DNA of 64,000 bases from Hirudinaria manillensis (Eukaryota; Annelida; Clitellata; Hirudinida; Hirudinidae): positions 7,921,001 through 7,985,000 of the forward strand of contig CM067536.1 of NCBI GenBank assembly GCA_034509925.1, written 5' to 3'. Each line of letters opens with the position of its first letter. The stretch's first letter is position 1. The notes below the pieces were generated by a model. It was not told the origin of the DNA and did no database searches. It saw nothing but the letters and a program-made list of their open reading frames with translations. The translations under genes were made by a program, and so were the position numbers. Positions 1 to 64,000 of the stretch are shown one piece after another.

Positions 1-395
1 CTCAAGAGGTCAAAGTTCATTGTTATCGATGAGGTCATGTCAGTTCTCAACAGGAATGTTGAGATGATCCTACAAAGGGTCCTAAGGACTGCCTTCAATG
101 ACCGCACAGTCATCAACTTGTCGGTAATGATGATGGTGATGATGACTGCGGCGATGACGATGATGGTGATTGATTTTGATGGGGGTTGTGGTGATGGTAA
201 TCAATTGCGATGGTGATCGATCTATTGTGATCGCCTGCTTCATTTTTCTCCCAGCATCGACCAGCATCCCTCATGGACTACGACACGGTAGTGGTTCTGG
301 ACAATGGCCTCGTGGTCGAACACGACACCCCCCAGAACTTGGTTCAATTGGAGGGAGGCGTGTTTGCTTCGCTTCTCAAGAAGAAGCCCTTATGA
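1..395 (+). CDS. ABCC-family ABC transporter, C-terminal end of NBD2 (partial)
   Basis: Two exons, 1-123 and 255-395, join in phase 0 (donor after TCG at 123, acceptor CCCAG at 254) and end with TGA at 393-395. The joined frame gives the end of a second nucleotide-binding domain: a Walker B segment FIVIDE with the catalytic Glu, then TAFNDRTVINLSHRPAS, in which His is the H-loop switch residue, then VVVLDNGLVVEHDTPQNL and a terminal VFASLLKKKPL. Order and spacing match full-length ABCC exporters. The TAF-DRTV and VFAS blocks look closest to sulfonylurea-receptor-type members (ABCC8/9), which is inference. The D-loop, usually SALD or S-x-D, reads VMSVLNRN and is degenerate. The rest of the gene lies upstream of the window. 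A possible polyadenylation signal AATAAA is at 686-691. Confidence 0.85.
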
Positions 396-2084
396 TTTCG
401 AGATCTCCTAGGAACTCGTGAACTCTGAACTTTACCCTTTTTCTTTACCCTTGTACTATGGTCTCCAAGGGCGTGGAATTTTCAATTTCAATTTTAGATT
501 TTTCATCTGATTTTGGATACCACATGGCTTAAAATGATTAAATGGAGTAATGTTTCTAGTAAGAAATATTATTTTTGTTTTAGTATTTATTAGCTGTTTG
601 TGTGATCAACGAACTTATTATTAAATAATATTTTCTGGTATTCCGACTCTTAAAGAAACTATGTTCCCTTTCTTCCGAATGCTGCAATAAAATGTTAATT
701 TCAGTGCCAAGGAGTTAAAAAATCATGCAAATTTAAGCTACAATATTGCTTTAAATTATATTATATTATATTTACATCAACCTGTTGCCAAGAATTTATT
801 ATACGTTTTATTAAATATTTTCAATTAGCAAGTTAACTTTAATTTGATAAATTGTTAATAATTATTATTGTAATATTATAACTCTGAAGGTGCCGCATAT
901 AATTGTTCCAAATAATCTTCAGTCGGTCGAATAATCTTATCTTTATCTTTTAACCAAATGGATAAACAAAACGTAAGTCTTTTGGAATCGGAAGAATAGT
1001 TGTTCAAAGCGATATTGACCATTTCATCTTTATTGACTCATTGATGACGATGATTGGCCTTCTCTTCAGAGACAACAACATATTGTGCTTGAATTGAATA
1101 TACTAAGAGTTGACTGTTTGTAAATGTTAGTAAATAATTAACTCGTTAACGATTTGAGAAGAGATTGGATCGATTGAGAACGAGTCAGGTGTACGAAGAC
1201 TGTCCACTTTGTGTTCAAAAAGCGCTACATTTTTTTCTGTGACTTTTTATGTGAATTTTTCTACATTCCAATTTAATAAAATTTTATGCTTAGTTTGAAT
1301 TATTTCTTATCATATTAGTCTTTGTTCTCATTTAGGAGCTACAATTTTATTCATGTTCTGATTTATGAAATGCAAACTTATCAGAATATCCAATTCTGAT
1401 TCTCTGCCTCTATTGAAACGTTCTTGAAATTCAATCTTGAAAGAATTACTTAATTTTATTGTCGTCTGTCTTTTTGCTCGGCTGTATCTCGAGTCTCGCG
1501 GCAAGGTACTTGCATTAACTAATAAATACCATTATTTTAACATGGAAATAGATTTCAAGCTTTATTTGGTCTCTGTGGGACTCTGTGGGATAAGCCGCCA
1601 GCTTTACGGGCATGCGTTATTAATTGTTAATAATCATGCCTATGAACCATACCTATACTGGATTACAAAATATTGCAATTTCCATGCGTTATGTTCCTGA
1701 TGAAAGATTTAGCAAAATTATATCGTAGGTTGAACAAGTGAATTGATTTTCATAACGTTAACAGATAAGAATGAACTTCTCTCATTCATTCATTTGGTCA
1801 CAAAAGACTTCCAATTAAGTTGGTTATTACGGCAATTATGCAATGGCAATAGAATTTGTCACTATGATAAGCCGTGATATTTTGCAAGTTAATAACTCAG
1901 TCATCAAAAACAAAATTTATATTTTTATACATGTGAAAAACAACGTTAAAATTACGATTATTATTTTATAATATATATAGCAAATTAATATAAAAATTGT
2001 AACCATCAAATGCTAATTAATTTCAAATTTAATTTAATTTAGAATTTAATTAAAAATAAAAATTTTAATAAAAGGTGCGATTAA
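396..2084. other. Intergenic, AT-rich, no gene seen
   Basis: This stretch holds the 3' UTR of the ABC transporter with AATAAA at 686-691, then AT-rich DNA up to the first unit of the array. The one ORF above 80 codons (1437-1700, +) has no recognisable domain or splice context and I do not call it a gene. Confidence 0.6.
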
Positions 2085-2191
2085 TACGATTCAGAATCTT
2101 TTAATGGCAAAGTCGAACGTTTGGTTCTGAGGAATTTATACAAACAAACATAACATCTTTCTTATCACAAGACAATTGCCAACAAAATAAA

Positions 2192-3208
2192 ATGACCGAG
2201 CACGAGAATTGTATCTTTGAGAAGCTGCAATCGTCGAATTGTCGGACGTCATCAACTTCATCCGAAGGCCTAGATGGCAGGTTTGAAAATGTGATGAAGT
2301 ATCTTCTTGAAAAGAAAGCAAACGAGAAGAAGAATAAATTTTCCTTAAACGAATGGAATAAAAGGTACCTGGAAAATCTCGAATCAAATAAGGCAACTGC
2401 CCGTAAAACGACCTCGAAAAATCAGGAAACCCTTGCCCCAAAGAAGTGTTACCTGGAGATTTCTATGCCTCAAGGATGGAGGAACACGTATACCCAAGGA
2501 AACGAAAACGATACAATCGAGGAACTTTTGGATGAAATTCAGAAAGAAACTAGACGTAGGATTAGCAGCAAATGTTATCATTTATATGATGCAAAGACAG
2601 ACACTTATTATGACGAAAAATATTTCAAATCCACATTGGTCTCTTTAGGCTTGTCACATTATGGACGTCTTACTATGGTGTCGAAACCCGATGATTCACT
2701 CAAATGTTCGATTGAAATCCGTCTACCGGGTGGCCATAAATTGACCATGTACATGAACTATTCCAAAACGATTTCAGATCTTTGGTATGACATTCACAAA
2801 ATGACTCGCAAATATTCTTATCGGGAGTATCGTCTGTACAATGTAAAGAAAAATATATATTACGACAAAGATTATTTCCGTCTCTCCTTGAACTCTTTGG
2901 GCTTGTCACCGTACGGTCTTCTCGAAGTTGTGCCTAAAGAGTCTTGTAGAAGTATGAGCTCTCTTGTAATCTCTTTGCGTGGAGCACGTACGATTCAGAT
3001 ATCCTTACACCACGAAGAGAAAATTTCAAGACTTTGGGAGGTCATTGAAAGTAAAGATGGCATTATATCTAGTCGGGACTATCGTTTATACGATGCGAAG
3101 AAGTGCCAATATTACGACGGAAAATATTTGGACTCGTCCTTGGTTTCTTTAGGCATGTCACCTTATGGACGTCTTACAGCAGTAAAGAATATCGAAGAAA
3201 GTGCTTAA
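2192..3208 (+). CDS. Triple UBX/ubiquitin-like repeat protein, array copy 1
   Basis: Single-exon ORF of 338 codons. The first ~80 residues are charged and Ser/Lys-rich, with no signal peptide or membrane segment, so the protein is probably intracellular. Three internal repeats of about 80 residues follow, at roughly 86-163, 171-248 and 256-332. Each begins with a hydrophobic strand (LEISMPQG, IEIRLPGGHKL, LVISLRGAR), has a central amphipathic helix, and ends with YxLYdaK...YYDxkYf, then SLxSLGxSpYGxLxxV. The order strand, strand, helix, Y-x-L strand and a final LGL-x3-G-x-L segment resembles UBX and related beta-grasp ubiquitin-like domains. That is a fold-level guess; I do not recognise the family and assign no function. 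This copy has Val at 318, shared only with copy 2. The start is the first ATG after a leader common to all copies. Confidence 0.8.
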   Translation: MTEHENCIFEKLQSSNCRTSSTSSEGLDGRFENVMKYLLEKKANEKKNKFSLNEWNKRYLENLESNKATARKTTSKNQETLAPKKCYLEISMPQGWRNTYTQGNENDTIEELLDEIQKETRRRISSKCYHLYDAKTDTYYDEKYFKSTLVSLGLSHYGRLTMVSKPDDSLKCSIEIRLPGGHKLTMYMNYSKTISDLWYDIHKMTRKYSYREYRLYNVKKNIYYDKDYFRLSLNSLGLSPYGLLEVVPKESCRSMSSLVISLRGARTIQISLHHEEKISRLWEVIESKDGIISSRDYRLYDAKKCQYYDGKYLDSSLVSLGMSPYGRLTAVKNIEESA

Positions 3209-3687
3209 CATTTTTAGGAATTTTTTGTGAAGAATGATCACTAAAAGATGGGCTTTAATTAACTAATTAACTTGACAAGTTTATAATAAATTATTTATAA
3301 ATCAAACACGATTGTTGAAATTTAAAAATGAATTATTACGTAACTGTCTAATTCTTTAACTGTGTGGCATGTTTTGCCACTACCGATAGACTTTCGTTAA
3401 AGCATCGATTTCTTAATTAATTTTTCTTTCCTTAGCAGGATGTAAATGTGAATGTAGCACATATTTTTCACTTATTAAATAAAATGTCACAATAACGATT
3501 ATTATTTAATAAATGTACAATAAAATCCTCTTAATGCAATCAGTAAAATTCTCTTAAATAATAAGAAAATGTGTAATTCCTACGATTCAGAATCTTTTAA
3601 TGGCAAAGTCGAACGTTTGGTTCTGAGGAATTTATACAAACAAACATAACATCTTTCTTATCACAAGACAATTGCCAACAAAATAAA

Positions 3688-4704
3688 ATGACCGAGCACG
3701 AGAATTGTATCTTTGAGAAGCTGCAATCGTCGAATTGTCGGACGTCATCAACTTCATCCGAAGGCCTAGATGGCAGGTTTGAAAATGTGATGAAGTATCT
3801 TCTTGAAAAGAAAGCAAACGAGAAGAAGAATAAATTTTCCTTAAACGAATGGAATAAAAGGTACCTGGAAAATCTCGAATCAAATAAGGCAACTGCCCGT
3901 AAAACGACCTCGAAAAATCAGGAAACCCTTGCCCCAAAGAAGTGTTACCTGGAGATTTCTATGCCTCAAGGATGGAGGAACACGTATACCCAAGGAAACG
4001 AAAACGATACAATCGAGGAACTTTTGGATGAAATTCAGAAAGAAACTAGACGTAGGATTAGCAGCAAATGTTATCATTTATATGATGCAAAGACAGACAC
4101 TTATTATGACGAAAAATATTTCAAATCCACATTGGTCTCTTTAGGCTTGTCACATTATGGACGTCTTACTATGGTGTCGAAACCCGATGATTCACTCAAA
4201 TGTTCGATTGAAATCCGTCTACCGGGTGGCCATAAATTGACCATGTACATGAACTATTCCAAAACGATTTCAGATCTTTGGTATGACATTCACAAAATGA
4301 CTCGCAAATATTCTTATCGGGAGTATCGTCTGTACAATGTAAAGAAAAATATATATTACGACAAAGATTATTTCCGTCTCTCCTTGAACTCTTTGGGCTT
4401 GTCACCGTACGGTCTTCTCGAAGTTGTGCCTAAAGAGTCTTGTAGAAGTATGAGCTCTCTTGTAATCTCTTTGCGTGGAGCACGTACGATTCAGATATCC
4501 TTACACCACGAAGAGAAAATTTCAAGACTTTGGGAGGTCATTGAAAGTAAAGATGGCATTATATCTAGTCGGGACTATCGTTTATACGATGCGAAGAAGT
4601 GCCAATATTACGACGGAAAATATTTGGACTCGTCCTTGGTTTCTTTAGGCATGTCACCTTATGGACGTCTTACAGCAGTAAAGAATATCGAAGAAAGTGC
4701 TTAA
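3688..4704 (+). CDS. Triple UBX/ubiquitin-like repeat protein, array copy 2
   Basis: Protein identical to copy 1, including Val 318. The nucleotide differences I noticed are in the flanks: one extra T in the run just after the stop (near 4715), and CTCTTAAATA rather than TTGATTAAATA upstream of the leader (around 3550). The spacer to copy 3 has the short-type 3' flank. Confidence 0.8.
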   Translation: MTEHENCIFEKLQSSNCRTSSTSSEGLDGRFENVMKYLLEKKANEKKNKFSLNEWNKRYLENLESNKATARKTTSKNQETLAPKKCYLEISMPQGWRNTYTQGNENDTIEELLDEIQKETRRRISSKCYHLYDAKTDTYYDEKYFKSTLVSLGLSHYGRLTMVSKPDDSLKCSIEIRLPGGHKLTMYMNYSKTISDLWYDIHKMTRKYSYREYRLYNVKKNIYYDKDYFRLSLNSLGLSPYGLLEVVPKESCRSMSSLVISLRGARTIQISLHHEEKISRLWEVIESKDGIISSRDYRLYDAKKCQYYDGKYLDSSLVSLGMSPYGRLTAVKNIEESA

Positions 4705-5184
4705 CATTTTTAGGAATTTTTTTGTGAAGAATGATCACTAAAAGATGGGCTTTAATTAACTAATTAACTTGACAAGTTTATAATAAATTATTTATAAATC
4801 AAACACGATTGTTGAAATTTAAAAATGAATTATTACGTAACTGTCTAATTCTTTAACTGTGTGGCATGTTTTGCCACTACCGATAGACTTTCGTTAAAGC
4901 ATCGATTTCTTAATTAATTTTTCTTTCCTTAGCAGGATGTAAATGTGAATGTAGCACATATTTTTCACTTATTAAATAAAATGTCACAATAACGATTATT
5001 ATTTAATAAATGTACAATAAAATCCTCTTAATGCAATCAGTAAAATTTGATTAAATAATAAGAAAATGTGTAATTCCTACGATTCAGAATCTTTTAATGG
5101 CAAAGTCGAACGTTTGGTTCTGAGGAATTTATACAAACAAACATAACATCTTTCTTATCACAAGACAATTGCCAACAAAATAAA

Positions 5185-6201
5185 ATGACCGAGCACGAGA
5201 ATTGTATCTTTGAGAAGCTGCAATCGTCGAATTGTCGGACGTCATCAACTTCATCCGAAGGCCTAGATGGCAGGTTTGAAAATGTGATGAAGTATCTTCT
5301 TGAAAAGAAAGCAAACGAGAAGAAGAATAAATTTTCCTTAAACGAATGGAATAAAAGGTACCTGGAAAATCTCGAATCAAATAAGGCAACTGCCCGTAAA
5401 ACGACCTCGAAAAATCAGGAAACCCTTGCCCCAAAGAAGTGTTACCTGGAGATTTCTATGCCTCAAGGATGGAGGAACACGTATACCCAAGGAAACGAAA
5501 ACGATACAATCGAGGAACTTTTGGATGAAATTCAGAAAGAAACTAGACGTAGGATTAGCAGCAAATGTTATCATTTATATGATGCAAAGACAGACACTTA
5601 TTATGACGAAAAATATTTCAAATCCACATTGGTCTCTTTAGGCTTGTCACATTATGGACGTCTTACTATGGTGTCGAAACCCGATGATTCACTCAAATGT
5701 TCGATTGAAATCCGTCTACCGGGTGGCCATAAATTGACCATGTACATGAACTATTCCAAAACGATTTCAGATCTTTGGTATGACATTCACAAAATGACTC
5801 GCAAATATTCTTATCGGGAGTATCGTCTGTACAATGTAAAGAAAAATATATATTACGACAAAGATTATTTCCGTCTCTCCTTGAACTCTTTGGGCTTGTC
5901 ACCGTACGGTCTTCTCGAAGTTGTGCCTAAAGAGTCTTGTAGAAGTATGAGCTCTCTTGTAATCTCTTTGCGTGGAGCACGTACGATTCAGATATCCTTA
6001 CACCACGAAGAGAAAATTTCAAGACTTTGGGAGGTCATTGAAAGTAAAGATGGCATTATATCTAGTCGGGACTATCGTTTATACGATGCGAAGAAGTGCC
6101 AATATTACGACGGAAAATATTTGGACTCGTCCTTGATTTCTTTAGGCATGTCACCTTATGGACGTCTTACAGCAGTAAAGAATATCGAAGAAAGTGCTTA
6201 A
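5185..6201 (+). CDS. Triple UBX/ubiquitin-like repeat protein, array copy 3
   Basis: Differs from copies 1 and 2 only at residue 318, which is Ile (codon ATT) instead of Val. Ile is the form in copies 3 to 6, so the 1-2 pair forms a subgroup. The 3' flank is the short type. Confidence 0.8.
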   Translation: MTEHENCIFEKLQSSNCRTSSTSSEGLDGRFENVMKYLLEKKANEKKNKFSLNEWNKRYLENLESNKATARKTTSKNQETLAPKKCYLEISMPQGWRNTYTQGNENDTIEELLDEIQKETRRRISSKCYHLYDAKTDTYYDEKYFKSTLVSLGLSHYGRLTMVSKPDDSLKCSIEIRLPGGHKLTMYMNYSKTISDLWYDIHKMTRKYSYREYRLYNVKKNIYYDKDYFRLSLNSLGLSPYGLLEVVPKESCRSMSSLVISLRGARTIQISLHHEEKISRLWEVIESKDGIISSRDYRLYDAKKCQYYDGKYLDSSLISLGMSPYGRLTAVKNIEESA

Positions 6202-6680
6202 CATTTTTAGGAATTTTTTGTGAAGAATGATCACTAAAAGATGGGCTTTAATTAACTAATTAACTTGACAAGTTTATAATAAATTATTTATAAATCAAAC
6301 ACGATTGTTGAAATTTAAAAATGAATTATTACGTAACTGTCTAATTCTTTAACTGTGTGGCATGTTTTGCCACTACCGATAGACTTTCGTTAAAGCATCG
6401 ATTTCTTAATTAATTTTTCTTTCCTTAGCAGGATGTAAATGTGAATGTAGCACATATTTTTCACTTATTAAATAAAATGTCACAATAACGATTATTATTT
6501 AATAAATGTACAATAAAATCCTCTTAATGCAATCAGTAAAATTTGATTAAATAATAAGAAAATGTGTAATTCCTACGATTCAGAATCTTTTAATGGCAAA
6601 GTCGAACGTTTGGTTCTGAGGAATTTATACAAACAAACATAACATCTTTCTTATCACAAGACAATTGCCAACAAAATAAA

Positions 6681-7697
6681 ATGACCGAGCACGAGAATTG
6701 TATCTTTGAGAAGCTGCAATCGTCGAATTGTCGGACGTCATCAACTTCATCCGAAGGCCTAGATGGCAGGTTTGAAAATGTGATGAAGTATCTTCTTGAA
6801 AAGAAAGCAAACGAGAAGAAGAATAAATTTTCCTTAAACGAATGGAATAAAAGGTACCTGGAAAATCTCGAATCAAATAAGGCAACTGCCCGTAAAACGA
6901 CCTCGAAAAATCAGGAAACCCTTGCCCCAAAGAAGTGTTACCTGGAGATTTCTATGCCTCAAGGATGGAGGAACACGTATACCCAAGGAAACGAAAACGA
7001 TACAATCGAGGAACTTTTGGATGAAATTCAGAAAGAAACTAGACGTAGGATTAGCAGCAAATGTTATCATTTATATGATGCAAAGACAGACACTTATTAT
7101 GACGAAAAATATTTCAAATCCACATTGGTCTCTTTAGGCTTGTCACATTATGGACGTCTTACTATGGTGTCGAAACCCGATGATTCACTCAAATGTTCGA
7201 TTGAAATCCGTCTACCGGGTGGCCATAAATTGACCATGTACATGAACTATTCCAAAACGATTTCAGATCTTTGGTATGACATTCACAAAATGACTCGCAA
7301 ATATTCTTATCGGGAGTATCGTCTGTACAATGTAAAGAAAAATATATATTACGACAAAGATTATTTCCGTCTCTCCTTCAACTCTTTGGGATTGTCACCG
7401 TACGGTCTTCTCGAAGTGGTGCCTAAAGAGTCTTGTAGAAGTATGAGCTCTCTTGTAATCTCTTTGCGTGGAGCACGTACGATTCAGATATCCTTACACC
7501 AGGAAGAGAAAATTTCAAGACTTTGGGAGGTCATTGAAAGTAAAGATGGCATTATTTCTAGTCGGGACTATCGTTTATACGATGCGAAGAAGTGCCAATA
7601 TTACGACGGAAAATATTTGGACTCGTCCTTGATTTCTTTAGGCATGTCACCTTATGGACGTCTTACAGCAGTAAAGAATATCGAAGAAAGTACTTAA
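6681..7697 (+). CDS. Triple UBX/ubiquitin-like repeat protein, array copy 4 (most diverged)
   Basis: The 5' two thirds match the other copies, but from about 7379 onward substitutions cluster: Leu233Phe, His274Gln, Ala338Thr and several silent changes. The 3' flank is the longer type, with 13 extra bases and further substitutions to about 7960. The sharp change from identical to diverged sequence looks like the edge of a gene-conversion tract or an older duplication junction. The reading frame is intact and the repeat-motif Tyr and Gly residues are kept. Confidence 0.8.
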   Translation: MTEHENCIFEKLQSSNCRTSSTSSEGLDGRFENVMKYLLEKKANEKKNKFSLNEWNKRYLENLESNKATARKTTSKNQETLAPKKCYLEISMPQGWRNTYTQGNENDTIEELLDEIQKETRRRISSKCYHLYDAKTDTYYDEKYFKSTLVSLGLSHYGRLTMVSKPDDSLKCSIEIRLPGGHKLTMYMNYSKTISDLWYDIHKMTRKYSYREYRLYNVKKNIYYDKDYFRLSFNSLGLSPYGLLEVVPKESCRSMSSLVISLRGARTIQISLHQEEKISRLWEVIESKDGIISSRDYRLYDAKKCQYYDGKYLDSSLISLGMSPYGRLTAVKNIEEST

Positions 7698-8189
7698 CAT
7701 TTTTAGGTCTTTTTTGTGAAGAATGATCACTAAAAGATGGGCTTTAATTAACTGATTATATTATGCTTTACTTGACAAGTTTAAAATAAATTATTTATAA
7801 ATCAAAGACGATTGTTGAAATTTAAAAATGGAGTATTACGTAACTGTCTAATTATTTAACTGTGTCGCATGTTTTGACACTACCGATAGACTTTCGTTAA
7901 ATCATCGATTTCTTAATTAATTTTTCTTTCCTTAGTAGGATGTAATTGTGATGTAATAGCACATATTTTTCACTTATTAAATAAAATGTCACAATAACGA
8001 TTATTATTTAATAAATGTACAATAAAATCCTCTTAATGCAATCAGTAAAATTTGATTAAATAATAAGAAAATGTGTAATTCCTACGATTCAGAATCTTTT
8101 AATGGCAAAGTCGAACGTTTGGTTCTGAGGAATTTATACAAACAAACATAACATCTTTCTTATCACAAGACAATTGCCAACAAAATAAA

Positions 8190-9206
8190 ATGACCGAGCA
8201 CGAGAATTGTATCTTTGAGAAGCTGCAATCGTCGAATTGTCGGACGTCATCAACTTCATCCGAAGGCCTAGATGGCAGGTTTGAAAATGTGATGAAGTAT
8301 CTTCTTGAAAAGAAAGCAAACGAGAAGAAGAATAAATTTTCCTTAAACGAATGGAATAAAAGGTACCTGGAAAATCTCGAATCAAATAAGGCAACTGCCC
8401 GTAAAACGACCTCGAAAAATCAGGAAACCCTTGCCCCAAAGAAGTGTTACCTGGAGATTTCTATGCCTCAAGGATGGAGGAACACGTATACCCAAGGAAA
8501 CGAAAACGATACAATCGAGGAACTTTTGGATGAAATTCAGAAAGAAACTAGACGTAGGATTAGCAGCAAATGTTATCATTTATATGATGCAAAGACAGAC
8601 ACTTATTATGACGAAAAATATTTCAAATCCACATTGGTCTCTTTAGGCTTGTCACATTATGGACGTCTTACTATGGTGTCGAAACCCGATGATTCACTCA
8701 AATGTTCGATTGAAATCCGTCTACCGGGTGGCCATAAATTGACCATGTACATGAACTATTCCAAAACGATTTCAGATCTTTGGTATGACATTCACAAAAT
8801 GACTCGCAAATATTCTTATCGGGAGTATCGTCTGTACAATGTAAAGAAAAATATATATTACGACAAAGATTATTTCCGTCTCTCCTTGAACTCTTTGGGC
8901 TTGTCACCGTACGGTCTTCTCGAAGTTGTGCCTAAAGAGTCTTGTAGAAGTATGAGTTCTCTTGTAATCTCTTTGCGTGGAGCACGTACGATTCAGATAT
9001 CCTTACACCACGAAGAGAAAATTTCAAGACTTTGGGAGGTCATTGAAAGTAAAGATGGCATTATATCTAGTCGGGACTATCGTTTATACGATGCGAAGAA
9101 GTGCCAATATTACGACGGAAAATATTTGGACTCGTCCTTGATTTCTTTAGGCATGTCACCTTATGGACGTCTTACAGCAGTAAAGAATATCGAAGAAAGT
9201 GCTTAA
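8190..9206 (+). CDS. Triple UBX/ubiquitin-like repeat protein, array copy 5
   Basis: Protein identical to copy 3 (Ile 318). A silent AGC to AGT change in a Ser codon at about 8956 is shared only with copy 6, which pairs 5 with 6. The 3' flank is the short type. Confidence 0.8.
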   Translation: MTEHENCIFEKLQSSNCRTSSTSSEGLDGRFENVMKYLLEKKANEKKNKFSLNEWNKRYLENLESNKATARKTTSKNQETLAPKKCYLEISMPQGWRNTYTQGNENDTIEELLDEIQKETRRRISSKCYHLYDAKTDTYYDEKYFKSTLVSLGLSHYGRLTMVSKPDDSLKCSIEIRLPGGHKLTMYMNYSKTISDLWYDIHKMTRKYSYREYRLYNVKKNIYYDKDYFRLSLNSLGLSPYGLLEVVPKESCRSMSSLVISLRGARTIQISLHHEEKISRLWEVIESKDGIISSRDYRLYDAKKCQYYDGKYLDSSLISLGMSPYGRLTAVKNIEESA

Positions 9207-9685
9207 CATTTTTAGGAATTTTTTGTGAAGAATGATCACTAAAAGATGGGCTTTAATTAACTAATTAACTTGACAAGTTTATAATAAATTATTTATAAAT
9301 CAAACACGATTGTTGAAATTTAAAAATGAATTATTACGTAACTGTCTAATTCTTTAACTGTGTGGCATGTTTTGCCACTACCGATAGACTTTCGTTAAAG
9401 CATCGATTTCTTAATTAATTTTTCTTTCCTTAGCAGGATGTAAATGTGAATGTAGCACATATTTTTCACTTATTAAATAAAATGTCACAATAACGATTAT
9501 TATTTAATAAATGTACAATAAAATCCTCTTAATGCAATCAGTAAAATTTGATTAAATAATAAGAAAATGTGTAATTCCTACGATTCAGAATCTTTTAATG
9601 GCAAAGTCGAACGTTTGGTTCTGAGGAATTTATACAAACAAACATAACATCTTTCTTATCACAAGACAATTGCCAACAAAATAAA

Positions 9686-10702
9686 ATGACCGAGCACGAG
9701 AATTGTATCTTTGAGAAGCTGCAATCGTCGAATTGTCGGACGTCATCAACTTCATCCGAAGGCCTAGATGGCAGGTTTGAAAATGTGATGAAGTATCTTC
9801 TTGAAAAGAAAGCAAACGAGAAGAAGAATAAATTTTCCTTAAACGAATGGAATAAAAGGTACCTGGAAAATCTCGAATCAAATAAGGCAACTGCCCGTAA
9901 AACGACCTCGAAAAATCAGGAAACCCTTGCCCCAAAGAAGTGTTACCTGGAGATTTCTATGCCTCAAGGATGGAGGAACACGTATACCCAAGGAAACGAA
10001 AACGATACAATCGAGGAACTTTTGGATGAAATTCAGAAAGAAACTAGACGTAGGATTAGCAGCAAATGTTATCATTTATATGATGCAAAGACAGACACTT
10101 ATTATGACGAAAAATATTTCAAATCCACATTGGTCTCTTTAGGCTTGTCACATTATGGACGTCTTACTATGGTGTCGAAACCCGATGATTCACTCAAATG
10201 TTCGATTGAAATCCGTCTACCGGGTGGCCATAAATTGACCATGTACATGAACTATTCCAAAACGATTTCAGATCTTTGGTATGACATTCACAAAATGACT
10301 CGCAAATATTCTTATCGGGAGTATCGTCTGTACAATGTAAAGAAAAATATATATTACGACAAAGATTATTTCCGTCTCTCCTTGAACTCTTTGGGCTTGT
10401 CACCGTACGGTCTTCTCGAAGTTGTGCCTAAAGAGTCTTGTAGAAGTATGAGTTCTCTTGTAATCTCTTTGCGTGGAGCACGTACGATTCAGATATCCTT
10501 ACACCACGAAGAGAAAATTTCAAGACTTTGGGAGGTCATTGAAAGTAAAGATGGCATTATATCTAGTCGGGACTATCGTTTATACGATGCGAAGAAGTGC
10601 CAATATTACGACGGAAAATATTTGGACTCGTCCTTGATTTCTTTAGGCATGTCACCTTATGGACGTCTTACAGCAGTAAAGAATATCGAAGAAAGTGCTT
10701 AA
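9686..10702 (+). CDS. Triple UBX/ubiquitin-like repeat protein, array copy 6 (last)
   Basis: Protein identical to copies 3 and 5. Immediately after the stop codon the flank departs from the others: about 50 new bases (10704-10750), then a diverged version of the usual flank with the longer GCTTTACT form seen in copy 4. Homology to the unit fades by about 10860, which marks the right edge of the array. Confidence 0.8.
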   Translation: MTEHENCIFEKLQSSNCRTSSTSSEGLDGRFENVMKYLLEKKANEKKNKFSLNEWNKRYLENLESNKATARKTTSKNQETLAPKKCYLEISMPQGWRNTYTQGNENDTIEELLDEIQKETRRRISSKCYHLYDAKTDTYYDEKYFKSTLVSLGLSHYGRLTMVSKPDDSLKCSIEIRLPGGHKLTMYMNYSKTISDLWYDIHKMTRKYSYREYRLYNVKKNIYYDKDYFRLSLNSLGLSPYGLLEVVPKESCRSMSSLVISLRGARTIQISLHHEEKISRLWEVIESKDGIISSRDYRLYDAKKCQYYDGKYLDSSLISLGMSPYGRLTAVKNIEESA

Positions 10703-10860
10703 AATTTTAAGTAATTTTGAAGCTAGCCTGCATCAAATTTAACAAAAGTCTTTTTTGTGAAGAATGATCACTGAAAGATGGGCCTTAATTAATTGATTAT
10801 AATACGTGCTTTACTCGACAACTTTATAATAAATTATTTATTAGTTAACAAAGATTGTTA

Positions 10861-11338
10861 AGAGTTTAATGTGATAGATTAAGTCCAAATGGAATTGATT
10901 TAATTGTTTTAGAAATTCAATTAAAGGTATAAATATACCTTTAAAACCACTTGAACGCGTTCAATTAGTAAGATAATAAAGCTACAGAAATTAAATGCAT
11001 GGTTTTATTTGATTTTAATTATTATTTATTTGTAAAATAGTGAAACTTTTCAACGATAATAGTGTTAAATGTTAGTGATAACAATATCAACCGTGCTCTC
11101 TGCTGAGCTCTATTTAAATGTGATAAAGTTGCAAAACTTTGAGCTCCATTTATTACGCTTTAATTAAAAAAATTTTCCAGTTAACTTTGTCATCGACAGT
11201 CAATTCATTCTTAAATTAATGCTCGGTCTTAGTTTTGTTTACGTCGCTTTTTTTTTTAGTCTTGCCGATATTAATGAGGCCGTTTTCGCCGTAGAAGATT
11301 CCTTGTGAAAAAGTTAAGGACATACCTTTTTAAGAGAC
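10861..11338. other. Spacer between the array and TTC7
   Basis: AT-rich DNA that should contain the TTC7 promoter and 5' UTR. I see no ORF and no clear core-promoter motif. Confidence 0.5.
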
Positions 11339-12105
11339 ATGGCAGGAAAAATGAAAAGTGCCAAATTAGAATCAGATATTGACCGACTGAGAGCTGAAGC
11401 CAATTGGTCAAAATTGTTGGACCTAACGAAGCAGATATCTTCCAAAGTTCCACACTATGGTAATTCGATTTATTAGCTTTAAGTGGCTTAATATATTTTG
11501 CGAGGCTGACTCATGTGACCGTCCTCTTATAAATGCTATGGACGAGACATTCATTGTTTGAATACTAGTTGGAAAACATGACAGGAGATCACTATTTGAT
11601 AGTAAATGACTATCTGAAAAGTAAGTTCCAAGACGTGTCTTGCTTGTTTCAGAATTCACAACAAAATTTATTCAATGCGAATGTAAACTGGAGAGATATT
11701 GCATAGACAATCCTCTGCTCAGCTCTAACCAGCTGGTAACTCCTGGTTCTCCATCTCAGGAGGCACAGACCATCCTCAAGGAGTTGCTGGAGGTCTCTCA
11801 GATGGAAACAAAGGTGATCTTTGATTCTCTGTCAAATGGCCTCCATTGAATTTTAGAGTTTTCACTTTTGCAGTTTTTTTGGGGGGATTTTGCAGTCGAA
11901 TAAAAATATAGCAACATTATTGGTGGCATCGGATCTTTATGAATAGTTATAGTATCTGGTTATTTAGTAAGGTATTTTTCTTTTCCAAAACAATTAAAAA
12001 CAGGTTAGTGATGAACCAAAATCAAAAACTAAATTAAAATAACTCATCATTTTGATTTACTAACCATTATTTACTGATTTTATTTTGTGCCAACAAATGA
12101 TGCCT

Positions 12106-12137
<32 letters not shown>

Positions 12138-13083
12138 TATAATGCTTGACATTCCTAATAATTATATGGAATAAATTGGACTGATTGAGAGAAAAACTGT
12201 AAATTATTGCTTTCCAATTCTATAAACACTTCTTTGCCAGTCTGACCTGAAGCAAGATGCCTTCCTCTTGCTGGGGAAAATGTACTATGTCACCTCTCAG
12301 TACGAAAAGGCACTCAGAGCATACGAGGAAGTTAAGTTGGAAGAATTGCCCGTGGTTGATATCAATAGCAGAAAACTGAAACTCATTGGAGAAGCATTTG
12401 CCATCAAAGGTTTGTGACCATGAATAGTGATTTGGTTAAATGATTGTGACTGTTTATCAATAAAGAATTGATTGAATTTGGATTTTATGATATTTTTGTT
12501 TATATATGATTATTGATATTTGAGTTGGTAACATCAAAATATTATTTGAAATAAATATTTCAACTTTTATTTCTCTCCAAATCACAGAACATGTGACCAA
12601 TTAGTCAATCACTTTATCACCAGCATTACAATCAACTTTGCATATTCATGATTCTCTTTATGCATTATGCATCTCGATAGTGCATTCGCAACCTTCATTG
12701 CTTAAGCACAACTCTGAACTGGAGATCTGGATTATGGAACGTCGCTTTTCATTCCACCCGTGCTCATTCTCTCTCTCCGTCGTTCCAGGCATCTGCCTGG
12801 AAAAGCACTTGGAGCAGCAGACGCCAAATCCAGACGAGACGCAGCAGAACCAAGAGATCGAGGACTCGATCATCCGCTGCTTCGAAAAGTCAGGGGACAT
12901 CTCTCTCTATCAGCTCCAGGAGAGACAGGAAAAGGGCGGGGCAAAGGTAGGGGGCGTGGCCGTCCAGGGCAGCACGGGGCTCTGGAGCGCGGCAGAGGGC
13001 GATGCCTGCAGTCTCAGTCCCATCGTGGAACATGCGGTGCAGAAGTTTCCGCTGATGTACATCAGGAGAGGGTTAGGAGTCGT

Positions 13084-13114
<31 letters not shown>

Positions 13115-13655
13115 GGTTTGAATTTGAGATCCACAGGATGTGGAATTTGGGGATGAATGGAGTTGCTGTTGTTTTGACTCATCATCATCACCACCGTCAT
13201 CGTCGTCATCATCATCATCATTTCAGAGAACTCCAGAAGGGCATTGGAAGGTTCAGAGACCTGTTGAGAGTTGTTGAATCGAAAACCACTCAGGGCCTCA
13301 GACAGGTGGGTGGAAATGGGTGGAAATGGGTGGAATTGAGTGGAATGCTTTTGAATTATAAATGTTTAAGAAGTAATAGGTGGTTTATAATAGACATTTA
13401 ATAATAATAATGATATTAATATTATTTCAATAATATTTAAAAATAATTTAACATTTGTGTACTCTTATTTTTGTAAATTTGATAAATGTTGTGATGATTA
13501 TAATTACTTAAGTTAATTATTATTATGTAACTGATTAGCATATTTAAATGGACTCGTCATTGGGACTAGATCGGAGTCTGCGGAGTCTCTCGTTCATTTT
13601 GAACCAAGGATTTGAACTGATTTGGTCATTGAAACAACGGTTGATCACCAACCAT

Positions 13656-13691
<36 letters not shown>

Positions 13692-16600
13692 TACCATCAT
13701 CAACATCATCATCATCATCAAGAGTATTTTTAGGAAAGGGGTAGAAACAATCGACCAATCAATCGACCAATCAATCAATCAATCAATCAATTGATTTTGA
13801 TCAATACAGGTATTGGCAAGGCAGTTGGCAGAGGTATTGATGAAGAGCACCTGCAGGGCCACCTACGTGCCTGTCACTTCGAACGTTGAGGACATGCATG
13901 AGGCCGGGATGATCAGGCCTAAGATGTACTCGGGTGACGGGTAATGCATTAACATAATTTAGTCATAACTGTTCTAATTAATATTCGATGAACGTCCGGT
14001 TATGGTAATAATGCATTTGTAAATATTTAAATGCAAATATAGATTGATAAATCTATTTAATATGTTATATATTATTTAACATATATTGATTGAATATATT
14101 GATAAATATATTATATATTATTTAATATATAGATTGAATATATTTAACCTTTGCAGATTGTTATGGAGTTATTAACTATACATAACTAGTTAATTATTAA
14201 CCATTTGATTAATTAAGTAACTAATTATTTAAACAACGTCCGCAGGTTGTTTGTGCCGAAAGACGACGGAGAAGAAGCTCTGTTGTTGCTCCTCATTTCG
14301 GAATCCATCGTCAGTTTCGTGCACTCGTTGCCTTGTTGTTGTTGTTGTTGTGTTGTTGGTCTTGTTATTGTCAGTGTTGTGAGTCCTAATTGTCATTGTT
14401 GTTGTTGTTGTTGTGTTGTTGGTCTTGTTATTGTTGTCACGTCAGTGTCGCGAGTCCTAATTGTCATTGCTGTTGTTGTTGTTGTCTTGGTTCATAGTTG
14501 GTCCTGTTGTCACATTCTTATGTGAGTCCAAGTTGTTGTTGTTGTTGTTGTCAAGCAAGCAACAGTTATTTCAGGCGACTCATTTTCATTAATTTGCTGA
14601 CTTATTTTGTGAATGAAGGAAATAATAATAATAATAATAATAATAATAGTTGGTAATAATAAAAATGTTATTAATAATTGTCACAATGTCAATATAATCA
14701 AACCAACTTTAATATATAATGTTGTTGTTTATATGCATATATTATGTAATATAATTCATTATAATTAAATAATTATATTATATTAATTATAATTATTTAT
14801 ATTATTTCAACCGCCATCAAATTTGCAGGCGACTCGCGAGGTGGTCCTGAACAGGTCCTCTGAACTTTCTCAGGCGAGGGCGCTCACACTGCACAACGCC
14901 ACGGCAGTCTATGACCTGCTCACCATCTGCCTCGCCAGGAAGGCACACTTCGGTCTGCTGGCAGACGTTAGTGGTGATGAAGACGATGATGATGGTGACG
15001 ATGATGGTGGTGGTGGTGGTGATTATGATGATGATGATGATGGTGGTGATGGTGGTGATGATTATGATGGTGGTGGTGATGGTGGTGGTGGTGATGATGA
15101 TGGTGGTGGTGGTGACGATGATGGTGGTGGTGGTGGTGATTATGATGATGATGATGGTGGTGATGGTGGTGATGATTATGATGATGGTGGTGGTGGTGGT
15201 GGTGATGGTGGTGGTGGTGATTATGATGATGGTGGTGTTAGCAATAAGGATATCCATAGATTGTGATGGTAATGGTGATGATGATGATGACGGTCGCGAC
15301 GAACATAAATATTACTTTTAAAAAAAAAAAAGATTTTTATTGAGAATAAAACGACTTTTTATTTAATTTAATTTTGTTTTGTTTTTTTGTGCATAAATTT
15401 AAAATTATGATTTAATAGCACCCCACATTTACTTGATTTGTATCATTTGTTGCATAATTGAATAATGTAATATCGTGATAAATTATGACCTTGTTGATGA
15501 TGTCTTAACTTAACTAATTATTATTACTTAACTATTACTTAACTTAATTATTATTACTTAACTTAATTATTATTACTTAACTTAACCATTGCAGACGTAC
15601 GAGAAGGCCATGAAGTTTTCGTTCAACGAGTTCCACATTTGGTATCAATTCGCTCTGTCGCTCATGTGCTCGCAGAAGGTGAGGAGGTGTGGGGGGAGAT
15701 GCTAATTAATTAATTAATTAATTAATGATGACCTATCTCAGCGATTGATTGATTGATTGGCCTTTCGTTTGTTTGATTGATTGATGTCTGTTTATCTGAT
15801 TGAATTCTTAAACAGTCAATTAAACAATCGATTGAAGTACACAAGGTCCTACCTAGTACTGAAGGAGTGCATGAAACTGGAACCTCGCAACCCTACCCTG
15901 TACATGCTGGCAGCCAAACTCTGCTACGAGCATCTAAACCAGGTTTGTTTATTTTGTGACTTCATGACTCGTGATATTTTGAATAGCTAATGATGATGAT
16001 GATGACCTGACCGCATCCAATCCAGGTGGAGGAGGGCATTCGACATTCCGAGAAGGCCGTCGAGGTCCTGACCCAACCTATCGCCATGGAAGACCGAGAG
16101 AAGTCGGTGCCGTTGACGGAGGCTCACAGGACCCTGGTCCTGGCCAAGAGCCACCTGTTCCTGGGCATCGGGTACAGCATCAAGACGGCCGAGATGAAGA
16201 TGATGTCGGAGAGACAGACCTGCCAGAAGATGGCGCTGGAGTCGATTGCCCAGTGAGTGATGATGATGATGATGATGATGATTATGGTGTTGACAATGAA
16301 GATGATGGTGGTTACGATGAAGATGATGATTATGGTGGTGACAATGATGATGATGATGATGATGATGATGGTGGTAATGTGCCCTTGGTTGCTGTAATTG
16401 TTATAGTTTTGTTAGTTATTATAATTGGTATAAAATTATTGTGATAATATTATTATTGACGTTTATAATTACCATTATTATTATTATTATTATTATTAAC
16501 TAACAATAGTTGATATTTACAGTTCCCTCAGTTTGGATTCCAACAACCACTTGACTTATTTCCACATGGCTCACCAGATGGCAATGATTAGGAAGGTAAT

Positions 16601-18162
16601 GGTGATGATGATGAAGATAATGATGTTTTGAAATGCCAAGCTTTATTATTATTATTATCATTATTATTATTATTATTATTATTATAAATTGATTCAAAAA
16701 TTGTAATTTAAAAAAACTTTCCTATTATGAATCATCCCCACAAACTATTCTTTATTTAATATCTTCTCCAGGTCAATCTACGCCTTTCAACACCATCATC
16801 ATCATAATCATCATCGTCACCATCATTATCATAATCAACATCGAAATCATTATCACAATCATCATCACCACCATCATCGTCTTCGTCATCAGATTCCAGA
16901 AGCCCTGGTGAACGTCCGGAAGGCCCTGGAGCTGCGTCAGGACCACCCGCAGTCCCTGCACCTCCTCGTCCTCCTCCTCACCTCCCAGAAACACCTCGAG
17001 GAAGCCTCCAGGCTCGTCGACGCCACCCTCGCCGAGTTTCCCGACGACTTCAGGTTCCGTTGCGAGCTTGCGTCGCCATCTTTCGACGGGCTTTTTTTTA
17101 TATTTATTCAATTATTTAATCAATAATTTAATTATTTTAATCAGAAAAGACAAATTTATTTTCTCTTCTCTTTTTTCCATCCAACACACAAAAATACATT
17201 TTAATCTGAATTATCTTTTAATTCATCTAATTTCTTTTTAAAATTCCTCTTTTAATTATTCATCGTCATCATCATCATCGTCAACGCCGTCATCATCAAC
17301 GTCGTCACCATCGTCATCAACGTCGTCATCATCATCAACAGCCTGATGTTCACGAAGTGCAAAATCGACTCCGAACTCGGTCGAGTTGAACTCGGACTCC
17401 ACACGTGCAAAAGGATGTTGCAACTCTGCAAGAAGGTCTTTGAGGCTTCCTCCAACTGCAACAGGTGGGAGGAGGAGGATCATCATCATCAACAACAACA
17501 TCATCATCAACAACATTATCATCAACAACATCATCATCATCATCATCAACAACATTATCATCAACAACAACATCATCATCATCAACAACAACATTATCAT
17601 CAACAACATCATCATCATCATCAACAACATTATCATCATCATCAACAACAACTTTATTATTATTATCATCATCAACAAAAACATTATCATCAACATCATC
17701 ATAGTCGTCAGTGTTTTAATCATTATCCCCTATTGGCATTGCCTGCTCCTTATTGTCATCATCATCATCATCATCATCACCACCACCATCATCATCATCA
17801 TTGAACTCAAAGTAGTCATCATCATCTTCATTGTTGATGCTGTTATTGCTGTTGATCTGATTGATGATTGACTAATTGATTGATTAATTGATTGACTAAT
17901 TGATTGATTGATTGTTGGTGTCATCTGCGTTGGTCATCATCACCATAACCATCATCATCATCATCGGTTGTTTGATTGCCCCAGCAGCGACGAAAGAGGG
18001 ACGGGCCTCCTGGACAGGATAACCAGCGATGCCAGGAGTCTCCTTCAGATCCAGTTGTATGACCTGGCAGACAGAGATTCAGGTTATAGGTTCTTCATAT
18101 TATTATTATTATTATTATTATTACGTTGTCGTCGTCGTCATCATCACCACCATCATCGACAC

Positions 18163-18193
<31 letters not shown>

Positions 18194-19413
18194 TATTTTT
18201 AATGCAAATTTTCCTCTTCTTCTCGGCTTCATTTCCGATGATGAATGATTACTGAGCATTACTGGTGCTCTCAGCAATTCACCCAAGCACTCTCTGTAGT
18301 ATGTTGGCAATGCCCAATTACTAATAATATTATTATTAAAATTTTTATTTTTATTATTATTGCAATTAAACTTCAGATTGTCCTTTTTCCACCACCACTC
18401 TTATTGAAACCTCACCCTCTCACTCTCTCTCTCTCTCTCTCTTAGGTTCGACGAAGGCAGAGTCTGTGGCAGCCTCCAGGCTTGAGCATGCCCTCTCGGA
18501 GGTGGCCTCATCCATGAACAGCGGCCTCCAGCCTAGAGGTGAGAACCAGCAGGCCTGGACGCTCCAGGCTCAGATCTGGCTCCTGCTGGCAGAGCTTTAC
18601 CTCAAAACGGACAAGCCGGAGGCAGCCCATGCCTGCATTCAGGAGGCCGGCCTCCTCTGCCCGATGTCCCACGTCGTCTCGTACGCCCGGGGCAGGTACC
18701 ACGAGGCCGGGGACAGGCTGGCGGAGGCCCGCAGGGTCTATGAGAATGCCGTCTCCATCAACCCGTGTCACGTCAAGAGCCTGCTCAGGCTCGGCGTCGT
18801 GCTTCACAAGCTGGGCAACGACAGACTGGCCGAGACCACGCTCAGGAGTGCGGTCAGCTGCGACCCCACTTCGAGTTCTGCTTGGTACGTTTGAGTCGTA
18901 GGTCATTGTCATGGCGACCACAGTGGCGGGATGTTGATTCTGTTTTATTTGTTTAATCAATTAATTAATTAATTATTTATTTATTTATTTATTTATTTAC
19001 TATTTTATTCACACAAACTGGGGGGTCACTTGGACCACTAACACAACAATCTGATCAATTAGTATATATACAAAAAAAAATCAACAGTAGTAGAATTGTG
19101 ATGGTCTCCTCAGGCCCGTGTTAAATAAGCTGAAGTCGTACAAACAGAACATTAAAACATGGTCAGCCATGTTTAGGAGTTTAGGATTTGGAAAAGCAAA
19201 ATGAATATTTAACAGTTTAATTAATTAATTAATTAATTATTTATAATAATATTATTTATTTCTTTCTTTCGTCCCTCTAGGAGAGCCTTAGGGCAGGTCC
19301 TTCAGTCTCTGGGCGAGAGCAGTGTGGCCACGGACTGCCTCATGACAGCCCTTGAACTTGAACAGACCGATCCGATTCTACCGTTCACAATCATCCACAG
19401 GGTCTGCACTTGA
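11339..19413 (+). CDS. TTC7: Tetratricopeptide repeat protein 7 (TTC7), complete, 17 exons
   Basis: TTC7 scaffolds the PI4K-III-alpha complex with EFR3 and FAM126, which makes PI4P at the plasma membrane. Exons: 11339-11459, 11653-11813, 12241-12409, 12789-13071, 13227-13305, 13810-13940, 14246-14309, 14829-14966, 15595-15678, 15838-15942, 16026-16252, 16523-16595, 16893-17053, 17342-17464, 17985-18082, 18446-18884, 19281-19413. All junction phases agree and the total of 2589 bases gives 862 aa, close to vertebrate TTC7A/B (about 840-860). Diagnostic stretches are the start KLESDIDRLRAEANW, GIGRFRDLLRVVESKTTQ, EEALLLLLISES, FHIWYQFALSLM, VLKECMKLEP, IPEALVNVRKALEL, AASRLEHALSEVASS and the end LPFTIIHRV. 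TPR-type helices run through the C-terminal half. The acceptor at 15838 has a weak pyrimidine tract and was chosen by phase and length. Exon 4 codes for a Gly-rich segment longer than usual (about 12942-13020). Confidence 0.96.
13083..13222. repeat. ATTT run and CAT-rich tract in TTC7 intron 4
   Basis: About eight TTTA units (13083-13114) follow the donor of exon 4, and CAT/CGT triplets (13181-13222) run up to the acceptor before 13227. Confidence 0.85.
13655..13792. repeat. CAAT/CATC microsatellites in TTC7 intron 5
   Basis: Runs of AATC and CATCATCAA lie about 20-150 bases before the exon 6 acceptor at 13810. Confidence 0.85.
14330..14560. repeat. TGT-rich tract with three similar blocks in TTC7 intron 7
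   Basis: Three blocks of TTG triplets alternate with near-copies of a segment containing GAGTCCTAATTGTCATTG, suggesting a ~70-base higher-order duplication of a degenerating TTG microsatellite. Confidence 0.75.
14976..15240. repeat. Long GAT/GGT triplet repeat in TTC7 intron 8
   Basis: About 265 bases of GAT, GGT and GAC triplets start ten bases after the donor at 14967. It is open in several frames (poly Asp/Gly, Met/Val and others), which is a repeat artefact and not a gene. Confidence 0.95.
16256..16370. repeat. GAT triplet repeat at the donor of TTC7 intron 11
   Basis: The repeat begins inside the donor consensus itself (GTGAGTGATGATG), so the 5' splice site and microsatellite are fused. 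Confidence 0.9.
16791..16892. repeat. ATC triplet repeat at the acceptor of TTC7 intron 12
   Basis: About 100 bases of ATC/ATT/ACC triplets run into the acceptor before 16893. The same intron starts with GATGATGATG at 16603, so its two ends could pair. Confidence 0.9.
17256..17341. repeat. ATC/GTC triplet repeat at the acceptor of TTC7 intron 13
   Basis: Triplets of CAT, CGT and CAA form the whole region upstream of the acceptor of exon 14 and replace a normal pyrimidine tract. Confidence 0.9.
17478..17810. repeat. CAT/CAA compound repeat in TTC7 intron 14
   Basis: About 220 bases of CATCATCAACAACAT-type units, a short unique gap (17705-17755), then a CAT run. It reads as His/Gln, Ser/Thr or Ile/Asn in the three frames, a repeat artefact. 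Confidence 0.95.
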
Positions 19414-19970
19414 ACTTCGAGGGGTCGCTGGTCTGAAATTAGGTCACCTCTAACATTTAGGTCAGGTCGGGTCAGGCTGATTGCGGAGAGATGGAGATGC
19501 GGAGAGAGAGGGCACTACTCATATATTGTGTCTTTTTAATTTTTGTTTATCTTAGAAATTGCTCAGTGACCTCGATTTGTGATGTCTGCTTGTCGATAGA
19601 CCAGCTGCCCCTCTCCGATTGGCTGGGCCTTCGTCCAATGATTTTCCCCATCGAAGTGTTTTGAGTTTCCATTGGCTCCTGTTCCATGTCCTCAACTTGA
19701 ATCCACTGCAGACGATAGTTCGATAGTTCGGGAATGCCGAGGTGCGGGTTTACCTCCGATACGATTTTATCCGATGTGGTCAATTCCTTTGTTGCCGTCT
19801 CATTCTTGATAATTATTCTCAAATTGGTAATTACGTTATTTATAATTTATTAATAATTATATTATTTGTGATTGTTGGTTTTAAATTATCATCTGTCGGG
19901 ATGAAATGATTATTGAGATGGATTGACGAGTTTCATCCAGAATGATTCGCATTTTGTCCATCAAATTGAC

Positions 19971-20013
<43 letters not shown>

Positions 20014-23000
20014 CATTATTAATATTATTATTATTGTTATTATTATTATTATTATTATTAATTGTTATTAGTTTACTGTTGTTGATCAATCGTTATTAGT
20101 TAGTGCTGAAGGTCTAATTATTTTTTGCAGCCATGGAGTACTAAATTTCGTTTCCGTTCGTTCGTTCGATTTCACGAGTTGCTTTTCGATTCCAGAGTTG
20201 TTGAATATTTTTTTTCCCGCTTTTAAGTAAAATTCATTTTTTAAAACAATTCCAAAAGAGGAAAAAATAACTGGAAATTGGAAAGCTGGTATTTTCCAAG
20301 TCTACCTAACTGATCGGACATCTCTACTCAGCATCGGTTCCATTCCATATGATTCCAACCGGGTGGTAGCGTCTCGCTCTTTTCCAAGCCAGAGCCGGCC
20401 CTCTTCCTGAGCCCCGGCTCCAGCAAAGGTCATCAAGTCTCATTAAAGATTTCACGGACGCCGTCCCAAAAAGTTTTTTAGATATTTGACAGACTCGTCT
20501 ACTTTCTGTTGGGTATTTAAAGATCGTTTATACTCTCCAACTGAGGTGTCAGACTCCATTGAAGTTCACCCGCGGTCTGTCAGCGGCCTAACCGGTATTT
20601 TCGAATCGTACGTAGGCGAGGGGAAGCGGATTTTACAATTTAGGTTACGGCGACCTCTAGTGGATTTAAGCAGAAAAAAGTAGACGTCTTACAATATTGT
20701 TTATGTCAATAAAGTGAATTACTTAGTTAATTACTTACGTAAATCATCAACTGATTACGTTAAGGCTGAGCCAAGTGCCACGTTTTATCATTGGCTCTGG
20801 GTCAGTTCGGTCAGTCAGTTGTTTTCAACATTGGGGGTACCTCTGGCTTGACCCTTTTTTGGCTCTGACTACCTGACTACTGTCGCGTATTATTGGACTT
20901 TGCAGGCATTCATCGTCGTCATCATCATCAGAGTCGTCGCCGTCGTCATAGTCATCGGCGTAGTCGTCATCATTGCAGTTTTCTTATCACAAATCCGCGT
21001 CATCACCTCGAATGGGCGTCAATTTCGTCATCAGCTTGTCGATTGGAATGTCTGCATGATATCTGCATAATATTTGCATAATGTCTGCATAATGTCCATC
21101 GCTAATGAGGTGGCGATGATACTGTGATTATAATATTACAATAAGTAAGTACGTAAGTTGTGCTATGTTACCGGGCTTATTCATCATCATCTTCGTCATC
21201 AGCGGATGTTTTAATCTTTGTAAGAGGATTTCTTTTTGGAGTCAATTCGTAATTTCAAAACTCCTGTATCGTAATTAACGCTATTGTTATTAAAACTCTT
21301 TGTATTTCGATTGTTGTTGCTGCTGTTGTTGTTGTTGTTCAAAGGGGTATCATAAAATATCGTCACGTGAATGTTGCTCTTCTTTCACGATTAACAACAA
21401 CAACAGCAACAACTACACCAACAATATCAACAACAACAACAACAACAACAGCATTACTATAATTTATTCATATCATAAATCAACCTTCTAGCTAACACAC
21501 ATCCATACACGTACTATAGTCACGCACACATACACACACGCACGCACGTACACACAGGTAGACGTGCCTTCGTGATGGCAGAGACAATGGACAATGTCCT
21601 TGCAAATGGCCGAATAATGGCAGCCAGAAGTATAAAAATCGCAACCTTTAGACGCTAGAGGTTCGTTCTGATTGTAATAATTTATTATCGAGGCTTGCTA
21701 ATAATAATAATTATTATTATTATTGATTATTTAATTAAGCTTATTACTTAATTAAATAAGGTCTTGCCGCTGCACCCAACAGGCCTATCATTTTTCCTAT
21801 GCTAAATAAAGGCTTTGACTTTTATGAGAGTTGGATGAGATTCTGTTGCGTAGCAAAAGGTGGTTTAAGGCCGATCTTAAATGGTGAGTGTGTCCTTGTC
21901 TCAGTTCAAATTTCGCTTTAATCTGAAATTTATTTTTCTGATTTTGGTCATTTCTACGATTCGGGCGCCAAGAATTAAGGAAAATAGTTTGATTTAGAAT
22001 TATTAATTCTGGTTATTACACTTTAAGATCCATTGTAATGCTTTAACAAAGCTCTGATCAAAAACCTTAATCAAAATACTATCGATCCAAGTTCAAAATC
22101 ATTGCTCTGAAGCTATGGATATGAGAATTTTTACGGCCACCTTAAAGAGAATTCCTCGTCCAAAGAAGAAATATTGTCAACCTATTCTAAATCTCCTTTT
22201 ATTTTGTTTTGCTTCCAAAGAGAAATTTATGTACTTTTTCATGTCAATAGCCACCTTGAAACGACTCGAGTTGAATGGAAATCTGATTGCGAACAATTCG
22301 TAAAATTTTCATTTAAAAATATCTTAAAGACGACGTCCGGGGTTGTCACCTGAGGTGTGAATGCTTTTCTGTTTCGACTATGGCTGTTAAGTGACTGTTG
22401 ATTGGTGGGTATTTATGGATGTTTATGTTTATTAATAATACGAATATTGGTTCCATTAATAGCCATATTTATTTTGTGTTTATGAGGGTTAGTCCACCCC
22501 AACCTCCAACCCCCCCTAGAAGAAGTTGATGCAATAGCATCCCTATGCATAACCATGGCCTAACACGTTGCTTGTATTTATGCTTACAGTTCAAATATGT
22601 AAATAATAATCTTAATATTAACTTATATTATTTGTTTGTTTGTTTATTTATTTGGCGTAGACTTTAAAAACATGAATAAAAGCGTCGTTGAAAATTGCAC
22701 CGACATTAGTCAGACACAATCGTGTATTATACAATCAACCAATCAATCAAAACAATCAATCATCTTTCAATCACTGGTTGAGTCACGTCTGATTGTAAAT
22801 TGCCAAGTAAGCCAGGTACAGGCGAACAATAGGTGGTTGGCAATTCTATGGCTCATTAATATTTATTCATTGGTTCATTGATATTCATAAATCCACTTAT
22901 CAATAGTCAGATAATATCTCATTATATATTCATTATTTGATTGTTTACTAGTCATATCATGGCTCATAAATATTCATACACATAATTAATTAGCGTCCAT

Positions 23001-24619
23001 CTAGTACTGTCTTTCGGGTGCCATTTCAAAACCCAATTTAATTTGCCAATTTATGATGATGATTATTATTATTATTATAATTATGACAATTATTATCATA
23101 ATAACAATTATTATTAAAAGTTTTATCATTATTACTATTAATGTTATTGTTATTGTTATCATTTGTTGCGCAATTTATTACACAATATGTCGTGTTTATA
23201 AGTATGAATAGGTATTATTGTCTCAGGTTGGATATCCAACCATGCTTCCCATTGTAAGAAATTATCTTTTTGTATCAAGATTTCTTTATTAGTCTCTGTG
23301 CGCATTTGTGTACGTGTGATTGTATGTTTGTTTGTTTGTGTTTTGCATGTGGATTCCTCTCACCTTTGCATAACTCTCTCAAACGGCTTGAGGTCGCTCG
23401 TGAGCGTGATACGAGTGTCAATGCAGGTATAAAAAGGTTGGTCCAACCAGGTGACAGTTTAGATTTTGTTTCACTGCGTTTGGACCTTCTTTTAAGTGAT
23501 AGAAATTTTTGCCGAACTGCTGATTAAAAAAAGTAATTTTGACGTTATTGTTTTTAGTTTTAAAATTTTAATTTATTCCTTTACACTAATTAATCGTAAA
23601 ATCAGTTTAATGGCAAAAAATGCTGAGGAAGTCAATGCCTCACTGAAAGTGAATAATATATTTTTACTAATAGTAATAATTTTTCCTCAAATGTTAAAAT
23701 AAAAACCTCAGAGTGCCGATATGATAAAGAAATTTAATTTAATTTAATTATAATTTATAATTAATTAATATTTAAAAAAAAATTATAAATTGATGGAAAT
23801 ATAACGAATATAATTCGACGGATATAAGACGATGTTGTAAGCAAAACCTTTGAAGTAAATTCATTTACCCAATTATCGTCAACCGAAGAAATTCAATCAC
23901 AAGAGAGATTCCTGATAATGATTTCATGCAAATCAGGCATTTGTCAAAATGGATCATTTGAATTGCAAATAATTCTTCAATAATATTTGCCCTCCAAGGC
24001 TGTTTATAATTACGATATATAATTTCATAATTTAAAATATAATTATGATTAAAATAATTATTATAACAATTTTTTGTTGAATTAGCAACATTTATTCTTA
24101 AATTCATAAATATTTAATAAACAAGAATTTAAGAATTAAGTTTTAAACGTATTAAACGAATTATATATTAAACCAGTTTTAGAATAATTGGAAATAATTT
24201 GTTTATTATTTTAAAATTATGACTTTTTTTATGATTTCAGGTCAGAGGCACCAGTTGAAAACTTATTTCAACCAATTGTTCGGAAGCGAAGAAGAAGAAT
24301 TTTCACGTTGAACGACTGAAAGAATACAAAAAGGTGTTTATTAATTTTTATTTTATTTCTATTTTCGTCTAAAATCTAAAAATGATTCCATTTCAATGTA
24401 TTTAAATTGTAATTAAGTTGTATTTAGTGACGAAAAGTGAAAATTCACAAAATGATCTCCGACGAAACTTTCTGAAAATGATGGTACTTAAGGACGATGT
24501 TCAAATAGTCCCTTAACCTATTTCTTTTTGCGATATTAAACCTGTTAATTATCAATTATGATAATCAAGCAATTGATTGAAAAACGTCAACCACGATTGA
24601 ACATGAACAGGAGTTGAAC
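19414..24619. other. Long intergenic region between TTC7 and the USP gene
   Basis: No gene with a recognisable product on either strand. It holds ATT repeats (19973-20060), AAC repeats near 21400-21455 and a CTCF-like site at 20649-20663. One minus-strand ORF of ordinary composition (19547-19822, 91 codons) has no recognised domain or partner exon. A strong acceptor (TATGATTTCAG before 24241) may start a 5' UTR exon of the downstream USP gene. Confidence 0.6.
19973..20060. repeat. ATT microsatellite
   Basis: About 85 bases of nearly pure ATT with a few interruptions, intergenic. Confidence 0.9.
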
Positions 24620-27600
24620 ATGTCGAAGAACAAGGTCCACACAGTTGTATTGGGAATTGATGACAACTACGGATCGGAATATGCATTCGATTGTAAGTGA
24701 TTGATTGATTGATTGATTTTGTTGATTTGATTGATTGATTGAAGACTGATTGGGGATCAAATGGTGTATCAAATTCAATCATAAACTTATAAACCTGTCC
24801 ACTTGCTTTGGTAATTTTTCAGTAACGTAATAATTTATTATTAGTATTTAATATGCAAATTCTTACAACCAAGAATCACCATATGTGATTTATTTAAGAT
24901 CAACGTAAATACAAATTACCTAATCACGAGATTTTTATTTATCAATACTGATTAATATGCAAATTTGTTTGATTTGTGGGCGTAAACAATTGTTGCTATT
25001 TATAATCGCAACGGTATCGGAGGTATTGTAGACATTATTATTGGCACAATTTGCAGTCCAAAAGCAACGCATTCACAAATTTGTCATTTTTGAAACTCAA
25101 CGTTCTATTTTTACGATGTTGTGCTGTTATCTGTAACTTTATTTGTAACTTTATTTGTATACTCCACTGTGGTCCATAGAATGTAACAATATTAAAGCAA
25201 TATTTAGGATTAACTAGACTACGTAAGGAATAATTTGGTCATTAATCAATGTTTTAAAATAGTTTAAATTTACTATTTTCAGGCTTCAATAATAATATAC
25301 TCTATATTTAATACTGTTAAATTAATGATATTGAACTCTGAGTAATCTATGACTTGTCCATTGATAATATTTTTGCACTCCTTGCAACAATATATTGGTC
25401 CGCACCATTTTTTTTAGGAGAACTTAGTTATTTCTGGACTGTGAAGTCCATACAACATATCTGTTTTAGTAATATCGGATACTGTGGAGTCTATAATTTG
25501 TTTATAATATAAAACAAAGAAAGAATTGGATTCTTCCAAATTAGTCGGGAACAGAAAACCACACAAAGCGCTTCCGACGCTACGCATAAGGCGCTCTATA
25601 AATTAACTATTATTATTATTATTATTCATTATCTTGCAACATGTTGTATATTAAAATACAAAGTTTTATACAATACATATATTCTGTTTACTAATCAAAA
25701 CAAACACTTTGAAATTTGCAGTTTACGTGAAACACTACCACAAGCCAAACAACGAACTGGTGTTGGTGCACGTGGTTGAACCTCATGTTTATTCATCGAA
25801 TCGTAAGTTGTACTTATTAGTTACTCATCAATATTCATACGTTGAATTTAAACATAAAACCTTATCACCTTATCCGGTCCTTTCAATCATCCAGACATCC
25901 AATGTGAAATCTAACTGCCCTTTTGAATTCTTGATAAATCGAATTATGCCGCATTAATGATGATAAATAATTAGCTGATGATGATGACGACGACTTTGAA
26001 AATGATGATAGTGCCTTTCTTGCTCATCATAACGATGATGTTACTGTTTGTTTATGGCGAAGACGACGACGACGATGGTCATGCTAAGCGAACGAACAAC
26101 TGTCGTTTTCATGTACTCGATTATACCTGCTTTCAGATCAAAGTGATGAGAAACTGAATATTTTTCTCTAAATTTACATTTATTATTATTATTTCTATGA
26201 CTTTTAAGCATTCATCCTTCTCACTATCACCAATGAAATCTCGATGTGTCTTATAGTAATCGCAATGCCTAATTTTTTTTGCACTTGTTTGACCTCAGAG
26301 CTGACCTTGAACTTGGCCAGTGTCCGCGAGAAAAACGAAGAGGATGATAAAGTCCTGGTGAGGAATCTCCAGACGAAATTTGAGGAGAAAATGAGAAGCA
26401 ACAGGGTGAGTGGGGACATGTTGTTTTTTTTGTTAATAATTTTACCATTAGCCGACATTTTAGGGGCCTTGTGACTTAATATCGCCCTTATCCATTAAAA
26501 AGCATTTCCGCGCCCTAGGGTTTAAATCGGCCCCGTCTTGTCCGATTCAGTCGCGTAAAGGGCACCTGTTAGATAATACCACTTAAGGGAGCTCCCACCG
26601 TCTTTTCAGGTAATACTCTGAACCAAAGGGTATTGGGTTTTTAAGTATTAGTTGCCTATTTGACTTTAAGATAATTTAAGAACAAAGGTGGATTCACTTG
26701 ATGCATAAGATAGGTTTACGTAAAATGAATCAAGCTCTCCGTAGTCTCTCTTCATAATGGCAGCAAGCAAAAAAATATGAGACCAATATGTCCAATAATA
26801 GGCAGACAAACAAGAACAGATTAAAAAAACACTTTCCCATAAAAATTGAGTTAAACCATAAAACACGTTCAAACCCGATCTCCAAAATTGTCGTCGTCGT
26901 CGTTGTTGTTGTTGTTGTTACCCCACGACTATTCATGCATAAGCCTCCTCCCTCCCGCCTCCAAAAATAAAAAAAAAACAGTGCATCCTACTGGTCCATA
27001 ATGAATCATTCACAAACAAATAAAAAAAAACTGAGACAAGAAATAATAAAATAAATAAAAAAACTTAAATCCATCGGTGACATCGCGAAAAGTGTCGACC
27101 AAAAAAAGTTGCCAAACCGGGTCCATGCGGTTTTCCTTCGCACAAAAGGAAGATTTGTCTTTGAATTGACAAGAAGAAAGGAATGTCTGCACTTTGTCTA
27201 TTTTGCACTGTGATCTATTTTATTCTTTCTGTAGTCTTTATCTACAAAGCAAGGATTAGCGAGAGAAAGAGTCTTGATTATTGGACAATGATTGTCAGAG
27301 AGGTCCAGACCTTTTATACTTTCATTCGAACATCTGACGAACACGTCCATTGTGTTCATTGATTCGTTCGACTGATTGTTATTTATTACTCAGTGAAGTT
27401 CTTTTCATTTTGAATGGAAAGAGAATCCGTCACGGAGACTCCCTGCCACGTCGTTGAGCAACCCATGACGATCCACTTCCGCCCAAAGCAATGACCAAAA
27501 TCATGATCCAAGATTTTTCTCCGAGATGTGCGGAGAAAGTCATCTCTCCGTCGCCATGGATACCCCGGAAGCCCGAAATCCCACACGTATTTTTTTTTTG

Positions 27601-29796
27601 CAGCTCTGCACTTAAACTTGATTTATTTCGTTCGCCTCTCCAAAATGAGCTATTAATCTTTTCGAGACAAAAAAAAATTTAATCTCTAGGTTTACGAACT
27701 CAAAAATATTTTTTTAGATGTTGCTAATTTCGAACGATCCAAAAATAGAATCTCAAGTGCTTTCTCATCTATCTATTGTTTACATCTTCGAGTTATAATT
27801 AGCCCTCCACGATCTTCGATTTCATTGGCTCTTCGCCACAGGCGTTGGATGACGTCACTCGTGACCCGCTGAGGTCGCAGAGCAAAGTTCAGTCGGTGCC
27901 GGTCTCACAGCGGTAGTGTTTATTCAGAAGAACTTTTTGTTTTTGAGTCTCTCGCTGTTGAAGAATCGTCGGACAAATTGGTTCTCACGGCTGGAAGTTT
28001 TGACGTGAATGAGCCAGGAATGCGAAAGAAAAACATGCCGATGAAAGCCTGAATTTGTGTTTTTCTCTGCTTGCGTTTGTAAGTGAACTTGGGCTGCTTC
28101 TCGAAGTGCTATTCTTGGAATGTTGTTGGTCGTTGGAGAAAGTTGTTGAGCCAGTTTCACATACTGGGTATTGCTTGAAATTTCCTCAATTCGATAGAAC
28201 GTTGTGGACAAGTCTTGAGTCAATGCCCAAATTTGACAAAAGAATATTTGTATCTGCAATGGCAATTTTTTATGATTAGTTAGAGCAAGGGATTTGTACC
28301 CCATAGTACAAAAGCACGACGCAGAAACTACTAATCAACAGAAAAGTACAGTTTTCTAAAATTTTCAACCGCTATTATTCACTCTCTCGTGATTGACCCA
28401 TCAATCAATCAATCAATCGGCATTTAATCCTATTTTGACACTGCGACACAAGAGAACCTTTGCGAGACTCGAATAGTGCCAATTGGTGCTTGGATCCTCT
28501 GTTTTAAGTTAAGGACTTCGTTTCTGGTTTTTCGGTCAAAGCCAGTTCCAATCCCAACAGAAGGCGTCACGGTGAATAATGACAAGTTGTTAACAAGTGA
28601 TAGTTTTCAATCAAAAGTGAAATACAATCCCTCAACTGATTGATTGATTGACTGAGTGGAAATTTTTTGATCGTTTGGTCCAAATACTGAAAGGTATCAT
28701 GGTGCGCTTTTCAATACCTTTCACGCTTCAGTGAGTCAGTACTAATATGTCAATGGGAGGTTTTTGTATGTGCTCTGATATCGCAAGATTTTCAAATTCA
28801 GTCGAGCGAAAACATTTTTCCATGACTATTACGTGCAACTAACAGGGAAATAAATTATAACGCGACACAACGCCAGGATTAATTTATCACGTAATGTAAT
28901 ACATTGCTGGTAAGGAAACAGTCCCACGGTTTCTACGTCCTGAGAACTAGCCTTCGATTCATTCGATCGTGAATCCCTTCAAAGTTCAGAAAATGACTAT
29001 TTTCTTTCAGATCAAGGGTCGCATAAACGTCATCTACTACTGCAGACAGCCAGGCAAGAGCATCGCCGAAGTGGCCAAAGACGAGAAATGCGGTCTCGTC
29101 GTTCTGGGCAGGCGCTACCCTTTTGCTGCCAATCCCTCGAATAGTACCACGCTCGACTATCTACTTAAGAAGTCCAACTATCCCGTCTCGGTGGTCATCA
29201 AACCAGACCCCGTCGAGGACGATGCCAACAGTCTGACTTCCCTCTCCTCTGCCATCGTCCAACCTCAGCCCAAGAGGAACAGCATCATGAACCTAGGACT
29301 CTTGCCGAAGCTCAGAAGGACCAGCTGTCCGGCTACGAACATCATGGAGATGACAGAGGGGGAGCCATTCAAGGGCAGTCTCTTGCACAGCCAGCTGAGG
29401 GCACTGACCCATGACCAGGAGAGAAGGCACTCGACGCACGTGACACCTCTTTCCAGTGAAAAGGTGAAGAGCTTCTTTCATAAGTGATTTGTCGTCGAGG
29501 TGTGCCTGGGTGTGATGCATGCGGACGCAATTGCCGCCACACACACACACACACATACAGACACACAGACAGACACGACACCACAACAACGGCACGACAC
29601 TGCACGATGACAACAGCAACATGCAGCAAAGGATAATTCACCTGATCATTCATTCGTGAATGTCTCAGGCAATAACCATGTTTCAATCACAATTGAGTCG
29701 ATCAGATCCTCTGATTCAATATTTTCTCTTTCCTTCTTGACTTTTTTTCAGAGCGAGGAAAACTCCTTTGAAAATGAAGGGTACGAAATTATGTAG
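24620..29796 (+). CDS. Universal stress protein (UspA-like), metazoan type
   Basis: Exons 24620-24692, 25722-25802, 26299-26405, 29011-29463 and probably 29752-29796 join in phases 1, 1, 0 and 0, giving 252 aa. If the donor at 29463 is skipped, exon 4 reads through to a stop at 29485-29487 (245 aa). The start TVVLGIDDNYGSEYAFD is the first strand and helix of the Usp fold, followed by FYVKHYHKPNNELVLVHVVEP, a linker helix and INVIYYCRQPGKSIAEVAKDEKCGLVVLGRR, then SNYPVSVVIKP as the last strand. UspA-like proteins bind ATP or form dimers in stress responses. Here the usual ATP loop (G-x2-G-x9-G-S/T) is degenerate: GRRY replaces G-x-x-G and NST replaces GS. A ~90-residue tail rich in Ser, Pro and charged residues follows the domain. 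The 2.6 kb third intron is unusually long for this window. Confidence 0.85.
25563..25627 (+). repeat. Possible 3' end of a degenerate LINE/SINE
   Basis: AAGCGCTTCCGACGC, then GGCGCTCTATAAATT and a short ATT run. Many CR1/L2-like LINEs and their SINEs end in a module of the type GCGCTATATAAAT plus a tri-nucleotide tail. Only this short 3' module is visible, in USP intron 1. Confidence 0.35.
27828..27911 (+). promoter_or_regulatory. GC-rich island with a full CRE palindrome in USP intron 3
   Basis: An 80-base GC-richer patch in an AT-rich intron contains TGACGTCA, the palindromic cAMP-response element core, at about 27849-27856. The patch is also an open segment between an AG (27840) and a GT (27913), so it could be a cassette exon or an internal promoter. 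Neither is established. Confidence 0.3.
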
Positions 29797-31756
29797 ACCC
29801 ATAGATCCATAGATCCATAGATCCATTCATTACCGTGTTTTAGATCCACTGCAATGGAATGTTGTCATGAACCAGCAACTGATCATTTTCGTCGTCTGAG
29901 TGGTTTTAAGTGCAAAACTCGAAATGCAGAGCGTTCTTATTAATAATAATAATATTATTATTATTTATTTATTTATTTATTTATTTTTGCTTAAAGATTA
30001 TGGTGATGCCAAGTCTCGCCATTTTGCTTTGTTTTTGTTTTTGTTTTAAGCTTAATAAACTTCTGGAAAAAACCCTTAAAATTTTGTTTGCAGTTTGTGG
30101 TGTGGTTTTACGGTTATTGATAAAAGTTATTATCTATTTGTAAAGATTATATCTATTTTTATTTTTTATTTTTCGATTAAATGAAAATTAATCTTTCCTG
30201 CATGAGACGTTTTGGAAGACTTTATTCTGGAATGAGCGCTACATAAATGGTTTGAAGTTTCTGCTAAGCAAGAGATGTGCAATCAATTTTTTTAATGATT
30301 TAGTTTAGTTTTGTGACTCGAAATCGTCAATTTGTCCATAAAATGCCTTTTACTAAACGAGGTTTTCATTATTTTTTTCACCTCTTCAGGTAGACGTGAA
30401 TGCATCAGAATCAAAAGTTTAAAACTCAACTGGATTCCACTAGGATTCTGTAGAATGCTTTAAGTGTAATTCTTGGCCTATTGTTTAGTTCAGCTCATTT
30501 GCATTAATTAGTTTTCATTTTTATGGACACCAGCACTTCAGTTAATGATATGTTAGTGATGCCTGCCTGTTTGTTTAATTAACTTTACTGATTGTAATAC
30601 GTTAGAGTAATTATTTAGTTAGGACAGTGTGTGTGTTTTAGCTTTGGATGTTATTTCGATTGGGAAGATGTTTCGATCTGAACCAAAACTTGAGCTACAA
30701 AAGGTAAGTGCTAATACGTCGTGTATACTTTACTACATCGATTACTATAATATATAAATTAATTTGTATAATTTATAAATAATATATAAAATATAAATTA
30801 CATAAATTATGTAATCGTATGAATTCGTAAACACTTTCTCTGAAGTTGAAGAAGATTGGTCTGTGTCTATTGTCGATTGAGAAGTCCAGACAAACCGGTT
30901 TTCGGTCGTTACTCTGCAGTTGAACTCAACATTCCGATGTAATTAAAAATCAATTGGCGAAAGTTTGAAATTGGGCCGAGTCCATGAAAACTGTTAATGA
31001 GAATTACGAAGTTGAGAAAGGTTCAACATCTGTACAATTCATAGTACAGAAAAATACCGGAAAAAAATTATAAGACAAAATTATAAGACCTATATTTTGT
31101 TACAATAATCTTGGTTTCAGGATGGGAATAACGCTCAAAGGAGAAATGAAAACAACACAATTCTTTGGTCTACAAATTGTCATTATAATTATCATAATTA
31201 ATAATCAATAATTATCACAATTATCATTATATATATACGATTATTATCGTAGAAAAAAATAATAAATTTCATTGTTTTCTAAAAAAAAAAACTACAAAAT
31301 AAAATGACATTGATTGTTATATTGTTTTTCTTTTTCTGGAAATGATTCATTACGATTTGGTCCAATTCAAAATAAAGATTATACTTTCAAAGGAGATACT
31401 TAAGGCCATTAATGAGTAATTAATTGAGATATGTTAATTAAATATAAATATAAATACAGGCCATTTAATAAAGATGGTCACTGGTCGAAGTCACCTCATC
31501 TGCTTCTTAATCTCCTCTCGTTTATTTCACCGAATAAATTTAATCGATTATAATCGTTTAAGGATTAGAAAATTCTTGAAATTAGTTTTATAATATATCT
31601 GTATATACAAATGCGAATTAGTCCAGTTAAAGTAACCAAAGGGGCCGCAGAAAAAGCGTTCACCGAATAGCTGATTTTGTGGTGATGTCGTTAAAGTGAT
31701 GAAAATATAATTCTTGGTTACAAGTTAGATCTTCCACACCTTCTCTGGCTCCAATG
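29797..31756. other. Intergenic, between the USP and Toll-like receptor A 3' ends
   Basis: AT-rich DNA with an ATTT run near 29960. A small open segment with a near-perfect donor (AAAAG/GTAAGTG at 30706) lies on the plus strand around 30640-30706. I see no recognisable gene. Confidence 0.5.
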
Positions 31757-34700
31757 TCAATCATCGATCAGTCTCCTCCCACCACACTGACAAACAATTT
31801 TCTTGTTATTTCCTTCAAGGGCCAACTTCATCCTCTTCCAAAATTCATCTTTTTTGCTGAAATTAAAAGAAACATTTCAAATTAAACGTTGAAACTAAGT
31901 TGTCAGTCATTCAAGGAAAATATTGTAATGCCTCTTAGTGTCACACTTGAACCACTCAAGGTAGGTGTAGCGCTTCATAAACCATTCCAGACTTTCCAAT
32001 GTTTCCTGGATCGGTTCCAAAAGGACTGCAACCACGATGTTCCTTCCTCTTTCCAAACTCTCCATCTTTGCCAATTCCAGTTCAAGTCGACACCATTTGC
32101 TTTGCACAAAGTGATTCGAGACAACGAGTATAACCATCCTATTTATGAAATGCATATTGGTTACATTAATATATTAGCGGTTGTTTATCAATCAAGTAAT
32201 CAAGTGAATTAAAACCTGCTCGTTTGAATCGCCTTTAAGATGTTGGCTTCTATCTCATTTCCAAGTTCAAAATCCCTTTCGTGAATGCAAAGTCTGAAAG
32301 TAATCTTTTCAGAGGGTAAAGGATCTTCCACAAGTGACACATTTTCTTCGTCGGAATCGAGTCTGACGATATGATTTGTGATACCCAAATAGTTATTGGC
32401 ACGTAAATTTTCATCGTTTCCACTTTCCCTATTGGTGTTCGATGGAGGTTGTTGCTCGAGTTTGGACATAAGTTCCTGCACGATCCAACTTCTATCGTTC
32501 ATCTCGTACGAAACGAAAGCATCGTAGATGTAATCAGTCTCCTCATCCAAGAGCATTTGATAACGTTTCAACCTCTGTGAGCGCTTGATCAAATAATAAC
32601 GAACATCCCAACGATACTTGTAGGCAATTGTGCATATTATCAACAAGGACAGAAGACCTCCTGATATTATAAGAGGAGTTGCATATCTGCACGACATTGT
32701 AGCTTTGAGAAGTACGGTTTTAACCTCAGTCAAGTCGATTTCATCATCTAAATATTTGCATTTAATTTCGTAAACATTTTCAATCAGCGTGTCATTCTTT
32801 GCAATCCAGTCCATGAAGTCTAGATTTTCACAGGAGCACGTCAGTGCGTTGCCCTCAAGAATCAATTTCAACCATCCATAACCTCGTTGACTCAAGGATG
32901 AAAAAACCATTAGAGCATCGCTTTCGATCGTAACCAATCGATTGTTCGTAAGATCCATTACCCTGCAATTATTTAATAAAATAATACTTTCGTTTTCTAA
33001 TCACCAATTAGATGTATATCACAGATTCGAATTATTTTTAACAAATATTTATCTTAATAAAAAATAATCCCAGAATTTATGAATTAAGTCTTACCTCAGA
33101 TTTTTCAACTGTGACACATCGAACGAAATTGATACCAGAAAATTTGATGAAAGATTTAATATCTTCAGACTGACGAGGTTATGAAAGATTGACCTGTGCA
33201 GGGTTTTCAGATAATTTTGGGCGATATTTAATTCCGTAAGATTGGAATAAACAGCAAATGTTTTAGAATCTGTTTCCATTTGAAAGGACAATTCGTTTTC
33301 GTCAAGAATGAGACGATCTTTAAAGAAAATAAATTGATTAAATATCATTTTTTAATTTATTATATATTATTATATAAATATATAATTATCATATAAATTC
33401 TCACAGTTGTTGCAATAAACAATCATAATGTTGTTAATGTTGTTTAGTACTTACCAACCCGAAGACCTCGTTCTATGCTGTATTTAAAAATTTCGGGAGA
33501 TAAACATTTCAAACCATTGTTTCCCAAATCAAAAGTTACTAAAGCACTCTTATTAGGTCGAAATAATATAACAGGTCCGGCTGCTATTTTTATCCCATTG
33601 TTTCTGTATAAATATTCTCGGATATTACAGTCTCCAAATATCATGATTGGTGCTAACTTGTAATCCTGAACTTTTATGGAGTTCGAATGGTGAAATGTAT
33701 GTAATTTTCTGGGACAAACGACACAGAATGATCTTAGCTGTCCCTGAGAATTAGAAATAGTTTCTGGAAACACACACGCCGGAATAATTTTAACAGCTTC
33801 GCATTCTGAAAATTGAAATTGTGAACGATTTGGCGTCGGAGGATCTTCTAAAACATTATCGCAAGGATCTTGGTCTTGATCATCAAAGTTTACGTGGGTC
33901 AGATTTGTTAGCAAGAAGTAAAGAATAGGCCAGTGAGCCACATCTTGCAAGTGATTTTTAGAAACATCCAAATGTTCCAAGCTTCCAGTGCAAAATGGCA
34001 TTACGTTGGATATGTGTACCAATTTATTTTTATCCAGTTTCAATGTTTTTAGACGTTTCTTTTTAGCTAGGACTTTAAAAAATTCTTTTTTTATTGTGAA
34101 TTCTGACATTTGTCCATCGTAAAGCCCAGTCAAAATAAGTTCTTCCAAATCGTCCGACACACTGTCCAAAAATTTCTGTATGAGGGAAAAGTTGAGCCGA
34201 AAGTTATAACTTAAATCCAGCGAACGTAAGGCTTTCAATGGTTTGAAGGCACAATCTTCAACTTCACCAATATTTGCTCTTTTTAATGAAACATTCTTTA
34301 GCGTCGTGATGTTTTCAAAATTTTTGAAAGTCGAGGTCTTTAGTCTTTCCATATTTGAATATATTCTTAATGTTTTCAGGCTTCTTAAGGTTGAGAAACT
34401 TTCTCCAAATCCGCCCTCTATGTTTCCGTTCAAATGTAGCTCCTCTAGTTTGCTTAAATTGGTGAAGGCATGATGCGGTATTTCAATATTCCTCTGTATG
34501 TACAATTTGGTTAAAGTGGTTTCTAACCAAGATAATGTCTTCCGAGATTGCGTCAAGTTTAATATGTTATCATCCAAATGCAAATACTTAATTGGAACAT
34601 TTTTGAAAAAGTCTTCAGGAAAATCAGAAATGAAGTTTTTTCTCAGACTGAGAGTTTTTAGTCTCAAACAGTTGCTGATGGAGTTTCCATGAATATCGCT

Positions 34701-35050
34701 GATATTGTTTCCTGTCAAATTAAGTTCTTCTAAATTCCTTGGCAATATGGTCGGTATTTCTGATAATTGCCTTTCATTGCAATTCACTACAGCATTCATC
34801 TTTAAACAGTCACATTTGCCACACACCTCATCTGAAATTATTATATTTCAACGATTTACATTTCGAATTCCAAAGGTTAATTTGCAATGGAACAATTCAA
34901 TCTGATTTCCTTTATCAAATGTTGAAGTTACAAACCTTTGCCAACACAACCAGTGTTGTTCTTTTTGCAGAAACCAATCTGGCTGAAGATAAGAATCGAT
35001 AATATAAAAAATAAAATTCTCATCAAAAGTCCTTTAGTTTGAACGATCAT
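31757..35050 (-). CDS. Toll-like receptor A (LRR-TM-TIR), complete
   Basis: Six exons on the minus strand: 35050-34936, 34831-33455, 33317-33095, 32962-32216, 32138-31932, 31856-31757; phases 1,1,2,2,2; 922 aa. Exon 1 codes for a signal peptide. Exon 2 starts with a Cys cluster (CGKCDC) and carries most leucine-rich repeats; exon 3 has the last repeats. Exon 4 has the LRR C-cap (TCSCENLDFMDWI with later Cys), one membrane helix near residues 665-686, and the start of the TIR domain (YDAFVSY). Exons 5 and 6 complete the TIR (WCRLELELAKME; box 3 EFW). Toll-like receptors sense microbial or endogenous ligands and signal through MyD88-type adaptors. The BB loop reads RDFELGNEI, with Leu at the usual proline. 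About 40 extra acidic residues separate helix A and strand B. The exon 5 donor is GC, not GT. Minus-strand neighbour 35515-38973 is a close paralogue. Confidence 0.92.
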
Positions 35051-35370
35051 TCTGAGGTTTATTTCCAAAAGTTTTAAATTATTCTAATAATATGAGTAGG
35101 GAGTCTAAAACAGGATATCAGGATACCAGGTTATCATTTATGAACACCTACAGTACAATTACTCTAATGTAATTATATTTCCACTTGATTAAAGCGAAAT
35201 TAATTTTATGTTTGCTAAAAAAAAATAGTGGCTTGTTTAATGCCCGTTATTCTTTTTATGTGATCAAAGTTTAGTTTGTTGTAATAAAAGACTATTATTC
35301 GTGGAAGTAATTGCTTAACTTAATGACTTCAAGTTTATAATTTCACAACGATTACGATTTTTTTAACTTT

Positions 35371-35480
35371 TCAGACATTAAAACGTAGAAAGGATGATTT
35401 AAATGAATTCCAAGAAAAGCCAAATCAACAAATGAAGGATTTAAAGCACAAATGGAAGGCATATCCATGTAATGTGCTTA
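35371..35480 (+). other. Possible plus-strand exon between receptors A and B
   Basis: A strong plus-strand acceptor (TTTTTTAACTTTTCAG ending at 35374) is followed by an open Lys/Asp-rich stretch containing LKRRKDDLNEF and QQMKDLKHKWKA, then a possible donor near 35468. In phase it could follow the donor at 30706. No family recognised; it may simply be 3' flank of receptor B. Confidence 0.15.
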
Positions 35481-35514
35481 TAAGTTTTTCAGTCTTAAAC
35501 AATAAAATTCAACG

Positions 35515-38500
35515 TCAATCATCGATCAATCTCCTCCCACCACACTGACAAACAATTTTCTTGTTATTTCCTTCAAGGGCCAACTTCATCCTCTTCCAAA
35601 ATTCATCTTTTTTGCTGAAATTAAAAGAAAAATTTCAAAATTAAACGTTTGCGTAATTTGAATGCTTTGATGAAACTAAGTAGTCATGATTCAAGGAAAA
35701 GATTGTAATGCCTCTTAGTATCACACTTGAACCACTCCAGGTAAGTGTAGCGCTTCATAAACCATTCCAGACTTTCCAATGTTTCCTGGATCGGTTCCAA
35801 AAGGACTGCAACCACGATGTTCCTTCCTCTTTCCAAACTCTCCATCTTTGCCAATTCCAGTTCAAGTCGACACCATTTGCTTTGCACAAAGTGATTCGAG
35901 ACAACGAGTATAACCATCCTATTTATGAAATGCATATTGGTTACATTAATATATTAGCGGTTGTTTATCAATCAAGTAATCAAGTGAATTAAAACCTGCT
36001 CGTTTGAATCGCCTTTAAGATGTTGGCTTCTATCTCATTTCCAAGTTCAAAATCCCTTTCGTGAATGCAAAGTCTGAAAGTAATCTTTTCAGAGGGTAAA
36101 GGATCTTCCACAAGTGAAACATTTTCTTCGTCGGAAGCGAGTCTGACGATATGATTTGTGATACCCAAATAGTTATTGGCACGTAAATTTTCATCGTTTT
36201 CACTTTCCCTATTGGCGTTCAATGGAGGTTGTTGCTCAAGTTTGGACATAAGTTCCTGCACAACCCAACTTCTATCGTTCATCTCGTACGAGACGAAAGC
36301 ATCGTAGATGTAATCATTCTCCTCATCCAAGAGCATTTGATAACGTTTCAACCTCTGTGAGCGCTTGATCAAATAATATCGAACGTCCCAGCGATACTTG
36401 TAGGCAATTGTGCTTAACGAAGTGCTTATTATCAACAAGGATAGAAGAACTCCTGATATTATAAGAGGAGTTGCATATTTGCACGACATTGTAGCTTTGA
36501 GAAGTACGGTTTTAACCTCAGTCAAGTCGATTTCATCATCTAAATATTTGCATTTAATTTCATGAATATTTTCAATCAGCGTGTCATTCTTTGCAATCCA
36601 GTCCATGAAGTCTAGATTTTCACAGGAGCACGTCAAAGCGTTGCCCTCAAGAATCAATTTCAACCATCCATAACCTCGTTCTCTCAAGGATGAAAAAACC
36701 ATTAAAGCATCGCTTTCGATTGTAACCAATCTATTGTTCGTAAGATCCATTATCCTGAAATTATTTAATAAAACAATACTTTCGTTTTCTAATCACCAAC
36801 TAGATGTATATCACAGATTCCAATCATTTTTAACAAATATTTATTTTAATAAAAAATAATCCCAGAAGTTATGAAACACATCTTACCTCAGATTTTTCAA
36901 CTGTGACACATCGAACGAAATTGATACCAGAAAATTTGAAGAAAGATTCAGTATCTCCAGACTGACGAGGTTATGAAAGGTTGACCTGTGCAGGGTTTTC
37001 AGATAATTTTGGGCGATATTTAATTCGGTAAGATTGGAATAAACAGCAAATGTTTTAGAATCTGTTTCCAGTTGAAATGACAATTCGTTTTCGTCAAGAA
37101 TGAGACGATCTTGAGATAATAAATTTTTGTTAATAATAATAACTCATTGTTTATTAATTGTTTAGGTATAAACAATAAAAATTTAATATATATTTTAGAA
37201 TATTTAATTGAAAATGTAACTTTGTTACTGCTATTACAGCTATTGCAATAATATGAGCATAATGTTGTTTAGTACTCACCAACCCTAAGACCTCGTTCAA
37301 TACTGTTTTTGAAAATTTTTGGAGCAAAGCAGGTCAAACCGTTCTTTCCAAAATCGAAAGTAACCTTTTGTCGAACATTGGGTCGGAATATCATGACAGG
37401 ACCAGTTGCTATTTTGATCCCATTGTTTCTGTAGAAATATCCCCGGACATTGCAGTTTCCAAATATCATAATAGGTGGTAATATGAAATCCTTTGACGTG
37501 TGAATCTTTAGAGAATTGGAATGGAGAATCTCATGTAGTTCCCTTGGAAACGTGATGCACAATGATTTCTGAACTCTGCTAGAAGTCATCATTGAAGTTC
37601 TGTCTGGAAATTTACATGGTCGAATATTTTTAATGTCAACATCCTTGCATTCTAAATTCCGAAGTTCGGATTGAATCGGTGTCGGATGATCACCTAAAAT
37701 ACTATCACATGGATCCTGGTCTTGATCGTCAAAGTTTATGTAGGTCAGATTTACAAGCATGAAATAAAGACCCGGCCAATGAGCAACGTCTTGAAGGTGA
37801 TTTTTAGAAAGATCTAGATGTCTCACACTTCTAGTGTAAAGAGGCATTACGTTGGATATGTGTACCAATTTATTTTTATCCAGTTTCAATGTTTTTAGAC
37901 ATTTCTTTCTACCCAAAATTTCAAAAAAATCACTTGTTATCACGAACTGTGACAGGCGTCCATCGTAAAGTCCCGTCAAAATAAGTTCTTCCAAATCGTC
38001 CGATACACTGTCCAAGAATTTCTGTATGAGGGAAAAGTTGAGCCGAAAGTTGTAACTTAAATCCAGCGAACGTAAGGCTTTCAACGGTTTAAAGGCACCA
38101 TCCTCAACTTCACTGACCCCTGCTCCCTTTAATGAAAAATTCTTTAGTGTCGTGATGTTTTCAAAATTAATGAAAGTCGAGTTTGTTATTTGTTTCATAT
38201 TCTGATTTATTTTCAATATTTTCAGACTCTTCAACGTGGAGAAACTTTTTCCAAATCCATCCGATAAGTTCCCATCCAAGTGCAGTTCCTCCAACTTGTG
38301 CAAATTGTCGAAAGCACGATGAGGTACTTCTGAATTCTTGTGTATATCTAATATCATTAAAGTTCTTGCTAATCGAGACAATACTTTGGGAGACAGTGTT
38401 AAGTTTAGTCTGTTCTCATCCAAATACAAAGATTTGATTGGAATACCTTTGAAAAATTGCCTTGGAATATGAGAAATATTGTTTCTGCTTAACCTGAGCA

Positions 38501-38973
38501 GTTTTAACGTTCGACAATTATTGATTGAGCGCTGACCAACAAAACTGATGTTATTCCCTGTCAAATCAAGTTCCATTAAGTTTCTAGGCAAAAGACTCGG
38601 TATTTGCGTCAAACCCCTTCTTTTGCAATCCATGATCCCATTTGAACACTTACACTTACCACATTCTTCAGCTGAAATCATTTTATTTCGCTGGCTTATT
38701 TTATTATTTAATTATTATTTTAGTATTTATTAATATTTAATAAATGAACATTTCATCCTATTTATTTATTTATAAAGTGAATTATAGAAATAAATAATTT
38801 ATTAAATAAGTGAATTATAGAAATTAATTTAATGTTATCAAATGTTGAAATTGCAAACCTGTTCCTAAACAACCCGTTTGGTTCTTTTTGCAGAAACTAA
38901 TTTGACTGAAGATAAGAATCGAGAATATATAGAAAAAAAATCGCATTGAGAGTCCTTTAGTTTGAACGAACAT
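35515..38973 (-). CDS. Toll-like receptor B (LRR-TM-TIR), complete
   Basis: Six exons on the minus strand: 38973-38859, 38671-37280, 37109-36887, 36754-35996, 35918-35712, 35614-35515; 931 aa. Architecture and intron phases equal those of receptor A: signal peptide, Cys-capped LRR ectodomain (AEECGKCKC at the start of exon 2), single LRR C-cap, one membrane helix and a TIR domain. Exons 3 to 6 and their introns are nearly identical to A, while exon 2 is clearly diverged in its first two thirds and in the segment before the last repeats. Exon 4 has four extra codons next to the membrane helix (STSL region). It shares the BB-loop Leu (RDFELGNEI), the ~40-residue TIR insertion and the GC splice donor at 35711-35710. 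The gene lies head to head with receptor C, 1074 bases away. Confidence 0.92.
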
Positions 38974-40047
38974 TCTGAAAGTGTTTTCTAACAAAATTTT
39001 AAAACCGGATATTTTGTATATCATTTTAAAAGCACCATCTTGCAATTATTTCCACGTAATTGTACATCTTTGAATTTCTCTGAAACGTTTGAAACTCAAT
39101 TTTCCGTTTGTTAATAAAGTCAATAAAGTCGTTCCGTTAAAGTTAAATGTTCTTTTTGATGATAATTGCGATTATATCGCTGTATTAATATTTAGGTCCA
39201 GGGTTACAACGCTTTTATAACTCTTTTGAACATTTTAACGACCGTGGATATAATTACTCAAAGACTTAAAGTTTATAATTTCACAACAAGTTTCTTTCGA
39301 AACCACACAGAAAACCATACTTCTTGAACCTTCCAACCTGCGAAATGGAGGTAACATCACTGGGACCAGTCAATAGGATAACCGACTTGATGCCTTTATA
39401 CGTGATGTCTAGTGTATAAACATATCAATATATACATGCTAATTTATTAACTTAATATGATATGTGTATATACATTATTCTGAAAATAAACAAAATAAAA
39501 CAATTAAAATTAAAAAATAAATAATTATTGCAGATCCATAACAATGGGCCGCTGTTACTTAAAAGTCCTTCAAAATTTTCTTAAGGACAGACTTGATGAT
39601 CAATCAGTTCGTATTTAAAAGCAGAATTTTAAGTTTTAAATTTGCAACTGAAAAATATTGGTCTCGACTTATTGGGACATTGCCAATAATAGGCATTTAT
39701 AATTACGGGTGGTACTGGCATTTTGCCAGTTGTTTTTTGTTTTCAAGACGCTAAAAAGGCCAGAAATATTACAAATAAAGATAATAATTCGTAATAATAA
39801 TAAGTTAGTTTGCCGTAAATTTGGAATAGTTTATTTTTCAAATTCCCCTCATTTTATCGATTCATCTCTCCGAAACTCTAGGAGATAATAAAATTGGGGC
39901 AATTATAACTTACCTATTTGAAACCCTAGAGATATTATTGATGATAATAATAATAATCTGCAGAGAAAGAATTACTGAGTAATTGACTGAGTGAGCGGGT
40001 GGGAGTTATATTGCGTGCAATTTTGGTTGCACTTGGAGACTCACCAA
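38974..40047. other. Shared upstream region of receptors B and C
   Basis: About 1.07 kb between two divergent start codons, so it should contain both promoters. It is AT-rich; I see no clear TATA-plus-initiator pair or NF-kB-type site that I would call. Confidence 0.5.
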
Positions 40048-43000
40048 ATGACTTCATTGTTCAAAGTTCTCCAGTATTTGGCACTGTTTTGTGCTGCTTG
40101 TAGTTGTTTTGTGTTGACACCGTTAGAAAAGAATATAGGATGTCATGGAAAAGGTAAATAGCGTTATTTGTGAAAATGTCAGTCGAAATAACAGTATTTG
40201 ACTTAAGACAACAACACTGAATAGTGAGGCTGTCAAATTGCGCCAGCATGCTTTTAATTTTTCATGGTTAATAATTGATAGCAGACTTTTAAATGTTCTA
40301 TGAAATGGCCGGTTTAAATATAGTTTAATAAATTTTAAACTGGTCGAAATAATAACCTTTACAATGCTCCCCCACACCCAAAAAAACAGCAACAATTGAA
40401 TTTAATTATCACTTTGAAAATCTAAAATCAAAATTCATTCCAGACGAAGTCTGTGGGATCTGCAAATGTTCTCGTGACGCCGACAAAGTAGATTGTTCCA
40501 AAACCGGCCTAAAACACGTACCACATTCTTTGCCTAAAAACCTGGTCATTTTGAAACTGTCATCGAACAGAATCGTAGAAATTCGCAGTAATGATTTCAA
40601 TAACTGCAAGTACTTGAAAGTACTTGATCTATCTTTGAACGGTTTATCGACTATTCATACGAATTCGTTCAGGGATCTTAAAAATTCTTTGACAAGTCTG
40701 TACCTTCAAAATAACAAATTTAATTTGAGTCCAGCTCCTTCAGTTTTCCATCCTTTGAATTCCAGCTTAAAGATTTTGCACATCCATAGAAATAGAAACC
40801 TTCAGCACCAGATTTTTGACGGATTGTTCTCTCTGGAAGAACTCCATCTCGATGGAGATATTGTCGGCGGATTCGGGAGCGGTTTTTCCAATTTAAAATC
40901 CCTGAAAAGGTTGAAAATCTCTTCACCGCTTGAAAATATAACAGAAAGTACCTTTCAAAACCTGAGGCAATGCACCAATCTCACGGTACTTGACCTTTAC
41001 GGGGCCGGTATCACAAGCCTCGGGCGCAACAGCTTCGAGCCGTTGGAGAACCTTCGTTCTCTCAATTTGAGTTTCAACGAGAAATTAACTTTGGAAAATG
41101 TCTGGATGACACTTGACAGCATATCGAACAAAATGGAGGAACTGATTCTAAGTGGTCTCGTCGGAAATGGTCGTCCAACGCTAACGTTGACGAGCGAATT
41201 TGCCAAAAAACTGGCCAGGATGAAACTCAGGATTTTGAAAATGGACAGAAACAATTTCATCTACATGGATGCAGAATTCGCATCCGCTCTCAGACACCTG
41301 AAGCGTCTGGACATCTCTTACAACAGATTTTCAGACGTTTTCGGTTTCGCCGGATTCAGTTTCGTCATGACGAAAGTAAAGAACATATCAGCCGACAACC
41401 AGTCCAGAAGACAACATTTCCCTCGAACGGAATTTGATGACTATTACGAAGAAATCGAAACCTTAGCCGCAGAAAAAAGACTTACAGGCACTGATAATCC
41501 TAAAACGAAGACATTTATGACCAAGAAATATTCCGAAGAGAATTGTAGGGCACCTACGTTTGAGCCATGTTTGTTTTACGTTGGTCGTTTCATATCTTAC
41601 AAGTCTTGGTGCATACCGTTGGGCCGCAAGTTGAAAGCTTTGCATTTGTCCGGTGCCCTGAATGAACTCTTGGATGAGTTTCCACCGGTTTTATTCGCCG
41701 GCCACTTTAGAATCAGAGAACTTTACTTGGGTAATAACGGCCTGAGATCCCTCAGGGGACCATTCTATGTGGACAAACCGAACAAGTCTACTCCGCTGTT
41801 AATGGATTTCAGTTACAACAACCTGGTTTGTGTGGCACCAGACGCCTTCAGCTTCAGTATTAAAAGGGGCCTATTTATAGGTTAATTGATTTTTTTTTTT
41901 TTAAATATCTTTCAGTACCTAGCAGTTAGTATTACATGGAGTTATTATTTGTAATATATCTTTAAACTTATATTGAAGCACAGAGAAGTGGAACACAGCC
42001 AATAATTTGATCTGTTGCTAATAGTATTATCACCATTATTATAGCAACTTCTTTATTATCATTGCTATCATTATTGCCTCATTAATGTTATTAACTTTGA
42101 AGTATTTATGTAATCACAACTATTTTATATAAGCTGTTCTGAACTTCAATCAGAACACTTGAACTTTGAATGGAATGACCTCGGAGAACAGTTGAGGCTG
42201 GACCAAAATGGTGACACATTTGCCCAATACGAGCAGTTGAAAGTTTTGAATCTCGCCAACAACAAATTGAAGTTCCTGTGCAAAAAGTCCTTCAGGAATC
42301 TTTATAACCTGGAAGTGCTCAATCTCTCGACCAATTCTCTCCAGATTCTTGTCTTTGATGTCATGGCGTTAAAGAATTTAAAGTTTGTATAAAATTCTGT
42401 GCATTGTTTTTGATCAATTTTTAATCAATGTACCAAAGGCACCACGCCGGTTCCGGGAAAGATTTGCCGACGTTGGTGATCCCCAAAGAAAAACAAAAGG
42501 GCGTGGTTTGTATCACATTTCAGTCAAGAACAAATCTGGTTGGAGCAACGAGTCATAAATGCAGATGACATTTTAATTAGGAAAGGTCCTGTTAGTCATC
42601 GATGATTGACATCTTTTTAATTGGTTACATCCAATTAAAACCATAATAGTCTAAAACCTGATTATCCGAACATCAATTCATGTTTCTGATTGTGAGAAAT
42701 CCCCACTCCTTCCGCCTTCCGAAAATAATTCCGGTTTATTCAAAACAAAAAAAAACTTGGCAATAATTTTGACTATATTTAGACAATGCACTGACTACAA
42801 TCGATAATTCCTCTTCCCCTCACCTCATTTCTTCTTAGACTTCATGCGATTTTGCATGTCGTTAGGTTCTTTATATAGATTATTACGACTCGCTTCTTCT
42901 TCTATATCCGCTTTCACAATCAACTTTCTTCGAACAAAACAAAAAACATATCGCTAAAAATTACTCAAATCTTAGTGAACTTACACCTTACATTGGCAAA

Positions 43001-44547
43001 TCTCATTTTCTGGTTCCGTGTCGCCCTAAAGACTTTCTTCTTCAGGGAAAGTTATCCTCAACAGCGCATTGGCCTTTTTTCAATATTTCCATGGGATACC
43101 TTCAAATATCCCATCGTAAAGTTCAAACGTCAACATTTTTCACTTTCCAGGAAATTGGACATTTCCAACAACCTGTTCGTCATGTTCGACAGTAAATTGA
43201 CGGCATCCTTTTCGGCGATCAGTTCCGGCAAAGGGTACGAGTGGCTGAGTCTTGAAATCCAGGGCAATCCGTTCCAATGCTCCTGTGATGGTCACGACTT
43301 TATGTCATGGATCTCCACGAACCAAACTCTTATCACCGACTTGAAGGAGGTCACCTGCCTCTATAACGGCCGTACGATATTCCTGACAAAGTCCTTTGGA
43401 AAGATAGCGAGACTCAGGATGACTTGTTATTATTCCCTGCCCATGAAAATTTCTGGAAGTCTTCTGGGCTTGTCGATAATATGCATTCTGTTTGGAACGA
43501 TTGCTTACAAGTATCGCTGGGACATTCGATACTATCTAATCAAACATTCGCAGAAAAAGAAGCAGTACCAACTTCTCGTGGATCAAGGAAACGATTACAT
43601 CTACGATGCCTTTGTTTCTTACGACATGAATGATAGAAGGTGGATCGTAGAAGAACTCATATCAAACCTAGAATCCCACCAACCCGATCCCAGCTTACCC
43701 TCTACAAGTTCAAGGGCAAGAAAAGACTTTCATACAAGATATGGCTCTACGGAAAGAGGGAATGACGAAGAAGTACTTCTGGAAGTTGAGGTCAACGCCA
43801 CCGACGATCTAACCTTTGACCTCTGCATCCACGAGAGAGATTTTGAGCCTGGCAACGAGATAGAGTCCAATATTTTGAGAGCAATCCAACGAAGCAGGTA
43901 TGAACCTTTTACATGTAAAGTATTGCATCAAAATACGTTAAATATAAATCACAACTTTATCCAATTATTTGTGACAGGATGGTTATCCTGATAGTGTCGA
44001 ATCACTTCATAAAAAGCAAATGGTGTCGTCTGGAACTGGAGATGGCGAAGATGGAGAGTTTGGAAAGAGGAAGGAACGTGGTGGTCACCGTCTTCCTGGA
44101 GTCGATCCATGAAACGTTGGAGAGTTTGGAGTGGTTAATGAAGAGGTACACCTATCTGGAATGGTTCAAATGTGATACAATCAGGTTGGTGTTTCATTTT
44201 TTTATAAGAATATATTGCTATAGTATCTTATGTCATGTCAAATATAATAATAGGTTACTATTATAATAATATAATAATATATGTATATGACTTGGATCAT
44301 CATCTCCTTTATAGTAAAAATTCTTTTCATAGAGATAAGAACAGAAATATTAATTATAATAATAATAATATTAATAACAATAATAATAATAATAATTAAT
44401 TATGGATAGATCTAAAATTATTGTTTGTGCAGCAAGAAGGAGGAATTCTGGAAGGTGCTGAGGGTAGCACTTGGAAGAAACTGTAAAAAGATGAGAAGTC
44501 AGCAGTTCAAAGGTCAATCTTCGAAACACATCCACCTCAGGAATTAA
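40048..44547 (+). CDS. Toll-like receptor C (LRR-TM-TIR), complete
   Basis: Six exons: 40048-40153, 40444-41880, 42154-42382, 43151-43897, 43978-44184, 44433-44547; 946 aa; intron positions and phases match receptors A and B. Exon 1 is a signal peptide. Exon 2 begins DEVCGICKC and holds leucine-rich repeats with the Asn ladder (LDLSLN, LNLSFN, LDISYN). Exon 4 has the C-cap FQCSCDGHDFMSWI, a membrane helix (SGSLLGLSIICILFG) followed by AYKYRWDIRYYLI, and the TIR start YDAFVSY. Box 2 is RDFEPGNEI, with the canonical BB-loop proline, unlike A and B. Exon 5 ends at a normal GT donor. Exon 6 gives box 3 (EEFWKVLRVALGRN) and a Lys-rich tail about 17 residues longer than in A and B. The ~40-residue TIR insertion is present but differs in sequence (SLPSTSS, ERGNDEEV). 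Confidence 0.93.
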
Positions 44548-45475
44548 TGCGATGATGTGCAATCCGCACTCAAATTCACATTCACTTGCATGCAGTGAAT
44601 GATCCGACGTGAATGGATGCCCGAGTACTGTTTACCCAAGAATTACATTTACGAGATTGCATGGCCCTCATTAACGATGAGTCCAAAATTAAACTTAACC
44701 TAATGAATTTGATTGCATATTAATTATAGGACTACCATTAAGACCTATTCACTCATCCATCTAATCGTTCTTTCAATCATTCGTTCATCTATTCATTCTT
44801 TCACTCATCCATCCACTCACTCGCTCATTCTGCACACATACTTCATACTTCATACAGCCATACTTCATAAATTATGCAAAGTGCTTCACTTCAGCTTATA
44901 CATAATATGTAATTGCATGTGATTGTTTCAATTTCTGTATTTTATTTGAGTGAAATTGTGTTCATCTTGCTTGAATTATCAATTGCGAAGTTGATAATCG
45001 CGAGTCTAATTGGTTAAGAAACCCGAGTGATAAAAGGATAAAAAATTAAAATGCATACCATGCTAGATTTGATAAACACAACATTACATTACACATGTCA
45101 AATCAATTTAGATGAGAATTTTGCAAATTTTAACGTCAAATTATAATCAAATAATAAACATTGCTATCGATAGTTTGCTGACTCGAATCACAGCAGCTTC
45201 CAAATGACAGGACACTCAAATTCAAAAATACAAGAACAATTTTTTATATTTATATATGTATATATATATAAATTATGCCTAGAACGAGTAGCAGACGCCA
45301 CGTCGATGTGAAATCCGAAGCGGGAACTAAAAGCGAAAGAGTCGAATTAAAAAAATAGAACGAAAATTAAATTGTAAAAATTACAGAAACCATGAAACTG
45401 TAATGGAGTCGGATTTTATTTTAATATTTTTTCTCAGAGCAGGTCGTGAAATCCGTCCGTCCGTCCGAAGAATGC
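44548..45475. other. Intergenic between receptor C and GCLM
   Basis: The two genes converge here. It holds the two 3' UTRs, a degenerate CATC/CATT stretch (44750-44830) and AT-rich DNA. No further gene seen. Confidence 0.6.
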
Positions 45476-48394
45476 TCACTTGACTCTTTTGGCCTTGGCA
45501 ACGTAGCCCTTCGAGTGGATGATACCCCTACAGGTAATGAGGGCAGAGTACTTGGATACCCACGAGGGCTGCCACTGGAAGTTGGCAGGGAGTGGGCGGT
45601 TAGGGTCAGAGACCTTGCTCTTCATGATTTCGTTGAAGATGTGCTTGGGGAGAATGTCTGCAATAATGTAGTTAAATTGATGAAATTATTTTTATAAATT
45701 GTGAAAAGATTGAAACCCAGTGTTCCGTAAGAACATCAAAAAGCTCCTCAGTTATAAAATCAACTCATATGTCAGATAAACTTGGATCCACCCATCCATC
45801 CATTCATTCATTCATCCACTCATCCATCCGTCTGTCCGGTCTTTCCGTCCAAAAACACACCCGACGGATCCGAGTGAGTGAACAACTGAATCTCCCTCGA
45901 CTTGGCATATTCCACCATCTCGGCTGGAATTACGCAACAGTTCGCCAGGTTCACTTGGTTGATGCAAGGTTTCACCTGGCGAATGAAATATAAATAATCA
46001 TTTCACAACGTCTGCCACCTAGCGAACCAAATGTAATTTTTAGGGAAAAAATGTGTTCAACCCTATGCCCGCATTTCCGTAAGGATAACTACGAGCGACA
46101 AGAAAAAAAAAATAAAAATAGATATCAAATAAACAAATATAAATAAAAATCACATAAATTAATTTAAAAAAAAAAGAATTGTTCTGAACTGACCTTTGCC
46201 CATTCATAAAATCCTTCCAGTTGATCCTTGGTGAGGTCAGACACGCCGAGGGTGTAGACCAGGCCCTTCTCCACGAGTTCTTCCAGGGCGGACCAGAGGG
46301 GCTTCAGCTCGTCCAGGAAGGACTCCGCCTCGTGCGGTTCGGGCACCAGGGAGAGGATGACACACTCCACAGAAGACACCCCCAACTCCTCCATTGCTAG
46401 TGGAATGGTTTGGGCAGGGATAAGATGGAGTAAAAGCGTAATTATCTAAATCTTATGTTGTAATGGATTATATGATCCACTAACTAGTGACAAGTACTTG
46501 CTATGATTGTTATTATTATTATTATTATAATTATTATTATAATAAAGTCACAATATCTAATTAAATAATAAGATATTAAAAATGAATTTTTGGAATAGTT
46601 GCTGGCACTTTCATTGCTATGTCACTGAAAGAAGTGACTAAAGAGACGATCAATCATCAGGTGATCAAGTGCATGATTGAATCATCAGGTGCATGATTGA
46701 AAGATCAAAGGAGGTTTGGTATGATGATTAATCATGAAACAAACACTCACTTTTGTTGACGCACTCAACAATGTCCCTGCTGTCCCGAGTGCTAATGAAG
46801 ATTTTGACTGGAAAAAGATTTTGTTTAATTAAAAGTAATTAACAATAATTATAATAATAATAAAAATAATAATAAAAATAATAATAAAAATAATAGTAGT
46901 AGTAATAATAACAATAATAACAAATATTGTGGAATAAATATAATCGTTATATGTTTACTGTTATAAACACAATTGGTGACTAATAATATTTATGGCTGGC
47001 AATTAAACAATGATTCAGCAAAAAAAAAGATTAACATAATATATTAATATAATAGATTAACATAATATATTAACATAAAAGATTATGAAAACAGAAATTT
47101 AAAAAATATTGATGTTACTTCAGAGAATAGATTCGAAGCAAACATTAAAAAATAATTAAGAAAATTAAAATTTAAATATTAAAAATTAAGAAAAATGAAC
47201 TGAAAGTGAACCGAACGAACAAAAAACTAAGTCTCACGGGAGATGATACGAGATATTATTTAAAAAACAAAGTGCCTTGTAAACAATTCACGATGACACA
47301 AATAATCTCGAGTGTTTTGGAGGGCAATTGTATCTCTATTACTATAATAATAGCTACCATATCAGCACTACAACGATAATAATAATAATATTATTATAAT
47401 AACATATAATAATAATAATATTGTTATTAATAAACAAAAATTATATTAATTAATGAATTAAACTTTTTATAATTTACAAAACTTCAATTAGTTTGTTAGA
47501 ATGAATCGTTAATAACTTGTTATCTTGTATTCGTTCCTTTCATCTTTACTGACTGGTTCAGAAAACTGGTCGAGGAAGCAGACGACATCTTTGGTAATCT
47601 GGGAAATGACATCGGCAGACGACAATAGACAAAATGACGTTAAAGAAAATATTGAAATATTGATCTTACAAATGCAAACACTTGTTTTTAGTTGTGATCA
47701 TATTTTTTTTTATTGGAATTTGAATCAAATTTATAGATTAATTTGATAAACATGAACAGAAAAACTTCAATTTTCTATAGAACAGGAAACTCTGCTCTAA
47801 TGAATATCCTACTAATACAATATCAATTACATATTCCAGACCAACTAAGTTCCATGAATCTGAAAAGAAATGTACTATACTATGCTCAAATTAATGCAAT
47901 TCCAATTTTATGATTTTAACCATCACATTTTCTAATATCAATGACGTGATGTTTACTCTACCAGTAAAATGCTGAAACTAAATATATTTAGGCTAATCAT
48001 CAGAAGTCCAAACCTCATTTGTAAAATTTTCTTCTGACTTAATCCAGGCTTCGAGAGTACAACACAAGCTCAGTTCGATCTTTGAAAAAGAATTAGGCGC
48101 TTTATCAATCAAACAACATCTTGGAGACACAACAACAACTTCGACAAATCTTCTGACATGAGTAATTAGATGATAAAAAGCTAATATCACAGCATCTTTT
48201 CAAACGATTAGGTGTTCAAAGCCCGATCAAGTCGATCAAATCGATAATTCGTAGAATTCTTTTAATAAAACACTAGCAACCTCTTCAATGAGTGTCTGCC
48301 CGATTATTGAGCGTTTCATAGTGTTTCCAGTTTTAATGAGGATCGTCTCGGCATGGCGGAGTAAATCTCTTTTGTTGTTTTCGCCCGATGACAT
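45476..48394 (-). CDS. GCLM: Glutamate-cysteine ligase regulatory subunit, complete, 7 exons
   Basis: GCLM binds the catalytic subunit GCLC and lowers its Km for glutamate and its feedback inhibition by glutathione, in the first step of glutathione synthesis in the cytosol. Exons on the minus strand: 48394-48281, 48079-48014, 47598-47517, 46807-46751, 46396-46194, 45975-45861, 45657-45476; phases 0,0,1,1,0,1; 272 aa against 274 in human. Recognisable segments in order are ETILIKTGN, LCCTLEAWI, DERNEYKITIKIFIST, VECVILSLVPEP, DLTKDQLEGFYEWAKVKPCINQVNLANCCVIP, FTHSDPSD and CRGIIHSKGYVAKAKRVK at the C-terminus. The fold belongs to the aldo-keto reductase superfamily without that activity. Exons 2 and 3 are short and AT-rich and were placed by phase and family order, so they are less certain than the rest. 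Confidence 0.92.
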
Positions 48395-49676
48395 TTTTCA
48401 GATGGAGTCACTAATCTGATGATTTTGAATAAATAAAGAATGCTGCACGAAAACGGTGTAATCACACCTCCCGATCGAGTAACTAAGGTCCAAATAAGGT
48501 CTAAAAAGGGATTCCCACGAAATGCTATATTACGAATCTCAGGCTCAAAATTGGCAGACAAATCTAGAATTTTCACCTAAGATTTTTAACAATAAATAAA
48601 AATTCTGATTCTATAAAAACGAAGATGGTAAAATCAGGATTTTTGAGTTTATCGAATCTATCCAACACCAACCTAACTCAGAATAAAGCAACAAGACCTG
48701 CAATTCCTTGACCAAATCGTTTTATTCAGTTGCATTTTATTGTCTATCTATTGTTAGACTCGAATCAACCAAACGATCGAGCTAACATTCAAAATCCCCT
48801 GCAGGTCGATTATTGCACCTGAGCAAACTTAACTTTAACCAATTTTGGTCTTCCAAACGAAAATGTTATGAGAAGCAAAATAAATTGTCCTAATCTATAT
48901 TTCGACTTGGAAAGGTCGAAACAAATTATTTTTATCTATTGCATAGACACAGAAACGTTTTAATGAGAGCCTTAATCGGTTAGAGCAATTAAAACAGACA
49001 AAACATTGATATAATTTAATAAATGATGCAATTTCAGCAGAATAAAAAATCGTTGATCATATTTTTAATATTAATAATATACTATTATCGATCAACAATA
49101 TTATCATAATATTAATATATATATACATATAATAATTAATCTTAATTGTGTAACAAATAATGGAATATTAATGATATCCACATCTAATTTTGGAACATGA
49201 ATACCAGAGAAGATCATCTTATGAATAACTTCAAATTGCTCAACAGCATCTACTGTCGACCATCTTAGAATCAATTTTCGGACATTCTCCAAATATCCGA
49301 AAAGTCTAGAATTCAGATGTCATAAGAAGAAAAAATTAGTTTTTGAACGCAAGTCGTGAAAAGTTTCTTCCTTTCCAACTTTAGTTTTAGTTTAAACCAA
49401 TCTCAAGATTTATATTATTAACCTATGACGATGATTCTTTTATTAATTTTGTTTTCTAACTACCCAAATGTCTCGTGTTCCTAAAAGATTTTTAATGCAT
49501 TGGTAACTATATTAACTAATTGTTAATTAACAGCAGGCATATAATACGATGGATTTATTTAAACTTATGAATACTTTAAAGAAACTCTTGAAACAATTTT
49601 CTTTATTCAAGAATAAAATCGTATATAAATAATTGGATATCATTCGATTAACCAATGTTTGATTTCCGATTAAAAG
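48395..49676. other. Intergenic between GCLM and the lysozyme cluster
   Basis: AT-rich. It should hold the GCLM promoter (right of 48394, read leftward). No ORF here has recognisable content. Confidence 0.5.
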
Positions 49677-50920
49677 TTAAATAATTGTTAAAAGTCCGTT
49701 TAACTTATTAAAACATTGCTGAACTTTCTTCCAGAAACGAAGTGTGGCTGGAAATCTGCAACCGTTTGGTCCACCTTCGTGAATCCTGGCATAGTCTTCG
49801 CACTGTGGAATTTCTCCTTTTGTACAGTACTCTCCATACATGTCCATATAAGCTCTCACGCATGTCTCTGAGCACTCTTTTTCCTTTGTGCATGATTCGT
49901 AATCTGTCCAAAGTTATTTTATTTATAATACTGAGTAATCAGACTAACTTAGTGCAAATGTTCATTTGTCTAAACTAGACTACTATTTTAACGAAAGTAA
50001 TTTAAATAAATAGTGGCTTAATGTAATTTTTCCCCGTTTTAAATGCTGTTTCAATCATCGTGGTGAACCCTGATAGTGATCCTTATTTTTGAATGCGGTT
50101 GATTCCATACAACTGGTACATTCATCTACGATTTCATAAACTGAATGCAATGGTCAAATGTTCTTAAGTCAAACAGATATTTCTGTCAATATAATTATCT
50201 TGGCCATTATCTAAACCAATTGCCTTACAAAATGGTCAATTTTTGTTTTAAATGGTAAACAGATTCGTGAACGATTTTTGCCTTTATTGTATATTATTCA
50301 ATTCCTACATTTCAAATATGGTTAAAATACGATTCCATTAAAAATTATTTATTAAATTATTTATTAATTAAATAAATAATATTTAAATACCTTCGCCTGG
50401 TTCTCCACAGTCAAGCCAGTAGGGCTGACTGATCAGATATGGTCCGCAAACACCACCTCTACATTTTCCAATCATATGTTGGCCATTTCTCGCCTTATCA
50501 ACGAAAATTCAACAACAAATTAAAACATTTTGTTTCGTCTAAATTAGAGAAGACTGCAATAAATGATAAAAATTGCAAAAAGGCTTAAAAATGTCAGTCA
50601 TGGCTGAAAGAACTTATTAGCCATGAACTCGTCAAACGTTGTCGTTAATAAGTACTCAAATATTAATAAATTTAATAATTATTAATAATATTTACTAATA
50701 TTTAATAATTAAATAACAATTAAACATCATTAACCTTTTGAATGCAATGCAGGCAAGTATCGGTCAATTCGCAGTTAACTTCGACGAAGACTGGATGGAA
50801 TAAATTCAATTCTATTTTGTAATACAGAAATGCCAGTAATTAAATTTGATTGAGGCTTAAAGAAAATGAATAAAGTTCACCTAACAAGAGAGCCAAACAG
50901 AGGTAAGTTGCAGTACCCAT
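49677..50920 (-). CDS. i-type (destabilase-type) lysozyme-like protein A
   Basis: Four exons on the minus strand: 50920-50881 (signal peptide), 50790-50735, 50493-50391, 49903-49677; phases 1,0,1; 141 aa. The mature part has the i-type Cys pattern: CLHC, GKCRGGVCGPYLI, PYWLDCGEPG, ESCTKEKECSETCVRAYM, EYC, CEDYARIHEGGPNGC and a final QQCF. PYW-DCG and HxGGPNGC are family signatures. i-type lysozymes cleave peptidoglycan with a Glu/Asp pair, and some (leech destabilase) split isopeptide bonds. The Glu expected in the CxxCxCxxE region is Arg here (CIQKAR), and the Asp before SCG is missing (RGGVCG), so muramidase activity by the usual mechanism is doubtful. The His of the HxGGPNGC block remains. 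Secreted, probably in gut or as immune effector (inference). Confidence 0.9.
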
Positions 50921-51929
50921 CCCTGTCTGAAAAGGTGAGTTGTAAGCGCCAGGATCGTAGCTTTATATAACTAAATGTTGTGAACGTATGGCCTCACCGG
51001 CCAAAAATTGAATGACACTCCAAATGATCTTTTAAAACATGAAGTGTTGCTTATTTTCAGTGGAATAAATACTTGAGGTAACTCTTGAATCTTTCGCTGG
51101 CTTTTCCGACGGTATCTAGATATTTGAGATCTTGTTCAAATTCAATTTCAACTTTTTTTCAAGCCCAATTGAAGAGCATTCTCATTTGAAAGCTTTACGA
51201 ACAAAAATTCCCTTCTGATGATGGTCCAGCTTCGAAGTCTTCCTGATATGTGACTGATTCTATAACTATCTGGATTCTTAAAACATCATCTGACAACATT
51301 TCTGGAACATTTAAACTCTTTCTAAATTTCAGAAAACAACAAATTTAGCTCATTTAATGCCTCAATTTGTCCTTTCTCCATTTCACCAAGATGTCGTCCG
51401 GAAGCCATTTATAAAAAAGCCTAAATAACAAACTTTTTTAAAATCAAATAATTACTTAACATTGCCCTTTATATATAGAACTTTAATATAGTAGCCACTC
51501 GCAATGGTCGATATAATAAAAATATTTCATGCACAGGAAGATACACCACACTTAATTTTTGAAGCGCCTCTGAACTTTGATGAATCCTCATCAAAGGGGT
51601 TTTTCCATGGAGTTTCATTCATATTCAAATTTTGCTTCACAAACATATTAATATTTTATTAACTGAGAATAGAGGCATGAAATAATTGAACTTTGAGAAA
51701 TTACAGGCTATGGTTTTTCAGAGAACAAGACAAATTGTAAAATTTTAACCCCCGTCCAAAGCTTATGACAGGCACTCTATAAACTGAATACGATGGAAAC
51801 TTTATATAAACTTTTGAATACTTTAAAGAAATTTTTGAGACATTTTTTGTAAATTTCTTTATTCAAGAATAAAATCTACGTATGAATAATTGGATAACAT
51901 TCGATTAACCAATGTTTGATTTCAGTTCA
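50921..51929. other. Spacer between lysozyme genes A and B
   Basis: AT-rich upstream region of gene A and 3' flank of gene B. Parts of both flanks resemble the corresponding flanks of the neighbouring copy, as expected of tandem duplicates. No other gene. Confidence 0.6.
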
Positions 51930-52948
51930 TTAAAAGTTGTCCAAAGTTACATAGTAATCGTCATACGACTTAAAACATGACTGAACTTTCTTCCAGAAAC
52001 GAAGGGTGGCTGGAAATCTGCAACCGTTTGGTCCACCTTCGTGAATCCTGGTGTAGTCCTCGCACTGTGGAGTTTTTCCTCCTGTACAGTACTCTCCATA
52101 CCTGTCCATATAAGCTCTCACGCATGTCTCTGAGCACTCCTTTTCCTTCGTGCATGATTCGTAATCTATTCAAAGTTACTTTATTAATAATAAATTTCAT
52201 AACTGAATGCTATGGTTAAATGTTCTTAAGTCAAATAGATTTTGATTTATTTCGGTAAATCTAATTATCTTTACATAGAGCAATTGGCCTACAAAAGGGT
52301 CTTTGTTTTCTTTTTAACAATGGGAAACGATAAACAGATTCATGAATAATTTTTGCCTTTATTTTATATTATACGATTCCTACATTTGAAATATAATTAA
52401 AATACGATCTCCTTTCAATTCTTCATTAAACTTTTAAATACCTTCGCCCGGTTCTCCACAGTCAATCCAGTAGGGATGAGTGATCAGATATGGTCCGCAA
52501 ACACCACCTCTACATTTTCCAATCATATGTTGGCCATTTCTCGCCTTATCAACGAAAATTCAACTACAAATTAAAATGTGGTCTCATCCAGGAAATTGCA
52601 ATAAATGATCAAAACTGCAAAATGGCGAAAAGATATGTCATGGTTGAAAGAGCTTGTAAACTGTAACCAAAGTTATTAAAAAATATTCAAATGATAATAT
52701 TTAATAATTATTAATAATATTTACTAATATTTAATAATTAAATAACAATTAAACATTATTAACCCTTAGTATGCAATACAGGCAAGTTTCAGACAATTCG
52801 CAGTTAACTTGGACGCAGACTGGATGGAATAAATTCAATTTTACTTTTTATACAGAAATTCTAGTAATTATTTCTAATTTAAACTTAAAGGAAATTAATG
52901 AAGTTCACCTAACAAGAGAGCCAAACAGAGGTAAGTTGCAGTACCCAT
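51930..52948 (-). CDS. i-type (destabilase-type) lysozyme-like protein B
   Basis: Exons on the minus strand 52948-52909, 52819-52764, 52544-52442, 52165-51930; the same phases as A; 144 aa. Exon 1 is identical to that of A (MGTATYLCLALLL). Exon 3 differs from A at only a few residues (ITHPYWIDCGEPG). Exon 4 ends in a different, longer Tyr/Asp tail (SCFKSYDDYYV). The Glu and Asp of the muramidase pair are absent exactly as in A. A and B are a recent pair: introns are also alignable by eye. Confidence 0.9.
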
Positions 52949-54398
52949 TCCTGTCTGAAAAGGTGAATTTCAAACGCCAGGATCGTGGCTTTATGTTGCT
53001 ATTTCTATGTTTTTGTCAGAAAAAAGTATTATGGACTCATCGGCCAAAATTTGAATGACACTCCAACTAATCTTTTAATACATGAAGTGTTGCTTACTTT
53101 GAATTAAATACTTGAGACCACTCGTGAAGTTTAAAATGAGTTTTTAATATTTTCTTCATAAATGAAATTCTTAATTTTTTCTTCCTTTTTGCTGACTTAT
53201 AATTCCATTTGATCTGAACAAGGGTTTTACAAAGATGGCATTTTGTAATACAAATTGTAAACTACGTATCTTCAATTATTGAAACACCATTTACATTCCT
53301 TAAAATGCTCGTGCCACTGCATGGATTCAGGAATTCTAATTCTTCTTGCTATTGTTAACCAGTTAACCAAGATTTTCTAGAATTCTGCGCACTAAAAGCA
53401 ATTTTCTGACCCAGATTTTTTTGTTTGGCTTTCTCTGTCGTTCTTAATGAAGTTGGCCTAATTTTGAATTGCTCAATATTGCGGCCTACTATCGTATTGC
53501 AAGCACAACTGCTACGACTACGAAGCAAAAGCAAGCACAAAAATTTCAAATGAAATAAAACCAATATCTTCCCAGAGCACTTATCTCGTGCACCAAAGTT
53601 AAATATTCCTTCAATATGCTATAAACATTCCAAATTCCTACTTAATCCAAGTGGCACTCAATGTTCTTTGGATTAAAAATTGACGTCGAAGTTTTACGAG
53701 CGCCTCAATTCAATTCTGGAAGCCTCTGCTCGTAGACGACCCCTCATGATTCTAGTGTCTGAGGAGACACTGAGTATTTTGAATGCTTGAGATTTCGCTG
53801 TCGCGACATGACACTTTAGGATCACTTCATGAAAATTACGTGTAGGTTTTTCACTTAAATTCAGTTTAAAAATCCAGCCATTTAATATGTGATGACGATT
53901 ATTCTGGATCTGCTTTGTTACTCTGCCCCATTAACCTTTAAAGTGTGATCTAATCATGATTACTTAGCAGAGCTTTCAGGTCTTGTTTCGTAGTGCTCTT
54001 ACCGTACGAACTTAATTCAACAGAATAAATAAATACTCATCATGTTTGCTAAAGATTAGTCTACCGAGTGCACGATGACTTCTAGTAAGGAATTAGTGTC
54101 AAATCCGAAGATGACACAGGTATTTGTCGTGATAATCGAAAAAGACATTCTCTCTGTGAGTCGACAGAAATTTAACTTTTAATACAGTTTTTTCTTCTTT
54201 TGATTGTTATTAGCATTTATAAAGCACTACGAGATTTTAATTTCAGGAATCAATTTTCAAACAACTTCTGCAATTTTTAAAATCGAATTTTACTATAATT
54301 TCAGAATAAAACTGAGTAAATGTTTTCGGGTACGTTTGGTCAGCGAAAGATGATTTTCAACTAAAAGTCTTTAAAAAATAATAGCAGGTTCACGAGTC
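52949..54398. other. Spacer between lysozyme genes B and C
   Basis: About 1.45 kb, AT-rich. I see no exon of a fourth copy and no other gene. Confidence 0.55.
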
Positions 54399-55729
54399 TC
54401 AAACGATTTGAAAAGGTTGGATTCTCAAACATTCCGCCACCTTCTCGTAGAAACTGAGGGTGGCAGGGTCCCTGCAACCATTTGGGCCGCCTTTATGAAT
54501 CCTGGCGTAATCCTGGCAGCTTGGGGTTATTCCTCTAGTGCAATACTCTCCGTACCTTTTCATGTAAGCTTTAACGCACGTCTCTGAGCACTCTTTTTCT
54601 TTAGTGCATGTTTCATAACCTGTTCGAGTTAGGTCGTCATTGATAATTAATATAATGGCTATAATTTATTTTAACCTATTAATAATAAAAGGTTAGGCTT
54701 GACTGACTAATTTGTACAAGATATATGAATTAATGCAAGTAGATGACATCGTTGGAGTTGATGGACACGTTTTTGAAATTATTTCGTTGAAATTAAATTC
54801 TTTTTTTTTAAATTTAATTACTTTAAATATTTAAATTATTAAATATTAAATTATTAAATATATATAAATTATATAAATTATAAAATATTAAATTATTAAC
54901 AATTATTTTTATAATTAATGTCTATTTTACGATGAAGGCGATTTAAAGGTCTGAGCTTATGGCCTGAGTGCAATCTTATTTCTTTAAGTAGAAAAACATT
55001 TTAGATTTTAAATCCTTTTGTCCCTATAGTCCTACAAAATGGATAATTTTTTAAATAAAAATTTAAAAGATTATGAATTGGTTTTAGTTTAAGTAATGCA
55101 TCAAATATTATACTACATACCGTATTTAGAGATAACGGTTGCTATTTAGTCATGTCATTAATATTAATTAGTATTTAAATATTAAGTACCTCCTCCTATC
55201 TTTCCACAGTCTTCCCAGTACGGTCTCGTAATCAGGTATGGTCCACAAACATCTCCTTCGCATTGTCCAAGCAAACGTTGGCCATTTCTTGCCTTACAAA
55301 TGATAATAATTAGTACAAATTAAGTACTGTTTACCGCATCAGTACGAAACAATAGATCAAAAAGGACAGAGATACAAGGACATTTCCTCGAAGGTTTAAT
55401 GAGAAGAGCGAGTCTAGACGAAGCAGTGCTGCATTTTGTTGAAAATTTTGATTCTACACTCAGATAACGCAACAACTTTGTTGGGCTGTCGTTTAAATTA
55501 ATCGCGTTTTATTGTCAAAAAGTATCCAATATAATCGTAATATAACCTCGTATATGCAGCGAAGACAAGAGCTAGTAAGTTCGCAATTCACTCCCAAGGA
55601 GGCTGAAATGCACCAAACTTTTTAGTCAAAGAGATCGTCAATTTCAAATTGCATTTTTGTAAATTTTAAAGAAAAATATCGAATTTCACCGATCAGAAGA
55701 ACCGAATAAAGAGAAATTATCGCCTTCAT
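54399..55729 (-). CDS. i-type (destabilase-type) lysozyme-like protein C
   Basis: Exons on the minus strand 55729-55690, 55602-55547, 55292-55190, 54619-54399; same phases; 139 aa. It is the outlier of the three: a different signal peptide (MKAIISLYSVLLI), CLRCIYEARNGQRLLGQCEGDVCGPYLI in exons 2-3, and PYWEDCGKIGG in place of PYW-DCGEPGE. The i-type Cys pattern is complete and HKGGPNGC is kept. As in A and B, the catalytic Glu position is Arg. An Asp sits two residues before the Cys of the CG motif (GDVCG), but not at the usual spacing, so it probably does not replace the family Asp. Confidence 0.88.
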
Positions 55730-56880
55730 CCTTTGTCTGAAAGTTCAGTTTTCAGTGCTCAGGTCTGGCTATAAATAATGCTTCGGCCCACTGTAATATT
55801 GCCATCTATTAAATATAAATCAACCTCCACGCTAAAGTCATTTTGATAAAGAATTGCTGAACATTTGAAGTGGGGTGAATTATTTACATTGGAAATAATT
55901 TTTCGAAACCCAAAATTCCTTCGAAAGTTTCAGTTTCGATTGGTTGAGATCAAAGTTAATGTCATTATTAAGGCCTTTTTTAAATCGACATTTCCACATT
56001 TTCAATGATTTCAGCGCTAATTAATTCAAAAAATTCTTTTTATAGAATAAAATATACTAATATATAAAATAGAATACTCTGTCTCTCAGATGTAAAATCC
56101 AGTCGCTAAATTATTTAATATTTACAGACATTGTACGTGTACCAACCCTGATGGGTCGCTGGGTCAAACTTCTAATGCATGGCGCCATCTATAAGAGGTC
56201 AAGGTCAATCATTGTCAATGATAAATGTACTTCAGCAGACTCTAATAAATGATCACATGCAATCTACCAGCTGATTTTATTCGAAAGTCTCGTTAAAAAT
56301 CCACAACAATACGACAACAGTCTGACAATAAGGGAGAGTTTCACAGTCTACATACTTTACTGTGGCAATGTAAAGACCAAGGAAGGTAAGGAGGACAAAG
56401 GGGTCGAAGAAGGAAATAAACATAAATCAAAATAGAAGATAATTTATTAAAAAATAACGTAGGGAAATCTTAATTCCGTAAGGAACCATATTGCATATAA
56501 TATTACTAATCTTTCTAAAGCAGAAACATCAGATGTAGGAGATACCATAGATTATATACGTATTATATTGATATACAAATGTATAATATGCTGACGATTA
56601 AAATAATTATTTTTTATAATAATAATAATTATAATAAATTTAATAATAGTGATTTTAGCGAAAATAACTAAATAAATACAACTTCGAGAGAAATAATTCT
56701 AGCATATTGCTACATATAAAATGGAAGTCAGAATTAAATTTATTAATAAAATATTATTATTATTATTTTAAATTTATTCATTCGAAATTAAATTTAAAAT
56801 TGTTTTTGAAAAGTTTAAAAATTACACGAACTCAAGGAAATGATGTAATATTTCGCAATAACATTTTTGTTCGTCATACT

Positions 56881-57005
56881 CTAGCGACTAAAATTAAAAC
56901 TAAAAACAAAACTCTGGCGAATGAAATATAAATTTAAAAAATAAATCTGGCGACCAATCGGGCACCCTGGCGAGTAAAACAAAAGTTTACGAGCAACTCT
57001 AGCGA
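56881..57005 (+). repeat. Cluster of five CTRGCGA motifs
   Basis: CTAGCGA or CTGGCGA occurs at 56881, 56914, 56947, 56967 and 56999, all on the same strand, spaced 20 to 33 bases. Single copies are also at 45976, 46019 and 58022. A 20-base match (CTGGCGAATGAAATATAAAT) is shared between 56914 and 45976. Confidence 0.6.
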
Positions 57006-57644
57006 CTCGGGGAAAAATATCGTTTGCCAGTACTTTGAGAAACCACAGGGCTTATAACCGACTTTAGATTATTAATAATATTAATTACTAATAAATTATT
57101 ATTTTTTGTTATTAAACCCTAAAACGATATAACAGGCATAAAATTGTCAAATGATGTTAAAAAAAAACACACGGCAATCCAATAAGTCCCTCAAAATACA
57201 TTTAACATGAGTCCATATGCCCTTCACTGCAGTGATGATGATGATGATGATGATGCTCTCGGAGAAGATGATGACGACGATGATGAAACATAATCCTCCG
57301 ACGATAAGTTCAACAGCCACTTCACATTATACGGTTTCCAATGGCAACGAATGAATCGACACAGCGTGTAAACATCGGCCCAATTGTCCACCTACATTTC
57401 AATCTCCAACGTGCAACAAAAACCACCCTAGCACAACAGGGTCAAGAGTCCTCCAGATGAGGTCACGAACCACAAGAACAACAACAGAGAGACAACCAAG
57501 CAGACGAGAAGAGGTGCAGAAGGATAGACAGACAAAGTTAAAGAAAAAAAATCCAAGGAGTTGGAGGGAAAAGGCAACTCTACAGACGTACATTAGTACA
57601 TACACTGCTAAGTACCACTTGAGAAAATCCAACACGAACATGTT

Positions 57645-57684
57645 AACAACAACAACAACAACGACGACAACAACAACAACAACA
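57645..57684. repeat. AAC microsatellite
   Basis: AAC units with two ACG interruptions, intergenic. Confidence 0.9.
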
Positions 57685-58573
57685 TGCCGAATGGAAGGAA
57701 AGGTGGAAGTTAAGGACGATTATGTCTTGACGATGATAATGATGCCAGAGACAATGTAAAGCAAAGTCTTTTGATGATCAAGATGCTGCAGCTGATGATG
57801 ACGACGATGCTGATGATGATGACGATGATGCTGATAATGATGATGACGATGAGATAGGCTGTACAACGATACAAGAAATAACTCAAACAAAGCTGCATCC
57901 TATACGGCATAATGCTTACATCCGGCAACCAAGCAAAATCATTTAAACAGCTTACTTATTTTAAAGTGAATAATATTTATTTATATATATATATAAAATG
58001 AAAAAACAAAAAATCTGCCATCTAGCGAGCGTATTTAAAGCGGCCCGGGTCTCACCAACAGATAAGAGTACGCGTCACCACGGCAACGGGACATTTTTTT
58101 TACTAAGAATCGTTCGTTTTCCAGTCTCTAAAATCGTAAATAAATAATAAATAAATAAAATTGAAAAATAATTTTTAAACTGTAAAATGAAAACAATTTT
58201 CAAGTCTTCCGTCTTCCTGCCGGAATCCCAGCAACAGCTCCGTCGGTCAACAACAACAACAACAACACCTCATACTGGGTGGGGGGGTTTGAAGTCTGTC
58301 ATGACATGCTATGACGAGGACGACGACGACGAAGGTGACACGATGATCACTATCATCACCACCAACGATGACGATGATGAAAATGAAAATCCAAAATTTC
58401 GACCAAAGAAAGAAAAGAAAAACATTGAAGTCTCATCACAAAAGTCTCTGTCGTGACGTCACGATGACAACTCTTACGTCATTAGCAAAACAATGGCATC
58501 GATGACCGTCATGACGCCGTCAGGATGCCGTCACGACGCCGGCGATGATGACGACGACGACGACGGAGTCATT

Positions 58574-58576
<3 letters not shown>

Positions 58577-58618
<42 letters not shown>
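58577..58618. repeat. AATC microsatellite
   Basis: About ten perfect AATC units. Confidence 0.9.
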
Positions 58619-59089
58619 CTTCCCTGTTTTGTTTCAAGCATAGAATATCAACAACACCAACAACAACAGTAATAACAAACAGTAACAACAACAACAACAA
58701 CAACAAACAGGAATAAAAAATTTAATTTCATTTCAATTTTTTTTTCTTAATATTAAAATTAATTTAAACCTCATAGTTCATTTTCTGAAATAAAAGAAAA
58801 GAAAAGAGAGAGAGAGAGAAAGGAGAGAAAGAGAATGAGTGAATGGATAGAGGAAGAAATCCGTCAAAAAACAAGAAAAACAAATATATATTATTTAAAC
58901 GTTAAAAACACAAAAAAAACACCAGCATATCCAGCTTGGCACACTTGAGGTCAGACATGATGAGGAACAACAACAACAAAATATCCATCATTATCACCAC
59001 CATCATCATCATCATCGTCGTCGTCATCGCCATCAGCATAGTCCTCTTCACCACTTCGACAGTTAGCCTGGCCTGTCTCAGCAGCTCAC

Positions 59090-60668
59090 TCATCCGTAGA
59101 AGTCGCACTCTTCGAAGTTCTTGGTGTACCCCTTGAGTGGTGGACAGGGTGGACTCTTTGGGTGGCCGTGGTGGTGGTGGTGATGATGACGATCACTCCT
59201 CCTCTTCTTCACCCTGTACACTATGAACATAGCCAGGAGGACGGCACACAGTAGGCCAATGATGGTTCCACCCATGATGCCTGGAGATGATGACGGCGAT
59301 GACGGTGATGATGATGATGATGATGATGATGACGACGACGATGATGATAACAATATGATGGATGAGAAGAAGATGATGGTGATAATGATGATGACGATGA
59401 TGATGATGATGATGATGATAACGATACTCACTCGCAAGGAGACCGGTTTTGCTCATGATGCCGTGGAAATGACCGTTCGACTTTTCCCTCTCCAGCTCCG
59501 TGACGCGTGACCTATCTATCTCCACGGTGTACTCGTCGTCATCGTCGTCGTCGTCGTCATCATCGTAGTTGATGGGAGAGAGGCGTGTGGGTTTGGCAGT
59601 TGGCCAGGTGGTACCGTGAACTGGAATGACTCGATCCATTATTAAAGCCGTCAACATCATCATTATCATCATCAACATCATCATCATTATCATCATCACC
59701 ATCGTCGTCGTCGTCGTCATCGTCGTGATATTCTCGCAAAGAAAAAAAAAATGTTAATAAAGGCGACCGTGACCTAAAATTATGAAAGATTTTGAGAGCA
59801 ATTTGGAACGCCTTGGCATTCTTCTGTCGTTCATTTATTCGTTCGTTCGTTCGTTCGTTCTCAACTATTCTATCTATCAATCATTCGCCTATTCAATGAT
59901 TATTTCAAATCACCCACACTCACCCACCTACCCATACGACCGTCGGTCTGTCCATCGTCGTCATGACCATCATCACCACCACCACAACCAACAACAACAA
60001 CGACAAACCTCTAGGAACAACTGTCGGTCTGTAATTATTATTGCCGTTCCTTCTACTTCCAGCGTTGCCGCTGGTAGCCACGCACTCGACGGAAAAGTGG
60101 CGCTTGAAGTGTATGGAGTAGTTGCGCTCGTTGGAGAAACACTGGCAGACGCTTCTCAGGCACTTTTTGGTCGATTCCAGGTCGTCTGCTGCTGATCTTC
60201 CGCACAGTTCCTCGAAGGTCAAGGACAGCTGGACTCGACCTTCCGTGACCTTGGACTTGAGACCGGAGACGAGGCAGACGTTGTCGTCCAGTGCAGAGGA
60301 TGTGTCCGTGTCGTCTGATTTCAGACGTGGGGGTGAAGTGGAGACGGATGGATGGATGGATGGATGGATGGATGGATGGATGGATGGATGGATGGATGGA
60401 TGGATGGATGGATGGATGGATGGATGGATGGATGGATGGATGGATGGATGGATAGATGGATGGGTTCGTTTTTTTTTTCAGCGACGATGATGACAACGAC
60501 GACGACGATAGAAATTTGATGATAATAATAATTTATAAATAATAATAGAAAGAATCAATCACCTCCCGAGGAATCCCAACCGGAAGCGAAACCTTCGTCG
60601 TAGTCGTCGAACGATTCCGAGTCGCGGTCCCAGGGGGACTCCCTCTCGTAACCACTGCCCTCTGAACT
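59090..60668 (-). CDS. Syndecan-like type I membrane protein with Cys-rich ectodomain (3' part)
   Basis: Minus-strand exons 60668-60563, 60314-60057, 59620-59432 and 59280-59090 join cleanly (phases 1,1,1) and end in TGA. The 5' part is missing; a candidate upstream exon lies at about 60918-60846. Exon order: (1) acidic Ser-Gly sites EGSGYE and DEGFASGWD, typical glycosaminoglycan attachment contexts; (2) a region with six Cys, including FEELCGRS and [10 protein letters not shown]; (3) a linker with ten consecutive Asp, then Glu/Arg-rich sequence; (4) a membrane helix [20 protein letters not shown] followed by VKKRR, a His run, and the C-terminus [13 protein letters not shown]. The helix plus VYR-basic motif and a Tyr-rich end in -FY-x resemble syndecans, whose C-terminus is EFYA and binds PDZ proteins. 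Syndecan ectodomains normally lack a Cys-rich module and the DEGSY motif is absent here, so the assignment is tentative. Confidence 0.55.
59290..59425. repeat. GAT/GAC triplet repeat filling a syndecan-like intron
   Basis: Most of the 151-base intron 59281-59431 is GAT/GAC triplets on the plus strand, so the transcript (minus) reads ATC/GTC from donor to acceptor. Confidence 0.9.
60346..60453. repeat. Perfect GGAT tetranucleotide repeat, ~27 copies
   Basis: A long, uninterrupted run 32 bases upstream (on the minus strand) of the Cys-rich exon of the syndecan-like gene. In the transcript it is CCAT. Confidence 0.97.
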
Positions 60669-60845
60669 CTGGAATGATGACGACGACGATGACGGTGGTG
60701 GTGGCGGCGATGATGATGATGATGATGATGACACGAACTGACGAAATGATCGAGCGAATGAATCATGAAGAAAGGAATGAAGGATTGAAAGACGTCGTAA
60801 ACATCATCGGACAGGATCAGGTGTGAAACGACCCCCACTCTCACA

Positions 60846-60918
60846 GGTGCACCTGGGACACCTGCATTGGTTGATGGCCGCTCTCACAACGATCTTCCCG
60901 AATGACTGCACTGAAAGG
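60846..60918 (-). CDS. Candidate further upstream exon of the syndecan-like gene
   Basis: The minus strand has an acceptor (CCTTTCAG) and an open stretch with Cys in two frames: FGKIVVRAAINQCRCPRC, or VIREDRCESGHQPMQ. The second frame with a donor after CAG joins the next exon in phase 0; the first needs an alternative acceptor two bases downstream. I cannot decide between them. Confidence 0.3.
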
Positions 60919-61067
60919 TGATTGAGAGTAGGAGTGGGTGGATGAATGAATGAACGAACGAATGAATTGATGAATGAATGAATGGAGAAGTGATTAGTAA
61001 ACATTCAACGAAACGTTGAAGAGGTTTTGGTCACTGAAGTAGAAAAAGGACAGCGATTGAGTGGGTG

Positions 61068-61210
61068 AATGAGTGAGTGAGTGAGTGAGTGAGTGAGTGA
61101 GTGAGTGAGTGAGTGAGTGAGTGAGTGAGTGAGTGAGTGAGTGAGTGAGTGAGTGAGTGAGTGAGTGAGTGAGTGAGTGAGTGAGTGAGTGAGTGAGTGA
61201 GTGAGTGAGT
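61068..61210. repeat. Perfect GTGA tetranucleotide repeat, ~36 copies
   Basis: An uninterrupted run of about 143 bases, followed by degenerate GACTGAGTCA units to about 61250. Confidence 0.97.
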
Positions 61211-61566
61211 GACTGAGTCACTGAGTCACTGAGTGAGTGACTGAGTGAGCGAAATAAGTCTATTCTTCGACCATCCTAAGATACAAAAGATGGCGCTCAC
61301 AGCTGTGCAAGGTTATTAACAGAAGACAAATGCATCTTTCGTCCGTAAATTTCCAACTTTCCAGGCGCCAGAATCGAAACTTCTCAACCTTTTTATGTCA
61401 AAAATAACGGCACCGAATCCGAAAGACACGTGGTCAACGATCATTGGTCAGCGTAACTGAAGCTTAAAACGGTTTTAACTGAAAGCATGCGATTGTAAAA
61501 CTGTTGTTGATTTCTTATCGCAAGGAAACTTAATCGCTAAATGTTTGCACAGGGCACGAGAGACGC

Positions 61567-61660
61567 CCCTATCATCATCATCATCATCGTCGTCATCATC
61601 GTCGTCATCATCATCATCGTCGTCGTCGTCATCATCATCATCATCATCATCAGCTACATC
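61567..61660. repeat. ATC/GTC triplet repeat
   Basis: Mixed CAT and CGT triplets, plus strand. Confidence 0.9.
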
Positions 61661-61766
61661 ATCGTCGCCATGATTACCATAACCACCACCACCACCACCC
61701 TTAAAGAATGCCAGACCAGCAATTGGTCAACGACATTTCGACAGTGTCCGTCCACAGACCATTTCG

Positions 61767-61910
61767 TTCATTCATTCATTCATTCACTAATTCATTCATT
61801 CATTCACTAATTCATTCATTCATTCACTAATTCATTCATTCATTCATTCACTAATTCATTCATTCATTCATTCACTAATTCATTTATTCATTCGTTCGTT
61901 CATTCGTTCC
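61767..61910. repeat. ATTC repeat with a higher-order ACTAATTC unit
   Basis: CATT units are punctuated by CACTAATT about every 24-28 bases, giving a second-order repeat of four to five periods. Confidence 0.85.
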
Positions 61911-62048
61911 ACCCATTCATTCATTTTTCAAATGGTAATGATGGTTTTCGAGTGCACAAGCCACAATTTAAAAATAAATTTATTTGTTATTAGACTGCCT
62001 ATTACCATTGTTGTTATTATAATTATTATTACCACTATTATTAATGTA

Positions 62049-62087
<39 letters not shown>

Positions 62088-62249
62088 TTATGCCTGTCAC
62101 GAATGATAAATTAATTTGTTTACCAGCACGGGGTTTTAATTCGGTGACCTTCGAACTCTGATCCAAAAAGATGTTTCAACTGACGTGAGGCGGAAGTTCA
62201 GCTTTTTGTTTGGGGTTGGGGGATGAAGGACCTCACCCCTCCTAACCTA

Positions 62250-62425
62250 CCCACCCACCCATTCATCCACCCAGCCACTCACCTACGCATCCTCTCCGTC
62301 CATCCATCCATCCATCCCTTCATCTATCCACCTATCCGTCCGTCCATCCATCCACCCATCCATCCATCCATCCATCCCTTCATCTATCCACCCATCCGTC
62401 CGTCCATCCATCCATCCATCATCCA
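62250..62425. repeat. CCAT-type repeat with ~60-base duplicated blocks
   Basis: CATCCATCCATCCCTTCATC followed by TATCCACC and CCGTCCGTCC occurs twice in tandem, so the tetranucleotide run was itself duplicated. Confidence 0.85.
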
Positions 62426-62713
62426 ATCCAATTCCTTCTCTCTATCTTTAAATGAATGTTCGCATGGACGGTTGAATGACTCACTAGTCTGTCAATGATT
62501 CCAGTCGGTCGTGTTGGATCGATAGCCAATGACGTCATCACAACCACCGACTGATATGAGTGAGTCATGGTGGTCGTCATCATCATCATCACCATCATCA
62601 TCATCGTTGTCGTCGCCGTTATCGTCATCATCACAATCGCTAAATCACACTCTACGCAAATGGACGGTCAGATTGCGATCGTTCAAATGAGGTTCTCCCA
62701 TCGCTTAAGAACC

Positions 62714-62818
62714 AATGATGATGATGATGATGATGACGACGACGATGATGATGATGACGACGACGACAACGATGATGATGATGAAGGCGGATACGATGAT
62801 GCTGGTGGTGATGACGAC
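62714..62818. repeat. GAT/GAC triplet repeat
   Basis: Reads as poly-Asp on plus and His/Arg/Ser on minus; no splice or start context. Confidence 0.9.
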
Positions 62819-63126
62819 GGATCATAATCATAATCATAATCAGTGCAAATGTTTATAAACAAGAACTGAATGGAAAAAGTACTCATTTCGTATAATTAAG
62901 TTAAGAACACCTGAAGATGGCGATGATGATAATGATGACAAAGACTAAAATCCTTCATTAAAAATTTGTCCATCTATCCTAGCCATTCATGGATCATCAT
63001 CATCATCATCATCATCGTCGTCGTCGTAGACTTCAAGGCCATCGGCCAAGAAGGGATACCATAAAGACCCATTATTGGGATCACAATCACAATTACGTCG
63101 TCATGGAAACGGAAAGTTTGAAGATG

Positions 63127-63175
63127 GAGAGAAAGAGAGAGAGAGAAAGAGAGGGAGAGAGAGGGAGAGAGAAAC
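63127..63175. repeat. GA-rich microsatellite
   Basis: GAGA with GGGA interruptions, purine-rich on the plus strand. Confidence 0.85.
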
Positions 63176-63586
63176 AACAACAACAAAGAAAAACAGAAGA
63201 ACACCTCCCACGCACTCACTCACAAACTCGCAACGATAACAACTCAATACAATTAATTGGCTTTCAATACGATACTCGGTCGGCATTCGATTTCTTTCGA
63301 CCCTGAGTGTACACTACCCTGACGGGGCCAAGCAACGTGGACCAACCCCCCCCCCCCCCATGGGAGATAAACGCGAAAGGATGGGAAAACAACCTCTGTT
63401 CGAGGGTCTGATTCAATAACTTCTACCATTCATAATCAATCATTCATTTCAATCCTTCCAATCACTGGCAATCGTTTCTACAAGATATCAATCAATCAAT
63501 TCAATCACCGACAATCATTTCAATCAGCAATTGCTCGAGGACAGATTCAATAATAACTTCAACCACGATCAATCACAACCGATCAT

Positions 63587-63618
<32 letters not shown>

Positions 63619-64000
63619 GACAGTCAATCAATTAAATCACTACCAACCATTTCAATCATCAGGAACAAACTCAACCACCCTCCTATCATCATCACCATCG
63701 TCGTCGTCATCCTCATCGCCGTGAAAGCGGTAATTGAGCATCGGGAATAGTATAGACGTCTAGTCCGGTGGTCGCCTCTCCTCAAAGCCGTTTCCTCCTC
63801 GTCATGAAGATGACGACGACGACGACGAGGACTGCGATTGTGATGATGACGACGACGATTGTGATTGGTGATGATGACGTCGATGACAATGATGTCGATC
63901 TTATCATCGTCATCATCAGAGATAGTAATCCGATAACGCCGTATCGATGGTAATAATGTCAAAGAAGACGATGTTGATAGTTTCATTGTGGTGATAGTGA

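Follow-up and report, generated by a model that had tools for sequence, protein, structure and literature searches.

A six-copy array of UBX-derived genes in a leech belongs to a poly-UBX family and shares an upstream element with other intronless genes

A 64,000-nt stretch of the Hirudinaria manillensis genome (the window) contains six tandem, intron-free genes whose three-domain product belongs to a leech poly-UBX family with one, two, three or six UBX domains per chain, an assignment that is well supported. Each gene is preceded by a short element that also occurs ahead of other intronless genes. We tentatively favour, at a little under even confidence, the reading that a UBX-derived adaptor family has been amplified for dosage within a motif-defined, probably germline, set of intronless genes.

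A whole-genome search places all six genes on contig C11, each as a single plus-strand ORF of 338 aa. Successive starts are 1496, 1497, 1496, 1509 and 1496 nt apart, and the coding sequences differ pairwise by 0-7 nt and 0-4 aa. The five inter-copy stretches are 96-100% identical, the outlier being that of copy 4 (96-97%), which bears out the first-pass annotation of six near-identical tandem genes with near-identical spacers. Past copy 6 identity drops to ~62%, marking the end of the array. The identical coding sequences of copies 1 and 2 and of copies 5 and 6 could reflect an assembly artefact, with fewer than six real copies, but we consider this extremely improbable, since the remaining copies, the spacers and the spacings differ, and the published assembly matching this genome used HiFi reads with a mean length of 18.73 kb (PMC10671345), twice the array span of ~9 kb. 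Six copies would give a higher dosage of the product. Each copy also carries an antisense 101-aa ORF, which we take to be a mechanical by-product.

Table 1. Positions in the window of the array genes, their upstream elements and the domains of copy 1.
Feature	Position	Strand	Remarks
Upstream element ATTCAGAATCTTTTA, copy 1	2089..2103	+	103 nt 5' of ATG
Second block AAGTCGA, copy 1	2110-2116	+	3' of ATTCAGAATCTTTTA
Poly-UBX gene copy 1	2192..3208	+	one ORF of 338 aa, stop codon counted in; same CDS as copy 2
N-terminal region, copy 1	2192..2449	+	residues 1-86; conserved in 1- and 2-domain relatives
UBX-derived domain 1, copy 1	2450..2689	+	residues 87-166; profile and predicted fold, pLDDT ~61-79
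UBX-derived domain 2, copy 1	2708..2941	+	residues 173-250
UBX-derived domain 3, copy 1	2960..3193	+	residues 257-334
Upstream element, copy 2	3585..3599	+	
Poly-UBX gene copy 2	3688..4704	+	ORF
Upstream element, copy 3	5082..5096	+	
Poly-UBX gene copy 3	5185..6201	+	ORF; 1 aa off copy 1
Upstream element, copy 4	6578..6592	+	
Poly-UBX gene copy 4	6681..7697	+	ORF; most divergent: 7 nt, 4 aa off copy 1
Upstream element, copy 5	8087..8101	+	
Poly-UBX gene copy 5	8190..9206	+	ORF
Upstream element, copy 6	9583..9597	+	
Poly-UBX gene copy 6	9686..10702	+	ORF; CDS identical to copy 5

A profile seeded with the three repeats of copy 1 and three of a relative confirms the three ~80-residue repeats per protein that had been read from the sequence at first. 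The first-pass annotation had guessed at a UBX-like beta-grasp domain and proposed a structure prediction, which indeed returned ubiquitin-like beta-grasp domains. The UBX part of the guess is backed by seven of the eight relatives scanned, which exceed the Pfam UBX cut-off (the exception is a 175-aa single-domain relative), whereas the window copy itself reaches 17.6 bits, under the curated cut-off of 21, and we therefore call its domains UBX-derived. Fold comparison of the predicted structure cannot tell UBX from ubiquitin; the top Foldseek matches are to linear polyubiquitin, and ISG15 and the tandem OASL domains were also matched. Single repeats searched straight against Pfam gave weak matches only, as did the whole protein against PDB sequences (mostly NEDD8, best E 0.53). 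Matches of the domain profile in PDB, to polyubiquitin (4 bits per unit, summed over many), talin and a UBX chain (E 0.67, weak), were discarded.

The earlier description, in which three of these domains make up the whole protein, is not fully accurate: a conserved N-terminal region of ~86 residues is present, and the number of domains varies among relatives. This region has pLDDT mostly <50 in copy 1, and its W-N-K-R-Y-L segment resembles the tail of a 333-aa long-clade protein. Tandem UBX domains have a precedent in UNE-I of vertebrate IARS1, which consists of two of them that form a protein-binding groove, and p97 goes unmentioned in the excerpts of that paper (PMC9643514). The likeness drawn here is one of arrangement, and the IARS1 pair is fused to a tRNA synthetase. 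No paper on a leech poly-UBX protein was among the matches listed in literature searches. Proteins that string together three or six copies of the UBX domain widen its known uses.

Relatives of the window protein form further arrays, one of three copies on C7 and one of eight copies, five of them intact, at C11:6.87-6.88 Mb. A long-clade relative carries six UBX domains within one 775-aa chain (its structure model is of low confidence, pLDDT 49.6). Open frames and dN/dS values of 0.39 and 0.47 speak for constraint. The family probably grew by internal domain duplication together with tandem gene amplification. The first-pass annotation had overlooked this wider family; it had also overlooked that the p97 signature is lost and that other intronless genes share the upstream element.

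The R...FPR loop of UBX domains is a p97 contact (PMC5389986). Scoring (F/Y)PR only, with the leading R left out, we found the signature in 0/3 domains of the window protein (KTD, KKN and KKC at the aligned columns), 0/8 short-clade domains and 7/16 long-clade domains. Compared with the p97/Cdc48 UBX proteins FAF1, UBXD7, UBXD1 and p47, the leech family has two to six UBX domains in most gene types and one in the 175-aa clade, the window domains are without the FPR loop, and none of the nine proteins scanned has a Pfam match to UBA, UAS, SEP or PUB. Long-clade relatives, in which the loop is partly retained, probably still dock on p97. Alternatively, the proteins could each engage more than one of the six N domains of p97 simultaneously and dose p97 activity, with the six-UBX relative as the leading member and the window copies as weaker or interfering ones; the six domains in one chain and the loops kept in the long clade would fit this. 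We regard this as rather unlikely, given the distribution of the signature, which even the six-domain protein keeps in domains 3 and 4 only. Under the reading that we favour, the window proteins, having lost the loop, would most likely rely on the beta-grasp faces that are left and on the conserved N-terminal region, serving the ubiquitin/p97 branch as a multivalent scaffold or adaptor. Loss of the loop in some relatives and its retention in others amounts to a natural experiment on p97-independent roles of UBX.

Tandem beta-grasp units are also a feature of ISG15, OASL and linear polyubiquitin, and the fold matches to these proteins, along with TLR-like ORFs ~21-33 kb downstream within the window, would fit an inducible tandem ubiquitin-like effector of innate immunity or stress. 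In contrast to ISG15 and polyubiquitin, however, the six window proteins end in IEESA or IEEST and lack the C-terminal diglycine, and their sequence relatives score as UBX. The only further match to the upstream motif in the window at up to two mismatches (55064, minus strand) has no long ORF and lies away from the TLR-like ORFs, and no known immune gene is found among the named genes at motif sites, a comparison that starts from the motif sites. An immune or stress role is quite doubtful in our estimation.

The upstream element ATTCAGAATCTTTTA precedes the ATG by 103 nt in every window gene. It differs by one mismatch from the motif ATTCAKAATCTTTTG, a score equalled by 0/300 mononucleotide shuffles for each copy. 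Elsewhere in the family, the one-domain array and the 333-aa gene match the motif weakly, each with 4 mismatches (equalled by 18-36/300 and 13/300 shuffles, respectively), and by the same test the motif is absent from the 257-aa gene (130/300) and the 775-aa gene (165/300). Inspection by eye spoke against reading this sequence as a heat-shock element or a pol III A-box, because spacing or conserved bases were a misfit. The element resembles a start site and would act as a promoter.

ATTCAKAATCTTTTG has 52 exact sites in the genome, and the reversed control has none. We examined 36 of these and scored 35 (24 of G type, 11 of T type); almost all of the other 16 sit in clusters of neighbouring sites. 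An ORF follows 18/24 G-type versus 3/11 T-type sites, against a background of 4.5%, and the association between motif and ORF is well supported. The six G sites without an associated ORF are L080 (a CPSF2 pseudogene), L084 (LTR-like), L089, L090, L096 (a kinase ORF that begins at 212 nt) and L102. Outside the scored set, the INTS6 site is of the T form, with its ATG 214 nt off. Many of the ORFs encode RNA-processing factors, including RPB7, CPSF2, SF3A3 and a cap methyltransferase; several of the gene names are presumed identities. The count for the TCGA block (10/21 versus 1/13) is post hoc, the block having first been spotted in the window. A literature search combining the motif letters with leech, in which 'leech' dominated the matches, gave no paper with both.

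A parent test covered CPSF2, RPB7 and the cap methyltransferase. CPSF2 and RPB7 each have an intronless copy and an intron-bearing parent elsewhere; for the cap methyltransferase no copy was found beyond an intronless tandem pair, and no intron-bearing parent was identified for the poly-UBX genes, which lay outside these three. Since this pair seems to be the only version of the cap methyltransferase, the gene set is perhaps not purely germline. We also considered a giant-virus source for the intronless genes (cap methyltransferase, RPB7, PAP-like) and rejected it in view of CPSF2, SF3A3 and INTS6, which to our knowledge are not known from giant viruses; a viral-contig scan with the window protein, whose reach is limited to close relatives, confirmed none.

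The element also occurs in LTR-like sequences. The site L068, which owes its label to a gag-like frame containing a zinc knuckle and recognised by eye, matches the motif at 14/15 bases, its 15 bases being those of the window genes, and has an AAGTCG block; the related L084 has the exact 15-mer with the block missing. Many of the one-mismatch sites among the matches listed are paired ~5.3 kb apart, like LTR pairs, and a gypsy-like element, so labelled by eye, interrupts the eight-copy array. An LTR-derived promoter might accordingly have been copied along with the genes, leaving neutral arrays of little function. This we judge unlikely, because, when the regions upstream of the genes are compared with the two LTR-like sequences, blastn matches (E <= 0.001) are located in the motif and/or AT-rich stretches and extend at most ~13 bases beyond the motif, unlike genes carry the element at a comparable distance of 91-194 nt from the ATG, and the open frames and dN/dS values speak for constraint.

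In our preferred reading, the array genes, the intronless genes of mRNA synthesis and processing and the LTR-like sequences would all use one start-site-like element, which in the array genes lies ~100 nt before the ATG. The sharing of the element among intronless genes suggests one expression programme, possibly germline, and makes it a DNA signature that marks a regulon-like gene set in an annelid. The germline is proposed as the most likely setting, testis more so than ovary; activity of retrotransposons and of retrogene paralogues is typical there. A broader version, which we consider possible but hold with reserve, is a parallel germline programme of dozens of intronless, often tandem genes that would form a second set for mRNA synthesis, splicing, capping, cleavage-polyadenylation and translation, marked by a bipartite start-site element, ATTCAGAATCTTTTG followed after ~20 nt by a TCGA block, shared by a retrotransposon family, and with poly-UBX as its ubiquitin-system arm. 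In mammals, the mRNA-processing retrogenes Cstf2t, Papolb and RBMXL2 and the ubiquitin-like Ubl4b are intronless copies of general genes that serve in the testis (PMC3482194, PMC8267814, PMC6345566); the leech genes differ in sharing one DNA element and in often being tandem. If true, the leech programme would be a non-mammal, non-fly case of mRNA-machinery retro-paralogues deployed together. Ubl4b, a ubiquitin-like testis retrogene, is dispensable in mice (PMC8267814), so germline expression alone is no proof of need. The p97 cofactor Rep8/UBXD6 is almost exclusively gonadal, in spermatids and in the somatic granulosa cells of the ovary; unlike the window protein it is transmembrane and its UBX binds p97, and the excerpts of the paper describe no tandem UBX (PMC3174242).

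The genome searched, 148.43 Mb in 23 contigs with the window at C11:7921001-7985000, holds a family of poly-UBX genes to which the window's array belongs. The array is made up of six head-to-tail 338-aa ORFs spaced 1496-1509 bases apart and differing by 0-7 nt. Its inter-copy stretches are 96-100% identical, similarity drops to ~62% beyond copy 6, and copy 4 is the outlier in gene and spacer alike. According to the paper on the published H. manillensis HiFi/Hi-C assembly, that assembly comprises 148.59 Mb in 22 scaffolds (14.76-8.30 Mb, N50 11.46 Mb) plus the mitochondrial genome, and its HiFi reads, with a mean of 18.73 kb, are longer than the whole array (PMC10671345). Our genome search also returned 63 antistasin-domain matches and, above the cut-off for hirudin, one short match with a stop within its span.

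Relatives of the window genes within the same genome split into two groups: a short clade with the N-terminus MTE, which includes the window copies, and a long clade. The dN/dS values of the two diverged pairs computed (0.39 and 0.47) suggest constraint on these genes. A W-N-K-x-Y-L segment in the tail of the 333-aa long-clade protein resembles one in the short-clade N-terminal region, a hint that fusion or truncation of a gene from the long clade gave rise to the short clade. In UBX domains, an R...FPR loop mediates binding to the N domain of p97 (PMC5389986). At the aligned columns, (F/Y)PR is present in 7/16 long-clade domains and in 0/8 distinct short-clade domains, the window domains reading KTD, KKN, and KKC; judged from these residues, classical p97 docking has probably been lost in the window protein. 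IARS1 has two tandem UBX domains, which bind another protein, and the passages on it do not mention p97 (PMC9643514). Further UBX-bearing frames form a tandem on C7, and two matches on opposite strands lie on C2.

A blastn search of the genome with copy 1 gave a ~300-base block, formed by ~107 bases 5' of the ATG and the first ~200 of the gene, that is kept at 69-73% in short-clade relatives. An alignment revealed ATTCAGAATCTTTT...AAGTCGA. All six copies carry this element 103 nt 5' of their ATG, with 1 mismatch to ATTCAGAATCTTTTG, a match equalled by 0/300 mononucleotide shuffles. Good matches with 2 mismatches are present at the C7 copies, the 278-aa gene, and the 402-aa gene. In the 468-aa gene the element has 1 mismatch; as it lies 21 nt 5' of the first ATG, a later ATG may be the one used for translation. 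The 333-aa gene and the 1-domain array match it weakly; for the 257-aa and 775-aa genes the match does not exceed that of shuffled sequence.

The exact motif ATTCAKAATCTTTTG occurs 52 times genome-wide and its reversed pattern 0 times; allowing ≤1 mismatch to the G form gives 581 matches versus 17 for the reversed pattern. Flanking sequence was read at 36 of these 52 exact occurrences, and 35 were scored (24 G, 11 T); a site was called genic when an ATG 60-200 nt on opens, within 500 nt, a frame of ≥100 aa. The motif is associated with such frames: 18/24 G sites and 3/11 T sites are genic (G versus T, Fisher P 0.011), against a background of 124/2784 positions in window 12001-64000 (4.5%) or 194/3434 in the whole window (5.6%). 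For the G sites the binomial chance is 5e-20 or 3e-18, respectively, and 2e-19 for 17/22 sites when two CPSF2 entries, the second locus and a pseudogene, are excluded, all approximate because the background comes from one window. A TCGA block, noticed before counting, follows 15-36 nt after the motif start at 10/21 genic versus 1/13 non-genic sites (two near-identical CPSF2 sites being counted once); it occurs in 225/2559 25-base stretches of the window.

The genes behind the element are intron-free open frames over the 0.56-1.9 kb read. Named from Pfam or PDB matches, they include SF3A3, mRNA cap N7 methyltransferase, RPB7, a MIF4G protein, a poly(A)-polymerase-like protein, and CPSF2 (E 3.7e-95 to a PDB chain of that name), together with RRM proteins, a CCHC protein, and two CCCH proteins, one also CCHC and CPSF4-like. 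A ubiquitin-conjugating enzyme, a DnaJ protein, and a kinase (ATG at 212 nt, outside the count) are also present, and six scored genes have no Pfam match (L082, L085, L088, L091, L094, L100). Going by sequence appearance, finer names for some of the genes behind the element are presumably UBE2Z, eIF4B, CWF19L2, DNAJC17, and tristetraprolin. Several of the genes are in tandem: intronless CPSF2 forms five copies at 2547-base spacing, identical over the 283 aa compared, and four exact motif sites run at 1641-1690-base spacing, the first 5' of the ubiquitin-conjugating enzyme. Seven sites span ~53 kb on C4, the first 5' of a protein without a Pfam match whose frame is still open after 285 aa. We looked for intron-bearing counterparts of CPSF2, RPB7, and the cap methyltransferase; diverged ones exist for CPSF2 (C9) and RPB7 (C1), and none was found in the genome for the cap methyltransferase, whose intronless tandem pair are the only cap N7-methyltransferase genes found.

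The element-to-ATG distance is fairly constant (91-194 nt, median 118, 21 sites), and AT-rich sequence often precedes the element with more balanced sequence after it. We infer from this that the element has promoter activity and would act as a start-site element of intronless genes. It is common to intronless mRNA-machinery genes and LTR-like sequences. Many one-mismatch sites, among the matches listed, are paired ~5.3 kb apart, and one fetched (L068) looks by eye like an LTR with a gag-like frame after it. Upstream regions of the genes resemble the LTR-like sequences only within AT-rich stretches and across the motif with ≤~13 further bases, so the gene promoters could, but need not, stem from LTRs.

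Intronless retro-copies of mRNA-machinery genes, such as Cstf2t, serve mammalian male germ cells and Papolb is listed among intronless genes (PMC3482194), the ubiquitin-like retrogene Ubl4b is testis-specific yet dispensable (PMC8267814), and Rep8, a UBX protein binding p97, is almost gonad-specific (PMC3174242). We infer that the poly-UBX array would supply a high-dose adaptor within a germline programme, its tissue and molecular partners being putative.

Locations of poly-UBX genes, motif-associated loci, and other features
Feature	Location	Details
Short clade, 1 domain	C11:6.87-6.88 Mb	175 aa; 8-copy array, 5 intact
Gypsy-like element (by eye)	C11:6873191-6877102	splits the 8-copy array
Short clade, 2 domains	C7	three copies
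Short clade, 2 domains	6 kb upstream of window's array	one 278-aa gene
Short clade, 3 domains	window 2192-10702 +	six copies
Long clade	C11	2, 2, 3, 3, 6 domains (257, 333, 402, 468, 775 aa)
UBX frames, presumably FAF1-like	C2:14031078-14031671; C7:5454942-5457039	uninterrupted, 195-198 aa
Second C2 UBX match	C2:14045063-14045227	presumably FAF1-like
Motif match outside array	window 55064 -	ATTCATAATCTTTTA; sole ≤2-mismatch match in window beyond the array; no long ORF after
CPSF2, five copies	C1:9372523-9383559
CPSF2, sixth copy	C1:9126552-9127400	intronless; 99%
Cap methyltransferase pair	C2:13153163-13155742
Seven-site run	C4:10682010-10683010 (L082) to C4:10734722
INTS6-like gene	C11:7911222-7913777	intronless, 852 aa; T form upstream; ~7 kb upstream of window
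TLR-like ORF cluster	window 32209-43991
LRR-like ORFs	window 33444-34826 -, 37269-38681 -, 40530-41885 +
Transmembrane/TIR-like ORFs	window 32209-32958 -, 35989-36750 -, 42975-43991 +
Universal stress protein-like ORF	window 28969-29487	weak match, below cut-off

Elsewhere in the window, LRR-like ORFs lie beside transmembrane/TIR-like ORFs; one ORF of each type has a Pfam match (LRR and TIR, respectively), and the rest were assigned by similarity.
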